Origin: Buxus sempervirens
Taxonomy: Eukaryota > Streptophyta > Magnoliopsida > Buxales > Buxaceae
Length of the DNA stretch: 64,000 bases
NCBI GenBank assembly: GCA_947561395.2
Contig: OX387187.1
Location: 41,707,829-41,771,828, forward strand
Direction: 5' to 3'
The position numbers and the translations under genes are program-made. Shown here piece after piece: positions 1-64,000 of this stretch. The notes beneath the pieces were generated by a model. It was given only the letters and a program-made list of their open reading frames with translations, ran no database searches and was not told where the DNA came from. Every line of letters starts with the position of its first letter. Positions within the stretch are counted from its first letter, which is position 1.

Positions 1-1566
1 TAGACCGTGCCCGCCGATCTGATGTAAGTCCTCTATTTTTTTTTTCTTTTATTTCTTTTCCTGTATTTTGACTGTACCTGACAGTTTCCTTTTTTTGCAG
101 CTCCTCCTGTCCCGATTTGATGACGTGGATGTTGGAGTGGCTCGTGAGATGGCGGTACAGGACGCCTTCGATAGAGATCGACGACGTCAGCCCTACCAGT
201 GCTTCCTCGGGAGGCTTGGTAGGGTGATGTACTTAGGAGAGCGCCTGTACTTCCAGCACACCAGCGCACTTCGCATCCCCGTCCCTCCTCCTCCTGTGGG
301 TCTCGACACACTCCTCCCAGGCTTTGATGTAGATCAGTTCGATCATTTCCTGGATGCAAAGGGGCTCACAGTAGCCGGAGATTATGACGAGTGGTTCCAG
401 AGGGTATCTATTGGATGCTTGATGGATCGACCCACTCGTGCTGGGGTGACAGAGATTGGCGGGATCCGTATCCAGATCCATGAGGACACGGTAAGCCTTG
501 TACTCTTCATATTTTTATCCCCTTTTTCTCCCTTATGCATTTCTGACCCTTCTTCTGTTCTTGTTGGCAGGTACACGAGCTGAATACCATTCGGGACCGG
601 TTCAAGAGCCAGCGGGCTGCGATCGATGATATGATCGTGGAGCACGATGCGGTCGTGGCCCAGCGGGATGCCCGGATCAGGGAGCTGGAGGCCTTAGTTG
701 CTGAGCTCCAGTCTAGTCAGGTATCTGGCCTTCTCATATTTTCATTTCTTTCATTTTCCTGTTTCTGCTATTCTGATGTGCTTGTTTGCCTTGTGCAGGG
801 CTCGGTCCCAGATCAGGATATTGCCTTCGAGCATGATTTTCTCATTCCTGACCCGTCTCCTGCTCAGGCTGCGGATCCTGTGGATGTCCCATCTGCTGAC
901 CCGGTGGTAGCTGCTCCTGCGAATCCCATGGCGGATACTCCTGGTGAGTATAGCTTTACTTCTTTGGTTTATCCTGATATTTCAATTTCTGACTTTTTCT
1001 GTTGACCAGATATTACAGCTCCTAGTCCTCCTGCTACTGCTGCCGAGCCTTCTGTGGCTGAGGCTGTCGTGGTTGAGGATTCGGCTGTACCTGAGGCAGC
1101 CCCCCTGCCTGCCGATACTGTCCCTGCTGGCTCTTCATCTCCTATGGTGGTTCCTGACCTTGCTCCTGAGGTCCTTGGTAAGTTTTTTTTTTTTTTTTCT
1201 TCTTCCCTTTTTGGGTTTATCCGGGTACTTCAATGTTTTAATTTTTCTATTGACCCAGATATTTCTGCCCCAGGTCCTTCCTCTGATGCTGCTGGGCCAT
1301 CTGGATCGGCGGGAGTGGAGGCTACTGTAGCTGCGGGCCCGGTCGAGCCGGTTGCTGCGGAGCCAGAGGCTTCTTCTGATTCTGTCCCTGTCCCTTCCCC
1401 TGATACATCGGACTACTGCATCGAGTACCAGCTTCAGTCCTTCATAGGACGGAGACCACGCTACATGGCGGAGCGTCTACTGTCCTACTATAGGCGTCGA
1501 TCATCTCGGGGGAGAGGTCGTAGAGGAGGACGAGGCAGAGGTCGCGGGGATGATCCTGCACAGTAG
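1..1566 (+). CDS. 3' part of an intron-containing gene with coiled coil and RG-rich tail, antisense inside the gypsy element
   Basis: Coding exons fit at 101-490, 571-720, 799-943, 1010-1177 and 1259-1566 (stop TAG 1564-1566), with a further donor at 24 ending an exon that starts left of the window. All introns have GT/AG ends (24-100, 491-570, 721-798, 944-1009, 1178-1258), and the frame is kept across the 80-bp second intron by a matching phase change. The first visible exon encodes a globular segment. The next gives a coiled coil containing ARIRELEALVAEL, and the following exons are Pro/Ala/Ser/acid-rich. The end is Arg/Gly-rich (RGRGRRGGRGRGRG), like RNA-binding RGG tails. I do not recognise the family. 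The ARIRELE motif recurs at the end of the PMD gene at 2052-3765, so the two may be related. Start codon is off window. Introns 4 and 5 and their flanks look tandemly duplicated. Confidence 0.6.
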
Positions 1567-1780
1567 CAGTAGATTAGGATTTTTTTTTCTTTTCATGTAT
1601 TGATCTCATCATTCCTTGTACAAAAACTTGCATATATATATGAAAAAACTTTTTATTCATTCTATCTTGTCTTGCACATCTTCTGCTCTCAATTTTATGC
1701 AATTATGACTTGTACACAGGTAAAACAGGTAAAAATTCGGATTTTTCATCCTTAGCTCTTTTTTTTTGCTGTTTTTCTTT
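1567..1780. other. Intergenic stretch between two antisense genes
   Basis: AT-rich spacer holding the likely 3' UTR of the upstream plus-strand gene (a TATATATATGAAAA stretch near 1631). No coding signal seen. Confidence 0.4.
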
Positions 1781-1922
1781 GTATCCGGTCTGACATACCG
1801 TATACATTGATTGGTCCTTGTATCCGGTATAACATACCGGATACTCATAGCCTCTTGTGTATCCAGTATACTTATCCGGATATTAATAAAGCCTTTTGTA
1901 TCCGGTCTGAGTTACCGGATAC
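1781..1922 (+). repeat. Array 1: four 25-bp palindromes at exact 39-bp period
   Basis: Palindromes start at 1781, 1820, 1859 and 1898, so the period is exactly 39 bp (25-bp palindrome plus 14-bp spacer). Each is an imperfect inverted repeat of the form GTATCCGGT, 7 variable bases, ACCGGATAC. The spacers are unlike one another in sequence. The same unit and period recur at 12436-12577 and 16133-16274. The array ends 12 bp before a TATA box and about 130 bp before the PMD gene ATG, which is where a cis-regulatory cluster would be expected. Confidence 0.9.
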
Positions 1923-1934
1923 GTTAAAAGATGC

Positions 1935-1940
1935 TATAAA
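1935..1940 (+). promoter_or_regulatory. TATA box of the antisense PMD gene
   Basis: TATAAA in the context GCTATAAATGC, 112 bp upstream of the chosen ATG at 2052 and 12 bp after the last palindrome of array 1. Spacing suits a start of transcription near 1965-1970, which would leave a short 5' UTR. Start site not verified. Confidence 0.55.
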
Positions 1941-2051
1941 TGCAACCAGCCTCGGGATTTGAGCATTTTTTACGAGTTTTTGAGTTTAGAAACCCCCTTT
2001 TTCGCCTTTTTCTTCCTCCTCTTGAGTTCTAGCTTGCTCCCGTCAATTCCC

Positions 2052-3765
2052 ATGGAATCCGGATCATTTTCTGCCCCATTATTGTCTGTCCACACTGCCT
2101 CCCCTGCAAAACAACCTTTTAGATCAAAACCCCCAAATCTCACTAGGTACAACCCTGTGGATTCCTTTTACACAAGGTGGGTTAACTCTATGACCCTAGA
2201 TGAGGAGGGGAGATGGGGTACTACTAATCTAGGCCACATCCTGCTTATTCCCAAGGTTCCCTTCAGGTGGGAGATTATAGAGGCTATGATTGGTCATTGG
2301 GTTCCTGACCTCAACTTGTTCCGTTTCGGGAATCATGAGATGACCCCAACCATTGAGGAGGTGGAAACCATCCTGGGCTTGAGGTTTGATGAGAAGGTGG
2401 TGAATCCACCTCTTAGGCCCAGTTACAAAAAAGAAGCTTCTACATTCTTGGGCATAGGGAAGAAGGACTTGGGGGATTCTGACACCCTTTTGACCCTATC
2501 TAAGGCCTTTTTGACTGAGAAGCTTTTGAGGGGGGAATATAAGGAGGCCCGGTTCAACGCCTTGACCTTGATTGTGGTCAACAAGTTACTTTTCCCACGG
2601 GAGGATGACGAGGTGGACTTGGCCTTGATCTCAGTGATATGCCAGGTTAAGGAGCGGGAGAGGTTGGCCCCTATGATTTTGGCTGGGATGTATCAGGCCT
2701 TGACCGACTGCTACAATAGGAAGTCGAAACGCTTCCTAGCATGTGCCCAAATCCTGCAGGTAAAAAAAATTTTTTTTTTTATTTCTTTTTTTCTTGCTTT
2801 TTGGCTTTCTTTTTGCCTTTTTTGCTTTTTTTTTTTATATTTTTTTTAACAATGTGCTGACATATCTCTCTTCCTTTGCAGCTTTGGCTATTTGATCATT
2901 TGAGCCAGATTGAAGAGATCAATCGACACTTCTTCCCGAGTCTAAAAGTCCCCCTCTTGATGAGCAACAGGGGTGCCCCGATATTCCAGGGGGCAAACAG
3001 CGCTGGTTCACTTTCTTGGGCTCACTTCAGGAGGACCAGGTGAGATGGCCTGGCACTTATCAGCCCAATGCAGCGACAGTGATTAGCTTCCGTGATCGCA
3101 ACTTTCTGATCCTAGCGGGCCTGAAGCATGCAGTGCTGTATCTTCCTCTGCGGGTCCTTCGTCAGTTCCGTGCGACCCAGGGGATTATCATCCCATGTGG
3201 ATATGAGGATCGTCTTGGGCCCCTTTCTATGAAGCTGAATGCCTGGTTGATGAAGGAGTGGTCCTATGTCCGCTTCATGCATGGTCCAGTCTTCTCAGAA
3301 GCCCATGTGAAGGATTATCTCTTCTGGATCAAGGAACAGATACAGACTCAGGCCCCGGTACCCGAAGATCCTCCTGTAGTCTTGGCTCCCACTTATGAGG
3401 ACATTCTAGAGTCTGAGCGGGCTTCTCATAAGCGGCTTCAGCAGATATGGGTACGGGAAGCCCAGGAGCTCAGGATACAGGGCACTTATCTGGAGAGGCA
3501 ACTTGAGGAGCAGATCTCACGCCGTATTGCCATGGAAGAGAAGCTGGAGGAGCAGAGGCAGGCCCGTTGCTTCGAGGTCCGTATGATCCGGCAGAAGTAC
3601 CAGGCTGCTTTGGCCAGCCTTAGGAGTATGAGGATCAAGCAAGCCCTTTCAGATGAGGTCATTTCCTTCCTGAGTGATCCCGCTGCAGAGGGGGCTTCAG
3701 GAGTCATTGCAGCTCAGGCAGCTCGGATTCGGGAGCTTGAGGAGCGGCTAGGGGACAGAGATTAG
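2052..3765 (+). CDS. Plant mobile domain (PMD)-like protein gene, antisense in gypsy element, probably frameshifted
   Basis: The start is ATG 2052 (context TCCCATGG). An upstream open frame to 1959 is ignored because it would place coding sequence in the UTR just after the TATA box. Exon 1 is 2052-2759 (236 codons), the intron is 2760-2881 (GTAAAA...TTTGCAG), and exon 2 runs on to TAG 3763-3765. Residues about 82-115 (HWVPDLNLFRFGNHEMTPTI onward) resemble the conserved start of the plant mobile domain of MAIN/MAIL1 and many transposons. The C-terminal third is a predicted coiled coil ending in ARIRELEERLGDRD. Exon 2 begins in one frame (LWLFDHLSQIEEINRHFF) but the rest (RWFTFLGSLQEDQVRW onward) is in another, so a 1-base indel seems to lie between about 2913 and 2990. 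An alternative acceptor at 2970 would bypass it but skip conserved-looking sequence. Cellular PMD proteins act in gene and transposon silencing; the role here is unknown. Confidence 0.65.
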
Positions 3766-3846
3766 CTTTATTTCCTGCACATTTTTCTTTCATACCTTTG
3801 TACGAAATTGAACTCCAATAGTGAAAAGCCAAAGTATTCAATTCAA

Positions 3847-3852
3847 AATAAA
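3847..3852 (+). terminator. Candidate poly(A) signal of the PMD gene
   Basis: AATAAA lies 82 bases after the PMD stop codon, in a T/A-rich context. Plant signals are loose, so this is suggestive only. Confidence 0.4.
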
Positions 3853-4677
3853 ATTTTTATATTATTGGCCTCAGAATGCTCAGATGCTTGTAAAAACAAA
3901 GGTTTTATGAAAAGTATTTGATTTCTCATCACTGGCCAAAGTATAATTTTTCCTTTTTATATTTTTTTTTTTGTATTTTTTGAAATTTGGTCCATGCACT
4001 TAATCACCTATAATCAAAGGAATTAAAACCAGGTTAAATAATGAAAAGGGTAGTCCACAAAATACTGAGGGATCAGAACCGTCCATCTTAGGACCTTTAG
4101 AGTCATCCCCAACTACCAAAACTGCCCCATTCTGCTCATGCCAACTTTGCTTAAGGCTCAGATCCCCATGATCAACTCAACCTCTGATTTTCTTTCATTT
4201 TTCTTATTTTTTTCTTTTTGCCTTTTTGCCAATATTGCCCCTAGCGCCAGTTACGGTTTTCACTAGGGCCGGCTTCTGAATTCCGTCATCACCCATCTTA
4301 CTCTGATATTTGAATGAACAAGCTAAGATCACCGAGGGCTTAAAAATAGGACGAAATAAAGGCTAGGTTTATGAAAGAAAGGGTATTAAAGGCCCAAAAA
4401 TTTCAAAGGTGGAAATAGGTCAACCGGACTTACAGTCATGATGAATTTAACCCTTTTCCCCCAAATTGCATTTTTTTCACACTTGGCTTTCATTTGCCAT
4501 TTCCATTGCTTTTCCTCTCTTTTTCTTTTTCTTTCCTTACTTTGCCCCAATTTAAGACTGTAAATCCGGTTTGGGTTTATCAAAGAAACGAACCGGCTCA
4601 ACTTGGCTAAACTAGGGATTTGAATTTTGAAGGAAATAAAGAAAAATGGCCTCGGATCCTTTCCTAGAAATATTCAC
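3853..4677. other. Non-coding stretch between convergent PMD gene and pol
   Basis: About 0.8 kb without coding signal, T-rich on the plus strand. Plus-strand PMD transcription and minus-strand pol transcription converge here, so overlapping transcripts are possible. Nothing else recognised. Confidence 0.5.
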
Positions 4678-7226
4678 TCAAGGGAAATACCTTTTTACCG
4701 CATCAGAGTTAATGGGCTCAGGAAAATCTGACCCATCCATTTCTGCTAAGATGAGTGCACCCCCTGACAGGACCTTTTTGACGACATATGGGCCTTCCCA
4801 ATTGGGCTTGAACTTACTATGAGGATCTTCCAAAAATGGTAGAATTTTCTTTAGCACCAGGTTTCCTTCTTGGAAAGTTCTGGGCCTCACTTTCTTATTG
4901 TAAGCCCGGGCCATTCTCTTCTGGTACAACTGTCCATGGCAAAGCGCTTTCAATCGTTTTTCTTCTATCAGGTTAAGTTGATCATGTCTCGACTGGACCC
5001 ATTCGGCTTCTTCTAGTTCTGCTTCCATGAGCACTCAGAGTGAGGGGATCTCTACTTCCACAGGCAAGACTGCTTCCATTCCATAGACTAGGGAGTACGG
5101 GGTTGCCCCAGTTGAAGTCCGGATCGAGGTTCGGTAGAGCAAGTGGAAGATGATAAGACTCGAATCCCCGTATACGTCAAGTTCCTCTACTCCATGATCC
5201 ATGGCTGCTTGCAATCCGATTATGCATGCTTCATATTCTGCTATGTTATTGGTGCACTGGAATCTCAGCTTTACTGCAATTGGGATATGTGAACCATCTG
5301 GTTTAACCAAGACTGCCCCTATTCCGTTCCCATTCATATTGGCGGCCCCATCAAAGAACATCTGCCAAGAACCCTCACTGTCCTCCTCTTCAGTGTACAG
5401 AATTGCCTCATCTGGGAAGTTGGTCTTCAAGGGTTGATATTCTGGCAGAGGATGTGCAGCCAGGTGATCAGCTATGGCTTGACCCTTGATCGCCTTCTGG
5501 GTGATGTATGTGAGGTCAAACTCGGACAGTAGCAGTTGCCACTTTGCCGTCCTGCCAGTCAGTGCCGGTTTCTCAAATAAATATTTCAGCGGGTCCATCC
5601 GGGATATCAACAGTGTGGAGCGACTAAGGAAATAATGCCTTAGCCTCTGAGTGGCCCACACTAGAGCACAGCAAGTCTTTTCCAATGGTGAGTATTTGGC
5701 TTCATATTCTGTGAATTTTTTACTCAGATAGTAAATTGCCCTTTCTTTTCTACCAGTCTCATCATGCTGCCCCAAGACACATCCTATCGACGTTTCCAAT
5801 ACTGACAAGTACAGGATCAGCAGTCTTCCTGGAGTTGGTGGCACTAGCACAAGTGGGTTCAGCAAATACCTCTTTATTGTGTCAAATGCCTGCTGGCAGT
5901 CCTCATTCCAGACCGTAGGGTTATCTTTCCTCAAAAGTTTGAAAATTGGTTCACAGATAGCAGTGAGCTGTGCTATGAACCGGCTTATGTATTGAATCCT
6001 TCCAAGAAAGCCCCTGACCTCCTTCTCGGTTCTGGGTGCTGGCATTTCAATTATGGCCTTGGCTTTAGCCGGGTCAATTTCAATTCCCCTTCGACTCACT
6101 ATAAACCCCAGTAACTTCCCTGATGTAGCCCCAAAGACGCACTTAGCCGGGTTAAGCCGTAGACTGTACTTCCTGAGCCGATCAAACACTTTCTTCAGAT
6201 TGATCAAGTGGTCCTCCTCTTTGCATGATTTGGCAATCATATCATCCACGTAGACCTCCATCTCCTTATGGATCATGTCATGGAATAGTGCAGTCATGGC
6301 CCGCTGATATGTTGCCCCGGCATTCTTGAGTCCGAATAGCATGACTGTATAGTGGAATGTGCCCCAAGGTGTGATAAATGCTGTTTTTTCTTGATCCTCC
6401 TTAGCCATCTTGATCTGATTATATCCCGAGAAACCATCCATGAAGGAAAACAGGCTATGTACCACAGTATTATCTACCAGAATGTCGATGTGTGGAAGTG
6501 GAAAATCGTCCTTTGGGCTTGCCCTGTTTAAGTCTCTATAATCCACACACATTCGGACTTTTCCGTCCTTCTTGGGTACCGGCACTGTGTTTGCGAGCCA
6601 CTCAGGGTACGTAGAGACTGCCAAAAATCCGGCTTGAAATTGTTTGACCACTTCGTCCTTGACCTTTAAGGTCCATTCAGGCTTCAATCTTCTCAGCTTC
6701 TGCTTAATCGGCTTAACCCCTGGCAAAATTGGCAACTTGTGCACCACCATGTCAGTGTCCAACCCTGGCATGTCCCGATACGACCAAGCAAACACATCCT
6801 TGTAATCTGCCAAGAATTGTGACATTTCATTTTTCTGCACATCAGACAAGCATGACCCGATTTTCACAATTTTTGGGTCCTCTTTGGTCCCAAGATTTAT
6901 GGATATGGTCTCCTCAATATTAGGTTGGACCCCCTTTTCATGACGTTCCAATTGGTATTCAATTTCTTTTGGAACGTCTTCTTCTTCGACCTCGGTCTCT
7001 TCTTCGACCCCCATGAGATCAAAGTCGAGCTCAAGGTCGAAGTCATATTCAACCTGGTCTAATTCGGTCTGATTATATGGTTCATAAGTGGTTTGGACCT
7101 TTTTGAAAAAATTAAATTTCCTAGAAAAAATAGAAAAATCTTTTTGGGTTTTTTGTGGGCCTTCTAAACATAATTCCCCTGAAGACGAAGGCCCATTAGA
7201 ACCTTCAGGGAAATGGCAATCCACTA
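4678..7226 (-). pseudogene. gypsy pol: RT, RNase H, second RNase H, truncated integrase
   Basis: The open frame runs from about 7226 down to a TGA at 5035-5037, then continues in the same frame to 4678. Reverse transcriptase shows YVDD at 6252-6241 (residues 325-328 of the open frame), with FSGYNQIKM and LFGLKNAGATYQRAM around it. Next come a degenerate RNase H connection domain and the archaeal-type RNase H (FFDGAANMNGNGIGAVL near 5360-5310). After VYGDSSLII the sequence jumps directly to YRTSIRTSTGATPYSLVYGM, which is normally near the end of the integrase core. The rest of RNase H, the zinc-binding domain and the D,D,E core are missing (junction about 5140-5160). The TGA replaces what is probably CGA (Arg) in the family. 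The final segment is the integrase C-terminal domain (KKILPFLEDPHSKFKPNWEG). The frame joins the upstream gag-pro frame through a 9-A run. Confidence 0.9.
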
Positions 7227-9794
7227 TTGGAGTTTTTTTTTGGAAGCCACGTCAGTTTGCCGAACTAACGCTGCTTCAAAGGTAAGGGGAGTTTCCTCCC
7301 AATTGTTCAATACAAAATTTTTGGGAGCAGGGGAAATAGGGAAAGTCTGCTCCTCAAGCCCAGCATCCGATGCCATCATCACCGGGTGGGTACTGCCCTT
7401 TTCTGCTACGGGGCCCAATCCAGAAATGACCTCTTCCGGAATCTTTACTGCGGCCCAGTCAATGAACGGCAGGCCCATGTCACTGTCAGTCTTTTCGCCT
7501 TCAGTCATGGCGAAGAAGGCACCAACATCTTCAGAAAAGTCCACCTGTTGCTCGGGCTGTGGCCCAGGCCCATTTGCTGCTCTCAGTATTGGAGAGGGGT
7601 TATAGGGTTGTAGGGCCGAAACAAAAGGCTTTTGAAATGGGTTGATGTTGTAGTAGGGAGGCTTGGACTGGTCCATGGGAGGAGAAATTTGGATTGTGTA
7701 GAAGGGTTTTGGAAAATTCTCCCTTAGATGAGGGAGTTTTCCTCTGCTTCTGCTCTCCCCTTCTTCATGTTTCATTCTTCTCCATCCTCTGGGCTTGAAG
7801 CCCAACCCTACCTTGGGGATCAGTTTCTTAGCTGTGATTGGCTCCACCATCCCCTGCAGGTTGATCCCCAGGCCTTTCCCTGGGTGAAAGTGGTATTTCT
7901 CCATCACTTTCTTGACCATTTTTTCTGCAGTGGTCCCCTTTTCCTTCTTTTTCTCACACCCCCCAGGTATGTAATTGACCGCCTCAAATTGGAATGAGTG
8001 GAATGCAATCTTGTCGACAGTTAGGTCCACATTGATCAAGGGTACATCAGGTGACACGATGGGCGGCACCAAGTTTTCGGCTAGGACTGTTATCACCCTT
8101 TGCCCTCTTATATATTTCACTCTTTGGTGGAGCGTGGATGGTATTGCCCTAGCCGAATGTATCCATGGCCTTCCTAGGAGCAGATTGAAGGCTGCTGGTA
8201 TATCCATCACTTCAAATGTGATGTTAAAGATATTCGGCCCAATTGTGACCGGCAGTTCAATCTCCCCTAGGGAGTGGGTCTTGGAGCTATCAAAAGCCCT
8301 CACTATCCGCCCATTTCGTTTGATCCTTGACTGGTCCAAACCCAGCTTGGTAAAAGTGATTAACGGGCAAACGTTTAATGCCGACCCGTTGTCAATTAAA
8401 ACCCGTGCAATCATGCAGCCCTTACAAAGCACAGTGATGTGCAAAGGGTCCACATGATAACACCCACCTGGGCTGATCTCACCCTCTGAGAAACTTATCA
8501 CATTATGTGACAAGATTTGACCAACCATTTTACCAAGCTGGTCTGGATCAATGGTCTGGGATACATGTGCACTCTGTAGCACCCTTAACAATGCATCCCT
8601 ATGCTTTTCGGAATTCAGCAAAAGGCCCAGTATTGAAATCTGGGCCGGGACCTTGTTTAGCTGATCCACAAGATTGAATTCACTCTTTTTTATTATTTTT
8701 ATGAGGTCAGCTGCCTCATTTTCTGCACCCTGGGGGGTGTCTTCTCCCACTTTATTTTTTCCTTTTTGTTTTCTTTTTTCATTTTCTTTTTCTGCTTCTG
8801 TCTCCTTCTCTTCACCCCCTGCACATCTCCCTGACCTCGTCATGAGGTTCACCTCCTCCTGGTTCTGGTTCCTGACCATTGGAACCGTAGCCGTGATTCC
8901 CTCGCTGTAGTTCCATGGTACAGCGGCCTCAGAATAGGCTAATTTAGGGATGTTAACCACTAGTGGCTGGAGTTTGGACCGGGATGTATGGGCCAGTTTA
9001 GGGATAGTTTGGGCTGGCTGCACATTTACAACCAAGGGTTGAAGTTTGGATTTGGTGGGGACAGAAGAAGTGATGGAAGCAGTGGTGGGGTCAAGATTGA
9101 TGACCAGTGGAGCCTTGGACGGCTTGGATGGAGAATAAGTGGGTGGACTGCAATTAAAGACCAATGTGGGCCTTGCAGTATTCATCTGGGTCATAAGAGA
9201 TGAGACCCGGCTTAAAGAGGAACTTATGTCCTCAGCAGCTATATTGTTTTTTTGGGAGACCATGTTGATCTCCTCTTCTTCCTCTTCTGGGAAAAATCGG
9301 ACCTGGACTGTAGTCCCCACAGGTGCTATAAGCTGAGATGGGTCAAAGGCCCTTCTCGTGGTGGATATGGCAGTGATGGAGTTGGATGGGCCTACCCCAT
9401 TGTGGTACGGCAGAGGGTTCTGCCCAATATCATTTCCCGACGGGGCGGGTGCAGCAGTGTTAAAGACCAAAGCCTTCTGGTCCAACAGGTCCTGGACCGC
9501 ATGCTTCAGCACCCAGCAGTTATCTGTAGAGTGCCCTGGTGCACCCATGTGGAAGTCACAGGTGGCTGCCGGATCATAATTCCTCCCCTTCGGGGCATTT
9601 GGGTTAGGCTCCTTCAGAGTCAAGTATTCCCCTTTCAACAGGGTTGGCAGTAGTTGGGACAGAGATATCGGGAGAGGAGTGAAGACTCGGTTCTTCCTTG
9701 CTGTGAACCAGGCATCCCGCTCCTCCTTAGTAAAGGCCCTCCTTGTGTTAGCTGGCACAGAGGGAGAGAAGTTGACATTCAGCGGGGTCTGGTA
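7224..9794 (-). CDS. gypsy gag C-terminal region, aspartic protease and G-patch-like segment
   Basis: This frame is continuous with gag apart from a TAG at 9795-9797. It starts with a zinc-knuckle-like CDFHMGAPGHSTDNC (C-x2-H-x5-H-x4-C), passes low-complexity Pro/Ser/Lys/Glu-rich linkers, and reaches the retroviral-type protease with VLIDNGSALNV (near 8400-8370; the catalytic motif is D-N-G-S instead of D-T/S-G). It continues with FNLLLGRPWIH and a glycine-rich GKGLGINLQGMVEP segment (near 7895-7840) that resembles the G-patch seen in Tat-type elements. It ends at TAG 7226-7224 just after a 9-A run, where a slip of -1 would enter the pol frame. The protease half is uninterrupted, but because gag is broken upstream the product is unlikely to be made from this copy. 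Confidence 0.85.
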   Translation of the reverse strand, partial: YQTPLNVNFSPSVPANTRRAFTKEERDAWFTARKNRVFTPLPISLSQLLPTLLKGEYLTLKEPNPNAPKGRNYDPAATCDFHMGAPGHSTDNCWVLKHAVQDLLDQKALVFNTAAPAPSGNDIGQNPLPYHNGVGPSNSITAISTTRRAFDPSQLIAPVGTTVQVRFFPEEEEEEINMVSQKNNIAAEDISSSLSRVSSLMTQMNTARPTLVFNCSPPTYSPSKPSKAPLVINLDPTTASITSSVPTKSKLQPLVVNVQPAQTIPKLAHTSRSKLQPLVVNIPKLAYSEAAVPWNYSEGITATVPMVRNQNQEEVNLMTRSGRCAGGEEKETEAEKENEKRKQKGKNKVGEDTPQGAENEAADLIKIIKKSEFNLVDQLNKVPAQISILGLLLNSEKHRDALLRVLQSAHVSQTIDPDQLGKMVGQILSHNVISFSEGEISPGGCYHVDPLHITVLCKGCMIARVLIDNGSALNVCPLITFTKLGLDQSRIKRNGRIVRAFDSSKTHSLGEIELPVTIGPNIFNITFEVMDIPAAFNLLLGRPWIHSARAIPSTLHQRVKYIRGQRVITVLAENLVPPIVSPDVPLINVDLTVDKIAFHSFQFEAVNYIPGGCEKKKEKGTTAEKMVKKVMEKYHFHPGKGLGINLQGMVEPITAKKLIPKVGLGFKPRGWRRMKHEEGESRSRGKLPHLRENFPKPFYTIQISPPMDQSKPPYYNINPFQKPFVSALQPYNPSPILRAANGPGPQPEQQVDFSEDVGAFFAMTEGEKTDSDMGLPFIDWAAVKIPEEVISGLGPVAEKGSTHPVMMASDAGLEEQTFPISPAPKNFVLNNWEETPLTFEAALVRQTDVASKKKLQ
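7227..7250 (-). promoter_or_regulatory. A9 run at gag-pro/pol boundary: slippery site or 1-base deletion
   Basis: On the minus strand the codons read TCC AAA AAA AAA CTC CAA TAG. A -1 slip on the nine A residues gives ACT CCA ATA GTG and enters the long pol frame. This could be a programmed -1 frameshift signal or a length mutation in a homopolymer; a sequencing error is also possible. I did not identify a clear pseudoknot downstream. Confidence 0.4.
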
Positions 9795-11015
9795 CTACTG
9801 CTGGGCCTGCTGGGCCTGTTGGGGTGCCGAGATGTTCACATGAAGTGGCTTCTTGGCTGGAGGAGCCTGGACCAAGTTCACCTCCCCTTCTTTTCGGGCC
9901 CCTGTCTTCTTGAATCCGGCCCCTTTCTTCTGGGCCATGGAGGCAGAGGAATCAGACTGCCCAGTCAGAGTAGAGTAGTCTATCAGCCTTCCTGACCTGA
10001 CCCCTTCCTCGATCCGGTCCGCCACCTGCACTAGGGCTGCAAAATTGGTGGTGATCTGACCCACCAGATGGTTGTAAAAAGGCTGCCCCAGTGTGCCCAT
10101 AAATGTGGAGATCATCTCCGGCTCTTGCATAGGTGGCCTGACCTGGGAGGCGGCCTTTCTCCACCTCTTGGCGTATTGCCGTACTGGCTCATCTTTGCCC
10201 TTGGTCATCCTCATCATGTCGTACCGGTCTGGCACAATCTCCGAGTTGAACTTATATTGGTCCAAGAAAGCATCGGCCAAGTCCTTCCACCTTCTAATCC
10301 TTCCATGGTCCACTGTAGCGAACCACTGAAGGGCTGACCCGGTTAGACTCCTCTGAGAGTTGGATCAGTATGCCATCATCCCGGCCAAATTGGCATAGGG
10401 CCCCGCAGTATAACTTTAAGTGGCTCAATGGGCAGCCCGTGCCATCAAATTTGTCGAAGTCTGGGCACTTGAACTTAGCCGGTAGACAGACGTCCGGGTA
10501 CATGCACAAGTCTTCGAAGGTGGTGCCTCCATGGCTGCTTCCCCCTTCACTTCCTTCAGCTCTGCCTGGATCCTCTCTATCCTGAGCAGCATTTTCTTTT
10601 CCATCTCATCCCTCGCCTTTTCTTTTTCCAGCTCTTTCTCAAATTCCGCTGTATTTTCCCTGATCAGAATGGGCTCAGGAACTGGTTCAGAAATGGGCTC
10701 AGGCATGGGCTGAGCCGGAGGCGGAATATAGGCCTGAGGTGGTGGTGCCGGATGGGAAGTAGAGGCTTGATTTTGGGCCTGGGCCTGTTGGGCCTGAGCC
10801 GCCAGTAGGTCCTCCAGCATCTTGGCCAGACCGGCCACTTGTTCCTGCAGTTGAGTAAAGTCCATAGCAGGGACAGTAGCTTGGGCTTGGTTCTCTTCAG
10901 TATTCATGGCTCTTGCTTTGGATCTGGTCACGGGAGCAATGACTGCAAATAAGTGCACCTGGGTTGAAAGTAAATGTACCTGACGAAAAAATGAACAAAA
11001 CATGTTAGCTTCCAT
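9795..11015 (-). pseudogene. gypsy gag, broken
   Basis: Gag reads from ATG 11015. It has a short leader with PVTRSKARAM, a coiled-coil and Gln/Ala/Pro-rich part (LAAQAQQAQAQNQAS), then LCMYPDVCLPAKFKCPDFDK and the conserved capsid-like core ending DHGRIRRWKDLADAFLDQYK and VRQYAKRWRKAASQV. Three breaks are visible. The frame changes around 10525-10515, where APPSKTC should run into FEDLCMYPD, and again around 10355-10340 within SEESN/SLTGSALQWF. There is also an in-frame TAG at 9797-9795 in a Gln-rich stretch, most simply CAG to TAG. The frame after the TAG continues smoothly into the protease region. Gag would form the particle and bind RNA; this copy cannot make it intact. Confidence 0.85.
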
Positions 11016-11134
11016 TTAACTTGAGTCACACCCCTATATATGTAAACCAGTAGGTTAGGTGAACACCAATCCAGATTTTTTTTGTTTTTTGTTTTTTTTT
11101 TTTTTTTTTTCTTTGTTGTTTTGATTTTGTGTTG

Positions 11135-12126
11135 GAATATTCTAGGGCTTCCAAGGGTCCCAAAAATTTTTTTTTGATTTGATTGATAAAAATAACCAAC
11201 CAAGGTTTTCATGGAATATTCTAGGGCTTCCAAGGGTCCCAAAATTTTTTTTTTTTGATTTGATTGATAAAAATAACCAACCAAGGTTTTCATGGAATAT
11301 TTTAGGGCTTCCAAGGGTCCCAAAATTTTTTTTTGATTTGATTGATAAAAATAACCAACCAAGGTTTTCATGGAATATTCTAGGGCTTCCAAGGGTCCCA
11401 ATTTTTTGATTTGATTGATAAAAATAACCAACCAAAGGTTTCTTGGAATATTCTAGGGCTTCTAAGTGTCCCACAAATGTTTTGATTTGATTGATAAAAA
11501 TAACCAACCAAAGGTTTCTTGGAATATTCTAGGGCTTCCAAGTGTCCCACAAATGTTTTGATTTGATTGATAAAAATAACCAACCAAAGGTTTCTTGGAA
11601 TATTCTAGGGCTTCCAAGTATCCCACAAATGTTTTGATTTGATTGATAAAAATAACCAACCAAAGGTTTCTTGGAATATTCTAGGGCTTCCAAGTGTCCC
11701 ACAAATGTTTTGATTTGATTGATAAAAATAACCAACCAAAGGTTTCTTGGAATATTCTAGGGCTTCCAAGTGTCCCACAAATGTTTTGATTTGATTGATA
11801 AAAATAACCAACCAAAGGTTTCTTGGAATATTCTAGGGCTTCCAAGTGTCCCACAAATGTTTTGATTTGATTGATAAAAATAACCAACCAAAGGTTTCTT
11901 GGAATATTCTAGGGCTTCCAAGTATCCCACAAATGTTTTGATTTGATTGATAAAAATAACCAACCAAAGGTTTCTTGGAATATTCTAGGGCTTCCAAGTG
12001 TCCCACAAATGTTTTGATTTGATTGATAAAAATAACCAACCAAAGGTTTCTTGGAATATTCTAGGGCTTCCAAGTATCCCATAAATGTTTTGATTTGATT
12101 GATAAAAATAACCAACCAAAGGTTTC
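11135..12126. repeat. 76-bp tandem repeat, 13 units, in the gypsy leader
   Basis: Units begin with GGAATATTCTAGGGCTTC near 11135, 11214, 11294, 11370 and then every 76 bp from about 11443 to 12051. Four left-hand units have an AAGGGTCCC plus long T-run variant and vary in length because of the T run. Nine right-hand units are nearly identical and carry AAGTGTCCCAC or AAGTATCCCAC. The array lies between the primer-binding site and gag on the element's sense strand. Tandem arrays inside Tat/Ogre untranslated regions are known sources of satellite DNA. Open frames across it are an effect of the 76-bp period and not genes. Confidence 0.97.
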
Positions 12127-12435
12127 TTTTTTTTTATTTTTTTCTTCAAATTTGCTGAATTTTATCAGTTTTCAAGTTCCAAAGTTTGACTGACACATGT
12201 TTGAGTTAAGTTGGTGTCAAAAAATATGACACCTTGGTTCCTTCTTTGAGTTTCAAAATTAGGTTAAATCCTGAAAGAATGTTTTATTTTATTTTTTTAT
12301 TTATTTTTTTTTTTTGATTTTGTATTTTGGAACATTTTTATGTTCTTTTCGGGGTGCCTACGGATTATCCACAGTGTTTTAGGCATTTTATTCTGAAAAT
12401 TTGGGCTGAAAAGCCAATTTGTGCATTTTTTGAAC
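12127..12435. other. Non-coding leader segment
   Basis: AT-rich with several T runs. It holds GGGGTGCCTACG at about 12353, which resembles an LTR terminus (the LTRs here end GGTGTCTACA) and could be an old internal duplication. No coding signal. Confidence 0.35.
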
Positions 12436-12577
12436 GTATCAGGTATAATATACCGGATAAGAATATGCCTTATTGTATCCGGTCACCCTAACCGGATATA
12501 CGCATATGTCTTTGTATCCGGAAATACATACCGGATATGAATAGAGTTGTTATTAACCGGCCTGAGTTGCCGGTTAT
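12436..12577. repeat. Array 2: four 25-bp palindromes at exact 39-bp period
   Basis: Palindromes start at 12436, 12475, 12514 and 12553, the same 39-bp period as array 1. The first three keep the GTATC(C/A)GG ... CCGGATA(A/T) arms. The fourth has changed arms (TTAACCGG ... CCGGTTAT), changed on both sides so that pairing is kept. No obvious TATA box lies next to this array on either strand, so its role is less clear than for the other two. Confidence 0.88.
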
Positions 12578-13340
12578 TGCCGAAATGGCCCTTTTTGACT
12601 CATTTTTTCACCCGATTAGTTTTTTTTCATTCCCAATTGATGTTCACCTTAATTTGTCCTTCAAAACTTGCCCCAAATTGGGCTTGGACATCATACTTGC
12701 AAAATTCCCTAAATTTAGGAAAAGAACATAGCTTTACCTTGCCACCTTGTATTACCTTTATTCAATATGGTATTCACATTATACCTTGGCCTGTAAAACA
12801 TGCAAACGGCCTTCCCACATTTACACCCAATTCCCCAAACGCAATTGTGTGCTTTTAGCCGAAAACGTGTTTCTCCACCTTCAAGCGTATGGTTTTTGGG
12901 TTTTGGCTTAATTGGCAACTTAGAACTCAAGTCTAGTGATGCCCGGAATCGAATCACAGATCCCATTGTCATCACATCATTGACCCAAATTCTAAGGTAA
13001 ATGTTTTCACTTTCGCTTTCCGAAGTCACGACCTCGGTGCGCCAAGCTACACACATTCATGGTTCAACTTCCTAATAGGTAATGGGTAGGCTATGCAAAT
13101 TGTTTCAAGTGCTCAAGTGCAATTTAAAATTGTGGTAACATTCACAACGTCCCAGCCCCTTGCCACTCTTTTTCGTAGCCATGCATTCAATTTCAAGCCA
13201 AGGCATATATAACAAAATAATGAAGCTAAATACAAGCAAGCAAGCACCAAAACAACTAAATATGCATAAAAAATATTACATGCCCAAAAAGTGTTATACA
13301 AAACATGTTATTTGTACAAACAACAATTAAACCATGGAAG
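12578..13340. other. Leader region without coding signal
   Basis: Part of the long untranslated region between primer-binding site and gag. Several short open frames occur on both strands, but none has a recognisable motif. Confidence 0.45.
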
Positions 13341-13910
13341 CATGCTTGACATCCCAAAAGCATTCCCTAAATCTCAGATTTCATGCTCAAAGTGTGCCAT
13401 TTCTACCCAATTTGAAGCCTAAAAATTTAGCACTTACTTGACATGGTTCAAAAGTGTTTCAATGAGGTAAAACATGCTTAAGATCTCCCCAAAATACATT
13501 AAGATTTCCAGATTTTTCATGCTCAAAAGTGCATCCCTTATACCCCAAATTAATGCCCAAAAATTCTAGCCACTACTTGACATGGTATAAGGAGAGTTTT
13601 GATGGTAAAAACATGCTTGAAAACTCATATGATGGCTACTGAATTTCAGATTTCATGCTCATGGTTTTCATGCTCAAATCATGTCATCTTATACCCCAAA
13701 ATCCCAAGCATGGCATAAAGCAAACATTAAGCACAAAAAAACTTTATTCATGGGAAACATGCTTGAATACCCAAGACAAACCTGAAATTTCCAGATTTCC
13801 AACATTGTATATTTTTCATGGCATTCTAACCCCAAAACCCATGCTAACACATAATATAGCAAAGTCATACAACAATGTGGGTTTTTCCCTTAAACCAAAT
13901 CAAGCAACAT
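13341..13910. repeat. Degenerate tandem repeat of about 130-146 bp, four copies
   Basis: The marker CATGCTT(G/A)A recurs at 13341, 13473, 13612 and 13758. Between them sit, in the same order, AGATTTC(CAG), TTCATGCTCAAA, ACCCCAAA and CTTGACATGGT in partly conserved form. The copies are well diverged, so the array is older than the 76-bp array in the same leader. Confidence 0.6.
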
Positions 13911-14053
13911 GACCATGCCTTTATCCATGAAAAATTTTAAACATCCCATTCAGATTTAAGATACAACAATATTAACAAAAAAAAAGCAAAATAGCAAGCA
14001 TTCAAAAGTGAAGAAAAAGCATGAATATACACAAATAGGCTTAAATCCACAAG

Positions 14054-14071
14054 TCCCCAGCAGAGTCGCCA
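14054..14071 (-). promoter_or_regulatory. Primer-binding site
   Basis: The minus strand reads TGGCGACTCTGCTGGGGA, two bases after the end of the 5' LTR (LTR ends ...TGTCTCACA at 14074). It begins with the TGG that pairs with the CCA tail of a tRNA. A PBS of this kind has been reported for Tat/Ogre elements with tRNA-Arg as primer; I have not checked the match to a tRNA. It fixes the element's orientation as minus. Confidence 0.85.
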
Positions 14072-15968
14072 GTTGTGAGACATGGGAAAAATCACCGGAA
14101 TGATCATCCCTCCGTCAACACACGGACTCAACGCAAAAATGAGAGAGTCGCCACCATTCATGATTTTGGGGTGAGAATGGACACCAAAGAGTTCAAAATA
14201 AGCAAAAGGTGAAAAAAAGAAACATTCTAGGATAAAAATAATCCTACTTGAAGATCAAATCCAGAGATGGGTAAGGGGATTAGATTATGAATGGGGGAAG
14301 GTGTTAGGCACCCCCATTCATCCACACGAAGTGGTTGCCAAGTGTATGTTCATGCAAAAAAATAGAAAGCTTGCTAAAATCATAGAAAACCTTGAAAAAG
14401 GACTAATGTATGATATTTTCACATGAAGATCTAAATGGATTTTAGATCCTCTCTTATGTCAATATCATTTCTGGAATATCTCAAAAAATTGGAAATCAAA
14501 GCACAAGTTGCTTAAAACCAAGTTAAATCAAATCCGGAAAATTCGGTAAAAAGTATGCCATTTGCCTTGAAATCATTCAAATCCAATTCTAAATTGAACC
14601 AAACCAAATCCATTTCAAAGACTAGGGTAAATAAGAGTCTCATGCAAAATTTCACTTCATTCCGATGAAAAATCTAGGAGTTATGCTCCTTTGAAGTTGC
14701 TGCTGGGGATTTTTAAAAGTGGTAAGTGGGCAACTTTGGAAATTTGTCTAGAAAAATCCACTACATAAAAGTCCACGAGATTTGGTGTGATTGAAGTTTG
14801 TATGGCCATCTTTCAAAAGAAACTAGCCTCATACAAAAATCCCTTCGGATGTGCCTTGGGTGGTCTCCCGAACAGGCCCCGAAGATCACAGATTTACCCA
14901 GAAAAGTACAAATGAACAGTTCTGAGTAAATCGGCAACCAATATTTCAAATGGAATCCAAAAATTATGAAACCAACTAGATTTAAAAATAGACTCATAAA
15001 GGAGTACTCAGAAACAAAAATCACACGAATCGGACTTAAAACGAACACATGGCGCTCCGTCGAAGTGACAAGTTCTGTATTTGAACCTGAACTGTCCACT
15101 TTACTTCGACAGAGAGGTGTCAAAAATCCGTTCGATGGAAATTCATGAAATTTGGTGGACATAAACTAGACAGCCTCACCTTTCCCATGGTTCTGGAATC
15201 GCTCCAAAATTCATCCGGATGATGAAGTTATGAGCGTCCGAAATCAAGGTACAGGTGCTGTCCAGTTAGGCCACTTTTGAAGAAAAACCAAATCCGAAAA
15301 TTGATACAAATATGTGATTCGTGCAAGATGAACACAAATACTTTAAAAATCATCCAAAAGGCATTCCAGAATTGATTGAGGCCATTTATTTGAGATTTAT
15401 CACAATAAATGCAATAAACCCCAAATATGAGCCTATCCCGCCAAAATAGTGATATGTATGTGCAAGTGTAAAAAACCAAACAAGATCAATAGCATGCATA
15501 CATATTCATCCAAATAGGGTTCTAAGACAGCCTAGGGTTCCGTTCCATTATCTTTTCCCTCTGTTCTCTCTCCCCGTTAAACACGGTTCTTCAAGATAAT
15601 CAAGGGTACTTTGAATATGGAACGGTTTACAATCAATCAAAAAGGCCTTATGCTACATGGGTTCTAGCACTAGGGTCAATCCCTAGTCTCGTTTCTCCTA
15701 GATCCGCCTTCACGTTTTACGGCTAGGGGAGTCTTGAGATACTTTGAGCCGGGGAAGGATTTCCACACATACAAACAAGGCTTTACACTACAGAAAGGTA
15801 GAAGAAGAGATCTAGATCTAGGAATGTAAAGACAAAAAATAAAAAGAAAAGTTGAGGCTTACCTGAGTTCTGGAGGTGATTCCGCAGCGGTTTTCTTCTT
15901 CTCTTGGAGTTCTTCTTTGCGAGAATTCAAAACAAGAGTTCAGTGCCATTTGCTCAAGGAGGAGGCTC

Positions 15969-15978
15969 CTATTTATAG
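15969..15978 (-). promoter_or_regulatory. TATA box of the LTR promoter
   Basis: The minus strand reads CTATAAATAG followed by GAGCC. The same motif in the same context occurs in the related solo LTR at 18292-18283. This puts U3 at about 16364-15945 and makes R-U5 unusually long, about 1.9 kb. Confidence 0.7.
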
Positions 15979-16132
15979 GCAAAGGCTAAGGTCATTGGTA
16001 GACACAACTTAATGTCTAGAGCCCACCAACCTTAACCCTAAGGTTATTTCTGAGATTTCCCCTCATTTAATGAGGGACATGATGGTAAAAGTGAAAAGCT
16101 CTCGGAAAACCCTAATTTTGAGCAAACTTAAA

Positions 16133-16274
16133 GTATCCGGTATATCAGACCGGATAAAAAAGGGCCTTAAGGTATCCGGTACATGGTACCGGATACACTA
16201 AGGCTCACATGTATCCGGTATGAGTATCCGGATACGGGAAAGGGTACTTGTATCCGGCCTGAGTATCCGGATAC
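16133..16274 (-). repeat. Array 3: four 25-bp palindromes at exact 39-bp period, in LTR U3
   Basis: Palindromes start at 16133, 16172, 16211 and 16250. The arms are GTATCCGG(T/C) and (A/T)CCGGATA(C/A), separated by 7 variable bases. The array lies in U3, about 155 bp upstream of the LTR TATA box in the direction of transcription, as expected for an enhancer-like binding-site cluster. Confidence 0.9.
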
Positions 16275-16369
16275 AGGTAAAAATTTATTTTCTTCCATTT
16301 CTGTGTTGGCTTTCCAGGAGATAATGATTTTTTAAGATTGTTTGTGCAATTTGGGGTGTCTACAGAAAT

Positions 16370-16486
16370 CAGCAACCATGAGTGGGTGATTAATTCTTAT
16401 AATTGCAGATTTTGTGTTTGGGGATTAAATCACTATTCCTAGTCACTTCTAGTAGTGTTCTTCTGATCTGAATTAAATTGTGAATT
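16370..16486. other. Short pre-existing sequence between two LTR insertions
   Basis: Spacer between the gypsy element's LTR and the solo LTR. Before the solo LTR inserted it was continuous with the sequence from 19347. GAATT at 16482-16486 is the left target duplication. Confidence 0.75.
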
Positions 16487-18282
16487 TGTGAGACATGGAA
16501 ATGTCATCTAAGATGACTTCCGATATCGTCATGCGGGGATCGATAAATGTAAAGAGTCGCCACCATCCTTTTTAAGGTGTGAATGGACACCAAAGGGTTC
16601 ATCTATGCCAAATAGAGCTAAAGTAGCTCTAAGATAAGGAAAAATCCAGAGATTGGGTAAGGGGAATTATTTATAAGCAGGGGAAGGTGTTAGGCACCCC
16701 CACTCATCCGTCTAAGACGGTTGCCACATGCTTGCTCATGCTAAGGATTGTTTGCTAATCAAAAGGGACAAAGATTGCTAAAAAGTAAGCAAAATGTGAA
16801 TGATTATTCCACATGAGTAGTCCAATAAATATGAACTCTCTCCATGGATATATCACCTCTTAGAACTTCATGAGTGAGTAAAAATCAAGGTGAAAATTGA
16901 AGTAAAACCAATTCAAGGCAAATTTGGCAAAATCTGGATAAAAGAGCTTGAAAGCTTTGATTAACCATAAATCATTCAATTTAAATCCAAATCCTTTGAA
17001 ACTAAAGCCATTTGAAAACTAGTATATAGTAGAGTATACAGTAAAAAATTCAGCTCAATCCGACTTAAAATGAGAGAGAAATCCACATCTGAAATCTGCT
17101 GTTATAACTCAGAAAAAGCGATGAGTAGGCATTTTCAAAGTCCTATTCGTGGAGTTTGGCTCAATAAAATTCCATGAAAATTGGTAAGGAGGAAGTATGT
17201 GGTGCCATCTTTCCAAAGAAAAAACCTCACACCAGACTCTATCCGGATGTGACTTGTGTGCTCTCTTGAACAGGCCTAGAAGACCACAGATTAGCTCCGG
17301 ACTATGCCAGCGAGCACCTCTGAGTCAACTGAGCACCCAAGGCACAAAACAGATCAAAATCTGTTGAAACAGTTGGAAATGAAAATAGACTTCTCAAGGA
17401 AAACTCAGGAATTGGAATCACTCAAAACGGATTAAAATTGAGCAAATGGTGCACCATCAAAGCAGCAAGTTCAGCAATCTGGGCTAAACTGACTTATAGG
17501 CTTTGAACAGATGGTGTCAAAAATTGGCTACATAAAAATGAGTAAAAATTTCCAGATACAAAGTAGGCATACTCATCTATCACATGTCTTTGGGATCGCT
17601 CAAAAATTCATCCGGAGGATGAAGTTATAAGCATTCTAAGACAGGCCACAGATGATGCCCTGTTTTGAAGATTTTGAGTAAAAGTGTGAAACCAGTGCAT
17701 GTGTGCAAGTGGATTCGACCAAAATAACTTGAAATCATGAAAAACAACTCATGAAGTCCTAGAAATTCATTCTAAGTCCAGAGATCTCAGATTTTCCATA
17801 TTGAGCATGGAGAATCCAAGATCTAGCCTATTTGATGCAAAACAGTGAAAAAGTGTGTGATATTGGTAAAAACACATATCTAGGAGAAAATTAAAATCCA
17901 TTGCTATAGATAGCATGGATCACATCCCTTCTCCGAATCTAGAACATGATCAAATCAGAAAAGCAACCATAGGTTCAAAATAACCATTAAACATGCTCTT
18001 CATCACATGTAGGTTCTAATCCTAAAGGATCCATCCCATCTTCCTTTTCCCAAGGCTCTCTCTTCACGTTTTACAGCTAGAGAGGATTCCCAAGTACTTC
18101 GGAAGAGGTTTGGGGCTACAAAACAACACCCAAGGCCTTACACTATAGAAAGGCAATAAAACCAAATGGAGCTTTACCTTTGATGACTTGAGCACTTGAG
18201 GCAGCAATCCAGTAGAATTTCCTCTCTTCTTGCAGAGATTCCAAGCTTCAAATTATCAGCCATTTGCAAGAGGAGGACCCCT

Positions 18283-18292
18283 CTATTTATAG
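18283..18292 (-). promoter_or_regulatory. TATA box of the solo LTR
   Basis: CTATAAATAG on the minus strand, about 200 bp downstream (in the transcription sense) of the AACCG/CGGTT palindromes. Confidence 0.65.
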
Positions 18293-18491
18293 GCCAAGCC
18301 AGGGGTAGAAGAGTCCCAAGGGTAGGCCAAAAAGCCTTCTAGATTATTCCAATTCTCCTCCAAGGCTTGAATTGGAGTAATTCAGCAAGTTTCGGAGGGT
18401 AAAACATGGAGTTCAAGTCCCTGAAAGAGAGGTAATGTGCGTAAATAAGGCTCAGAGATCGAGCCTTTTCGCAAATGCACGAAACAGCCAA

Positions 18492-18757
18492 AACCGTATA
18501 CTCAGTGCGGTTTCAACAGAACCGTCACTCTAATACGGTTCCCATGCAAATTCAACCAAACTGCACATACAGGGCGGTTCAATTCAGTTACGCTCGTCAT
18601 GATTGCTGTCGATGTGTCTCAACGGCCGAAGCTTCCGAAAGCCACGTGGCAGCTCACGCAACAAGCATGAATATCAACCGTGCTGTGTGTGCGGTTGCAA
18701 CCGTACATACAGGGCGGTTCAGACCAAATTAACCAAAACCGCACATTCAGTACGGTT
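18492..18757. repeat. Six 21-bp palindromes AACCG-N11-CGGTT in solo LTR U3
   Basis: Copies lie at 18492, 18520, 18559 (first arm AACTG), 18676, 18699 and 18737, each 21 bases long. The middle often reads (C/T)ACATACAGGG or close to it. The stems differ completely from the GTATCCGG family in the neighbouring LTR, yet they occupy the same position relative to the TATA box. Spacing is irregular (28, 39, 117, 23, 38 bp). Confidence 0.85.
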
Positions 18758-18800
18758 AGCACCCTTTTGGTTGGTTTTGAGCCTTAACTGCACAGGCCAG

Positions 18801-18884
18801 GCTTATTTACATGTAATATCGTTTAAGTAAATGTCCTCGTATTTTTTAATCTCCATTTACTTAAGATATTACATGTAAATAAGC
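18801..18884. repeat. Long hairpin in solo LTR
   Basis: Left arm 18801-18833 (GCTTATTTACATGTAATATC...) pairs with right arm 18854-18884 (...GATATTACATGTAAATAAGC). The stem is about 31 bp with few mismatches and the loop about 20 bases. A run of 18 C (18890-18907) follows at once. Confidence 0.85.
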
Positions 18885-19346
18885 AAACACCCCCCCCCCC
18901 CCCCCCCATTTGAATCCATTAAAAATATTTCCAGACCCAAATTCCAAGTGAATAAAAAGTCAACTTTCCAGTTCCAGGCTAAATTCTGGTTTTTCAGGTC
19001 CGGTAAAAAGATTCAACATGTTGATACAAAGGTATTTGTCAAGATTTAAAATCTTAAAAAATTCATTTATGCAATAACATTGCTAAAACCCTAATTACCG
19101 GGAAAAATTATCTTCAAATCTTGCTTTAAAAAATATTTCATTTTCTGGGGTCAAAAGTCAACAAAATTCAACCCGAAAAAGTTTGACTTTGCATAAAATA
19201 TTGAATTCAGGCCTTTTCCTTTGCGGCTTTGGATTCAAATGGGTTAAGGATCTCAAACCCAATGCTAAGAATTGAAAATTCAATAAAATATTTCTCTCCT
19301 TCAAGATTTATCAAAAATTGTGCAATTTTTTGGTGTCTACAGAATT

Positions 19347-20507
19347 AAAAAAAAACTTTTACCATACAGTGCCAGGAAATGGAAATAATATAATTGAATG
19401 CCAATAAAAGTAAGAAGTGAATTTTCTACATGTTCAGGTTGGTAAAAGGTATTTGGTTTGTCCAATGTTTGATATTTCCAACACTGTTTTGTTTAACACT
19501 TTAAGATTCAGATTTGATATTCTCAGTTGGATTAAATTTTAGTCGAATTTATATTATGAGCAGATTATTAAAGAAATTATTACTATAGATTTTGCATTAA
19601 TGATTACTGTTTTTGGCATGTGAATTAAGGATTACATTTGAAGCCTCCATGTGGGTGTATATTGGTCTGGGTGACCCATGATAAACAACAACCATATTAG
19701 GATTGATTGTTATTGTGTTCTATGTTGAAATTCATGTTATTTTATCAGTTATGTTAAAAATGTGAAAATTCATATTGCTATTAGTTTACTTGTCCTGGAT
19801 CCAAGTCTAAGCTTAGTAATGTGATGTTTTTGCTTTATTGGGGTAATGGCATGGCCTCGTGTGTTGCCACGACCGGTGTAGAGCAACCCGAAACCTTGAG
19901 TAGGCTGGGTTGTCAATGCCGATACCCGGAGTAGGCCAGCATTGGATAACGATACCCTGAGTAGGCTGTCATTTCAGAGTTTCCGATACCCTGAGTAGGC
20001 CGGAACTGTGTACATGGAGGTGTGGATGTCTCCTTGGCATGTCGATTAACCAATTTAAACAAGACACATGACATTGACCATGTTATAACTGGGTTGTTAT
20101 TGTTGTTTGGATGTTGGTTGTCTTTATTACTAGAATTATACAATTTCGGATTTATTTTGTATTCCTACTGATTACTTGCAACCGCTATTTATCGTGGCAT
20201 ATTTTAGAACTACTATGAACTATTTCGGCATGCATGTGCTACTCGCTGAGATATTCGTATCTTATACTGTTTGATTTTATTTGTTTTCAGCTGCTCATGG
20301 AAAGGACGAAACATGTGGGTAGTTGCTCGGGTTATGTGAGTTTAGAGTTATATTGTTGTTTCATTTTTTAATTTGGGATTGTAGCGTACTCTGATTATAT
20401 AGTTATCATTTTTTTTCTATGTTTCCTTTCACTCTGATATATCAATCTTGTGTGACCTCAGAGACAAATTACGATTTTATCTCGTAACCCGGATCCAAGG
20501 CGTTACA
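19347..20507 (+). repeat. LTR-like retrotransposon remnant
   Basis: Non-coding sequence ending GGCGTTACA at 20507, with CTCGCTGAGATATTCGTAT near 20245 and TTTGTTTTCAGCTGC near 20281. These features are reminiscent of the 3' part of plant chromovirus (Tekay/Del-type) LTRs. I could not find the matching start, and the sequence after 20507 has no clear primer-binding site, so the assignment is tentative. Confidence 0.4.
19884..20007. repeat. Four hairpins with conserved loop GATACC(C)TGAGTAGGC and varying stems
   Basis: Stems: CAACCC/GGGTTG (19884-19889 with 19907-19912), CAATGC/GCATTG (19914-19919 with 19939-19944), ATAAC/GTCAT with one mismatch (19946-19950 with 19968-19972), and AGTTTCC/GGAACT with a bulge (19978-19984 with 20002-20007). 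Each loop holds a version of CGATACCCTGAGTAGGC. Stem sequence changes while pairing is kept. Confidence 0.75.
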
Positions 20508-21254
20508 GTAGTTGGTTGCTCTCAGAAGACTTGAAACAGTCCCACCCTTCTCCAGTTTCTATGAGGTTATATGTGTAATTCTTGTAGCTTTATTTTACAT
20601 ACTTCAAATGTATTGCGATTTTTTCATAAGTTTGCAATTATTTGTAGTATCTAAATATAAAGATAATGTCTTACATGTATAACATCTTAGATTGTCAGAT
20701 AGACAATTTAGGGATAACATGTACATAGCTTGGTGATATATGATGTGCATTCTTCTCTACTTATAATTGCGGTTTCATCTCCTTTTTCTTCGAATGCGTA
20801 GTTTTATCGACGCCGTGCTATTTGTTTTTTATGGTATAGTAATTATCGGAAAGAAATGATAACAACTGTGCCCTACAAAAGCTCGCGCACACAATTAGAA
20901 CTCAAAGTTTCGCTAGAGTTTGACGCCAAACAGAATAGAGATTATTCTGTAGGCTAGTTCGAACATATGATAAACAGGGAAGAACACAAGCAGCTTGCCC
21001 AAAACACAGAGAAAAACGTCTCTGAGATTCAATTCAATATCAATTAATCAAGTCCTCCAAAATCAGTCCACAAGCCGGACTTTATAGCCAAAAATCGTCT
21101 ATACTGGAAAGTTACTAAAAACGGCAAAAACCCCTAAAGCATGCCTAAATGAAAGGTGCAATAAAATAAGTAACCTATGAAAAATCTAGCCCAAATCGGG
21201 TTTAAAATCACTTCCTAATTGATAAACGAAGTATTACCAAAAATAGCAACGAAT
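20508..21254. other. Unassigned non-coding stretch left of the LINE
   Basis: About 0.75 kb with no coding signal. It was continuous with 27844 onward before the LINE inserted, and together they could be part of another degenerate retroelement, but I see no diagnostic motif. Confidence 0.45.
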
Positions 21255-21383
21255 AACTAAGAATAGCGATTCAGCCCTAATCGACAAAACAGAAAAATCC
21301 ACCGTTGAACGACGACCCTCAAAGTAGAAACCACCGGCGAACAGTGACCCAAAACCACAGCCTAACCGGCAATTTGGGGAAAG

Positions 21384-21890
21384 TTGAAGCGCTAGGGCGA
21401 TTCTCGACGAGGGCTAGGGCGAGGGCGACAGGGCGACTCTCGGCGACTGGGCGTCTCTCGCGCCACTAGGGCGAGGGCGACTCTCACGGCGCTCGGGCGA
21501 GGACGACTCTCGGCGTTTGGGCGAGGGCGACAGGGTGACTCTCGGCGATTGGGCGTGGGCGTGGGCATGGGAGTCTGTCGGCGACAAGGCGAGGGCGTCT
21601 CTCGCGTTAAGGCGACAGGGCGAGGGCGAGGGCGTCCCTCGCGGCTGGGCGAAGGCGAGGGCGTCTCTCGGCGCTAGGTCTTCAACGCGTCTCCCAGCGT
21701 CAGGGCGTCAGGGCGAGGGCGTCGCTCGAGACAAGGGATCAGGGCGACAAGGCGAGAGTGGCTCTCGCATCACGGCGAGGGCGTCTCTAGGCGCCAAGCC
21801 ATCAGGGAGTGTCTCTCGGCGTCAGGGCGTGACTCTCGGCGACAGGGCTTCAGGGTGAGACTCTCGGCGACAGGACAATTTGCTAAGGAC
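21384..21890 (+). repeat. GC-rich GGGCGA/CTCTCGGCG low-complexity 5' UTR of the LINE
   Basis: Repeats of GGGCGAGGGCG and (G)TCTCTCGGCG in irregular order, very rich in CpG, in contrast to the AT-rich surroundings. It sits directly upstream of ORF1 and inside the target duplications, so it is the LINE's 5' UTR and perhaps its internal promoter. Open frames across it are low-complexity artefacts. Confidence 0.8.
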
Positions 21891-21994
21891 CCCGTTCGTC
21901 TTCCTTGTCTTGGAGGAGACTCTCGGGGATTCGGGCGACTTGGGCGTTTTGGGTGATTTGGGTATGCAAGTGTAGGGTCTGCAGCTTTGCGCCA

Positions 21995-23506
21995 ATGGCT
22001 ATCAGCATCCAAGCTGGTTCTTCTTCGCTCCCTCCGGATAAGACAAGATCTTTTGCTGCTGTCGTCTCGGGTTCTGTCTTTGCTGTTGAAGACATCCAGG
22101 TTCCAAGGAAACCGGTTACAAGCTATCATGGATTCCCTGCGGTTGAATTTTCAGACGTTGAAATCAAGAAATCCATCAGCCCCTTTTCTTTCTCCTTGGT
22201 AGCAAAATTTTTCAATGGGAGGCCGTCTGTGGATGTGGTTCGAGAAGCCATTCAAAAAACATGGGCAATCCAAGGCAGTTTCCATGTTGGAGTTCTAGAC
22301 AATCGGCATCTACTCTTTCGGTTTAGAGAAGAAACAGACTTTATAAGAGCATGGACGAGAGAAAACTTATCAATCAAAGGGTTTCATTTTCGCCTCTTTC
22401 AATGGAATATGCGTTTTGATCCCACTAAAGAGTCTTCGCTGGTGCCAGTGTGGATTTCGTTACCCAACCTCCCCATTAACTTATTCCCAGAATCCTTTAT
22501 CTTTTCTATAGCAGGAGCCGTTGGTAAACCCCTTACTCTTGATGCTCCCACAAAAAACATTTCAAGACCTAGCTTGGCAAGGGTATGTGTTCTATTGGAT
22601 CTGCTCAAGGATCATCCTGATAGAGTATGGGTTCGTATGGGTTCGGAATATGGAAGATGGCAGCGTATAATCTATGAAAAAGTTCCCTCTTACTGCACTA
22701 GTTGTTTCCATCGAGGGCATGATACCTCCTCCTGTCGTGTAGCATTGAAGAAGAAGAACCCAGAAGTTCAGAAACAGCAATACAAACGGGTAGGAGTTTT
22801 TGATTCTTATCCTACTTTAGAGAACTCATTTGAAGTCCTACCTCCTGAGAAAGAAGGTGCTTTTGATCACGGGAAAAACAAAGATTTGAACAAGTCTCAT
22901 CGGTTTGTGGAAGACCTGCAACACCAAGATCAGTTAGGACAAAAGACTTTGCAAGATAATCTGGAAGAGGTTGTCCCTTTTGAGAAGAATGGATCACAAC
23001 AGGATTATGATAGTGCACAAGCCAATCAGGGCCAAAATACTGATCAATCTCAAGGTGAAGACGAATTTTTAGAAGCTAGTCACATTGATTTGGAGGATGG
23101 TAATATTAATCTTTTTAGAAGGAAACATCGAATTCTTTCTAAGTCACACGTTCTCCATCAGATCAATTTTGAAACTAATCGTCCAGCTGACTTGCAAACA
23201 CCCAAGCAATCGGGCCCCACCATCCAAGCTCTCTCATTGGGATCATGTAAAACTGATTCCTTAAAGGATTATTCATCTTTGAATGAAGCCAAGGAAGCAC
23301 TCCTACACGATCAGGCTATTTTAGCAAAAAGAATGGAGTTAACTTTATTTAATCTGGAAGGACAGTGGGATCAATCTCAAGGTGAAGTCTCTAAGTTGGT
23401 TCTATCATCTCAGAACACTAAGAAGAAGAGCAGCAAATTTCCCTCAAGAAGTTCCACAAGGTCAAAGGTAAAGACCTCTTCTAAACTTAATCAATTTGTT
23501 TTTTAA
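21995..23506 (+). CDS. LINE ORF1: DUF4283-like RNA-binding protein with CCHC zinc knuckle
   Basis: The start is ATG 21995 (context GCCAATGG); the open frame reaches further upstream but without an ATG and into GC-rich UTR. The product is 503 residues, ending at TAA 23504-23506. The N-terminal part (FSFSLVAKFFNGRPSVDVV, later VWISLPNLPINLF) looks like DUF4283. It is followed by a zinc knuckle C234-x2-C237-x4-H242-x4-C247 (YCTSCFHRGHDTSSC), which is how ORF1 of plant L1 elements is built. The C-terminal half is hydrophilic and low in conservation. The protein should bind LINE RNA and help form the RNP. Its stop codon shares one base with the ORF2 start, so translation is likely coupled. Confidence 0.92.
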   Translation: MAISIQAGSSSLPPDKTRSFAAVVSGSVFAVEDIQVPRKPVTSYHGFPAVEFSDVEIKKSISPFSFSLVAKFFNGRPSVDVVREAIQKTWAIQGSFHVGVLDNRHLLFRFREETDFIRAWTRENLSIKGFHFRLFQWNMRFDPTKESSLVPVWISLPNLPINLFPESFIFSIAGAVGKPLTLDAPTKNISRPSLARVCVLLDLLKDHPDRVWVRMGSEYGRWQRIIYEKVPSYCTSCFHRGHDTSSCRVALKKKNPEVQKQQYKRVGVFDSYPTLENSFEVLPPEKEGAFDHGKNKDLNKSHRFVEDLQHQDQLGQKTLQDNLEEVVPFEKNGSQQDYDSAQANQGQNTDQSQGEDEFLEASHIDLEDGNINLFRRKHRILSKSHVLHQINFETNRPADLQTPKQSGPTIQALSLGSCKTDSLKDYSSLNEAKEALLHDQAILAKRMELTLFNLEGQWDQSQGEVSKLVLSSQNTKKKSSKFPSRSSTRSKVKTSSKLNQFVF

Positions 23507-26500
23507 TGATCCCTACAATGATATGGAATATAAGAGGAGTGGCTAACTCTGATTCTGTTAACATGCTTAAGTCTCATATTGTTTGTCATAAGATTCAACT
23601 ACTTGCTGTTCTAGAGCCTATGTGTAATGAAGTCAGATGCAAAAAGGTTGCCAAGAGAATCAAAATGAAGAATTATTTTTGCAACCAAGATCAAAACAGC
23701 AAAATCTGGGTTTTTTGGACGGATTTATTGAGGTTGGACTTCATTGCAGTCTCTGATCAATATGTTACAGCTCTGGTAAGTTCTGGGGACAACAGTTCAT
23801 TCTCTCCTTATTTAATATCCTTTATTTATGCCAAGTGTGATGTGCTGGACAAAAGACATCTTTGGAATGATTTGTTGGGCTTTTCAAGTTCTGTGAATTA
23901 CCCTTGGCTCTTAGGAGGGGATTTTAATGCAATTCTTGCAGTGGAAGAGAAACATGGGGGTAGAAGTCCTGATAACAGATCAATGCATGAATTCCAAGAC
24001 TTTATACAATGTGCAGGCTTAAAAGACCTAGGTTTCAGTGGAGATAAATTCACTTGGTGTAATGAGCAGGTTGGGCAACGTCGTATTTGGGCAAGGTTGG
24101 ATAGGTTACTCATAAACCATCAGGGGTTGCATCTTGTTGCTTCAATCAAGGTTCTGCACTTACCTAGGGTATGCTCATATCACTGCCCTATTGTGTTATC
24201 AGTTGTGCAGGCTTCGGGGAATCCAATTTTTTCTATTTTCAAATTCCAGAAGATGTGGTTATCTCACCAAGGGTTTTTGGATGTCATTAAGAGTACATGG
24301 AATACTAATATGATGGGGTCGGCATCTCACTTGGTTGTTTTTTCAAGAAAATTAAAGCAATTAAGAGCTGTCCTTAGAAAGTGGAATTGGGAAGTTTTTG
24401 GAGATGTTCATACTCGTATTAAGAATCTTTCTTCAAAAATTTCTGAATTGGAAAACTGTCTTCAGCTCCAATGGAATCAACATAATGCTGATATCCTTCA
24501 TCTCAATAAAAAGGAGCTTATCAATAGCATATCCCAACAAGAAACTCTTTATAGACAGCAATCCAGAATCAAGTGGCTTCAAGAAGGGGACAGAAATTCA
24601 AGATTTTTTCATGCTTCTTTACAGATTCGAAAGCATAAAATAACTTCGCAAGGTAATGACTGGTTCTATGCAAATCCAAACATCAATGAGGAAGCTGTTG
24701 GTTTTTTCTCTAATTGTTTCTCTTCTAATCCTCATCTCTTAAACAATAATGTGGATTTCATTCCTACAATTCTGGATGAAAACACTAATGAGATGCTGGT
24801 GGCTCCTCCTTCCTTGGAAGAAATTAAACGAGCTGTTTTTGAGCTTGATCCAGATAGTGCCCCAGGTCCAGATGGTTTCACAGGCTGGTTCTTCCAAAGT
24901 TGTTGGGATATTATTGCTGTTGATTTAGAGGCTGCTATTGTTGAATTCTTTTCTGGAAGTTCTCTTCCTACCTCTTTTACGGCTTCTCATATTGCCCTAA
25001 TTCCTAAGGTTGCCCAGCCTGGATCTTTTTCAGATTTTCGTCCGATAAGTCTTTGTAACTTCTCATACAAGATCATCTCCAAGATTCTGGCTTCTAGGCT
25101 CTCCTCCATCCTCCCGCAGATTATTAGCAGGGAGCAGAGCGCTTTTGTTAAAGGGAGATGCATATCTGATAGCATATCATTAGCTCATGAGTTGTGCCAG
25201 GATATTAACAGAAAATGCTTGGGGAGCAATATTATCATTAAGCTCGACATGGCTAAGGCTTTTGACAGAATGGAGTGGGATTTCCTCATTGAGGTTTGTA
25301 GACGATTTGGGTTTTCAGATTCCTGGTGCAATCTTATTATTCGGTGTTTAAACAACTGCTGGTTCAGTGTTCTTCTTCAAGGTTCTGCTTGTGGCTTCTT
25401 CAAATCTACTAGGGGTCTTCGTCAAGGAGACCCTCTTTCTCCTTTGTTATTCATTATTGCTGAAGAGGTCCTTAGTAGAGGATTGACTTCTCTGGTTCAG
25501 GATGGCTCTCTTGGGTATTACCAAACAGGAAGAATACCTCTTAAAGTGTCCCATCTGCTCTTTGCGGATGATATTCTTATCTTTTCGAATGGTAAGAGAT
25601 CTTCTCTGGTTAAGCTCCTGAATTTTATCAAGTCTTATGAGGAAGCTTCAGGTCAACAGGTGAATAACTCAAAAAGTTGTTTAATTGCATCTTCTAAAAT
25701 CTCTCCATCGAGATTGGATATGATTCAGTCTCTGTCTGGTTTCAGCAAGGTTAGTTTGCCTATCAAATACCTGGGAGTTCCTTTATTTCATGGTCGTGCT
25801 TCTTTGCCCATGTTTGCTGAAATCTTAGAAAAGATACAGAAAAGAATCAGTGGTTGGAAATCAAAACTTCTTTCTCATGGGGGGAAAGTTACTTTAATTC
25901 AAAGCGTACTCTCAAGCATACCCATCCATTCTCTTTCAGCTATCCCTTTTCCTAAAGCTGTTTTGAAAAGAATTGAAGCCTGCTTTGCTAATTTCTTTTG
26001 GGGAGAAAGCTTCGATCATGGATCCAAAAAGCATTGGTTAAGATGGGATAAGATTGCCCTACCTAAATCTGAAGGTGGCTTGGATATAAAGTCAGTTGCG
26101 GATGTTATGAAAAGTCTGCAAATAAAAATGGGATGGAAGGCCTTGTATGGGGATAGTTTATGGTCAGATTATATGCGGGCTAAGTACTGTGCTTCGGGGC
26201 AATTCCAAAATCTTCAAGATAGGAGTGGAAGTTCAAAGATATGGAAGGCAATTCTGAAGGTTAAAGAGGTTATACTCGATAACACTGTTTGGTCTGTTGA
26301 AGAAGGTAATTTAAGCTTTTGGTTTGATCATTGGTCTCATCTTGGCAAGCTGGCGGATTATGTTCAAGATGAGGTTATACCATACCCGGAATTAAAGGTG
26401 ATGGACTTTATTAATTCCAATGGCTCATGGAATATTGACCTGCTTAATGAAGTTCTTCCTCAAGATGTGAATGCTCAAATCATTGAAATTAATTACCAGC

Positions 26501-27657
26501 CTTCTCATCTTAAGGACAAACCTCTTTGGAAAGCAGCTTCTTCAGGTAATTTCTCCACTTCCTCAGCTTGGAACATAATCAGAAAACGTGGTAATACCTA
26601 TCCTTGGAGCAAGAACATTTGGGTTAATTTTATACCGAATAAAATTGCTGTGTTTTTCTGGAAAGTTTTGAAGGGTGCGCTGTCTACTGATGATCAGGTT
26701 CAAAGTTGTGGAATTCAGATGTGTTACCAATGCAATTGCTGCACAAATCGGAAATCTGAGACTTTGAACCATCTTTTTTCTTTTGGAGGAATTGCTCGTT
26801 CAGTTTGGGAGCATTTTGCTAATCGTTTTAAATGCCAATTTCATGCTCTTCACGATTTGGCATCTAAAACTTCTTTCTGGTTTAGCGAGTACTCTAATGA
26901 TCAGTATGGTTTACTATTCAAATCAATTCCTCTGTTAATTTGTTGGGAGATATGGTTATCTAGATGCAGGAGCAGATTTGAAGAAAATCCGATGTCTTCA
27001 AGCCAAATCATCAGCAATATCCGTTATTGGCTTCAAGAAATTTCATATCTCACTAAGCCGTCCAGAAATTGCAAATCTCTTGGAGCTTTGGTTCTAGAAC
27101 AAATGCAATTGTTCACTCCATTCATTAGAACTCCTAAAACACATTTTGTTCGCTGGTTAAGAAAAAGAAATTCCCCTCTAATTTTGAATGTGGATGGAGC
27201 CTCAAAAGGAAACCCAGGAACTTCTGGAGGGGGAGGAGTTATTCGAAACTCTTCAGGTTTGTTTTTTGTTGCTTTTTCAGCTCATTATGGAATTCAATCT
27301 AATCTTATGGCTGAACTGTTTGCTTTAAGGGATGGACTTCGTATGGCAGATAGTTATGGTTTCCAGCACCTGATTATTGAGTCTAACTCTAAGATTCTTG
27401 TTGACATTATAAATGGCGTGGCTTCAGTCCCTTGGAAATTTCTAATTTGGTGGAAAGAGATCAAAGGAAGGATTAGCCCTCATAATCGTTTGGTACAGCA
27501 TGTTTACAGGGAAGCTAACACTGTAGCGGATGCTCTGGCTAATGAAGGTTGTGTTCATTCATCAAAGAATTTTTATGAGTCTCTTAATGATATTTCTTCA
27601 CATGTTAGAAATTGTTTGTTTCAGGATAGAACTGGTTTGTATGCCCTTAGGCATTAG
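23506..27657 (+). CDS. LINE ORF2: APE endonuclease, reverse transcriptase, zf-RVT, RNase H
   Basis: 1383 residues from ATG 23506, which overlaps the ORF1 stop as TAATG. Domain order: endonuclease (WNIRG residues 7-11, E37, GGDFN 137-141, RLDR 197-200), reverse transcriptase (KLDMAKAFDRMEWDF, RGLRQGDPLSPLLF, FADD at 686-689), zinc-binding zf-RVT (NKIAVFFWK; CYQCNCC), and a C-terminal RNase H (NVDGASKGNPG with D1230, E1270). Two catalytic positions are changed. The endonuclease SDH motif reads SYH (Y225), and the RNase H motif ESDS reads ESNS (N1294). Both could result from a single base change. The enzyme normally nicks target DNA and copies LINE RNA at the nick. With both changes the endonuclease is likely dead while the RT motifs look intact. 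Confidence 0.95.
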   Translation: MIPTMIWNIRGVANSDSVNMLKSHIVCHKIQLLAVLEPMCNEVRCKKVAKRIKMKNYFCNQDQNSKIWVFWTDLLRLDFIAVSDQYVTALVSSGDNSSFSPYLISFIYAKCDVLDKRHLWNDLLGFSSSVNYPWLLGGDFNAILAVEEKHGGRSPDNRSMHEFQDFIQCAGLKDLGFSGDKFTWCNEQVGQRRIWARLDRLLINHQGLHLVASIKVLHLPRVCSYHCPIVLSVVQASGNPIFSIFKFQKMWLSHQGFLDVIKSTWNTNMMGSASHLVVFSRKLKQLRAVLRKWNWEVFGDVHTRIKNLSSKISELENCLQLQWNQHNADILHLNKKELINSISQQETLYRQQSRIKWLQEGDRNSRFFHASLQIRKHKITSQGNDWFYANPNINEEAVGFFSNCFSSNPHLLNNNVDFIPTILDENTNEMLVAPPSLEEIKRAVFELDPDSAPGPDGFTGWFFQSCWDIIAVDLEAAIVEFFSGSSLPTSFTASHIALIPKVAQPGSFSDFRPISLCNFSYKIISKILASRLSSILPQIISREQSAFVKGRCISDSISLAHELCQDINRKCLGSNIIIKLDMAKAFDRMEWDFLIEVCRRFGFSDSWCNLIIRCLNNCWFSVLLQGSACGFFKSTRGLRQGDPLSPLLFIIAEEVLSRGLTSLVQDGSLGYYQTGRIPLKVSHLLFADDILIFSNGKRSSLVKLLNFIKSYEEASGQQVNNSKSCLIASSKISPSRLDMIQSLSGFSKVSLPIKYLGVPLFHGRASLPMFAEILEKIQKRISGWKSKLLSHGGKVTLIQSVLSSIPIHSLSAIPFPKAVLKRIEACFANFFWGESFDHGSKKHWLRWDKIALPKSEGGLDIKSVADVMKSLQIKMGWKALYGDSLWSDYMRAKYCASGQFQNLQDRSGSSKIWKAILKVKEVILDNTVWSVEEGNLSFWFDHWSHLGKLADYVQDEVIPYPELKVMDFINSNGSWNIDLLNEVLPQDVNAQIIEINYQPSHLKDKPLWKAASSGNFSTSSAWNIIRKRGNTYPWSKNIWVNFIPNKIAVFFWKVLKGALSTDDQVQSCGIQMCYQCNCCTNRKSETLNHLFSFGGIARSVWEHFANRFKCQFHALHDLASKTSFWFSEYSNDQYGLLFKSIPLLICWEIWLSRCRSRFEENPMSSSQIISNIRYWLQEISYLTKPSRNCKSLGALVLEQMQLFTPFIRTPKTHFVRWLRKRNSPLILNVDGASKGNPGTSGGGGVIRNSSGLFFVAFSAHYGIQSNLMAELFALRDGLRMADSYGFQHLIIESNSKILVDIINGVASVPWKFLIWWKEIKGRISPHNRLVQHVYREANTVADALANEGCVHSSKNFYESLNDISSHVRNCLFQDRTGLYALRH

Positions 27658-27843
27658 AACTTTCACATTCTTGTTTTATCGGGGTAAGGTTTATGTCCCC
27701 CCCATTTTGGTGTATTTCCTATTTTTTGATTTAATATACAGGTCAGGGTCTGCCTCAACCCTCCTCCCACCGTTGGAGTGCCACTAAGGTTATTCCTGCC
27801 TTAGTGGGTTTTCTTTAAAAAAAAAAAACTAAGAATAGCGATT

Positions 27844-28889
27844 TGGAAGGGAAAACAGCGGAATTTGAGGTCGAGAAAGGTGCACATCGACTTCAATCAT
27901 GTACCACAGTGTGTGCATCGGAAATATCTTTCCGAATTGGGGTCATATGTGCGATTCCGATAACCGCAGCCAAAGTTATGGCCAAAATACTAAAACGCAC
28001 TCAAAACTGCCCCAATTAGAAAGATATCACCATCACTTCCTGCTTTTGCGATACTCTGTCAACTCATGGTATTCCAGCGCCATCAATGTGCAATCTGATA
28101 GCTCAGCATCATCTATTTCGGATCCCCCTGCATCAAAGTTTGACAGGAGAAGTTATACACACTTTGTCTTATCTAAAAAAAAAATGCAAATCAATATTAA
28201 TGTGCGAGATGAAAAACTCTTCATTTAATTTGAAATAGAACACTTTGCTAATGCTCAATCCATATCCTTTACATGATTGTCTATTTTTTCCCCATATATA
28301 TTCATGAGTTTTTTCCCCTGATTTCATTGCACTTGTGGCTTGGATCCTTTTCATTTTCCCCATATATATTACTCATTTAGTATGTTTCAGATTCATATGA
28401 TGACTTTATTTTCCTTCTTTCTTTTTTTTGGCAAACTATATGGTTTTATTGAGGTCATCATTGCACTACTGTTATAAATCCAACTAGAATGCAACGATGG
28501 CCTCACTATAATGGCACTTCTGTATGCATATAATTAACTCATTACCTTTGTTCATCATAAATTATTGCCCTTTTTGTTTTAGAATTTTGATTTAGGCTTT
28601 GAAAAACAGACTGAGACTTTGTAATGATGATGATGAATGTGTTGGATAAAAAACAGAAGTCAAAATCCTCTCTCTCTTCCTTAAAAGCATAAAAACATAA
28701 TGAGAAAGAAGCAGAAATTAAAGGAAAATACAAAACTTTCAAATTTTAAAAACATCAGTTGCAAAAGTATTATAATTTTAGATGATGAATGCTTTGTTTT
28801 TTTTGTTGCTTTTTGGCAACAATATCATCTATCTTCTAGTCATGCATCTAGGTTTTGGTTGGTACTTTGGGGTTTGGATTATAAGAAAC

Positions 28890-28940
<51 letters not shown>

Positions 28941-30174
28941 TTTTTTTTGGTTCAACCAACTATTCAATTGTGCTTAATAAAGGTAAGCACTAAATTTATA
29001 AAATTCAGACTTACTATCAATTTCTTCCTTCTTTTAGTAATATGGTTAGAGTATTGTCTTACATTAATTGTGTCGGCAATGGGAATTTTCCTGTGGCCAT
29101 TATAGAAGGATGTATGCATCACATGGTGTGAGGTACTATAAGGATTTAATTACTTGTAACCAAACTTATTTTTTTAGATTTTCAAAATTTTATCTGATTT
29201 TTAACTTTAATGTTACCAAACGAGTTTCTTTTCAACTACTTTCAAAAACACAAAAGTCATTTGAAAGGCTTTTGGTTTTCAAATTGTTTTTTCCAAAACA
29301 AAACATTACCAAAATAGATTTAAAAAATTGGCATATTTGCAACTTTGTTCCAATTCCAATCGAAGAACAAAATAAAATTGATTGGTAGCATGTATAGTTG
29401 CATAAAGCAAAAATAAAAAAATTATAATTACAAGTTTACGTACAAATAAAAACTCATTACTAAAATCTGAAAATGGATTTGAGATTGCAACTGAGTGATA
29501 GCAAGCTTCTCTTATTCTCATTCCAAAAGAACTTATTGTTCCTCATAACCGAACAACCGTACCTTTTTTTGTCTATGCTATCTTTGGGTCATCACGGCAG
29601 CTGTCAGTTGGTCCTGTAGCATTGGTTTCACTTTGTCTTCGGTGGCCCTTTCTTCTTAAATTCCATGCTTTAAGGCGAAATAGAAGTGATGATTGCGACT
29701 TAGGCTGAAAAAGATAAGAAATGTGAAGTGTTAAATATAGATGAGTTGTGTTAGATTATTTAAATTTGGATTCAACATGACGAATGGGAATGGATAAATT
29801 TTTGTTTAAATTATATGATTATGGCTGGATGGATAGGGAATAGATTGTGTGATTGCTAGATTTTTTTAGGTTATTCAAATTTTGGACCATTTGGGGTTTG
29901 GTCAACTCTCCATTTTTAGGAGAGATGCTGTCGAAATTTCAGCTCATCCTAAGGTGTGCTTTGTATTAAATTTGCTATCTCTTTCTTCTTCTTTTCATGT
30001 CATGTTTATTTTCTAGGTTTTTTTGTTCAACAAGTGCTATGCCTGATCTGAATGAAAATTTTACTTTTAAATTGCAATTGAAAGGGGCATACACAATACA
30101 TTAATGTTAAGGACTTCAAGCTAGCTATGAATGAGTTATACTTTTGCATCATTTTCATGCAGGAATTGTCGGGG
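27844..30174. other. Intergenic AT-rich stretch, no gene seen
   Basis: The first part (to about 28200) continues the sequence interrupted by the LINE. It holds a (TA)n tract at about 28895-28921 followed by a run of about 26 T to 28949. Open frames here are short and lack motifs. Confidence 0.5.
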
Positions 30175-30590
30175 TGAGCAGAGACCTTTATCCATATACA
30201 TCTACGAAAGGATGTTACCTCGGTTACTGAGGATGCTACAAATAATCTTGTAAGCTGAATTAAAAATAAGAGTTAATTATATGCAATAATTTCATGAAAA
30301 GCATGTTCTTAAAGTTATTCACATATTTTTGGTAGAGCAAATGGGAAATCTTATGGTTGCTGGCACTCCAGATGGTACCTCTCGTGACGACATCTACACA
30401 CAGGTCATGGGACCTAGCACCCATGGTGGGGTAAGATGTTGTGGGATGGGCGTCACTCCCACTAGAATGTGGGGCTCCTCAAGCCGTGTAGCTGATTCAC
30501 AAGAATTAAATAAAGTGAAGGAAAAATTGGAAGAGGAGAGGCGACTACGAGAGGAACAAATAGAGAGCAGGCGAACAGAGAGATAGCAGA
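30175..30590 (+). pseudogene. C-terminal fragment of a CACTA (En/Spm) transposase
   Basis: A first piece at about 30185-30250 reads IHLRKDVTSVTEDATNNL and is followed by a GTAAGC donor. A second piece, after an acceptor near 30335, reads DDIYTQVMGPSTHGGVRCC...VTPTRMWGSSSR and then a Lys/Glu/Arg-rich coiled coil (LNKVKEKLEEERRLREEQIE), stop at 30584-30586. This matches the usual end of plant Ptta/En/Spm transposase (Transposase_24), where a lysine-rich THTRKDG motif is followed by VMG..RHGRVRG.G.G.TP. The N-terminal catalytic part is absent. The fragment lies just upstream of CACTA-like subterminal repeats with the same orientation. Confidence 0.7.
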
Positions 30591-31189
30591 GCTTCGATGC
30601 TTATTCCATTCATTTGCAAGGCAGGTAGTACACCTACAATAACTAAAATAGTTCACTTTTTTACATTTTCTTAATATGTACATTTAATGATGAATCTTTG
30701 TTACTTATACTATAGGCTGGACAATCATCTGAAACTGATAATACTCCAGACCAAACGCTAGACAACCCACTTGATCAGTACTAGAATTTGTTATTAAGGT
30801 TTGTAACTAGTAAATTGAATGTTTATCTTTTATTCTTTCTTTTCATTTAGTGTTTTTTAAGGTGTGTAAATTCAAAGTATGATTAAATACTAATGAATTT
30901 TCTATATCATGCAGAAATGCCAGATGATATGCTTAATTGGACATATTGATTGTTTTGACATTTTGGATGATATTTATATTTTGTGTTTTTTATTTTTGGA
31001 TTTGTATAAAGTTGGATTACTTTTCGTTATTTAGTTTTTGCTTTCTACACTTTTATTTATTGTAGTGATTGTCTTACTGGCCACAGATACTACAAGTTCA
31101 TTTTTAATATGAATGGAATTTATAAGAAACTAATGAATTATTGTTTTCTTTAGGTGTTACTTTTAGCGGCCGTAATTTTATCATTGGTA

Positions 31190-31589
31190 TATGTATAACT
31201 AACCGGCGGTAACAACCGACACTAAATAGGCGTCAGTTGTTGTAAATGGCCTTTTACCAACGGCACATTTACTACCGGTAATAGGTTTCGATGTTTATTG
31301 GCGGTATGAAATTACTACCGATATTGACAAAAATATATGCGGCGGCATAACTTTACTGCCAGTATTGACGAAAAGATAGGCGGCAACACAAAATTATCAT
31401 TGATAAATATGGATATTTTGCGGCAAGAAAACATAGGCGTCATCCTTTCGTTATCATTATGGTCAGTTATCATTTATTGCCGCTATTGCTGCTACTAATT
31501 CAATCAGCGACAGGATTGTCAGTGACGCTGGGTTCTACCGCCAATGATGCTTTTATCGGCGGAAATATGGTTTTTTTTGTTGTGTAGGG
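31190..31589 (+). repeat. 3' subterminal repeats and degenerate end of a CACTA element
   Basis: Many short copies of motifs like GGCGG(T/C)A...TACCG(C/G)(T/C)ATT in both directions, as in En/Spm subterminal regions. The segment ends TTTTTTTGTTGTGTAGGG; with one substitution the last bases would be TAGTG, the complement of CACTA. The 5' end was not found, so the element is probably truncated. Confidence 0.6.
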
Positions 31590-31976
31590 ATTCGTTCATT
31601 GTCTATTAGGGTTTTTTTTTAGTGAAAACCATACAACGCAGTTTGGTCTTGTAATCCTTGTTTTTGAGATAGTGGAATCATTCTCATCTTTTGCGGTTAT
31701 TGATGTAGGCTAACAGCCAAACGACATACATCTTGCATTTCTCTTTGTTTTATGTTCTTGTCATTATTTTGCTATCATCTCGTTTGTGTATTTCCTAACA
31801 AAAAGAAATTTCTCCAAAGTAAGAAACTTATTAAATAGGTGGGGTTCTCTGAAAATGATCCATGAGTGTAGTGGTATACCAATTTTCCAATGTTATAATT
31901 GGGATAATTAATGAAACAAGCATATACGTCTATTTATGAATAGATTCCCTGTGCTACTAACTATGCTACCATGTTG
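31590..31976. other. Short intergenic stretch
   Basis: AT-rich, no coding or repeat signal recognised. Confidence 0.4.
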
Positions 31977-31984
31977 CTACCAAT

Positions 31985-32530
31985 TAGGGGTGGCAATCGG
32001 TCGAATATGGTACAGATCTGCTAAGATCCGAATCCAATCCGAAAAAAATTTACTGATATGCGAATTCGATCTGATATCCGACGGATCTTTAATACTTAAA
32101 TCCGAATTCGAAATTCAATGACTATCCGAAATCCGAATTCGATCCGATATTCAATCATAAATCCGAATTCAAAACCGAAATCCGAATTTGATAAAAAAAT
32201 CCGAATTCGAGCCTGTTTGAACCTAAAACTTTAAAAAACAATTTTAACAATTAAAGTAAATTTAACTATAAATTTTAACACAAATCTAAGTGTCTAATGA
32301 TCAAATGATGATTTAACCATTTTAACTTATGGTTGAACCATGGTCTGGGCTAAGTTTATATATATTATAAGTATGTTTTCGGTTCGGATCGGATACATGT
32401 ATATCCGAATCCGAAAAATTCCGGATCCGAAATTTGAGATCCGTATCCGAACCATGGATCTAAATCCTATATCCGAATTCGGTAATTTCGGATCGGATTC
32501 GGATATATATCCGACCCATTGCCAGCCCTA
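31985..32530. mobile_element. hAT-type MITE, copy 1 (546 bp)
   Basis: Terminal inverted repeats TAGGGGTGGCAATCGGTCG and CGACCCATTGCCAGCCCTA (two mismatches), with an 8-bp duplication CTACCAAT at 31977-31984 and 32531-32538. The 8-bp duplication and the TAGGG ends point to hAT. Inside, both ends carry many overlapping copies of ATCCGAATTCGGAT-like palindromes. No transposase. The same family occurs at 61043-61554. Confidence 0.9.
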
Positions 32531-32846
32531 CTACCAATTGATGATGGAAGACCATGTATGGCATTAGCCCAAGCCAATGCGTATAATCTCCCACCCATTC
32601 GTAACACAAATGGCACCATGATATCAGAAGAAACATACTCTTATGTAATTCGTTGGGTGCATGTACTTGGGTGACCCAGTTGGTCCAATCAATATTGGTT
32701 GTTTAAGGAGCCCAATCAGGTTGATGTGCCTCGTTGGAAGAGGGGCACAATAGATAAAAATAAAAAAAACGTAGGTTCACAATCTAATAAAAAAGTGTAT
32801 TACACGTTGAAGAGGTGCAATACCTTTTGGAAAGGTGCACTGCCTT

Positions 32847-33056
32847 CTCTATAAACTCTAAATCGGAGTGCCTTCCTCCCAATTTAAGCATTTGATTGGG
32901 TAACCGACGTGTCCTCTACTTAAATAGAATTCCTTCCAAGTCAATTGCCCACTCTATAAATAGAAGTGCCTCCCTCCGAATTTATGCATTTGATTGAGTG
33001 ACCGACATGTCCTCTACTTAAATAGAATTCCTTCCACCATTGACTTGGGAAAGATT
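32847..33056. repeat. Tandem duplication, about 105-bp unit, two copies
   Basis: CTCTATAAA...GAGTGCC(T)CC...CATTTGATTG...CCGAC(G/A)TGTCCTCTAC starts at 32847 and again at 32952. The two units are clearly similar with scattered substitutions. Each contains a TATAAA-like word, but no gene follows. Confidence 0.75.
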
Positions 33057-33142
33057 TATTGCTGTATAAATATATTACTTGTTTATGATTTCAATTCTAA
33101 TAGCGTAAGAGTAGCAATCATGCGTTCATTGTGAGTTTCAAC

Positions 33143-33921
33143 TAAAGGTGGCAATAGGTCAGGTTGTGAGCGGTTTGATAGCTAAATGGGTTGGGTTGGG
33201 TCGGGTTCAACCCGTTTGCTAACAAACTGAGAAATCGCCAACCCAGATCCAACCTGGAAATAAACGGGGGGTTGAACCCAACCCAACCCGTTTATTTTTA
33301 ATTAATTTTGGTTACTATTTTTTATTTTAATTATGCTTATATAAAAACTCCATTTAACATATAAAACCTTAATAAATAATATAAAATACTTAATAAACAT
33401 GTCTTCTTTTCTAAAAATTAAAAATAAAAATAAACGAATTTTACTTGAGAAGAAGATTAGAAATATCTTAAAGCAATTAAATGAATTTATAGTTAGTCTC
33501 ACATGCATTGTATTAAAATTAGAACTTTTAAGTTTATATAATACAACTATATAATTATATTACTTATATATTGTATAATAAATGAACAACTTTTGTATAT
33601 ATAGCAATATTGTTAATTCCCAAAATTAATAAAATAATATTAATCATAAATAATTTAATGATTAAAGTCTCATAATATTTAACTAACATGCTTAATCAGT
33701 TAAGTGTACTTGATAACGTAATAAGATAGAATATAAATTTGGATAAGAGATAAAAAAAAATAAGAAGAAAAAAAAAAGAAACTTTAATTTAAATGAGTAC
33801 CCAACAAGTTGGGTTCAGGTTAACCCCTTTTTTGGCGAGTTGAGAAAACCTAAACCCGAACCCAACCCAATTATTAAATGGGTCAGGATTGGTGGGTTGG
33901 TTCAGAAATTGCCAGCTCTAA
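33143..33921. mobile_element. hAT-type MITE, second family (about 780 bp)
   Basis: Ends TAAAGGTGGCAATAGG and AATTGCCAGCTCTA form inverted repeats. The flanks GTTTCAAC and ATTTCAAC match at 7 of 8 bases as a target duplication. The subterminal parts contain repeated GGGTTGGGTTCGGGTTCAACCCG-like words in both directions (TTGGGTTGGGTCGGG, CCCAACCCAACCCG); the centre is AT-rich. No coding capacity. Confidence 0.75.
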
Positions 33922-33929
33922 TTTCAACT

Positions 33930-34672
33930 TCAACGCGAACCCAACCCAATTTTTTTTCTTCTTTTTTGCCTTTAAATGAAAGCCATTGCTCTCATATCTT
34001 CCATCAGTCTATTGTATCAGTCTCTAGTGAGATTGATACGCATGTCCTTGAATTGGTTTAGAAATTTAAAGTAAAGGTAAAGCTTTCCGGTTCAAGAGGT
34101 ATGTGTATCAATCTTATTTAAGACTGATAGAAGAAGAATATTGAAGATTTGAGAGGAATTACTCCCGACTAGTTACATGTTTCAAAAAATAGAACAAATT
34201 ATAGTATCTGAGGTACTTTTATTTTTTGGTCATGATAGTATCTGAGGTCCCAAAGATTGTTTGAGGAAAACGTCAAAGAAGAAATTGAGTAAAACCTGTT
34301 AGAGATTTGTTACGTATAAGAAAATAAAGTTATGCTCTAACTAACAATTTAAGTTATTAATCTAGTGGTAAGCACGCAATGGACCATAAACAAATCTCTT
34401 CCGACGGGAGAAATCTCTGGCGATCCCGCGGATAAATGCATTGGATTACTCCTATTACATTAATTACACGACACCTAAAGAATAGATTCTCTGAACTAAT
34501 TCATCAATTACACTGTCAACACAAGAGCATTGCTGGATGACAAAATCCCAGAGAATTCCTTGATAAATACTACACAAACACAACAACTGCAAGTACAAAG
34601 GAGAAAAATCTTAATTATAATTTAACATTTGTCTTGAGGAACCGCAGAGACAAACTTGAATTTGTATGTTAA
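33930..34672. other. Intergenic stretch downstream of the receptor-kinase pseudogene
   Basis: No coding signal. The word GATAGTATCTGAGGT recurs at about 34200 and 34227. Confidence 0.45.
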
Positions 34673-34853
34673 GGGGATGGGGGCAAAGGAACTTCGACGA
34701 TTCCTTCAAGCATGTGCGTCACCTTCAAGGGACCGAACAGAAGGAAGGAGATGGGGGCAAAGGAAACTTGAATTTGTCAAGGGACCGAAGGTGACGCACA
34801 TCTTCCTTGGGGCAAAGGGAACAAACATTCGCAACAAAACTTGAATTAATTTG
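34673..34853 (-). repeat. Duplicated fragments of the kinase 3' coding end
   Basis: Downstream of the pseudogene stop (34854-34856), pieces of the same 3' end recur. TTCCTTTGCCCCCATCTCCTT plus TTCGGTCCCTTGA lies near 34772-34729, and another copy near 34697-34673 is preceded by a frame reading VTHMLEGIVEVPLPPSP and a stop. That frame resembles both the pseudogene tail (VINMLDGIVEVPLPPSP) and the intact gene's tail (VTQILEGVVDVSLPPCP). These look like products of unequal exchange or a third, deleted kinase copy. Confidence 0.75.
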
Positions 34854-37233
34854 TCAAGGGACCGAACTGAAGGAAGGAGATGGGGGCAAAGGAACCTCGA
34901 CGATTCCATCAAGCATGTTAATCACCTTCTTCATGGTAGGCCTCAAGGAAGGATCTTCTTGAATGCACCAGATTGCGATCATCACCCACCTTTTCACCCT
35001 CTCCATGTCCTCCAATGCAGACTTGTCATGCGACACCAAATACTCTAGCTTTCGTACACAAAAGCAATCGTAAACCCAGTCTGTAAGTATGGCTCTATCT
35101 GCTTCTTCAAGCTCCTGTTCAAGATTTCTCCTGCAACAGATAATCTCCAGCAGCATTACACCATAACTGTACACATCTACCTTAACGGTGACGGGTTTGT
35201 TCCCAAGCCACTCAGGCGCGACTTATCCTCTTGTTCCTCTAATGCCTGTGTTAGTTCGAGTTTGGTCAACCATCAGCAGCTTTGCCAATCCAAAATCAGA
35301 TATCCTTGCTGTAAAGTAATCATCTAAGAGTATGTTTTGAGGCTTTATATCGCAATGGATGATCTGTGTTTTGCACTCTTCATGTAAGTAAGCAAGCCCT
35401 CTTGCAATGTCGATTGCAGCTTGCATTCTTTGTCTCCACTCAGGCATCGGATTTCCGAAGAGAAATCTTGCTAAAGTGCCATTGCTCATGAACTCATACA
35501 CTAGAAGCCTATGTGGCCCCTCCTGACAGAATCCAAAAAATTGAACCAAATTCCTGTGATGAGTCTTGCCAATTGCTGTCACTTCGGCTTTGAATTCTCT
35601 CTCACCTTGTTGAACTACCCTGTCTAATTTCTTGACTGCAACAAGATTTCCAGAGTCTGATCCTAAGACCCCTTTGTAAACAATGCCGAATGATCCCCTT
35701 CCAAGCTCTTCCTTGAACCCCTCTGTTGCTGCTTCTAGTTCTTTTTAGGTAAACACACGCAAGTTCGTTTCCGAAACACTTGAAACAGGGTTAACCTCTC
35801 TTGTTCTTTTGCGGTAAATTAAGAAAAAACACAGAGAAATTACAGACACTAATAAAAGAAAGTTGACCAAAACTGAGCCACCAAAAAGAAGAGGCCAAGT
35901 AAGCTTCCCCTGATCTTTCTTCTTTCTGCCTGGATCTTCTTCAATAGCAGAATCATTGTTTCTCCTCACTTTGATCAGAACTCTTGGATCTCCTCTGTCT
36001 ACAAGCCTTCCATTTGAGAGCGGTAGCTTCTTCTTCCAACAAAACTCTCGGAAAATAACTACAGCACAGAAACAATCACTCAGACAAGATCTTTCGCATT
36101 CTTCCGAAGAAAGCGCCAATTTTTCATAATCACCCGTCGGCCAATCTACGTCTTTAACTTCTTCCAATTTAAATACATCGTTAAAATCTCCATATCGATC
36201 TTCACATCCTAGCCTGAAATTTGGTTTACAACCACCAAATGTGTTAGCTGGATCTACGAGAGAATAATCAGGTGGGCATTCACATCTAGGCCTGTTTTCT
36301 GAAGTTAAGAGTACAGTAGCTGTTAAACCCACAAGCACCACTTCCCAAGTCATCGCGAATCGCAATACAAATGTTATCAGGTATTGACCACACTCTAGAC
36401 CAGCTTTGGTTGCCATTGGAAGCCTTTGGATGAGAGTACAGGGTGAAAACTCCATCAAAATCAAGCGTTGCCTTGTAATAGAAGTTAGCGATGGGATCCA
36501 GCCTCTGAGAATTTATATCAAACCTGCTCCCATCGCTTTTCTCCACATATATATAACCCGATTCATCGAAAACCAAACGCGTACCTTCCCCAAAAGTATT
36601 GCTGATATAATACGCGTTGTAACGAACACCAGTTGGCCAGCCTTTGGTGTTGAGCACAAGATTGCCATCGTCAAGCATCCGAAGCTCAAACCTTCCCTTA
36701 GTGTAGTTGGTTTCTGTCAGACGAGCAGAAACGATCCCACCTTTCACCAGTGTTTGTTTGGGCAAGAGGGTGTCGGTGGGGTTCTCGAAGCTTTCCCATG
36801 CATAACCTGCAGAATTATTCCTTACAATCACCAAGTTTCCGCTATCAAGCATGGCTGCATAAGAGACTCCTTTAATTCCGATGAGGATGGGCCTCGATAT
36901 TTCTCTGCCTTGAGGATCAGTGAGAACAAAGCCACTGTCTGTAAGTTGGATCTTCGAACCTCCTTGTGCCAGGGTGTCTCCATTTGCACATCAAACAACG
37001 GTTCCATTTTGAATTTTTCTGAACCAGATGGCAAGCAAGAAGCCATCCTTGCCGTCAATCCGGCGAAACCCAAAAGCAAAGTCACCCGAAGGTGAAAGCC
37101 ATGGAGAGCTACCATCGCCTGCAGTGAGAGAGTCGTTCAAGGTTATGTTATTATATGATTGAGCATTGATGGAGGATGATGAAAGAAGTGAAAAGAACAA
37201 AAACATGAGACAAGATGTTGCAAGAGCAGCCAT
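34854..37233 (-). pseudogene. G-type lectin S-receptor-like Ser/Thr kinase, dead tandem copy
   Basis: Single-exon layout as in the intact paralog at 41372-43750: signal peptide (MAALATSCLMFLFF), B-type lectin domain, EGF/PAN-like cysteine-rich part, membrane span (VNFLLLVSVISLCFFLIY) and kinase with HCDIKPQN and DFGLAKLL. Four breaks are visible against the paralog. TGG (Trp) has become TGA at 36993-36991. A 1-base insertion lies near 36300 in the ...CTCTTAACTTCAG... stretch. Tyr TAC has become TAA at 35747-35745 (before the kinase) and again at 35225-35223 (the GYVAPEW motif). The stretch about 36310-36855 is far more similar to the paralog than its flanks are. The promoter region is also shared with the paralog. 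Confidence 0.93.
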
Positions 37234-37719
37234 TGAAATTATGTTTGCTGGAAGAATAGATCTGACATAAAGTATATATCAGAAATTAGGGAAGGAGTTT
37301 TTCCACAAAAAAGTAATGACTCTGGTGAGTGCTTGCAGGTTGAATCACAGCACGAGAGACTTGACTTGGAAGAGTCACTAAAACGGTGCAGAGGATTTCA
37401 TCCCGTGTTGAATTTTCTAATTTCAAGTATTTCTGGATGCCCGAATTACACGGTATAGCTTGAACCAGTCCATAGATACATATTAATGGGTCAAAGCACC
37501 GTGACATTTCTTAACATATTATTATGAAGACAACGTGCCACATCACACAAAGAAGCTGCAGGGACATTTCAAATTAAAAAACTGTAAAAGAATAGCTACC
37601 GTCCGAGGGTGGCTGCCGGTATTCTCCGGTAACGTTCACGCCATGTTCACTAGTCTATTCTCAATAAGCTAAAGGTTTTGACTGTCTCTTGTGATAAAAG
37701 TAAAACTGCATTGACTCTT

Positions 37720-37723
<4 letters not shown>

Positions 37724-37755
<32 letters not shown>
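37724..37755. repeat. Run of 32 C followed by 9 T
   Basis: A pure C tract (G on the other strand) about 490 bp upstream of the kinase pseudogene start. At the matching place in the intact copy there is only a short T run after GACTCTTGGC (about 44390), so the C tract arose after the duplication or is an assembly artefact. Confidence 0.8.
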
Positions 37756-40700
37756 TTTTTTTTTCTCTGTTGAACACACTGAATCTTACATCAATTTTGT
37801 GATCTTCCCATTTTATAGAGTCATTAAAATCATAACCCATCTTTGTTAACCCATATGTTACTTTGTTCCATTCTCTAAATGCTAGAGGAATACACACATT
37901 GTGCGCGTAGCAAAAGAATTAGAAACAAAAAAGTGGCCAATTAGTTATGACATGTGGTGTTAATAAACCCAAGCTGTTTTGGGAAGTCTCACAAAATTGT
38001 AGTCCTTCACCAAATATCAAACTTAACATTTCTTCAACTTCAATTTGTAAACTTATTTGGAGAATGAGTTCCATGTGAACTCTTTCCCAATCTGCAAACA
38101 TGCAGATGGATAATTTGACCATGAGTCACCTTCAAGATGGATACGGGATGCACCTAAACTCTTAGCCAAAAAGAACCCCTTCGGTTCTAAATTTCTAATC
38201 CATCACAAGCTTCGGTCTCAAAATCATTTTTGATTCCCATGTCACTAACAGTCCTGTACACTTATTAAACCCGGCCTTCAAAGCTGATTTTAGGTAAATG
38301 GGTTTTTCGTATTTGGTGCATATAGGCTTAGGTTTGTACATTTAATGGCCAGGCATAGATGCACCACGTTGGCTCTGATGCCCCTTAAAATGCGCCTGTA
38401 AGATTTCTCCATGAATCAACCTTGCTTCCAACCTGATTGATCCAAGTTTTGATATATGGATTAGGCTCAAAGGCTTAATCGAAGTCTAATTAAAAAAGAG
38501 CTGGAACAGTCGCCTTCACGCCAGACGGGACCGAATGGACCTCTACTTACAAAGGGGCCTTAATTTACTGCTGCCATGGATGTAGATTGTTTGATCGAAA
38601 ACTGCGTTCTTCCACTATACATAAATTTAAAATTTTTCAACAACTTTTATAATTATCAAAACTTTGTTTTGTTCACTCCTGGAGCTAAAATTTTTCAACA
38701 ACTTTTATAATTATCAAAACTTTGGATTTAACCATGAATTAGAGTTACTTTTAACTCTATTTTTATCCTTTTTTATGATCCATTTAGTGTTCATTCACAC
38801 CTTAACTTGAATGGTGATAACTTCTTACCTTTTCGATAACCACGTGTGATGATGAAGAAGTCATCTAGGTGATTTTCTATATCTCACAAGCACACCCCAC
38901 GTGCTCGTTAGGTGGGGCCCAGCACGACACGGCTATGGCCACGGGCCGTGCCGTGCCGAGCTATTTGCGTGCCTAGGCCAACTAACCCATCTGTACTTGG
39001 AAAGTTCTAGACAGATTTGAGTTGCCACCACCCACAAAGGAGTGTTAGCAGCACTTTGAGGTCTACCTAAAACTATTAAATGGTTAATCACATATAAAAC
39101 CATTTTGGGTCACTCTCGAATCTATACTATTATACGAAGCAAACCATACAAATTCTTGCTTGATAATCCGTTTCCACAGATAATCTTGACATTTTATTAA
39201 TACTAAGCACGTGTTTGATTCCATTTGGGAAATGGGTTTTAAAAAATACACTATAATAAATTATCACCCAAACATTCTTTTTTAGATTTTTAAAATGAGT
39301 TTTGTAAAAGTGCAGTGGCATACTTGTAATATTTATAAATTATAAAAGATATATACTTTAAATACTGTTTATATCACAGGGATAGACATGTAATTTTTCA
39401 AATATTCTAAGTTAAAACAATGGCAAATTGTAATGTTAGAAGCTCTATAACATTCACCAAACATCAAACCTAATCTTTCTTCAACTTCGATCTGAAAACT
39501 TATTTGGGGAATATGTTCCGTGAGAACTCTTTCCTAATCCAGAATAAATCCCAAATTAGGCCTTTATTTCTCCTAAACATGCCAATGAATAGAAGAAGAT
39601 AGGGAGGAAATCAGATGGATAATTGACTTGAGTCACCTTCAAGATGAAAATATGGGATGCACCTAAACTCTTAGCCAAAAGAACCCTTTCTAATGCAGCA
39701 CAAGTTTACGTCTCGATATCAGTTTTGATTCACACGTCACGAACAGGCCTGTATAACTTATTAAAGCAGGCCTTCAAATAAGCAAATTGTTGGTCCCTGT
39801 AGAGGCTAAAGCCTACCTGGGCTTGGACAAGGCATCGAGTTCAAATGGCAACCAAGTCAACGGAAAAGCCTCAGGCTTGATTTTAAGGAACTTGCCTGTG
39901 CACTTGTTGAACAAGGCGTTCAAATTGATTGGCGCAAACGAAAAACCTTGAATTCGAAAGTGTTGGTGTTGGGCTCTCAACCTAAAAAGCTAGCTGAAAG
40001 AATGAGGTCTTACTAATCATCTAGAAAGCGGAATGTGGACTATACAGCCACTATCTACAATGTTATTTACAGTATTGAAGGAGTGCCGTCCACTTATTAT
40101 TCATCCATTTTTTAGTTTTTTTTTTTTTTTTTTTTTGTATAGAACCCACATTAAACGGCATTTCTTCAATGCTGCAAATAAAATTGTAGATAGAAGCTAC
40201 ACAGTCCCTCATCCGTCTAGAAAGTGACCATCGTCTTCCACAACCGATGTGGGATAACCTAACAATCTCCTCTCTTCACACAACAAGCCCTAAACTGTTA
40301 GGGCCAAGACTTGTTATAATCTGGGCTTTGATACCATTGTTGAACAATCAATGTACCTAAAGCTTAGATACCATTGTTGAACAATCATTGTACCTAAAAA
40401 CTTAGAACGATTGCAATATTGAATTTGAATTCCAATCAAATATTTCAAACATGATCAGCTTAGTTTTTGACGTTTCAAGAGGAAGGAATACAGTTTCGAT
40501 TTGAAGACGGAACTGAACATAACCAGCCACCGTCTTTATGTCACCGAAGACAATTCTAAGTGGACCTCTGAAATAGTCTGTCGTCTAGACAAACGACAAG
40601 CTTGGGACAAAGCATCTCAAAAGGTCAGTCAACCCCAACTAAGGCCGTGATAGTGCCATTTCCATGGCTTGAATGACGTAACTATGATCATCATTTGCAC

Positions 40701-40868
40701 ATAAACGTGGGTTCTTTACATGGACCACACTTGAAAAGCCTGTTTGGTGCAACTTTTCAAGTTAATTTTCAAACTTTGCTTTGAAAATTTTTTATTTGAA
40801 AAGTTGAAAATTTTGTATTTGGAAAGTTGAAAAATTTTGCTTTGAAAATCATACCAAACAACCGGGAT

Positions 40869-41033
40869 GATATCGTCTGCCACAGCCGCAGACCCTACAG
40901 CCATCTAGGGTGGCTGTTCTTTCGCCTTTTTCACGGTAAAATGTCACTTCACATTTTATGTTGAATGAATAGCCACCGTTAGATGCTATATATGACAACA
41001 TCTAAGGTGGCTGCAAGGTCTGCCGCATACGAT
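40869..41033. repeat. Small inverted-repeat (MITE-like) element
   Basis: The left end ATCGTCTGCC...GCAGACCCTACAGCCA and right end GGTGGCTGCAAGGTCTGCCGCATACGAT are imperfect inverted repeats. Inner arms CTAGGGTGGCTGTTC and GAATAGCCACCGTTAG also pair. Part of the motif recurs near 37590-37620. Target duplication not clear. Confidence 0.45.
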
Positions 41034-41371
41034 TTCATACAACCTCAACACGTGAACAAAGGTATGACCGCTGAAAAACCATTACTTATACCAAACGTAT
41101 GGAGACATTTCTTATTGTTCACATCCATATCTAATGAAGCACAGTATGTACAGTAGTTGAAAGAACAAGCAGGTGCAAGCAACTGTTAGGACACCACAAA
41201 AAGATTTCTTCATTGCCAAAAGGCTTATTTGAACACAATATCATATAGCAGGTAGTTGTGTATAGAACAAACTGGAAGTGATTATTGATATAAAAAGACT
41301 GAAATGAATGGAAAAAAACACAAAAAAAAAAGAGCAGAACAAACTAGAAATATATAACTACTGTTTGTAAA

Positions 41372-43750
41372 CTAAAGTGGCCGAGTGAAGGAAGGGCATG
41401 GGGGCAGAGAAACATCAACAACTCCTTCAAGAATTTGTGTCACCGTCTTCATGGTAGGCCTCAATGAGGGATCCTCTTGAATACACCAAATTGCTACCAT
41501 CACCCATCTTTTCACCCTCTGCATGTCCTGCAATGCCGCCTTGTCATCGAACACCAAATCCTCTAGTGTCCGTCCACAGAAGCAATCATAAACCCAGTCT
41601 ACAAGTATGGCTCTGTCTACTTCTTCAAGCTCCTGTTCAAGATTTCTCCTGCAACAGATAATCTCCAGCAACATTACACCATAACTGTACACATCTACCT
41701 TAACTGTGACTGGTTTGTTCCTGAACCACTCAGGCGCGACGTATCCTCTTGTTCCTCTAATGCCTGTGTTAGTTCGAGTTTGGTTAACCATCAGCAGCTT
41801 CGCCAATCCAAAATCAGATATCCTTGCTGTAAAGCACTCATCTAAGAGTATGTTTTGAGGCTTTATATCGCAATGGATGATCTGGGTTTTGCATTCTTCG
41901 TGTAAGTAAGCAAGCCCTCTTGCAATGTCAATTGCAGCTTGGATTCTTTGGCTCCAATCTGGCCTCGGATTTCCGAAGAGGAAGCTTGCCAAAGTGCCAT
42001 TGCTCATGAACTCATATACTAGAAGCCTGTGTGTCCCCTCCTGACAGAATCCAAGCAATTGAACCAAATTCCTGTGATGAGTTTTGCCAATGGCAGTCAC
42101 TTCGGCTTTGAATTCTTTTTCACCTTGTTGAACCAACTTGTCTAACTTCTTGACAGCAACAACATTTCCAGAGTCTAATCCTAGGACCCCTTTGTAAACA
42201 ATGCCGAATGAGCCACTTCCAAGCTCTTCCTTGAACCTGTCTGTTGCTTCTTCCAGTTCTTTGTAGGTAAACACATGCAAGTTCGTTTCTGTAACACTTG
42301 AAACATGGTTAAAGTCTCTTGTTCTTTTGCGATAAATAAAAAAAACACCCACAGAAAGTGCAGATGCTAAAATAAAGTTGACCAGAATTGAGCCACCTAA
42401 AAGAATAGACAGAGTAAGCTTCCTCTGATCTTTCTTCTTTCTGTATGGTTCTCCAAAGACAGAATCATTATTGCTCCTCACTTTGATCAGAACTTTTGAA
42501 CCTCCGATGGCTTCACGCCTTCCATTTGAGAGCGGTAGCTTCTTCTTCCAACAAAATTCTCCGAAAACAACCACAGCACACAGGCAATCATTCATACAAG
42601 ATCTTTGGCATTCTTGTTCCGAAAGTTCCAATTTTTCATAGTCTCCCGTTGGCCAATTTAATCCTTGAACTTCTTCAAATTTAAATACATCGTTAGGATT
42701 TCTAAGCACTTCCTCCTCTTCACATCCTAGTGCGAAATTTGGTTTGCAACCACCGAATTCATTAGTTGAGTCTATAAGAGAATACCCAGGTGGACATGCA
42801 CATCTAGGCCTGTTGTCTAAAGTTAGAGTACAGTAGCTGTTATACCCACAAGCACCACTTCCCAAGTCATCGCGAATCGCGGTACAAATGTTATCAGGTA
42901 TTGACCACACTCTAGACCAGCTTTGGTTGCCATTGGAAGCCTTTGGATGAGAGTACAGGGTGAAAACTCCATCAAAATCAAGCGTTGCCTTGTAATAGAA
43001 GTTAGCGATGGGATCCAGCCTCTGAGAATTTATATCAAACCTGCTTCCATCGCTTTTCTCCACATATATATAACCCGATTCATTGAAAACCAAACGCATA
43101 CCTTCCCCAAAAGTATTGCTGATATAATACGCGTTGTAACGAACATCAGTTGGCCAGCCTTTGGTGTTGAGCACAAGATTGCCATCGTCAAGCATCCGAA
43201 GCTCAAACCTTCCCTTAGTGTAGTTGGTTTCTGTCAGACGAGCAGAAACGATCCCACCTTTCACCAGTGTTTGTTTGGGCAAGAGGGTGTCGGTGGGGTT
43301 CTCGAAGCTTTCCCATGCATAACCTGCAGAATTATTCCTTACAATCACCAAGTTTCCGCTATCAAGCATGGCTGCATAAGAGACTCGTGTAGTGCCGTTG
43401 AGGTTGGGGCTCCATATTTTTATGCCTTGAGGGTCAGTGAGAACGAAGCCACTGTCTGTAAGTTGAATCCTCGATCCTCTAGGTGCAGGAGCGTCTCCGT
43501 TTGCAGACCAAACAATGGTTCTATTTGGAATGTTGTTGTACCAGATGGCAAGCAAGAAGCCATCATTGCCGTCAATCTGGCGAAACCCAAAAGCAAACTC
43601 ACCCGAAGGTGAAGGCCATCGAGAGCTGCCATCATCGACTGCAGTGCGAGAGTCGCTCAAGGTTATGTTGTTGTATGATTGAGCAATGGAAGATGATGAA
43701 AGAAGTGAAAAGAACAAAGGCATGAGACAAGATGTTGCAAGAGCAGCCAT
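41372..43750 (-). CDS. G-type lectin S-receptor-like serine/threonine-protein kinase (LECRK/RLK1-like), intact
   Basis: 792 residues in one exon from ATG 43750 to TAA at 41374-41372, the normal length and intron-less form for this family. Signal peptide is residues 1-23. The B-type lectin region is about 25-150 (GFVLTDPQGIKIW, MLDSGNLVI). A cysteine-rich EGF-like part follows at 290-345 (CGYNSYCTL, CACPPGYSL), then a PAN-like part at 360-412 (CQRSCMNDCLCAVVVF), a membrane span at about 447-474 and the kinase at about 510-785. The G-loop is [11 protein letters not shown] (511-521), catalytic lysine K534, HCDIKPQN with D628, DFG 646-648 and APE 672-674. HCD in place of HRD makes it a non-RD kinase, a type often linked to immune receptors. 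It should sit in the plasma membrane with the lectin part outside. Ligand unknown. It is the live member of a tandem pair. Confidence 0.95.
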   Translation of the reverse strand: MAALATSCLMPLFFSLLSSSSIAQSYNNITLSDSRTAVDDGSSRWPSPSGEFAFGFRQIDGNDGFLLAIWYNNIPNRTIVWSANGDAPAPRGSRIQLTDSGFVLTDPQGIKIWSPNLNGTTRVSYAAMLDSGNLVIVRNNSAGYAWESFENPTDTLLPKQTLVKGGIVSARLTETNYTKGRFELRMLDDGNLVLNTKGWPTDVRYNAYYISNTFGEGMRLVFNESGYIYVEKSDGSRFDINSQRLDPIANFYYKATLDFDGVFTLYSHPKASNGNQSWSRVWSIPDNICTAIRDDLGSGACGYNSYCTLTLDNRPRCACPPGYSLIDSTNEFGGCKPNFALGCEEEEVLRNPNDVFKFEEVQGLNWPTGDYEKLELSEQECQRSCMNDCLCAVVVFGEFCWKKKLPLSNGRREAIGGSKVLIKVRSNNDSVFGEPYRKKKDQRKLTLSILLGGSILVNFILASALSVGVFFIYRKRTRDFNHVSSVTETNLHVFTYKELEEATDRFKEELGSGSFGIVYKGVLGLDSGNVVAVKKLDKLVQQGEKEFKAEVTAIGKTHHRNLVQLLGFCQEGTHRLLVYEFMSNGTLASFLFGNPRPDWSQRIQAAIDIARGLAYLHEECKTQIIHCDIKPQNILLDECFTARISDFGLAKLLMVNQTRTNTGIRGTRGYVAPEWFRNKPVTVKVDVYSYGVMLLEIICCRRNLEQELEEVDRAILVDWVYDCFCGRTLEDLVFDDKAALQDMQRVKRWVMVAIWCIQEDPSLRPTMKTVTQILEGVVDVSLPPCPSFTRPL

Positions 43751-44712
43751 TGAAATTATTTTTGTGAGCTAGAAGAATTGATCTAACATAAAGTACATAT
43801 AAGAAATTAGGGAAGGAGCTTTTTCCATGAAAAAGAACTGACTTTGGGGAAGATTTCATTTTCATCCCGTGTTGAATTTTCAAATTTCAAGTGTTTCTAC
43901 ATGGCCGAAATTTCAAGTATTAATGGGTCAAAGCACCGTGACATTTCTTAGCTTATTATTGTGAAAACAAATGTGCCACGTCGCAGAACACCATTTAACA
44001 GGTCCAACCGTTAGCTTATTATTGTGAAAACAAATGTTCCGCGTCGCAGAGCACCATTTAACAGGTCAAACCGTAGATAATTCAAATCTCTCTGCCAGTC
44101 TTGGTCCAGTTAGGACCAAGACTTTTCATTGATTTACATAACCCACACGCGTGTTCTAACTACAACATCCAATTGAACCACCATTTTTTTTTTCATAGAG
44201 CCTTCGTTCCCCCTATTTGCAATTTACAGAATGGAGGAACCGTATGGGATGAAAATCTCACGTAGGGTTTTGGAACAGGGATTCTTTGAATAGAATGAAC
44301 GACCGTAATTTTCAAAAGCTAAAGGTTCTATACCCAGGATAGCAACACCTTTGACTGTCTCTTGTGATATCACTGCACCGACTCTTGGCCTTTTTTTTTC
44401 TCTCTGTTGAACAAACACAGTGAATCTTACATCAGTTTTGTGATCTTCCCATGCTAAATAGGAAAATTTCCCTCCTATTTTACACAATCATTAAGATCAT
44501 AACCCATCTTTGTTAACCCATATGCTACTTTGTTCCCTTCTCTAAATGCTAGAAGAATATATACACGTTATACGCGTAGCAAAAGAATTAAAAACAAAGA
44601 AGTGGCCAATTAACTGGGACACGTGGCATTAATAAACCTAGGCCGTAATAGTTAGGGAAAAATGGTTTTTAGTGATGGTTTTTTAAAATAATTTGATTTA
44701 GTGAACCAATTC
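43751..44712. other. Promoter-side flank of the intact receptor kinase
   Basis: The 5' flank is duplicated at 37234-37960. Shared blocks include GGGTCAAAGCACCGTGACAT, CATCTTTGTTAACCCATATG and GTAGCAAAAGAATTA. A local 60-bp direct repeat (TTAGCTTATTATTGTGAAAACAAATG at about 43953 and 44012) is specific to this copy. No clear TATA box assigned. Confidence 0.55.
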
Positions 44713-44952
44713 TAGGTAATTAGTTTTTAATGATATTTTTTAACATAATTGAGAATCGGTGTCATTTTAATGGTCATGAAAAATCCCTTCCAAAAATGCC
44801 CTAAAAAAGACTTGCAAACTTCATCTATAACCAAAGGTTTTCAAAGTCTTTTGAGGGCATTTTCGAAAAAAACTTTTAATGAACAGTAAAATAACACTAA
44901 TTCTTAATTATGTTAAAAAATATCACTAAAAATCAATTACCAAAAATTGTCC
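44713..44952. mobile_element. Fold-back MITE with arms of about 105 bp
   Basis: The left arm 44713-44818 (TAGGTAATTAGTTTTTAATG...ATTTTTTAACATAATT...AAAATGCCCT) is the inverted complement of the right arm 44843-44952 (AGGGCATTTTCG...AATTATGTTAAAAAATATCA...AATTACC) with scattered mismatches. A short loop of about 25 bases separates them. No coding capacity. Transposon family not determined. Confidence 0.8.
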
Positions 44953-44964
44953 GACTGAATCTAA

Positions 44965-46200
44965 ATTAAAGCTGCCACTGTCCGTTTGGTGCTTTCTCTT
45001 GCTGTCACTAAAGGGTGGCATCTTCGTCAACTTGATATAAAAAATGCATTCTTACATAGTCACCTTAACGAAGAGATTTTCATGGAGCAACCACCTGGAT
45101 ATATCAACTCTCGCTATCTTGACCATGTTTGTCGTTTAAAGAAAGCGCTTTATGGTCTCAAACAAGCGCCTTGTGCATGGTTTCATCGACTAAGCACTTT
45201 CTTATTCCATTTTGGCTTTATTTGCAATCAGGCGAACTCCTCCTTATTTGTCTATACTATGCCTCAAGGCACTATTTACTTATTACTTTACGTGGACGAC
45301 ATTGTTCTTACAAGCAATAATGATAAATTGCTTCATAGTTTCATTCTGCAGCTTAGTCAAGAGTTCTCTATGACTGATCTTGGTCCGTTGCATTACTTTC
45401 TTGGTCTTGAAGCACAATGAAGCTCCTCTGGTTTATTCCTTAGTCAAACTAAATATGCTCATGATCTTCTTCAATGAGCACAGATGGCTGATTGTAAGCC
45501 CGTCAGCACTCCTATGGTTGTGGCTCAATGACTATCAAGCAATGGTATCACTTTATCAAATCCCTCCTTGTATCGCTCTCTTGTAGGTGCTCTCCAGTAT
45601 CTGACAATCACAAGGCCAGACATCTCATATCTTGTCAACACTGTTAGCCAATTTATGCACTCTCCCATTGTTGAGCATTTTTAGGCAGTCAAACATATTC
45701 TTCGCTATATCAAGGGAACCATTCAGTTTGGCTTATCATTCCCTACACAACCCTCTACTCAATTACTTGCATTCTCTGATGCTGATTGGGCTGGTTGCCC
45801 AGATACTCGTTGCTCCACTTCAAGCTTTGCCATTTATCTCGGTAGCAATCTCATCTCATGGAGTGCCAAGAAGCAATCTATAGTTTTTCGCTCAAGCTCT
45901 CAATCTGAATATCGTTCACTTGCTCACACAACTGCTGAGGTCAAATGAATGCTTCATCTCCTTCGAGATTTAAAGATTCAATCTTTGGGTCCAGCAACAT
46001 TACTATGTGATAATTGCAATGCAATATTTATGTCTCACAATCCAGTATCTCATCCTCAATCTAAACACATTGATTTGGATTATCATTTTGTAAGAGAGCA
46101 AGTTGCTGCTGGTACTATGAATGTTCAGCATATTCCCTCTCATTTGCAGATTACTGATATCTTCACTAAAAGCCTACCATGATCAAAATTCACTTCATTT
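44965..46200 (+). pseudogene. Ty1/copia RT-RNase H fragment
   Basis: The fragment starts inside reverse transcriptase ([44 protein letters not shown] with YVDD near 45289) and runs through the connection to RNase H ([43 protein letters not shown]), ending DIFTKSLP. At least five in-frame stops or frame breaks occur, among them TGA after DLLQ, TGA after VVAQ, TAG after VEHF and TGA after AEVK. Gag, protease, integrase and the start of RT are missing. The sequence after 46200, up to the Helitron, may be a copia 3' end or LTR piece that resumes at 51287. Confidence 0.93.
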
Positions 46201-46360
46201 AAATCCAAGCTCACCTTTGTATGCAAGGAAAGAAATACCTTGCCAATACCAAATTAGGAGGAATTCAAACAGATCCCTTAAAATAGGAAGTTTGCATAAC
46301 TTTATTTGTAAATTGTGCACAGTTATAGATTCTTACCTTTATATCTCACTAGCGGAGTGC

Positions 46361-46378
46361 ACGTGCAGTACTGCACGT
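46361..46378 (-). repeat. Helitron 3' terminal hairpin
   Basis: ACGTGCAGTACTGCACGT, a perfect palindrome followed on the minus strand by GCACTCCG and CTAG. Confidence 0.75.
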
Positions 46379-46929
46379 ATATAGTTCGGATCTGGGTGAA
46401 TTCTATTTGCAACATTCTTAAGTCTATATCCTGTAAACGGATAAACATTGTAAACACGAACAATTAAATTTGTTGTTTCTTGAGGGACTCAGTTGAATGA
46501 AATGGCAAGTTATTCTTGGGGAGTAGGGCTGTAGGGGTATTCACGGGCACAGTGGTCAATTGCTTAAACAACAGATTAGGAAACTGTTTTATATAACTTC
46601 AAACAAAGAGCAAAATAATTTATATTACACATTCCTATAGGGCCTTCAAGGCATAGAGAAGTAACAAAGAACAAACAAATTATGCCATTCTCTACTTTCA
46701 TCATATAAGACGTCAAACCCAACAGGAATTTTAGCTGAAGATGGATTCATAAACATGAGCCATTGGAGCTGGCAAATTCCACGCCAACCATCTATGCTCT
46801 GCAGTGTGAAACTTTGCCATTACTACAGATTTGTGTTACATCCAAGGACAATGAATTGATCAATTCTAATAGGATTATGGTGGTTTTGTTCTGAGCAAGG
46901 AACCTAAGATAGAAATGGGAGCTGACGTC

Positions 46930-47268
46930 CCTTGATGTTTCAAAACCACTTTCTCTGGACTGTTGCTCCTTTATCATTGGTCAAGAATCTAGGAAGGTTT
47001 GGCAGGCTATTCACCCTGGTAACACCTTCAAGGGCTGACTATTCCTCATCCTCCACAGTTGAAATACATTCAGCACGACTTCTTGTGGACTGGCTACTCG
47101 CAATCATCTTTCTGTCAATTGATGAAATTATAGGTACAATTTCATCAGAGCCTTTTCAAGTGACCAGATGATGAAGAATAGTACCATGAACCATGGCAGC
47201 ACCCACTTCCAAACCAAATTCCTTAATACAGAAGTCCCCAAAAGATCTAGTCATTGATAAGCCAGGTG
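46930..47268 (-). pseudogene. Protein phosphatase 2C-like gene fragment captured in the Helitron
   Basis: On the minus strand near 47265 the frame reads LSMTRSFGDFCIKEFGL, which fits the PP2C motif (A/S)M(S/A)R(A/S)FGD..(L/I)K. The same frame, after a TGA, continues DEIVPIISSIDRKMIASS, then TVEDEE, a TAG, and SALEGVTRVNSLPNLPRFL, ending at a TGA near 46935; this looks like a PP2C C-terminal tail. The two stops and the missing catalytic segment between them mark it as a broken fragment. Identity is from motif memory, not a search. Confidence 0.5.
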
Positions 47269-47339
47269 AGTCACTATTAGGCAACCATACTCATGAGAGT
47301 GATAAACAAAGCAATGCAATAAATGATACAAATTGATAT

Positions 47340-47464
47340 TTACCTTGTTTTGCTGCATATGCGCTATTAGAAGCCCTATTAGAGTGCTCCAATCCAAGAT
47401 ATTGCTCCCAAGGACCAAAAAAATTTCTTCTCTGGAGGCATGTTAATTCAAATGGTCAAATAAA

Positions 47465-47499
<35 letters not shown>

Positions 47500-47800
47500 T
47501 TTTGAAAAGTTTGGGGGCCGACACAAACCTAAAAATGAATGCAGACGGTGTTAGAATATTGGAGGTACTCTGTTATACCAAGGGACAAAAATGCACACTT
47601 CTACAGTCAGTAAGGAAATATGAATACAATTTATCGTCTAGAATCAGCAAATGATGTGCAATAATTATGCATGCGGAATATTTGATTGCAAGACATCAAC
47701 ACAAATAGAGGTGGATGCGATACCTTCTTCTATGTCCAATAAGGCCTGTGTAACCTTCTTCAGCTGCGAGTAGTCAAGCCACTTCACTACAAAATGCAGA
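47340..47800 (-). pseudogene. Short exon-like pieces of unknown origin inside the Helitron
   Basis: Two segments on the minus strand look like exons bounded by splice signals. One near 47785-47728 has TGTAG before and GTATCG after and reads KWLDYSQLKKVTQALLDI. The other, near 47425-47345, reads EQYLGLEHSNRASNSAYAAK with GTAAAT after it. They may belong to the same captured gene as the PP2C piece or to another gene. I do not recognise them. A (GA)n tract lies between other segments at about 47470-47495. Confidence 0.3.
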
Positions 47801-50800
47801 GCTCACACGGAAAAATGTTACAACACCGAGGTAGAGTAGAAGCAATTAACAAATGAGTAAAACCATATCCAGCCACAGACTATAGAATATAGAATATTTT
47901 TACAAAAAGATTGAGAAGAGACGTAGGGGGAGGGAGTCTTGTAACATGTAAAGCATATGTATAGTATAGATGATAATATAGTACATTGTCATATATGGAA
48001 CAGGAGAAAAATTGAAACGAAAAAGATCATGTATAGTATATATGATAATATATCAATACAGTTTCTTTATTTGTTGGAATAAACATTGGCAATTTGCCAT
48101 AAAAATTTGACAGATATGAAGAAAATGAAAAAGATTATGTTCAATGGGAAGGGATCCTTTGGCTGGTAACAAACTTTAAAAAATCATCAACTTACTAAGG
48201 TTTAAATTTGAGGATTAATGTCGTACCGATTTAAAGTGAAAGGTAGTTTAGGCATCATAGATTGGGGTGTGATTGGGTCTTCTAGTGCTTATAAGATTTC
48301 TTTGCTACTTCCACTTACAGAACTGAACTTTCCAACAGGTGATACTGGGTGCGCAACCATAATGGTGTGTGAAGAACCTAAAATTTAATAAACACCAATA
48401 GTTAGAGCTTCAAGGAGATTTCAATGCTTGCACCATACTTTTATATTTAGATCGCTCCAAAATTCCCCGAAACTTGATGAATTGGAGTGAAACACATAAG
48501 AAAAACCTTATATTTTTCATTTAATTTCAACATATTCCAAGGGATTTATTCAACCAATAAGGATTCCTATAACAGAGATCTGATTAATTATCCAATATAT
48601 TGTCAATAATTCAGAAAATGATTCGTGTTTTTCTATATGTATATCAAGGCAATAAGGAGCTGTGAAAAAAAATTGAAACGATGTATTGTCATGTGATGAG
48701 CTTACCCAATTTTTGGGAGAGCTGGGATTTGCAAGAGGTATATCAACTGAGATTGATTGTGTGGTTCTGCAATCATATTGCAGTTACTATCTTTGCTAAC
48801 GGAATAAAACCTGTGCAGATATTTAATTTTGTAGCATCGTCATTACTCCCTGTATAAATAAGTTCATGAAATAGCAAATCAATGAACCTCATGTCCAGAC
48901 CGTATTTCATATCTATCATATAAAAAATCAGATTTATGCTTGGAAAATAGCATAGTTGACATAATTGAATAGTGGATTGAAGTGGAGCAATAAATATTTG
49001 GAAGAAATAGATGAAGTGGAGAACCCAATAAAATTAACTGATGAAAGCAACTGATAATCATGTGAATTGAATGATAGTGGTAAAGAATACATGTGCAGAT
49101 GAAGTTGGAAATAGTCAAAACAGGGGGATGATAGTGTAATGTCTAATTATAGATGAGAAGGAAATGAAAATAGCTAAAAGATACTGTTTATATTGCTAAA
49201 AGTAGTAAGATCATTTACAATGAGCCTAAAAATCCCGCACACAAACCAAGAGCGTGAAACCATAGGTTTATTTTAATCATAATGGATACAAATTAAAAGC
49301 AAACATCAAGCAAGGCCCAAAGGACCTACAAAAACAGTTTACACAACTCGAAAACTTGAAAATCTCAAAATAAGATAGATAAAATAAGCGCATGGAAACG
49401 AACATTTGAAGAACTTTATTTTTATTTATAGGAAAGAGAGCATACAAAACAGCAAATTGGAAAATTGGAGTGAATTTACATACTGGTTTGCACTTGTATT
49501 ATGTATAATGGCTTACTAATCCCAGGCTCACATGCTCTGCAACTTCTTCGAATACAACACCTTCAGCATTAAAAATTTTCTTGTTTAATGCAATGATATA
49601 ATGATGCCAGTAATTGATCCAACAGAAGGAAGAACTAATAAATGTCGCCTGCTACGTGACACAAATAAGAGAAGAAATTTGTTAATGGATACAGAGGACA
49701 CAGTATAAATTGCACTGAATGGGGATTTGGAATCCTTTCTCTTATGGTGTTCAAGTTATCCCCATGCTATACCGTAATTTAATTTATTTTTTGTTTATCC
49801 TCAGATAGACCGCTAACAGGTATATTTTATTTTGAATTTATGGCTCATCTCTATACTGGTGTGGTAAAAAATTTTTTTTTTGTCCAGCCTTAATAATGTA
49901 ACTGGACTCTGCTCTATTTTGGCACCCAATGTAGGCATTCCATATATTCCAGGCACAGAGAGTAGATCATAACACGGGTGAAATTTGCCATTTGAGGTTT
50001 AAATAGGATTTCTTTTGAACCTATAATCCTCAACTATGTAGGGCTCAAGAGGAATGTATGAAGTGTACTGTTGGCACAATATAGAGAGATAAATTAATTT
50101 CGAAGAGCATAATGAAAAACTTCAAACCACATCAAGAAGGGACATATGGTGCCTGATGCTCCTGCTTTAGAGTGGTCATGTATTGGATGAGTTTGTGGAT
50201 GGGAGAGAGTACAAATTAATTGTATAGATGACAGTAGATTGCTTTTTAAAGAGTTAGAATCTATGCTCAGAAGAAGCATATGAAATCATAGACATGTCTC
50301 ATATGGCCAGACATGTAAATTCAGCCACTTCATCATAGCAGAGGAACGAAGAAAAAGATGGAATAGAAAAACCCAATACAACGTATCTAAAAACTACAGA
50401 AGTTCTAATTTCTAAGATTGCTAAGAGATTGGTGTATATAGTTTTCTAAGAAACTCATGTAAGAATAATCACAATATATTAGCATATGATAACGAACTTA
50501 ACATCCCTAACACAATTATTAGAAAAATTCCAAAGAAGCCTAACTCAACGTTTCAGAAATTTGTAGTTAGAGTCCTACCACCACCATCATTATTGACAAC
50601 CCCAAGAAAGCGAAACCCAACACATAATTCAAAATGGGAAGCCCTAATCGATATCGAAGAAATACAAATTCAAAATTATGACCAGTATCATCCATGCTCA
50701 AAGCAATCGAAGCTTCCTCACAAAAAGATAAACAAAAGTTAAAATGGAAAATAGTGGTAGAATACACCCAAAATAACAGCGGTTTCAATCATGGTCCAAT

Positions 50801-50930
50801 AAAGCAAAGGAAAACAAAAAAGAAGAAGATTTTTGAATCTCAATGGTTTGACGCACCTGTTGGGGATCGGATCTCGTCAACAGGCAGCGGTGCCTGTGAA
50901 TGATCGACAACAGAGGAGACATAGGAGAGG
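47801..50930. other. Helitron body without recognised genes
   Basis: AT-rich, with short open frames only. No replication initiator, helicase or RPA motif was seen, though degraded exons would be easy to miss by eye. Confidence 0.4.
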
Positions 50931-51080
50931 GAAGGAATGCATCGCGAGGTAGATAGGGGAGAGTTCCATCCTTCCTAGGTGCGTATTCGCCGGGAAGGAA
51001 TGCATCGCAAGGTAGATAGAGGAGAGTTCCATCCTTCCTAGGTGCGTATTCGCCGGGAAGGAATGCATCGCGAGGAGAGG
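50931..51080. repeat. 63-bp tandem repeat near the Helitron 5' end
   Basis: GAAGGAATGCATCGC(G/A)AGG starts at 50931, 50994 and 51057, giving two full units and a partial third. 63 bp is a multiple of three, so on the minus strand a 21-residue unit (MHSFPANTHLGRMELS...) repeats in frame, but nothing else supports coding. Confidence 0.85.
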
Positions 51081-51286
51081 GAAGGAGACGACGTGGTGGG
51101 AGCAGTTGTAAAACGGAATGTTAGTTTTTAGAAGAGTGGGGCAGCATTGACATTTGTGACCTTTAATTTAAACTTTTTATTAATGGTGATTAGAAAGAGT
51201 GCTGAGGGCCATTTTGGAAAGTGGTATATTTCGTTTGGCACACTTCCCAAAAGGGTCGCCTCGCTTTATATATAGTAGAGAAGAGA

Positions 51287-54200
51287 TATACCCATATATA
51301 TATATATATATGATATATCAGCACACTAAAATTCAGTCTGGTGGATCCTAAAATTATCAGTCTCCTCTCTCTTTTGGTTTGTAAACCTCTTTAACATTAA
51401 CAATCACTTGCAAGCATACAATAAATAAATGAATCAAATCATTCATATATTGCAAATAATTACCTACGTGGTAATCTCCTATATGCTACGCACAAGCACT
51501 TCCACGGCTCATCAGTGGTTAATTTAAATCCAGTAGGAAAAGGTTGTTATTTCAAACATAGAGGAAAACTTCTTTTTCTTTTCTATTTTTTTTCTTTTGG
51601 TTCTTTTTTATGAAACACTTCTTAGATGAACTTTTGTATCGTATGTAGTATATTTTTTTAAGAAAAATTTTCTTTTGAATGTTTGACTTTAAATTTTTAG
51701 ACGACCTAGTGATTTTTGGTGGATAAAGCTATTGTGTTATGTCATAATAGGTTGTCTTGCCTTAATTCCTGTTAGAAATCAATGAACAACAATAAAAGAA
51801 ACAGAAAACAAAATAGACAAGAGACAGGATTTACGTGGTTCGGCAAGAATGCCTATGTCCACGGATGATTGGGTTCCTTCGTTAATCTGAGAAAATAGGA
51901 TTACAAGATGCCCAACCCTCTCCTGGCTGAAAATACAATGTAATCTCAACAACGACCAGTATCATAATACTGACTTAATTTAAATCACATACACAACAAT
52001 TCCGTATCAAAAGTGTGTTGGTTGTGTCTAAGGCAAGTCCGAGTGTCCATGTCTCGAAGTGAATCAAAACCGGAGCTGAAACATACATGTATCAAAGTAT
52101 GCTCGATTCGAAATCTCTCTCTCTCTCTCTCTCTCATATTCCATGCCATTACCAAGCCTATAAATACTTCAACTATCTCCAAGTTTGCTTTTAAACACCA
52201 TCATAATAAACAAATTCTACCTACCCTTAGTAGTATGAAAGCTTGACCTAAAACATATCCTGCACTGCTTCCCATACAATCAAAACTTACATAAATCTAG
52301 CTTACAAGTTTTTATCCGATCCCTTCCAATAAATTTCTTTTGTGAAGTTCCATTAATCCCCTTTCACTTATATGACCTGATTTTAGGTTCCATAGCTGGG
52401 CCCCATCTGTGATAGACTCTGTGATGATTGCAGCTCAACCTATAACAGTATTTTTTTTTTTTTTTTAAATAGCCTGTATGCATTTCCTACTTCTCTCCTT
52501 TCACTTCAATATCCCACTTTTGGCAATGTTTAAGTATCTAAGTGTGTCCAATGTACCCAAAGATATCAGGGTTTTTCAATTTTGAACATGCTTGGCATCA
52601 ATTTAAGTCCTCCTTTCAGCCCCAACATACAACTTGATCTTAATGTTACGAAAACCAATTGCTTTACAAGCAACAGTAATTCCCCATTAATACAGAGAAA
52701 GTTTTGCAAAAGGCATCGTGTTTGATTCATTTGGGACATTGTTCACTAAAGGTTTAATTGGGTTCGCCGGAGATGATCTCCAACCAAACATTTCTACGTC
52801 CTTCATGATATAAAGGAAGAATCTTCGAGAATGAAAGCGCACATGGACCAGTTGACTCATGGGCCCATGGCCCACATAATTAACAAATGCCCAATCTTTG
52901 TCATTCATCACAATTTTGGGCCCACAGAACCTTTTTTCTCGGCCTTCCTTTTTCCTGTGCTTTATGTTTTCTTTCAAACCAATTTCATTTTGCCTCCCTC
53001 AATAATTGCTTCATATATGAAATTTTATATCTTATAGTCTATTTAGTCTTTAGGAAAAACAATAGAAAATATAAGAAAAAACCATGTAGTCTTTATGCTC
53101 TTGTCATGACAGTCATCCTGAACTCACCATTATAATCACTTCCCCAATCAACCTCCACATACTTCATTTTCCCCACTACAGAAGAAGAGACAAGAAACTG
53201 TAGATAACAACCATAGAACTTTAGTTCTTATGGAATCATTACTAATAATCATTCTCTTCAGACAAAAGGTGTATGAGCTTTTATCCCACAGCACCTAAAA
53301 GCAGTAGAAACTGACATATGAAGGATAGTGATAAGAGAAGATCTCATTTACATTTCTAGTGTAAAGGCCAATAAGGTGGTCTGGTACTTGTTTTACAAAT
53401 TAATGCTTGGAAATAAAGCAAACACTCACATACCTAGTGTTATTGTCAAAGTTTCTTATTTCAGCATGAATGATGAATGACCAGAGAAGCATGTGCCCAA
53501 TTATTAAATGAAGAAAAGACCACAACCTGATATCCCAAAAGATCTGGACTGACAACAAACATGAACTTTGGCTTTTTACTGTGCAAAGTGACAACATCCA
53601 GGTACAATTGGTTCTTTTTTTTTTTAATATATATATACAGTCTGTAGATCCAATGAAACAGCTTCTGTATCCTCTGGGGAAGTTTTTGTAAACAAAAAAT
53701 CATCAGTCCTAAAGATTAATTAAAGGACATACAAAATATTGTGTTGAAAGAAAAACAGAACAGTCATTTTCATATTGAAGATCCAGATATCAGGTTTGTC
53801 TCATGTGACTCACCTATCCATGTGGCCCTCACTTTTTCTTTTTTTTTTTGGTAGGATGTGGCCCTCACTTTATGAGTAACAAAAACTATTACCTAATTTA
53901 TGGTTTGGTTCAGACGTTTGCAGTGTGATATTTTTTAAAGAACCTGGTTCATGGTTCACTGGGTTGACTTCTACTTTATTCAATTTGGGAGACATGCAGG
54001 GAAGTTTAAATGAAAACCCTACAATTCTTTACCAAATTAAGGGCTCCCCAGAGTTCTTTTGGATGGTTATTATTGTTTCTGAATCTTCCAGGCAAGCACT
54101 GATTAACTTGGGTGGAACCCTCAACAAGAAGACTGCAACACAAAAAGTCCGAATGAACAGTGGACTGGACCACAACTCTTCAAAATATAAATTTAAATTA

Positions 54201-54662
54201 AAAAATAATAATCAGCAATCAGGACTAGTAACCCATTAACGTGCTCAGGAACACTCTGTAAAAAAGGAAAAGAAGTAGAAAACTCATCTTTGCTGCTGGA
54301 TTTGCATGCAACTCTGCAGAACCTGTGTGATTATCCACAGCCCAAGAGAGTGAATTCTATCTTCAAGAATAGTCCCATTAGTAGTGAAACAAAACAAAAA
54401 ATGAGAGTTCAGGCCATATATTTATTCATGTGCTGGAAAACCCATCCCCTTGGTACAACAATATGAGCAATTTTCCTGTACATACAGACATTCCCCTTGC
54501 CCTTCCCCTTCCCCTTCGAAGAAAGAAACTAAATGACAAAATTCCATATATCTACACAGACAAGGAAAAGAAAAAGAGCCATCCACTGCAAAAAAATCCC
54601 AGCCCTTGATAACTCTAATTTACATTTGAAAAAGGAGAAACAAAAAATCAATAATTTGTTAT
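51287..54662. other. Intergenic region between Helitron and the DUF630/632 gene
   Basis: The first few hundred bases probably continue the copia remnant interrupted by the Helitron (TATA-rich start, CAGTCTCCTCTCT). At 51775-51960 the words ATTTACGTGGTTCGGCAA and CCTATGTCCACGGATG occur, a combination I associate with plant retroelement LTR or TRIM sequence; no boundaries found. (CT)n at 52110-52134. From about 54240 to 54662 lies the likely 3' UTR of the minus-strand gene. No gene seen. Confidence 0.45.
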
Positions 54663-57600
54663 TTATTTAATAGCATAGGAACGGGCACATACCCCCTCAA
54701 GCACTTCAGTGAACAAGCCAGAGAACCCTGTCATTGCCTGGAAAACCCCTGGCAAGCCCGTTTGTACATTGTTCAGTGTCATTGCTCTTGTCACCTCTAC
54801 AGCTTTGGCATGCTTCAACATCTCATCCTCTACCCGGATTTGACAAGCTGCAAGTTCAGATTTTTTCTCAGCAAGCGGATCCCGAGCATCGAGCACCTGC
54901 CCATTGTCAGACCCACCACCGTCTGGAAGCCCAATACCAATCATAGAGTATGACTGGTAGAATTTCTTCTCTATGTTACGGAGTGCCAAAGCCTTCTTCT
55001 CAAGCTCCTTCGAGGCTGTTTCTGTCCGCTTTTTCTGTTTGAGCTCTTCCCCCTGTTTCACAGAGATGACATGGACAACATTGACAAAACTCTTGATGGA
55101 CTCAGAGGCTACAGTGTCTGGAAGGCGGTCAAGGGCCTGCTTCCACTCATCGCAGAAGGCAAATAGGTCAGAAGAAGCTTGGGCAGCAAGGGAAGGGTCT
55201 TTGCTGCCAGTGGTGCTGTCATTGCCAATATAGATGAGTGTAAGTTTGAGCCAGCCATAGAGGGAACGGATATAGTCCCTATGGTATTTTACGAGGCGAC
55301 TGAAACTAGAATGCCAGGCAGATACGGCAGACTCTAGGTAACGGGTTGCCTGCCGATGGAGTTCAGAAGTCGACTTCCTGTTCACAGATCTGTTTTCAAG
55401 GCCCTTAACTTGTTCCACGATTAGGTTCTGCATCTCATGGCATTGATGCATTGATCTCCACATGTACATGAACCTGCAATCAATACTTTGATAAATCTGT
55501 AGCCCTTGCCTAGTTGAACAAAAGAAAACAAAATATGGTCCAATTCAGACAGCAAATCAGATTATCAAAGTCTCAAGCAAGCCATTCTAATGAACATATT
55601 AACAGAGAAAGCACAATAGATATCTTGGCATTCTAGCTTACGAAATGTGAAATCAAGGACCATCTCTAACAAAGCAATGCTTTTCAATTCTTCAGGTCTA
55701 TCACTGGTTCATGAGGTTAGGTCCCCAATCAACAAGTACACTTTGGGCCATCCCACTCCAGGGCATTCATGGAGTCCAGATTGCTAAGTTGGTACAAATA
55801 ATGACAGTAGAAACTAAGATAGCACTCACCAACCTTCAGATGGTCTTGCAAATTTTGACACCATGGATCCCATAGTCCACACTGCTAGAACATGTGGGCA
55901 TAAAGAAGCACTAACTGATCCACCACCATTTTTTCTAATTAGCAAGCTGTACCATACCCAGAACTGAAAACCAGTAATACATAAACAGTGAGCCTAGCGG
56001 GCCAGATCTTAGTTCAATATACCTGACTCTTCAGCCATGTTTAGCTTTTGCATAGTTATGAAAGAAGGGCCTCAAACAGGCATACCGATAAAAGAAACGA
56101 CAAATAGTACGCATACGTACATTTTCAAGAGGTGAAAATTAAAGATCCCCAAGAAGAAAATGACACTGGCACCAAACACAGCAACAGACTGTATGAAACA
56201 TCTCATAAAATAATGCATACACCGTAACCGTACTTGTAGGTAGGAGACAGTAACCTGTTTTATTATGGGAGTTATCAAAGACGCATTCAGCACAAATGTA
56301 TAACAGGCAAAGGATTATACATGATATAAGAGGCCATCACTTAAGAAAGAAAAGCAAATATGACAAATGATATCAATGGAAAGCAGAACTCAAGAAACGT
56401 ATCCCATCTTCGAATGCAAACAGTCCCTATGACACTTTTCAGTTGATTCACAGCTCAAATTCTCACCAATCTAACAATATCTTAAATACTTTCTGCAAAG
56501 CCAATATCACTTGCACATACAGTGCAAAAAGCAGAGTAGATAGAAGTTTCTCAAGCAGTCACATAGTTGCAACATTTGCATTATGACCAATCTGATAGGT
56601 GGGTGTGCAGACCAATACTTGAAAGACATATGCCACTCTTCAAATTAAAGTCTACACATATATATTCCTCAAACTTTTGCAGTTCCAGAAAAATGACTTA
56701 CCCATGACAGAGTTCGACAAGCTGTGGGCCAAGTTCAGTATCTCTAACGTGTATGATAGCTGAAGAGGTTGTTGAGACAGCCTGTGATGTTACCACAATG
56801 AGCGACTGCAGCTTCGTTATTGCTGCCTTGGTCTTGTCCAACTTCACATCCCCCTCTCCCCTGTACTCCTGACTCTGAAGTGATGACAACTTCTTCTCAT
56901 GCTCAATCTTCACACCTTCTCTGGCCTACAAGAAATTCGCCAAAAAAATGCATAATAGCACACCTGTCAATCTAGAACCAAAATGGTTTTGTTCCAATGC
57001 AAAATCACCATCTTACTGGAAATCTTCCAATAAAACCCTATAATGACCAGTAACCCATAATTGCTTTGACAATTTCATCGCACCAATAAGTCTGTTTTTT
57101 TCTTGTTTTAGGAGGGTAAAGCGTGTGCGCGTGCGCGTTGTGTGTGCTTCTCATGATATCAGAGATCCCTCAATACATGTACTTCTCATAATTGTTCCAA
57201 GTGTCACAGTTGGAGCAACATTGCAAGCTTTATTACCTCTTGAAGGAGGTCAGTAACAGGTGGAAGCATATTGGAGAGACCCACTTCTCTATATGTACTA
57301 TTAGCAAATCCTGGGGTCACAAACTAGGAATCAGATACAAATAAGCTTTCCACATGGCATGAAAGAGCTCATGAGGCTACATTTTTTACTCGTCCAAAAC
57401 TTAACAAACATTAAAAATTTGGACGGTCAACAATAGATGTAATAAAGCCTAGAGAATCCCAGTCATATAGATGGCTAGATTGGTCATACAACTGTTCCAC
57501 AGCGCATGTTCTGTTCTCTTGTAAACACCAACTAAAGCTGTTGTAACAGAACAGAATACCTTCAACTTTTCCACAAATTGTATACCCAACCAGACAATTG

Positions 57601-59311
57601 CATAAGACTAACCAGAACAGATTTTTTTTTTTTCTTTTTTCTCGTAGTTGGCTAAGTCTTGATAATGATCATGGCAATTAGGTACTTAGATATAGTATTA
57701 ATGAAGCAAACAACCAAGAAAGACAGGAAGAAGATCTTGCCAGTTCCATCAACACGGATGAAATGACAACTGTAGCTGAAATAATACAGTATTCACGTCA
57801 ATTTAAGAAATTGAAACGTGCATTTTTGGTCCAAAAAATCCCAGAAGGATAATTACGTCAGTTTCAAAAAATCTATATGGACTTACGCAAGTAATGTTGG
57901 TTGTTTCTGTCCCCATAAAAAAATAAAAAATAAAAAAACAAAAGTACCTTTACTTCCTCGTAGAGCTTCTTCTCCCACGCATAAAGCCGTTCTAAGGTCG
58001 AGCAGTGGCTCTTCGAACCGCCCGGTTCGACAAGTGAACCGGCATCGAGCCGGTACTTCACCGCCAACGGCGGCTTCGAAGTCCAGCTCGAGCTCAGATT
58101 ACTGAGTACACCACTCGAGTGATACACAGTCTCTGTGAAAAAGATCAAAATTCAAACAAAATTTGAAACCCTAACATGGAAATTTAAAGAAATTGATTCA
58201 GACAAATTAATCCCAACTTACTCTTCAATTGCCGGAAACTCCGATCGAGCTGAGCTCGACCGGTCTCGAGCAATTCAGAGACTGTGTCGCCAGCAGAAGC
58301 TGCTTTGTCGAAATACTCCTTGATCGAGGCCACAATTTCAGCCAGATCTCGATGCCTGACCACCATTTTCAGGTCCGAGATCTCTCCGGTGTTGGCATTC
58401 CAACTAACTGAAGAGCCAGCTTCCTCGGTTTTTTCCGATTTAGCCCTTGGAGGATATTTGAACTGCGATGCAGCGTCGTTGTGAACAGAAGATCCGAAAT
58501 TCGATGTGGTACCGATCTCGGATCTCGAGTCTCGGTCCGCTTCGTCGTCGTTATAGTCAGATTTGCTGTCAGAGCTTGTTGTGCTATAACGGTCTCCCCA
58601 ATCGCTGCAATGGACTTCTTCTCTCGCGGTTTCTTCGTCTACGTCGTGATCGAAGTTGTGGTTTTGTTGGTGATGGTGATTGTCGGAGTGCTGGGACTGG
58701 TGGTCATCATCGTTTGGTCTCCGAAAAAAATCGGAACCTGGCGGTGATGGAGGGTAAAAATTCTCCCAGTCCCACATGGATGAGGCTTGAGAAGGAGTGC
58801 TTGGATAGTTAGAGTTCGCCGGATAATTGTATGCACCGCCGGATTTGTGACTGGGAGTGGAAGAAGGACTCGATTCGGAAAGAATATGAGGAAGCTTCAT
58901 GGGCCTTCGGCGAGGAATGGAGGAAACGTTTGACGCCGATAGAATGTGAGGCACCTTTGAGCTTGTGATGCTCGGAGATGGAGGGAAAAACTCCGACTGC
59001 GGCGGGGGAGGTGGCGGAGCAAACGCAGAGGCAGACTGCGGCGGCGGAGGCGGTGGCGGTTGCGGTTGTCTCTGAGAGACCGAGGAAGGAGTGCGGAGAA
59101 AAACAGGGCCTGTTCCGTCAGAAACCGCTAGGGGTTCGCCGGCGGCGAAATCTGATAGAGCAGAGCCGGTGAGGCGGAGTGAGCGGAGGTAATCAGAATG
59201 AGCTGCGGCGAGGTGGTGGCGCGCGTAGACAGCTTCCTTCATGAGGCGGCGCCTCTCCTTGCACTGCCTCACAGTATCCTCGTTGTCAAGCTTAGACGCG
59301 GTGCAGCCCAT
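54663..59311 (-). CDS. DUF630/DUF632 protein (APSR1/NRG2 family), four exons, intact
   Basis: Exons are 59311-58222, 58132-57948, 56925-56702 and 55473-54663, with GT/AG introns of 89, 1022 and 1228 bp. The total of 2310 bases gives 769 residues. It begins [20 protein letters not shown], the classic DUF630 start; Gly2 and Cys3 suggest N-myristoylation and palmitoylation, so membrane attachment. Residues about 75-240 are Pro/Ser-rich and low in complexity (PQPPPPPPP, His/Asp-rich [13 protein letters not shown]). DUF632 starts near [20 protein letters not shown] and runs through [19 protein letters not shown] (joined across exons 1-2), [19 protein letters not shown] (exons 2-3) and [16 protein letters not shown] (exons 3-4). 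A coiled coil ([20 protein letters not shown]) lies near the end. Members are linked to nitrate signalling (NRG2), phosphate-starvation root response (APSR1) and leaf rolling; which subgroup this is I cannot say. Confidence 0.95.
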
Positions 59312-59411
59312 GGCGGTGCCGGAGATGGCGCGTTTTGTGGTGGCTGGCGCCCGTTTTGAGCAGTGGTTTTAGAGAGAGAAGGCAGACAGTGTGAGCACTA
59401 TAAAGCAAATG

Positions 59412-59420
59412 AGCTTATAT
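59412..59420 (-). promoter_or_regulatory. Candidate TATA element of the DUF630/632 gene
   Basis: The minus strand reads AATATAAGC about 105 bases upstream of the ATG, next to CT/GA-rich tracts (AGAGAGAATATAAGC). The GA-rich 5' UTR is common for plant genes. Weak call. Confidence 0.3.
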
Positions 59421-59429
59421 TCTCTCTCT

Positions 59430-61034
59430 GGATGTCCCATCAAATTTTCGCCCTTTTTGGCATGAGTTAAATACCCTCAATACAAAAGACTTTGCCTTTA
59501 TTTATTGGGAAAATTATGAAAAAGTCACTTTTGACCGTTATTTATAAAAACAGCCGATCAAAAACCATATTTCCAAAAAGGGTCAATTTCTAATAAAAAT
59601 TAAATTATATGATCACTTCTCAAAAATAATTAAATTACTGTTTCGCATTATTTAGAACGTAGGGGCGAATATAAACTTCCTTACAAGAGATACAAACACA
59701 TCCTATGTAAGACACGAACACATCTTACATGAGATATAAGCACATTAAACATTGATATAAGCGTTTCTTATATACACCAAAGTTATTTACCAAAAACAAA
59801 ATACACCAAAGTTGATACAATGTTTTAATTTTTTTTAAAAAGTGACCCTGAAGGTCAATAACGTTTGAAAACTGAACCCTTTTAACAAATTAAGATTTTT
59901 GAAGGACTATTTTATAAATACAAGCAAAAAAGTTACCCTTTTTGATGATTCTCTTTTTTTCTCTCCAATTTAAATAAATGTTTGAAAACACTAAAACAGC
60001 AGGACTATGCTGTCTACTGTTAAAAAGAGAAGAGAACTGCTTTAAAATTGGGTATTAATATAACTACTTTAAAATTTCTCAAAAGGCATTTTTTGCCCCT
60101 GATAGGATCAAGTAAAGCTAGTGTTGTTACCTTAAAAAATTTAGTTTTAGTTTTGAAAAGAGAAGATAAGGGAATCAGGTCACCAAACGGTCAAAGAGAT
60201 CTAAAGCTTAAATACCCTAATTTCTTTTTGCTCATAACATCTAGATGCTATGACCAAAACAGAAAATGAGTTTAAAATCTTTAGATTTATAATGCTATAT
60301 ATTAAGCTAAATGTGCAATTGGGTTTAATCTTGATCAGTACTGGGCCTGATGCAACCATAACAGAGTGAAAATGGGTTTATATTGTGATTAAAGGATTAT
60401 AAAAATGCCTGGGCTTTCTAAAGAGGTCGTATGTTCTCAATTCACTTTTTACTTTCTTATAATTTACAAGAGGATAAAGTATTCTTTTTGGCGCGTAATC
60501 CCCTTTCTTGGTTTTTTTTTTCTTTTTTCTTTTTCTTTTATAATTAGAAGTCTCCTTTCTGTAAGAAAAGGTAAAATTAGAAGGGTGTAGAATAGAAAAC
60601 GGTGAAAGGTTTAATCGCCCTTTCCTCAACCGGTGGGGGCCACTGCGGTGGACCAATCGACGCACATGCTGCCGCTGCCTTTTCCATCGTTTCGCCGTTA
60701 TATAGACAGAAAGAGCAGGTACCTACCATACCAGTACATCTAGTCTAGATTAAAAGAATCATGTACTCGAGGTAAATATTGTTGACACTTCACAGCTAAT
60801 TTAGCCACACCACTGCCCCACTTAAGTTCCTTGTTTTTTTCTTTTTTTTTTTCAAAAGATAGGAACCCATGTAAATAAAAAGTCATTTTTGCCAACAGAA
60901 AAAAAAAATAGAGTCCAAAATACTCATACCTTAAATGGATGAGCTTAAAATGTTATAAAACTCTTGTAAGTATGAAACATATACGGAGACAGCAGAAGAG
61001 CATAAAACAACTCAAAGGTAAGATACGTCACATT
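59430..61034. other. Intergenic stretch
   Basis: AT-rich, with direct repeats around 59640-59800 (GAGATA(C/T)AA(A/G)CACA, ACACATCCTATGTAAGACAC). No convincing gene; open frames near 60050 and 60400-60660 lack motifs. Confidence 0.45.
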
Positions 61035-61042
61035 GGTCAAAA

Positions 61043-61554
61043 TAGGGTTCGCAATGGATCGGATATATATTCGAATCTGATTCAAAAATCTTGAATTCAG
61101 ATATGAAATATAGATCCGTGGTTCAAATACGGATATTGGATTTCGGATCCCAATACGAATCTGTCCATGTCCGATTCGAATAGGATCCGAACCAAAATCA
61201 ACATATACTTTTCATTAAACCATTGATAAACTTTGTATAAACCATGGTTGAACTATCCTTACTCATGTCTTGCTTTAATATTATATGACTCATTAGTTTT
61301 AATAATTAAAATTTACTTGCATAGTTAAACTTGACTTTTAAGTTTTAAGTTCAAATCGGATCGAATTTGGATTTTAGTTATTTATTCTATTGAATTTCAA
61401 ATTCGGATACAATATATAAATTTGGTTTTGAATTCAGATTCACGTATAAAAGATTCGTCAAATTTTAGATCAAATTCTAATATCAAATTTTTATTTTTGA
61501 TTCGGATTCGGATCATGGTAGATCCATACTTTATTCGACCCATTGCCAGCCCTA
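61043..61554. mobile_element. hAT-type MITE, copy 2 (512 bp)
   Basis: Ends TAGGGTTCGCAATGGATCGG and CGACCCATTGCCAGCCCTA match copy 1 at 31985-32530. Flanks GGTCAAAA (61035-61042) and GGTCAAAC (61555-61562) are a 7/8 target duplication. Internal GGATCCGAA/TTCGGAT words and the AACCATGGTTGAAC stretch are shared with copy 1. More decayed than copy 1. Confidence 0.88.
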
Positions 61555-61898
61555 GGTCAAACCATTATTTCCAGTGATCTCATTTATTCCGATCAATATA
61601 GATTATACCCCACAAAAATCATATAATCCAATAATGTGTTATATCCTTTAGTGCATTGTTTATGGAGAGACTCATCTAGTGCCTTCTATGCTACCATCTA
61701 TGAAACACACGATTACATGCCCCGTTTCAATGGGAGGACCAACACCCCAAACATACCACTGGATGGATCTTAGCACTAGAAGAAACACATTCCATTGGTT
61801 ATACCCACGCTCCAAACGTACCACCGGATTTTAGCACAAGAAGAAATGCATTCTATTTGTTATTGTTGTGACCCTGAGATGCTACTACGTTCAACATC

Positions 61899-62226
61899 TC
61901 ATGGTCAATGTTTTTTCAAGTGAGCTCCCTATGAAATAAGTAATCATTAAATAAGAAATGAAATCTTCTATTATATTTACATGAATTGCCCCCTTTCACT
62001 TTTTTGATGAGGAAGAATTGCCCCCTTTCACAGTCAGTGTTTTTTCATTGTTGTAAATGTTTCATGTAAGCCCACATGAAAAAACACTGTGAGATATAAT
62101 TAATCATTAAAAAAGAAATGAAATCTTCTGCTGTATTTACATGAATTATCCCCTTTCAAAGTTAGTGTATTTTTTATTGTTGTAAATGTTTCATGTAAAC
62201 CCACATGAAAAAACATTGACCGTAAG
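61899..62226. repeat. Inverted-arm element with internal tandem duplication
   Basis: ATGGTCAATGTTTTTTCAAGTG (from about 61901) pairs with CACATGAAAAAACATTGACC (to about 62222). Between them a block (GTAATCATTAAATAAGAAATG, TTACATGAATTGCCCCCTTTC, TTGTTGTAAATGTTTCATGT, CCCACATGAAAAAACA) occurs twice, starting near 61940 and 62100. Looks like a non-autonomous element; no target duplication assigned. Confidence 0.6.
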
Positions 62227-63445
62227 ATACTCCACATGACAATATCTCACGAACAACATTGACGCACAACAGCAAATAATGCAATAAAGCATCGCAGAAG
62301 ATGTCACCCTATCCCATCATAATGTTAAAACAAAACCAAGAAAATAAAATATTTTTAAAAGGCCAAAAAGAAGCACAAGTCCGGAAAACACTAGTGTTGA
62401 AATCAACTTTTTCTTCGATAGAAAACGCGAAAGAAGCTGATAAAGCCGTAAGATTTCCAACTTTAAACTAGTCGCCTGCATTGGCGACGAGTAAAGTATA
62501 ATGACCCTTTTTGGTACGTGTTTGTTCTATTCTCTGAATCCAGAAATTTTTATACAAGTCGGTTGCATAGAGGTGATATGGTACAATACCATTTTCGTAT
62601 ATAATACAATTTAGGTGTGAATCCAGAATCCAAGAAGCAGAACACTAAGGGTGTGTTTGGGTTAACAAAATATGTAGAAAAGGAAAGAAAATAAACCTTT
62701 CTACAAAAATTTTAGTTTTTGGTTCTTAGGAAAATTCGGATCGTCATAAAGTAGTTTTGCAAAAAAACAAAAAAAAACCCCCCTTATTTTTCCAATAAAG
62801 GCCCTCAAAATGTCCCTCTCAAAACGAAAGGAAAGGAAAGTACTACTTTACTTTTGATCTCCATGTTTTCTATTTAGACAATGACAACCCAATGCATGAG
62901 ATTAAAGTGAGAAAAAAAAATAGAGGTCTACGTAATTCAGATCAGCAGAATACATGAACAGAGCTGCAAAGATGAAACATTTTGCCCTTATACAATCTCA
63001 TACAAACTACGTTCCAAATTTATTCAAAATCCCTTGATCTTACCTTGATATTCCAAAGCTTGTATAGCTAATTCAATCACAAGTGAATCACTTCCCACTC
63101 ACACTGTCTACCAGTCCAACGCCACTCATGTTAATTACGTGAAAAGAACAAAAAGACACGACACGGATGAGAGAATGAGAGACGACAATATAGAATATAG
63201 AAAGGGTGGCCATGGGAACCCAAGATTTTCCACCTAGGAAACCCCACATCCCTTTTATTGTGCTGAGTGGGTCCCAGTCCTTGTTGCCAACAGCTAGCAA
63301 ACACATAACCCCTTCCCACTTTTGGAACCTAGCCATTGTGAGTTCATTCCTTATACCTGATCGTGAAGCGACATGTATCAGTAAAAAAAAATTTTCCAAC
63401 TAGCCTTGTAGCTGGGTAGATGAAAATTACCTTACAAGGAACTTT
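62227..63445. other. Intergenic stretch, no gene seen
   Basis: The segment from about 62645 (AAGGGTGTGTTTGGGTTAAC) starts like many plant MITEs, but I could not find its partner end. Short open frames at 63088-63400 lack motifs. The right part is probably the 3' UTR and flank of the minus-strand gene that ends at 63446. Confidence 0.4.
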
Positions 63446-63662
63446 TCATGGCGATGTAGCTGAGCTGGTATCGATAACGATCTGACCGTTATTGGGAAAC
63501 CCGAAATTCCCAAACAAATCCTGCAGAAACATGTAACGAAACGAGAAGAGTAAGTAAAAGCGGTTATGGAGAAGGATGAGGATTGGGTGGGTGGAGATAA
63601 AAAGAGGCACAACAGCAACTTACCATTGGGTCGTTGATTGCACAAGCCACGCAGTAATGTTC
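63446..63662 (-). CDS. Last two exons of an unrecognised gene, 5' part beyond the window
   Basis: The last exon is 63520-63446 (25 codons including TGA), after a good acceptor (TTTCTGCAG at 63529-63521). It encodes DLFGNFGFPNNGQIVIDTSS followed by ATSP. The exon before it is 63662-63624 (39 bases; acceptor CTTTTCAG, donor GTAAGTTGC) and encodes EHYCVACAINDPM. The phases join cleanly. I do not recognise the family. The segment has an acidic/hydrophobic DLFG-type tail and two Cys in the short exon. Upstream exons should lie right of 63663, possibly outside the window. A single longer open frame through this area on the same strand ignores the splice sites and is less likely. Confidence 0.5.
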
Positions 63663-64000
63663 CTGAAAAGTCGGTAGTTTTGGACAAAGAGAGCATAAAG
63701 ACTCTTGATAATGAATTTATGCTATTCTACGCACGTAACAGAAAATTTCGGCAGGCTAACATGTACAGGGAATTTTTGTTTATTTATTTATTTACGGGAG
63801 TGATATGGCCCCAAACACAAGTGATGCAAGCACCAAAATGGAAAGGTAGGTGGAGCTGTAGTCCATATGTTTGCAAAGTGACAGGCTGTGCTTTGTTGGG
63901 GTAATTATGGACCAACGGTGCACATTAGCCGAACTCCTATTTATTTATAAAATCTGGAGCAGAGCTATCAAACTAAAAGGAACCTTAATGGATGACCTTT
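63663..64000. other. Probable intron or flank of the terminal gene
   Basis: No further exon could be assigned with confidence. AT-rich with TTATTTATTTATTTA near 63778. Confidence 0.35.

Follow-up and report, generated by a model that had tools for sequence, protein, structure and literature searches.

The window, a 64,000-nucleotide stretch of Buxus sempervirens contig OX387187.1, carries palindrome arrays hosted by a Tat-like Ty3/gypsy element, 21.75 kb long and lying on the minus strand, with GAAAT as target site duplication. Its 5' LTR (14074..16364, minus strand) is 2,291 bp long, is bounded by TG and CA, and shows six differences from the partner LTR at L010 4615-6905; GAAAT flanks both outer sides of the pair. 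The gag gene (9798..10364, minus strand) was recognized by the Pfam profile Retrotrans_gag (5.9e-12). The pol region (5038..9794, minus strand) consists of two ORFs coding for G-patch, RT, RNase H, and a second RNase H-like domain (RVT_3), and it is about 1 kb shorter than in other copies, at the expected place of the integrase. Retrotrans_gag, RVT_1, RT_RNaseH, and the second RNase H-like RVT_3 together represent the domain set of the Tat lineage, for which dual RNase H is named in the consulted part of one report (PMC9289625). The Retand sub-lineage was rejected for this element, as its antisense genes carry DUF7745/plant mobile domain (PMD) and its LTR is too long; the consulted part of the Retand description gives an antisense ORF with TRP28 domain in 97% of clusters and LTRs of 315-1,194 bp (PMC11963269).

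Antisense genes

The antisense cargo of the element is two PMD genes, designated A and B. Gene A (2052..3762, plus strand) has DUF7745/PMD at about 2052-2792 (Pfam, 3.9e-18 and 2.3e-13, respectively), then an apparent intron and a second part at 2914-3762, which is coiled-coil-like by eye and matches DUF7745 with 0.045 only. The dN/dS of the first part is 0.08-0.11 in four of four comparisons, and on these ratios gene A is under purifying selection. ORFs at 1..1566 (plus strand) are likely the 3' part of gene B, whose PMD exon (1.1e-14) is found further upstream, at L010 8867-9883; the two window ORFs of this presumed 3' part had no Pfam match. Scans of the antisense genes with Pfam profiles gave PMD/DUF7745 alone. 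Among 585 candidate homologues of gene A in a large protein set none reached E≤0.001, and therefore no deep alignment of gene A was obtained; an AlphaFold2 model of its core, computed without relatives, had a mean pLDDT of 36.9 and was set aside. The PMD of gene B had no match in PDB by sequence.

Additional antisense ORFs also occur in Grande, RIRE2, and Retand, but the element described here has two PMD genes instead. In the consulted parts of the reports, Retand-type antisense ORFs are mostly TRP28, the antisense ORF of Grande is transcribed from its own promoter with a suggested regulatory role, and the retention of antisense genes of unknown function by plant Tat-type elements is an open question (PMC7264820, PMC11963269). 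A palindrome array is common to each antisense promoter here, and those parts make no mention of one for Grande, RIRE2, or Retand (PMC7264820, PMC11963269).

Palindrome arrays in the window and their conservation

Three arrays of four 25-bp palindromes each, without strand, were given in the preliminary description, and the sequence read at all three places agrees with it. Array 1 (1781..1922; units at 1781, 1820, 1859, and 1898) belongs to the gene A promoter, its final unit 12 bp from the TATAAA of that gene (1935..1940, plus strand), which was assigned from the sequence and the distance census given below. Array 2 (12436..12577; units at 12436, 12475, 12514, and 12553) is in the leader between the 5' LTR and gag, and six more arrays of its type with matching flanks were found at other loci. 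Array 3 (16133..16274; units at 16133, 16172, 16211, and 16250) occupies U3 of the 5' LTR, with about 90 bp separating it from the start of the LTR. The likely LTR promoter box is TATAAATA at 15970..15977 (minus strand); read along the element, it follows Array 3 after about 155 bp. The partner LTR has Array 3 too (L010 6674, just left of the window), and a shorter array, in which one unit is clear and the next is truncated, precedes gene B (L010 7491, also left of the window). The array sites of this element, assigned to family 1, are thereby U3 of both LTRs, the gene A promoter, the region before gene B, and the gag leader.

A scan with GTATCCGGT-N7-ACCGGATAC at up to 3 mismatches recovered 11 of the 12 units at their exact starts, with 0.01 matches expected; the largest count in 100 shuffles was 1, and none reached 11. 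The unit at 12553 has 6 mismatches to this consensus, and its arms are changed symmetrically (TAACCGG / CCGGTTA), as had been noticed earlier. All nine spacings within the three arrays are 39 bp.

This period is kept in other copies: a 39-bp step accounts for 249 of 296 listed spacings, and of the 96 arrays listed, 68 have four units. Each array had been located through one or more exact or near-exact units, so the sample is not random, and as the copies share descent, counts are not independent. The values of 9, 13, 26, and 30 bp come from matches, admitted with up to 6 mismatches, that overlap or fall out of register. Random unit numbers and spacings, or neutral decay of the arms, which the preliminary description had named as contrary to functional spacing, were not seen in the seeded array sample. 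Genome-wide, the spacer is exactly 14 bp in 11,447 of 11,555 neighbouring pairs of exact half-sites (spacers of 5-19 bp), with 0 for the reversed-pattern control. The array palindrome has 31,073 genome sites at up to 2 mismatches versus 7 for the reversed control, only part of them traced to TEs; the loci whose sequence was read have their arrays at promoters and the leader.

In 41 non-redundant LTR copies, the mean pairwise difference is 0.068 for arms, 0.263 for loops, and 0.274 for spacers, that is, arms diverge about four times less, and loop and spacer lengths are fixed. Without any exact unit, the type that seeded the sampling, arms are at 0.088 vs. 0.236. Array length is 142 bp in 37 of 41 copies, while a 142-bp upstream flank keeps this length in 2 of 41. 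Downstream of the LTR array, conservation (0.093) comes close to that of the arms. Among gene A arrays, arms (0.048) and downstream flank (0.046) are on a par, and among leader arrays the arms diverge no slower than flanks (p=0.57).

Related families and promoter position

Motifs were compared in 20 regions picked by a DUF7745 coding match. The array GTATCCGG, expected before most DUF7745 genes, was present in 1 of 20, and therefore other motifs were discovered. Five families were recognized among the 20 regions; their palindromes differ, but the geometry CCG-N11-CGG is common. It has 60 sites in these regions, mostly from families 3 and 4; no other k between 0 and 30 gives more than 7, and 300 shuffles have a mean of 0.78 (maximum 4). 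The family 1 region L094 has one exact site only. In the whole genome, CCG-Nk-CGG counts are 163,369 for N11, 43,280 for N10, and 40,613 for N12, the latter two being used as control since the reversed pattern is a poor one for CpG-bearing triplets (GGC-N11-GCC, 126,325).

The same promoter has a different motif in families 1, 3, 4, and 5. The family 3 motif is at both its LTR-like region and its gene B promoter; the family 4 motif is at gene A and LTR-like places in four copies and in the leader in three, by match positions only. Families 1 and 2 have motif and period in common with DUF7745 proteins 33% identical, while gene A cores of families 3-6 are 74-81% identical and their motifs are other ones. 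The period in sister families is 27-28 bp, about one helical turn below 39, and array length also differs. No gene B was found in family 2 across three fetched pieces. Of two regions chosen by distance for family 4, L116 had no gene B match, and the LTR candidate L110 had no arrays and is unlike an LTR, which is neutral evidence.

In 15 of the 17 arrays classed with gene A, TATAWA follows the final unit at 12 bp, and in 11 of 17 unclassified (family-2-like) arrays it does so at 11-12 bp; at random points it is within 30 bp at 183 of 9,200. Within 30 bp it was found in 0 of 55 LTR-class and 0 of 7 leader arrays, nor was TATAWA seen close downstream of the arrays of families 4, 5, and 6 in the 20-region set.

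A putative dimeric regulator and its alternatives

The arrays probably serve a dimeric regulator at promoters, with a logic like that of VANC, each array being a set of dimer sites. The sequences themselves show where the arrays lie, their symmetry, period, and constraint, the sharing of one motif by several promoters per family (read in families 1 and 3, from positions in family 4), and one geometry across families. Arm pair 9/17, complementary in 105 of 175 distinct units vs. 68.5 expected, is in line with this reading. Each array would offer usually four sites to a sequence-specific protein dimer at a promoter. One site would pair two half-sites as a dyad, CCG-N11-CGG, the letters that flank them being particular to each family (TATCCGG...CCGGATA in family 1), and the fixed 39-bp period would keep adjacent dimers in register for mutual contact. 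We infer that the dimer binds and activates the element or keeps it unsilenced. With the same sites at the LTR promoter, both antisense genes, and the leader, a single regulator could switch the whole element, including genes that possibly encode that regulator, which suggests that the promoters run through one dedicated DNA-binding switch.

Phased protein dimers or a defined folded RNA had been offered as explanations in the preliminary description. The former is well supported by sequence because of the 14-bp spacer, arms conserved over drifting loops and spacers, the TATA distance, and the common CCG-N11-CGG; the latter is not supported. Hairpins in the RNA, with a part in packaging, silencing, or the making of small RNAs, would account for the dyad symmetry, and the internal arrays are within full-length genomic RNA. 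But inner pairs 10/16, 11/15, and 12/14 are at chance level, wobble-compatible G.T/T.G arm mismatches (51) do not exceed A.C/C.A (52), the arm letters themselves are conserved beyond mere pairing, and gene A and family-2-like arrays lie upstream of the TATA box, which makes hairpins very improbable. Functionless tandem repeats from slippage would agree with the head-to-tail units and with the frequent tandem repeats of Retand-type elements in the consulted part of PMC11963269, yet core arms within an array are 97% alike and loops and spacers 39% and 41% (71 distinct arrays), so homogenisation fails to explain the arms; their slower divergence among LTR copies and the nearly fixed period, with unit loss or a 1-bp length change in just 4 of 41 LTR arrays, leave slippage scarcely credible. 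A non-transcriptional step, such as docking of integrase or a nuclear protein, or chromatin positioning by a 142-bp array near the length of one nucleosome core, would suit the leader array away from a TATA box, but lengths vary among families and several arrays are at TATA boxes, and we consider it improbable.

Whose protein would bind is the more balanced matter. Host-factor enhancer repeats are known in U3 of plant LTR elements. A host family of dimeric factors with differing flank preference, parasitised by the elements for transcription, is possible if on balance doubtful: families 1 and 2, which would use the same factor, share motif and period at low gene A identity, and gene A and family-2-like arrays are promoter-proximal. 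Against it, one motif covers several promoters of one element with other motifs at the equivalent place in other families, and long arms present in multiple copies are more suggestive of a private system that co-evolves. That the element itself, through PMD genes A/B, and not the host encodes the regulator has, in our estimate, an even chance. Specificity is not set by the core of gene A, given the common motif of families 1 and 2 at 33% identity and the other motifs of families 3-6 at 74-81%, and gene A is thus weakened as the specificity protein. The failure to find gene B in the three pieces of family 2 also speaks against an element-encoded factor. The wider proposal that PMD-bearing Tat elements encode their own dimeric regulator, which switches on or unsilences all promoters of a family via CCG-N11-CGG with a code (flanks, period) diverged per family, is tentative and falls a little below an even chance.

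Tnt1 and other plant LTR retrotransposons have tandem activator repeats in U3 near the promoter, and the arrays resemble them in this. To our knowledge, Tnt1-type repeats are absent from internal antisense promoters and have no fixed half-site geometry across families. Yeast Gal4-type activator sites (CGG-N11-CCG) are likewise several dimer sites upstream of TATA with triplets 11 bp apart, but the triplets here are opposite and the kingdom is another; we know of no Gal4-homologous protein for the Buxus arrays. As in the VANDAL/VANC anti-silencing system of Arabidopsis Mutator-like elements, a short, multi-copy, TE-specific noncoding motif differs among related families, here 1, 3, 4, and 5 and not 1 and 2; the sharing of a motif by the latter two has a parallel in the VANC6 motifs, which occur in an unrelated TE too according to the consulted parts of PMC5735166 and PMC10398659. 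The VANC21 motif given there has 9 bases in single orientation, with copies gained and lost (PMC5735166, PMC10398659), unlike the 17-25-bp palindromes of near-fixed number and period in an LTR retrotransposon.

A family-specific array of predicted dimer sites would join the LTR and the antisense genes in a single regulon, and the arrays define precisely which DNA to use in binding tests. Should the element encode the factor, then LTR retrotransposons, like VANDALs, would have acquired codes of their own for control or anti-silencing, which may explain an excess of roughly 120,000 sites with one geometry in the genome. If it is a host factor, sites of its geometry would have been multiplied to about four times background genome-wide, which would matter for host regulation. 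A neighbouring element in the window has a different array at 18494..18755 (no strand), with AACCG-N11-CGGTT-type units at 18494, 18522, 18678, 18701, and 18739.

The family 1 element and positions of its arrays

The family 1 element is a minus-strand, Tat-like Ty3/gypsy retrotransposon, 21,750 bp long from its coordinates, that continues left of the window into locus L010. The window spans C9:41707829-41771828. Its 5' LTR is at 14074-16364 (minus strand) and the partner LTR at L010 4615-6905, with limits taken by eye from TG...CA. The two LTRs show 6 differences, and GAAAT is a 5-bp duplication on the outer side of both. According to Pfam, the element encodes gag and pol with RT and two RNase H domains, the latter pair given as a Tat feature in PMC9289625. 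Two genes on the plus strand are antisense to the element: gene A (DUF7745/PMD) and gene B (PMD, L010 8867-9883). Against other copies, several of which contain stops, dN/dS was 0.08-0.11 and 0.20-0.42 for the first and second parts of gene A (four comparisons each), 0.16-0.35 for the part of gene B tested (three comparisons), and 0.06-0.09 for the RT-RNase H ORF (four comparisons). At 5038-7251, pol of the window copy is about 1 kb shorter, in the part after RNase H and before the C-terminal stretch, than in copies L012, L015, and L020; an integrase is expected at this gap, and the window copy, which is young, is probably non-autonomous. Upstream of gag is a 76-bp tandem unit in about 13 copies (11132-12128), with matching repeats in other element copies. 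Two long plus-strand ORFs of 539 and 1,388 aa at 21887-27657 look by eye like a LINE-type retrotransposon.

The preliminary description reported three arrays, each of four 25-bp palindromic units (arm, 7-base loop, arm) in 39-bp steps. With at most 3 mismatches, 11 of the 12 units were recovered (0.01 expected in shuffles), all nine spacings are 39 bp, and the unit at 12553 has indeed altered arms that are still symmetric. The arrays lie in the U3 of both LTRs (16133 and L010 6674), in the leader (12436), and before gene A (1781). Another is before gene B (L010 7491): the window copy shows a clear unit and a truncated second one there, and L013, L016, and L021 each show two units at a distance of 39 bp. 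Of 17 gene A arrays, 15 are followed by a TATAAA that begins exactly 12 bp past their last unit. Of 17 unclassified arrays, which by eye resemble family 2, 11 have a TATA distance of 11-12 bp. TATAWA was found within 30 bp of none of 55 LTR-class and none of seven leader arrays, and at 183 of 9,200 random control points. In many arrays, also in family 2, the two outermost units often have asymmetric CTCAG / CTGAG loops, which could point to a special function at the array ends. In family 2-like loci, a second array with TGATCCGG variant arms is located 1.0-1.7 kb from the first (L023 2427, L024 1393, L018 5360); that of L023 is inside the LTR.

Spacing, constraint, and symmetry of the units

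The period is nearly constant across copies. The fetched loci contain 96 arrays, most of them located by way of a single exact unit, and four units are listed for 68 of these. Among the 296 spacings listed, 39 bp occurs 249 times, 38 bp 12 times, and 40 bp once. A longer step of 103-104 bp is listed twelve times, chiefly in family-2-like arrays built as 2 + 3 units, and small listed spacings are overlapping or off-register matches. In the 676.5 Mb genome (247 contigs), there are 11,555 cases of exact CCGGATAC and GTATCCGG separated by 5-19 bp, and in 11,447 the separation is exactly 14 bp. These counts are not independent, as copies are related by descent; the reversed-pattern control gave 0.

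Arms are also kept while loops and spacers vary, as had been claimed. Mean pairwise difference in the LTR set (41 non-redundant copies of 45 aligned) is 0.068 for arms, 0.263 for loops, 0.274 for spacers, and 0.415 and 0.093 for upstream and downstream flanks. The corresponding values for the 8 copies of the gene A set are 0.048, 0.128, 0.146, and 0.143 and 0.046, and for the 7 copies of the leader set 0.053, 0.177, 0.139, and 0.057 and 0.061. Because an exact unit had served to find most arrays, all exact units were then dropped. Arms then stood at 0.088 vs. loops at 0.236 in the LTR set, where 121 of 164 units remained, at 0.073 vs. 0.110 in the gene A set, and at 0.062 vs. 0.128 in the leader set. 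LTR arrays are 142 bp long in 37 copies, 141 in two, and 103 (minus one unit) in two. Of the 41 copies, 2 retain the full length of a 142-bp upstream flank. Downstream, flank length is fairly stable too (143 in 24, 142 in 8, 153-154 in 8, 141 in one). Within 71 distinct arrays, unit-to-unit likeness is 97% for core arms, 39% for loops, and 41% for spacers.

Phased protein dimers and a defined folded RNA had both been proposed. In 175 distinct units (of 382; unclassified arrays in arbitrary orientation), positions 2-8 and 18-24 are nearly invariant. Pair 9/17 varies with symmetry kept (105 complementary vs. 68.5 expected, p=0.0005), and pairs 2/24 and 4/22 also show symmetry-keeping variation. 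A folded RNA fits these data less well: pairing at inner pairs 10/16, 11/15, and 12/14 of the same units is not above chance, and wobble pairs show no sign of tolerance, since G.T or T.G (51) is about as frequent as A.C or C.A (52) over arm pairs 1-9. The pairing pattern thus favours a dyad read at the DNA level, in line with the dimer proposal.

Motifs of sister families

To avoid choice by motif, regions were sampled by DUF7745 match: 601 bp upstream of 20 matches, hand-picked from 118 scored among hits starting near profile position 18-20. Only L094 has a GTATCCGG array (39-bp steps, TATA at 12 bp); the others have different palindromes at the same place upstream of the DUF7745 gene. These are CCGTA-N7-TACGG in 27-28 bp steps in family 3 (9 regions), AACCG-N11-CGGTT in steps of 28, 41, and 28 in family 4 (8 regions), AACCGAAA-N5-TTTCGGTT in steps of 38 and 39 in family 5 (1 region), and a CCGTA-like motif in steps of 28, 27, and 28 in family 6 (1 region). 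The 28- and 39-bp periods differ by 11, perhaps about one helical turn. In family 3, TATATAAA begins about 25 bp past the last unit; TATAWA was not seen close downstream of the units in families 4-6.

CCG-N11-CGG is the common core of all these motifs. CCG-Nk-CGG occurs in the 20 regions 60 times at k=11 and at most 7 times at each of the other k values in the range 0-30; block shuffles gave a mean of 0.78 and a maximum of 4 (300 shuffles). Every region has at least one such site, most coming from families 3 and 4, and L094 has one exact site. Counted in bulk over the genome, there are 163,369 sites for N11, 43,280 for N10, and 40,613 for N12, an excess of about 120,000 at one spacing. The neighbouring element in the window has AACCG-N11-CGGTT units in uneven steps of 28, 156, 23, and 38 (18494-18755), so two motif families adjoin there. 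Palindromes with CCGAC/GTCGG arms in 39-bp steps are at C1:2135130 and C1:2206965, and additional motif families probably exist.

A proposed single regulator for the whole element

A single regulator acting on all of the element would require the LTR of a family to carry the family's own motif. Locus L109 (family 3, selected by distance alone) carries four units at 1051-1134, just inside a putative LTR start resembling that of family 1, and four more at 1606-1688, in front of a gene B homologue identified in L115. There are 8 family 3 hits vs. 0.70 expected, and the family 1 motif is at chance level. A two-unit family 4 pattern gave 2,916 and 2,932 matches vs. 1 and 0 in the control. In four copies on C1, hand-picked among the matches listed (100 places), it is at LTR-like ends 21.0-21.3 kb apart (LTRs inferred from positions), 3.7 kb inside one such end in three of the four, at a promoter like that of gene A, and some 2.25 kb away from this promoter. 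L110, guessed to be a family 4 LTR, missed.

The gene A core is 80%, 74%, 75%, and 81% identical to that of family 1 in families 3, 4, 5, and 6, and 33% in family 2. As judged from these sequences, specificity is not set by this core, because families 1 and 2 have a common motif at 33% identity, whereas families 3-6 have other motifs at 74-81%. Conservation is lower in gene B, at 49-52% for family 1 vs. family 3, and its protein is a candidate binder. Gene B was not found in the three family 2 pieces searched (L023, L029, L030), and family 2 may rely in trans on the family 1 factor, or on one supplied by the host. That the regulator is encoded by the element is put at close to an even chance.

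No paper on such arrays was among the matches listed in the open-licence literature, where subscription journals are mostly missing, which is weak evidence that they are new; a term search of PMC9899485 gave no match. VANC motifs, as presented in PMC5735166, have the closest logic to the arrays here.
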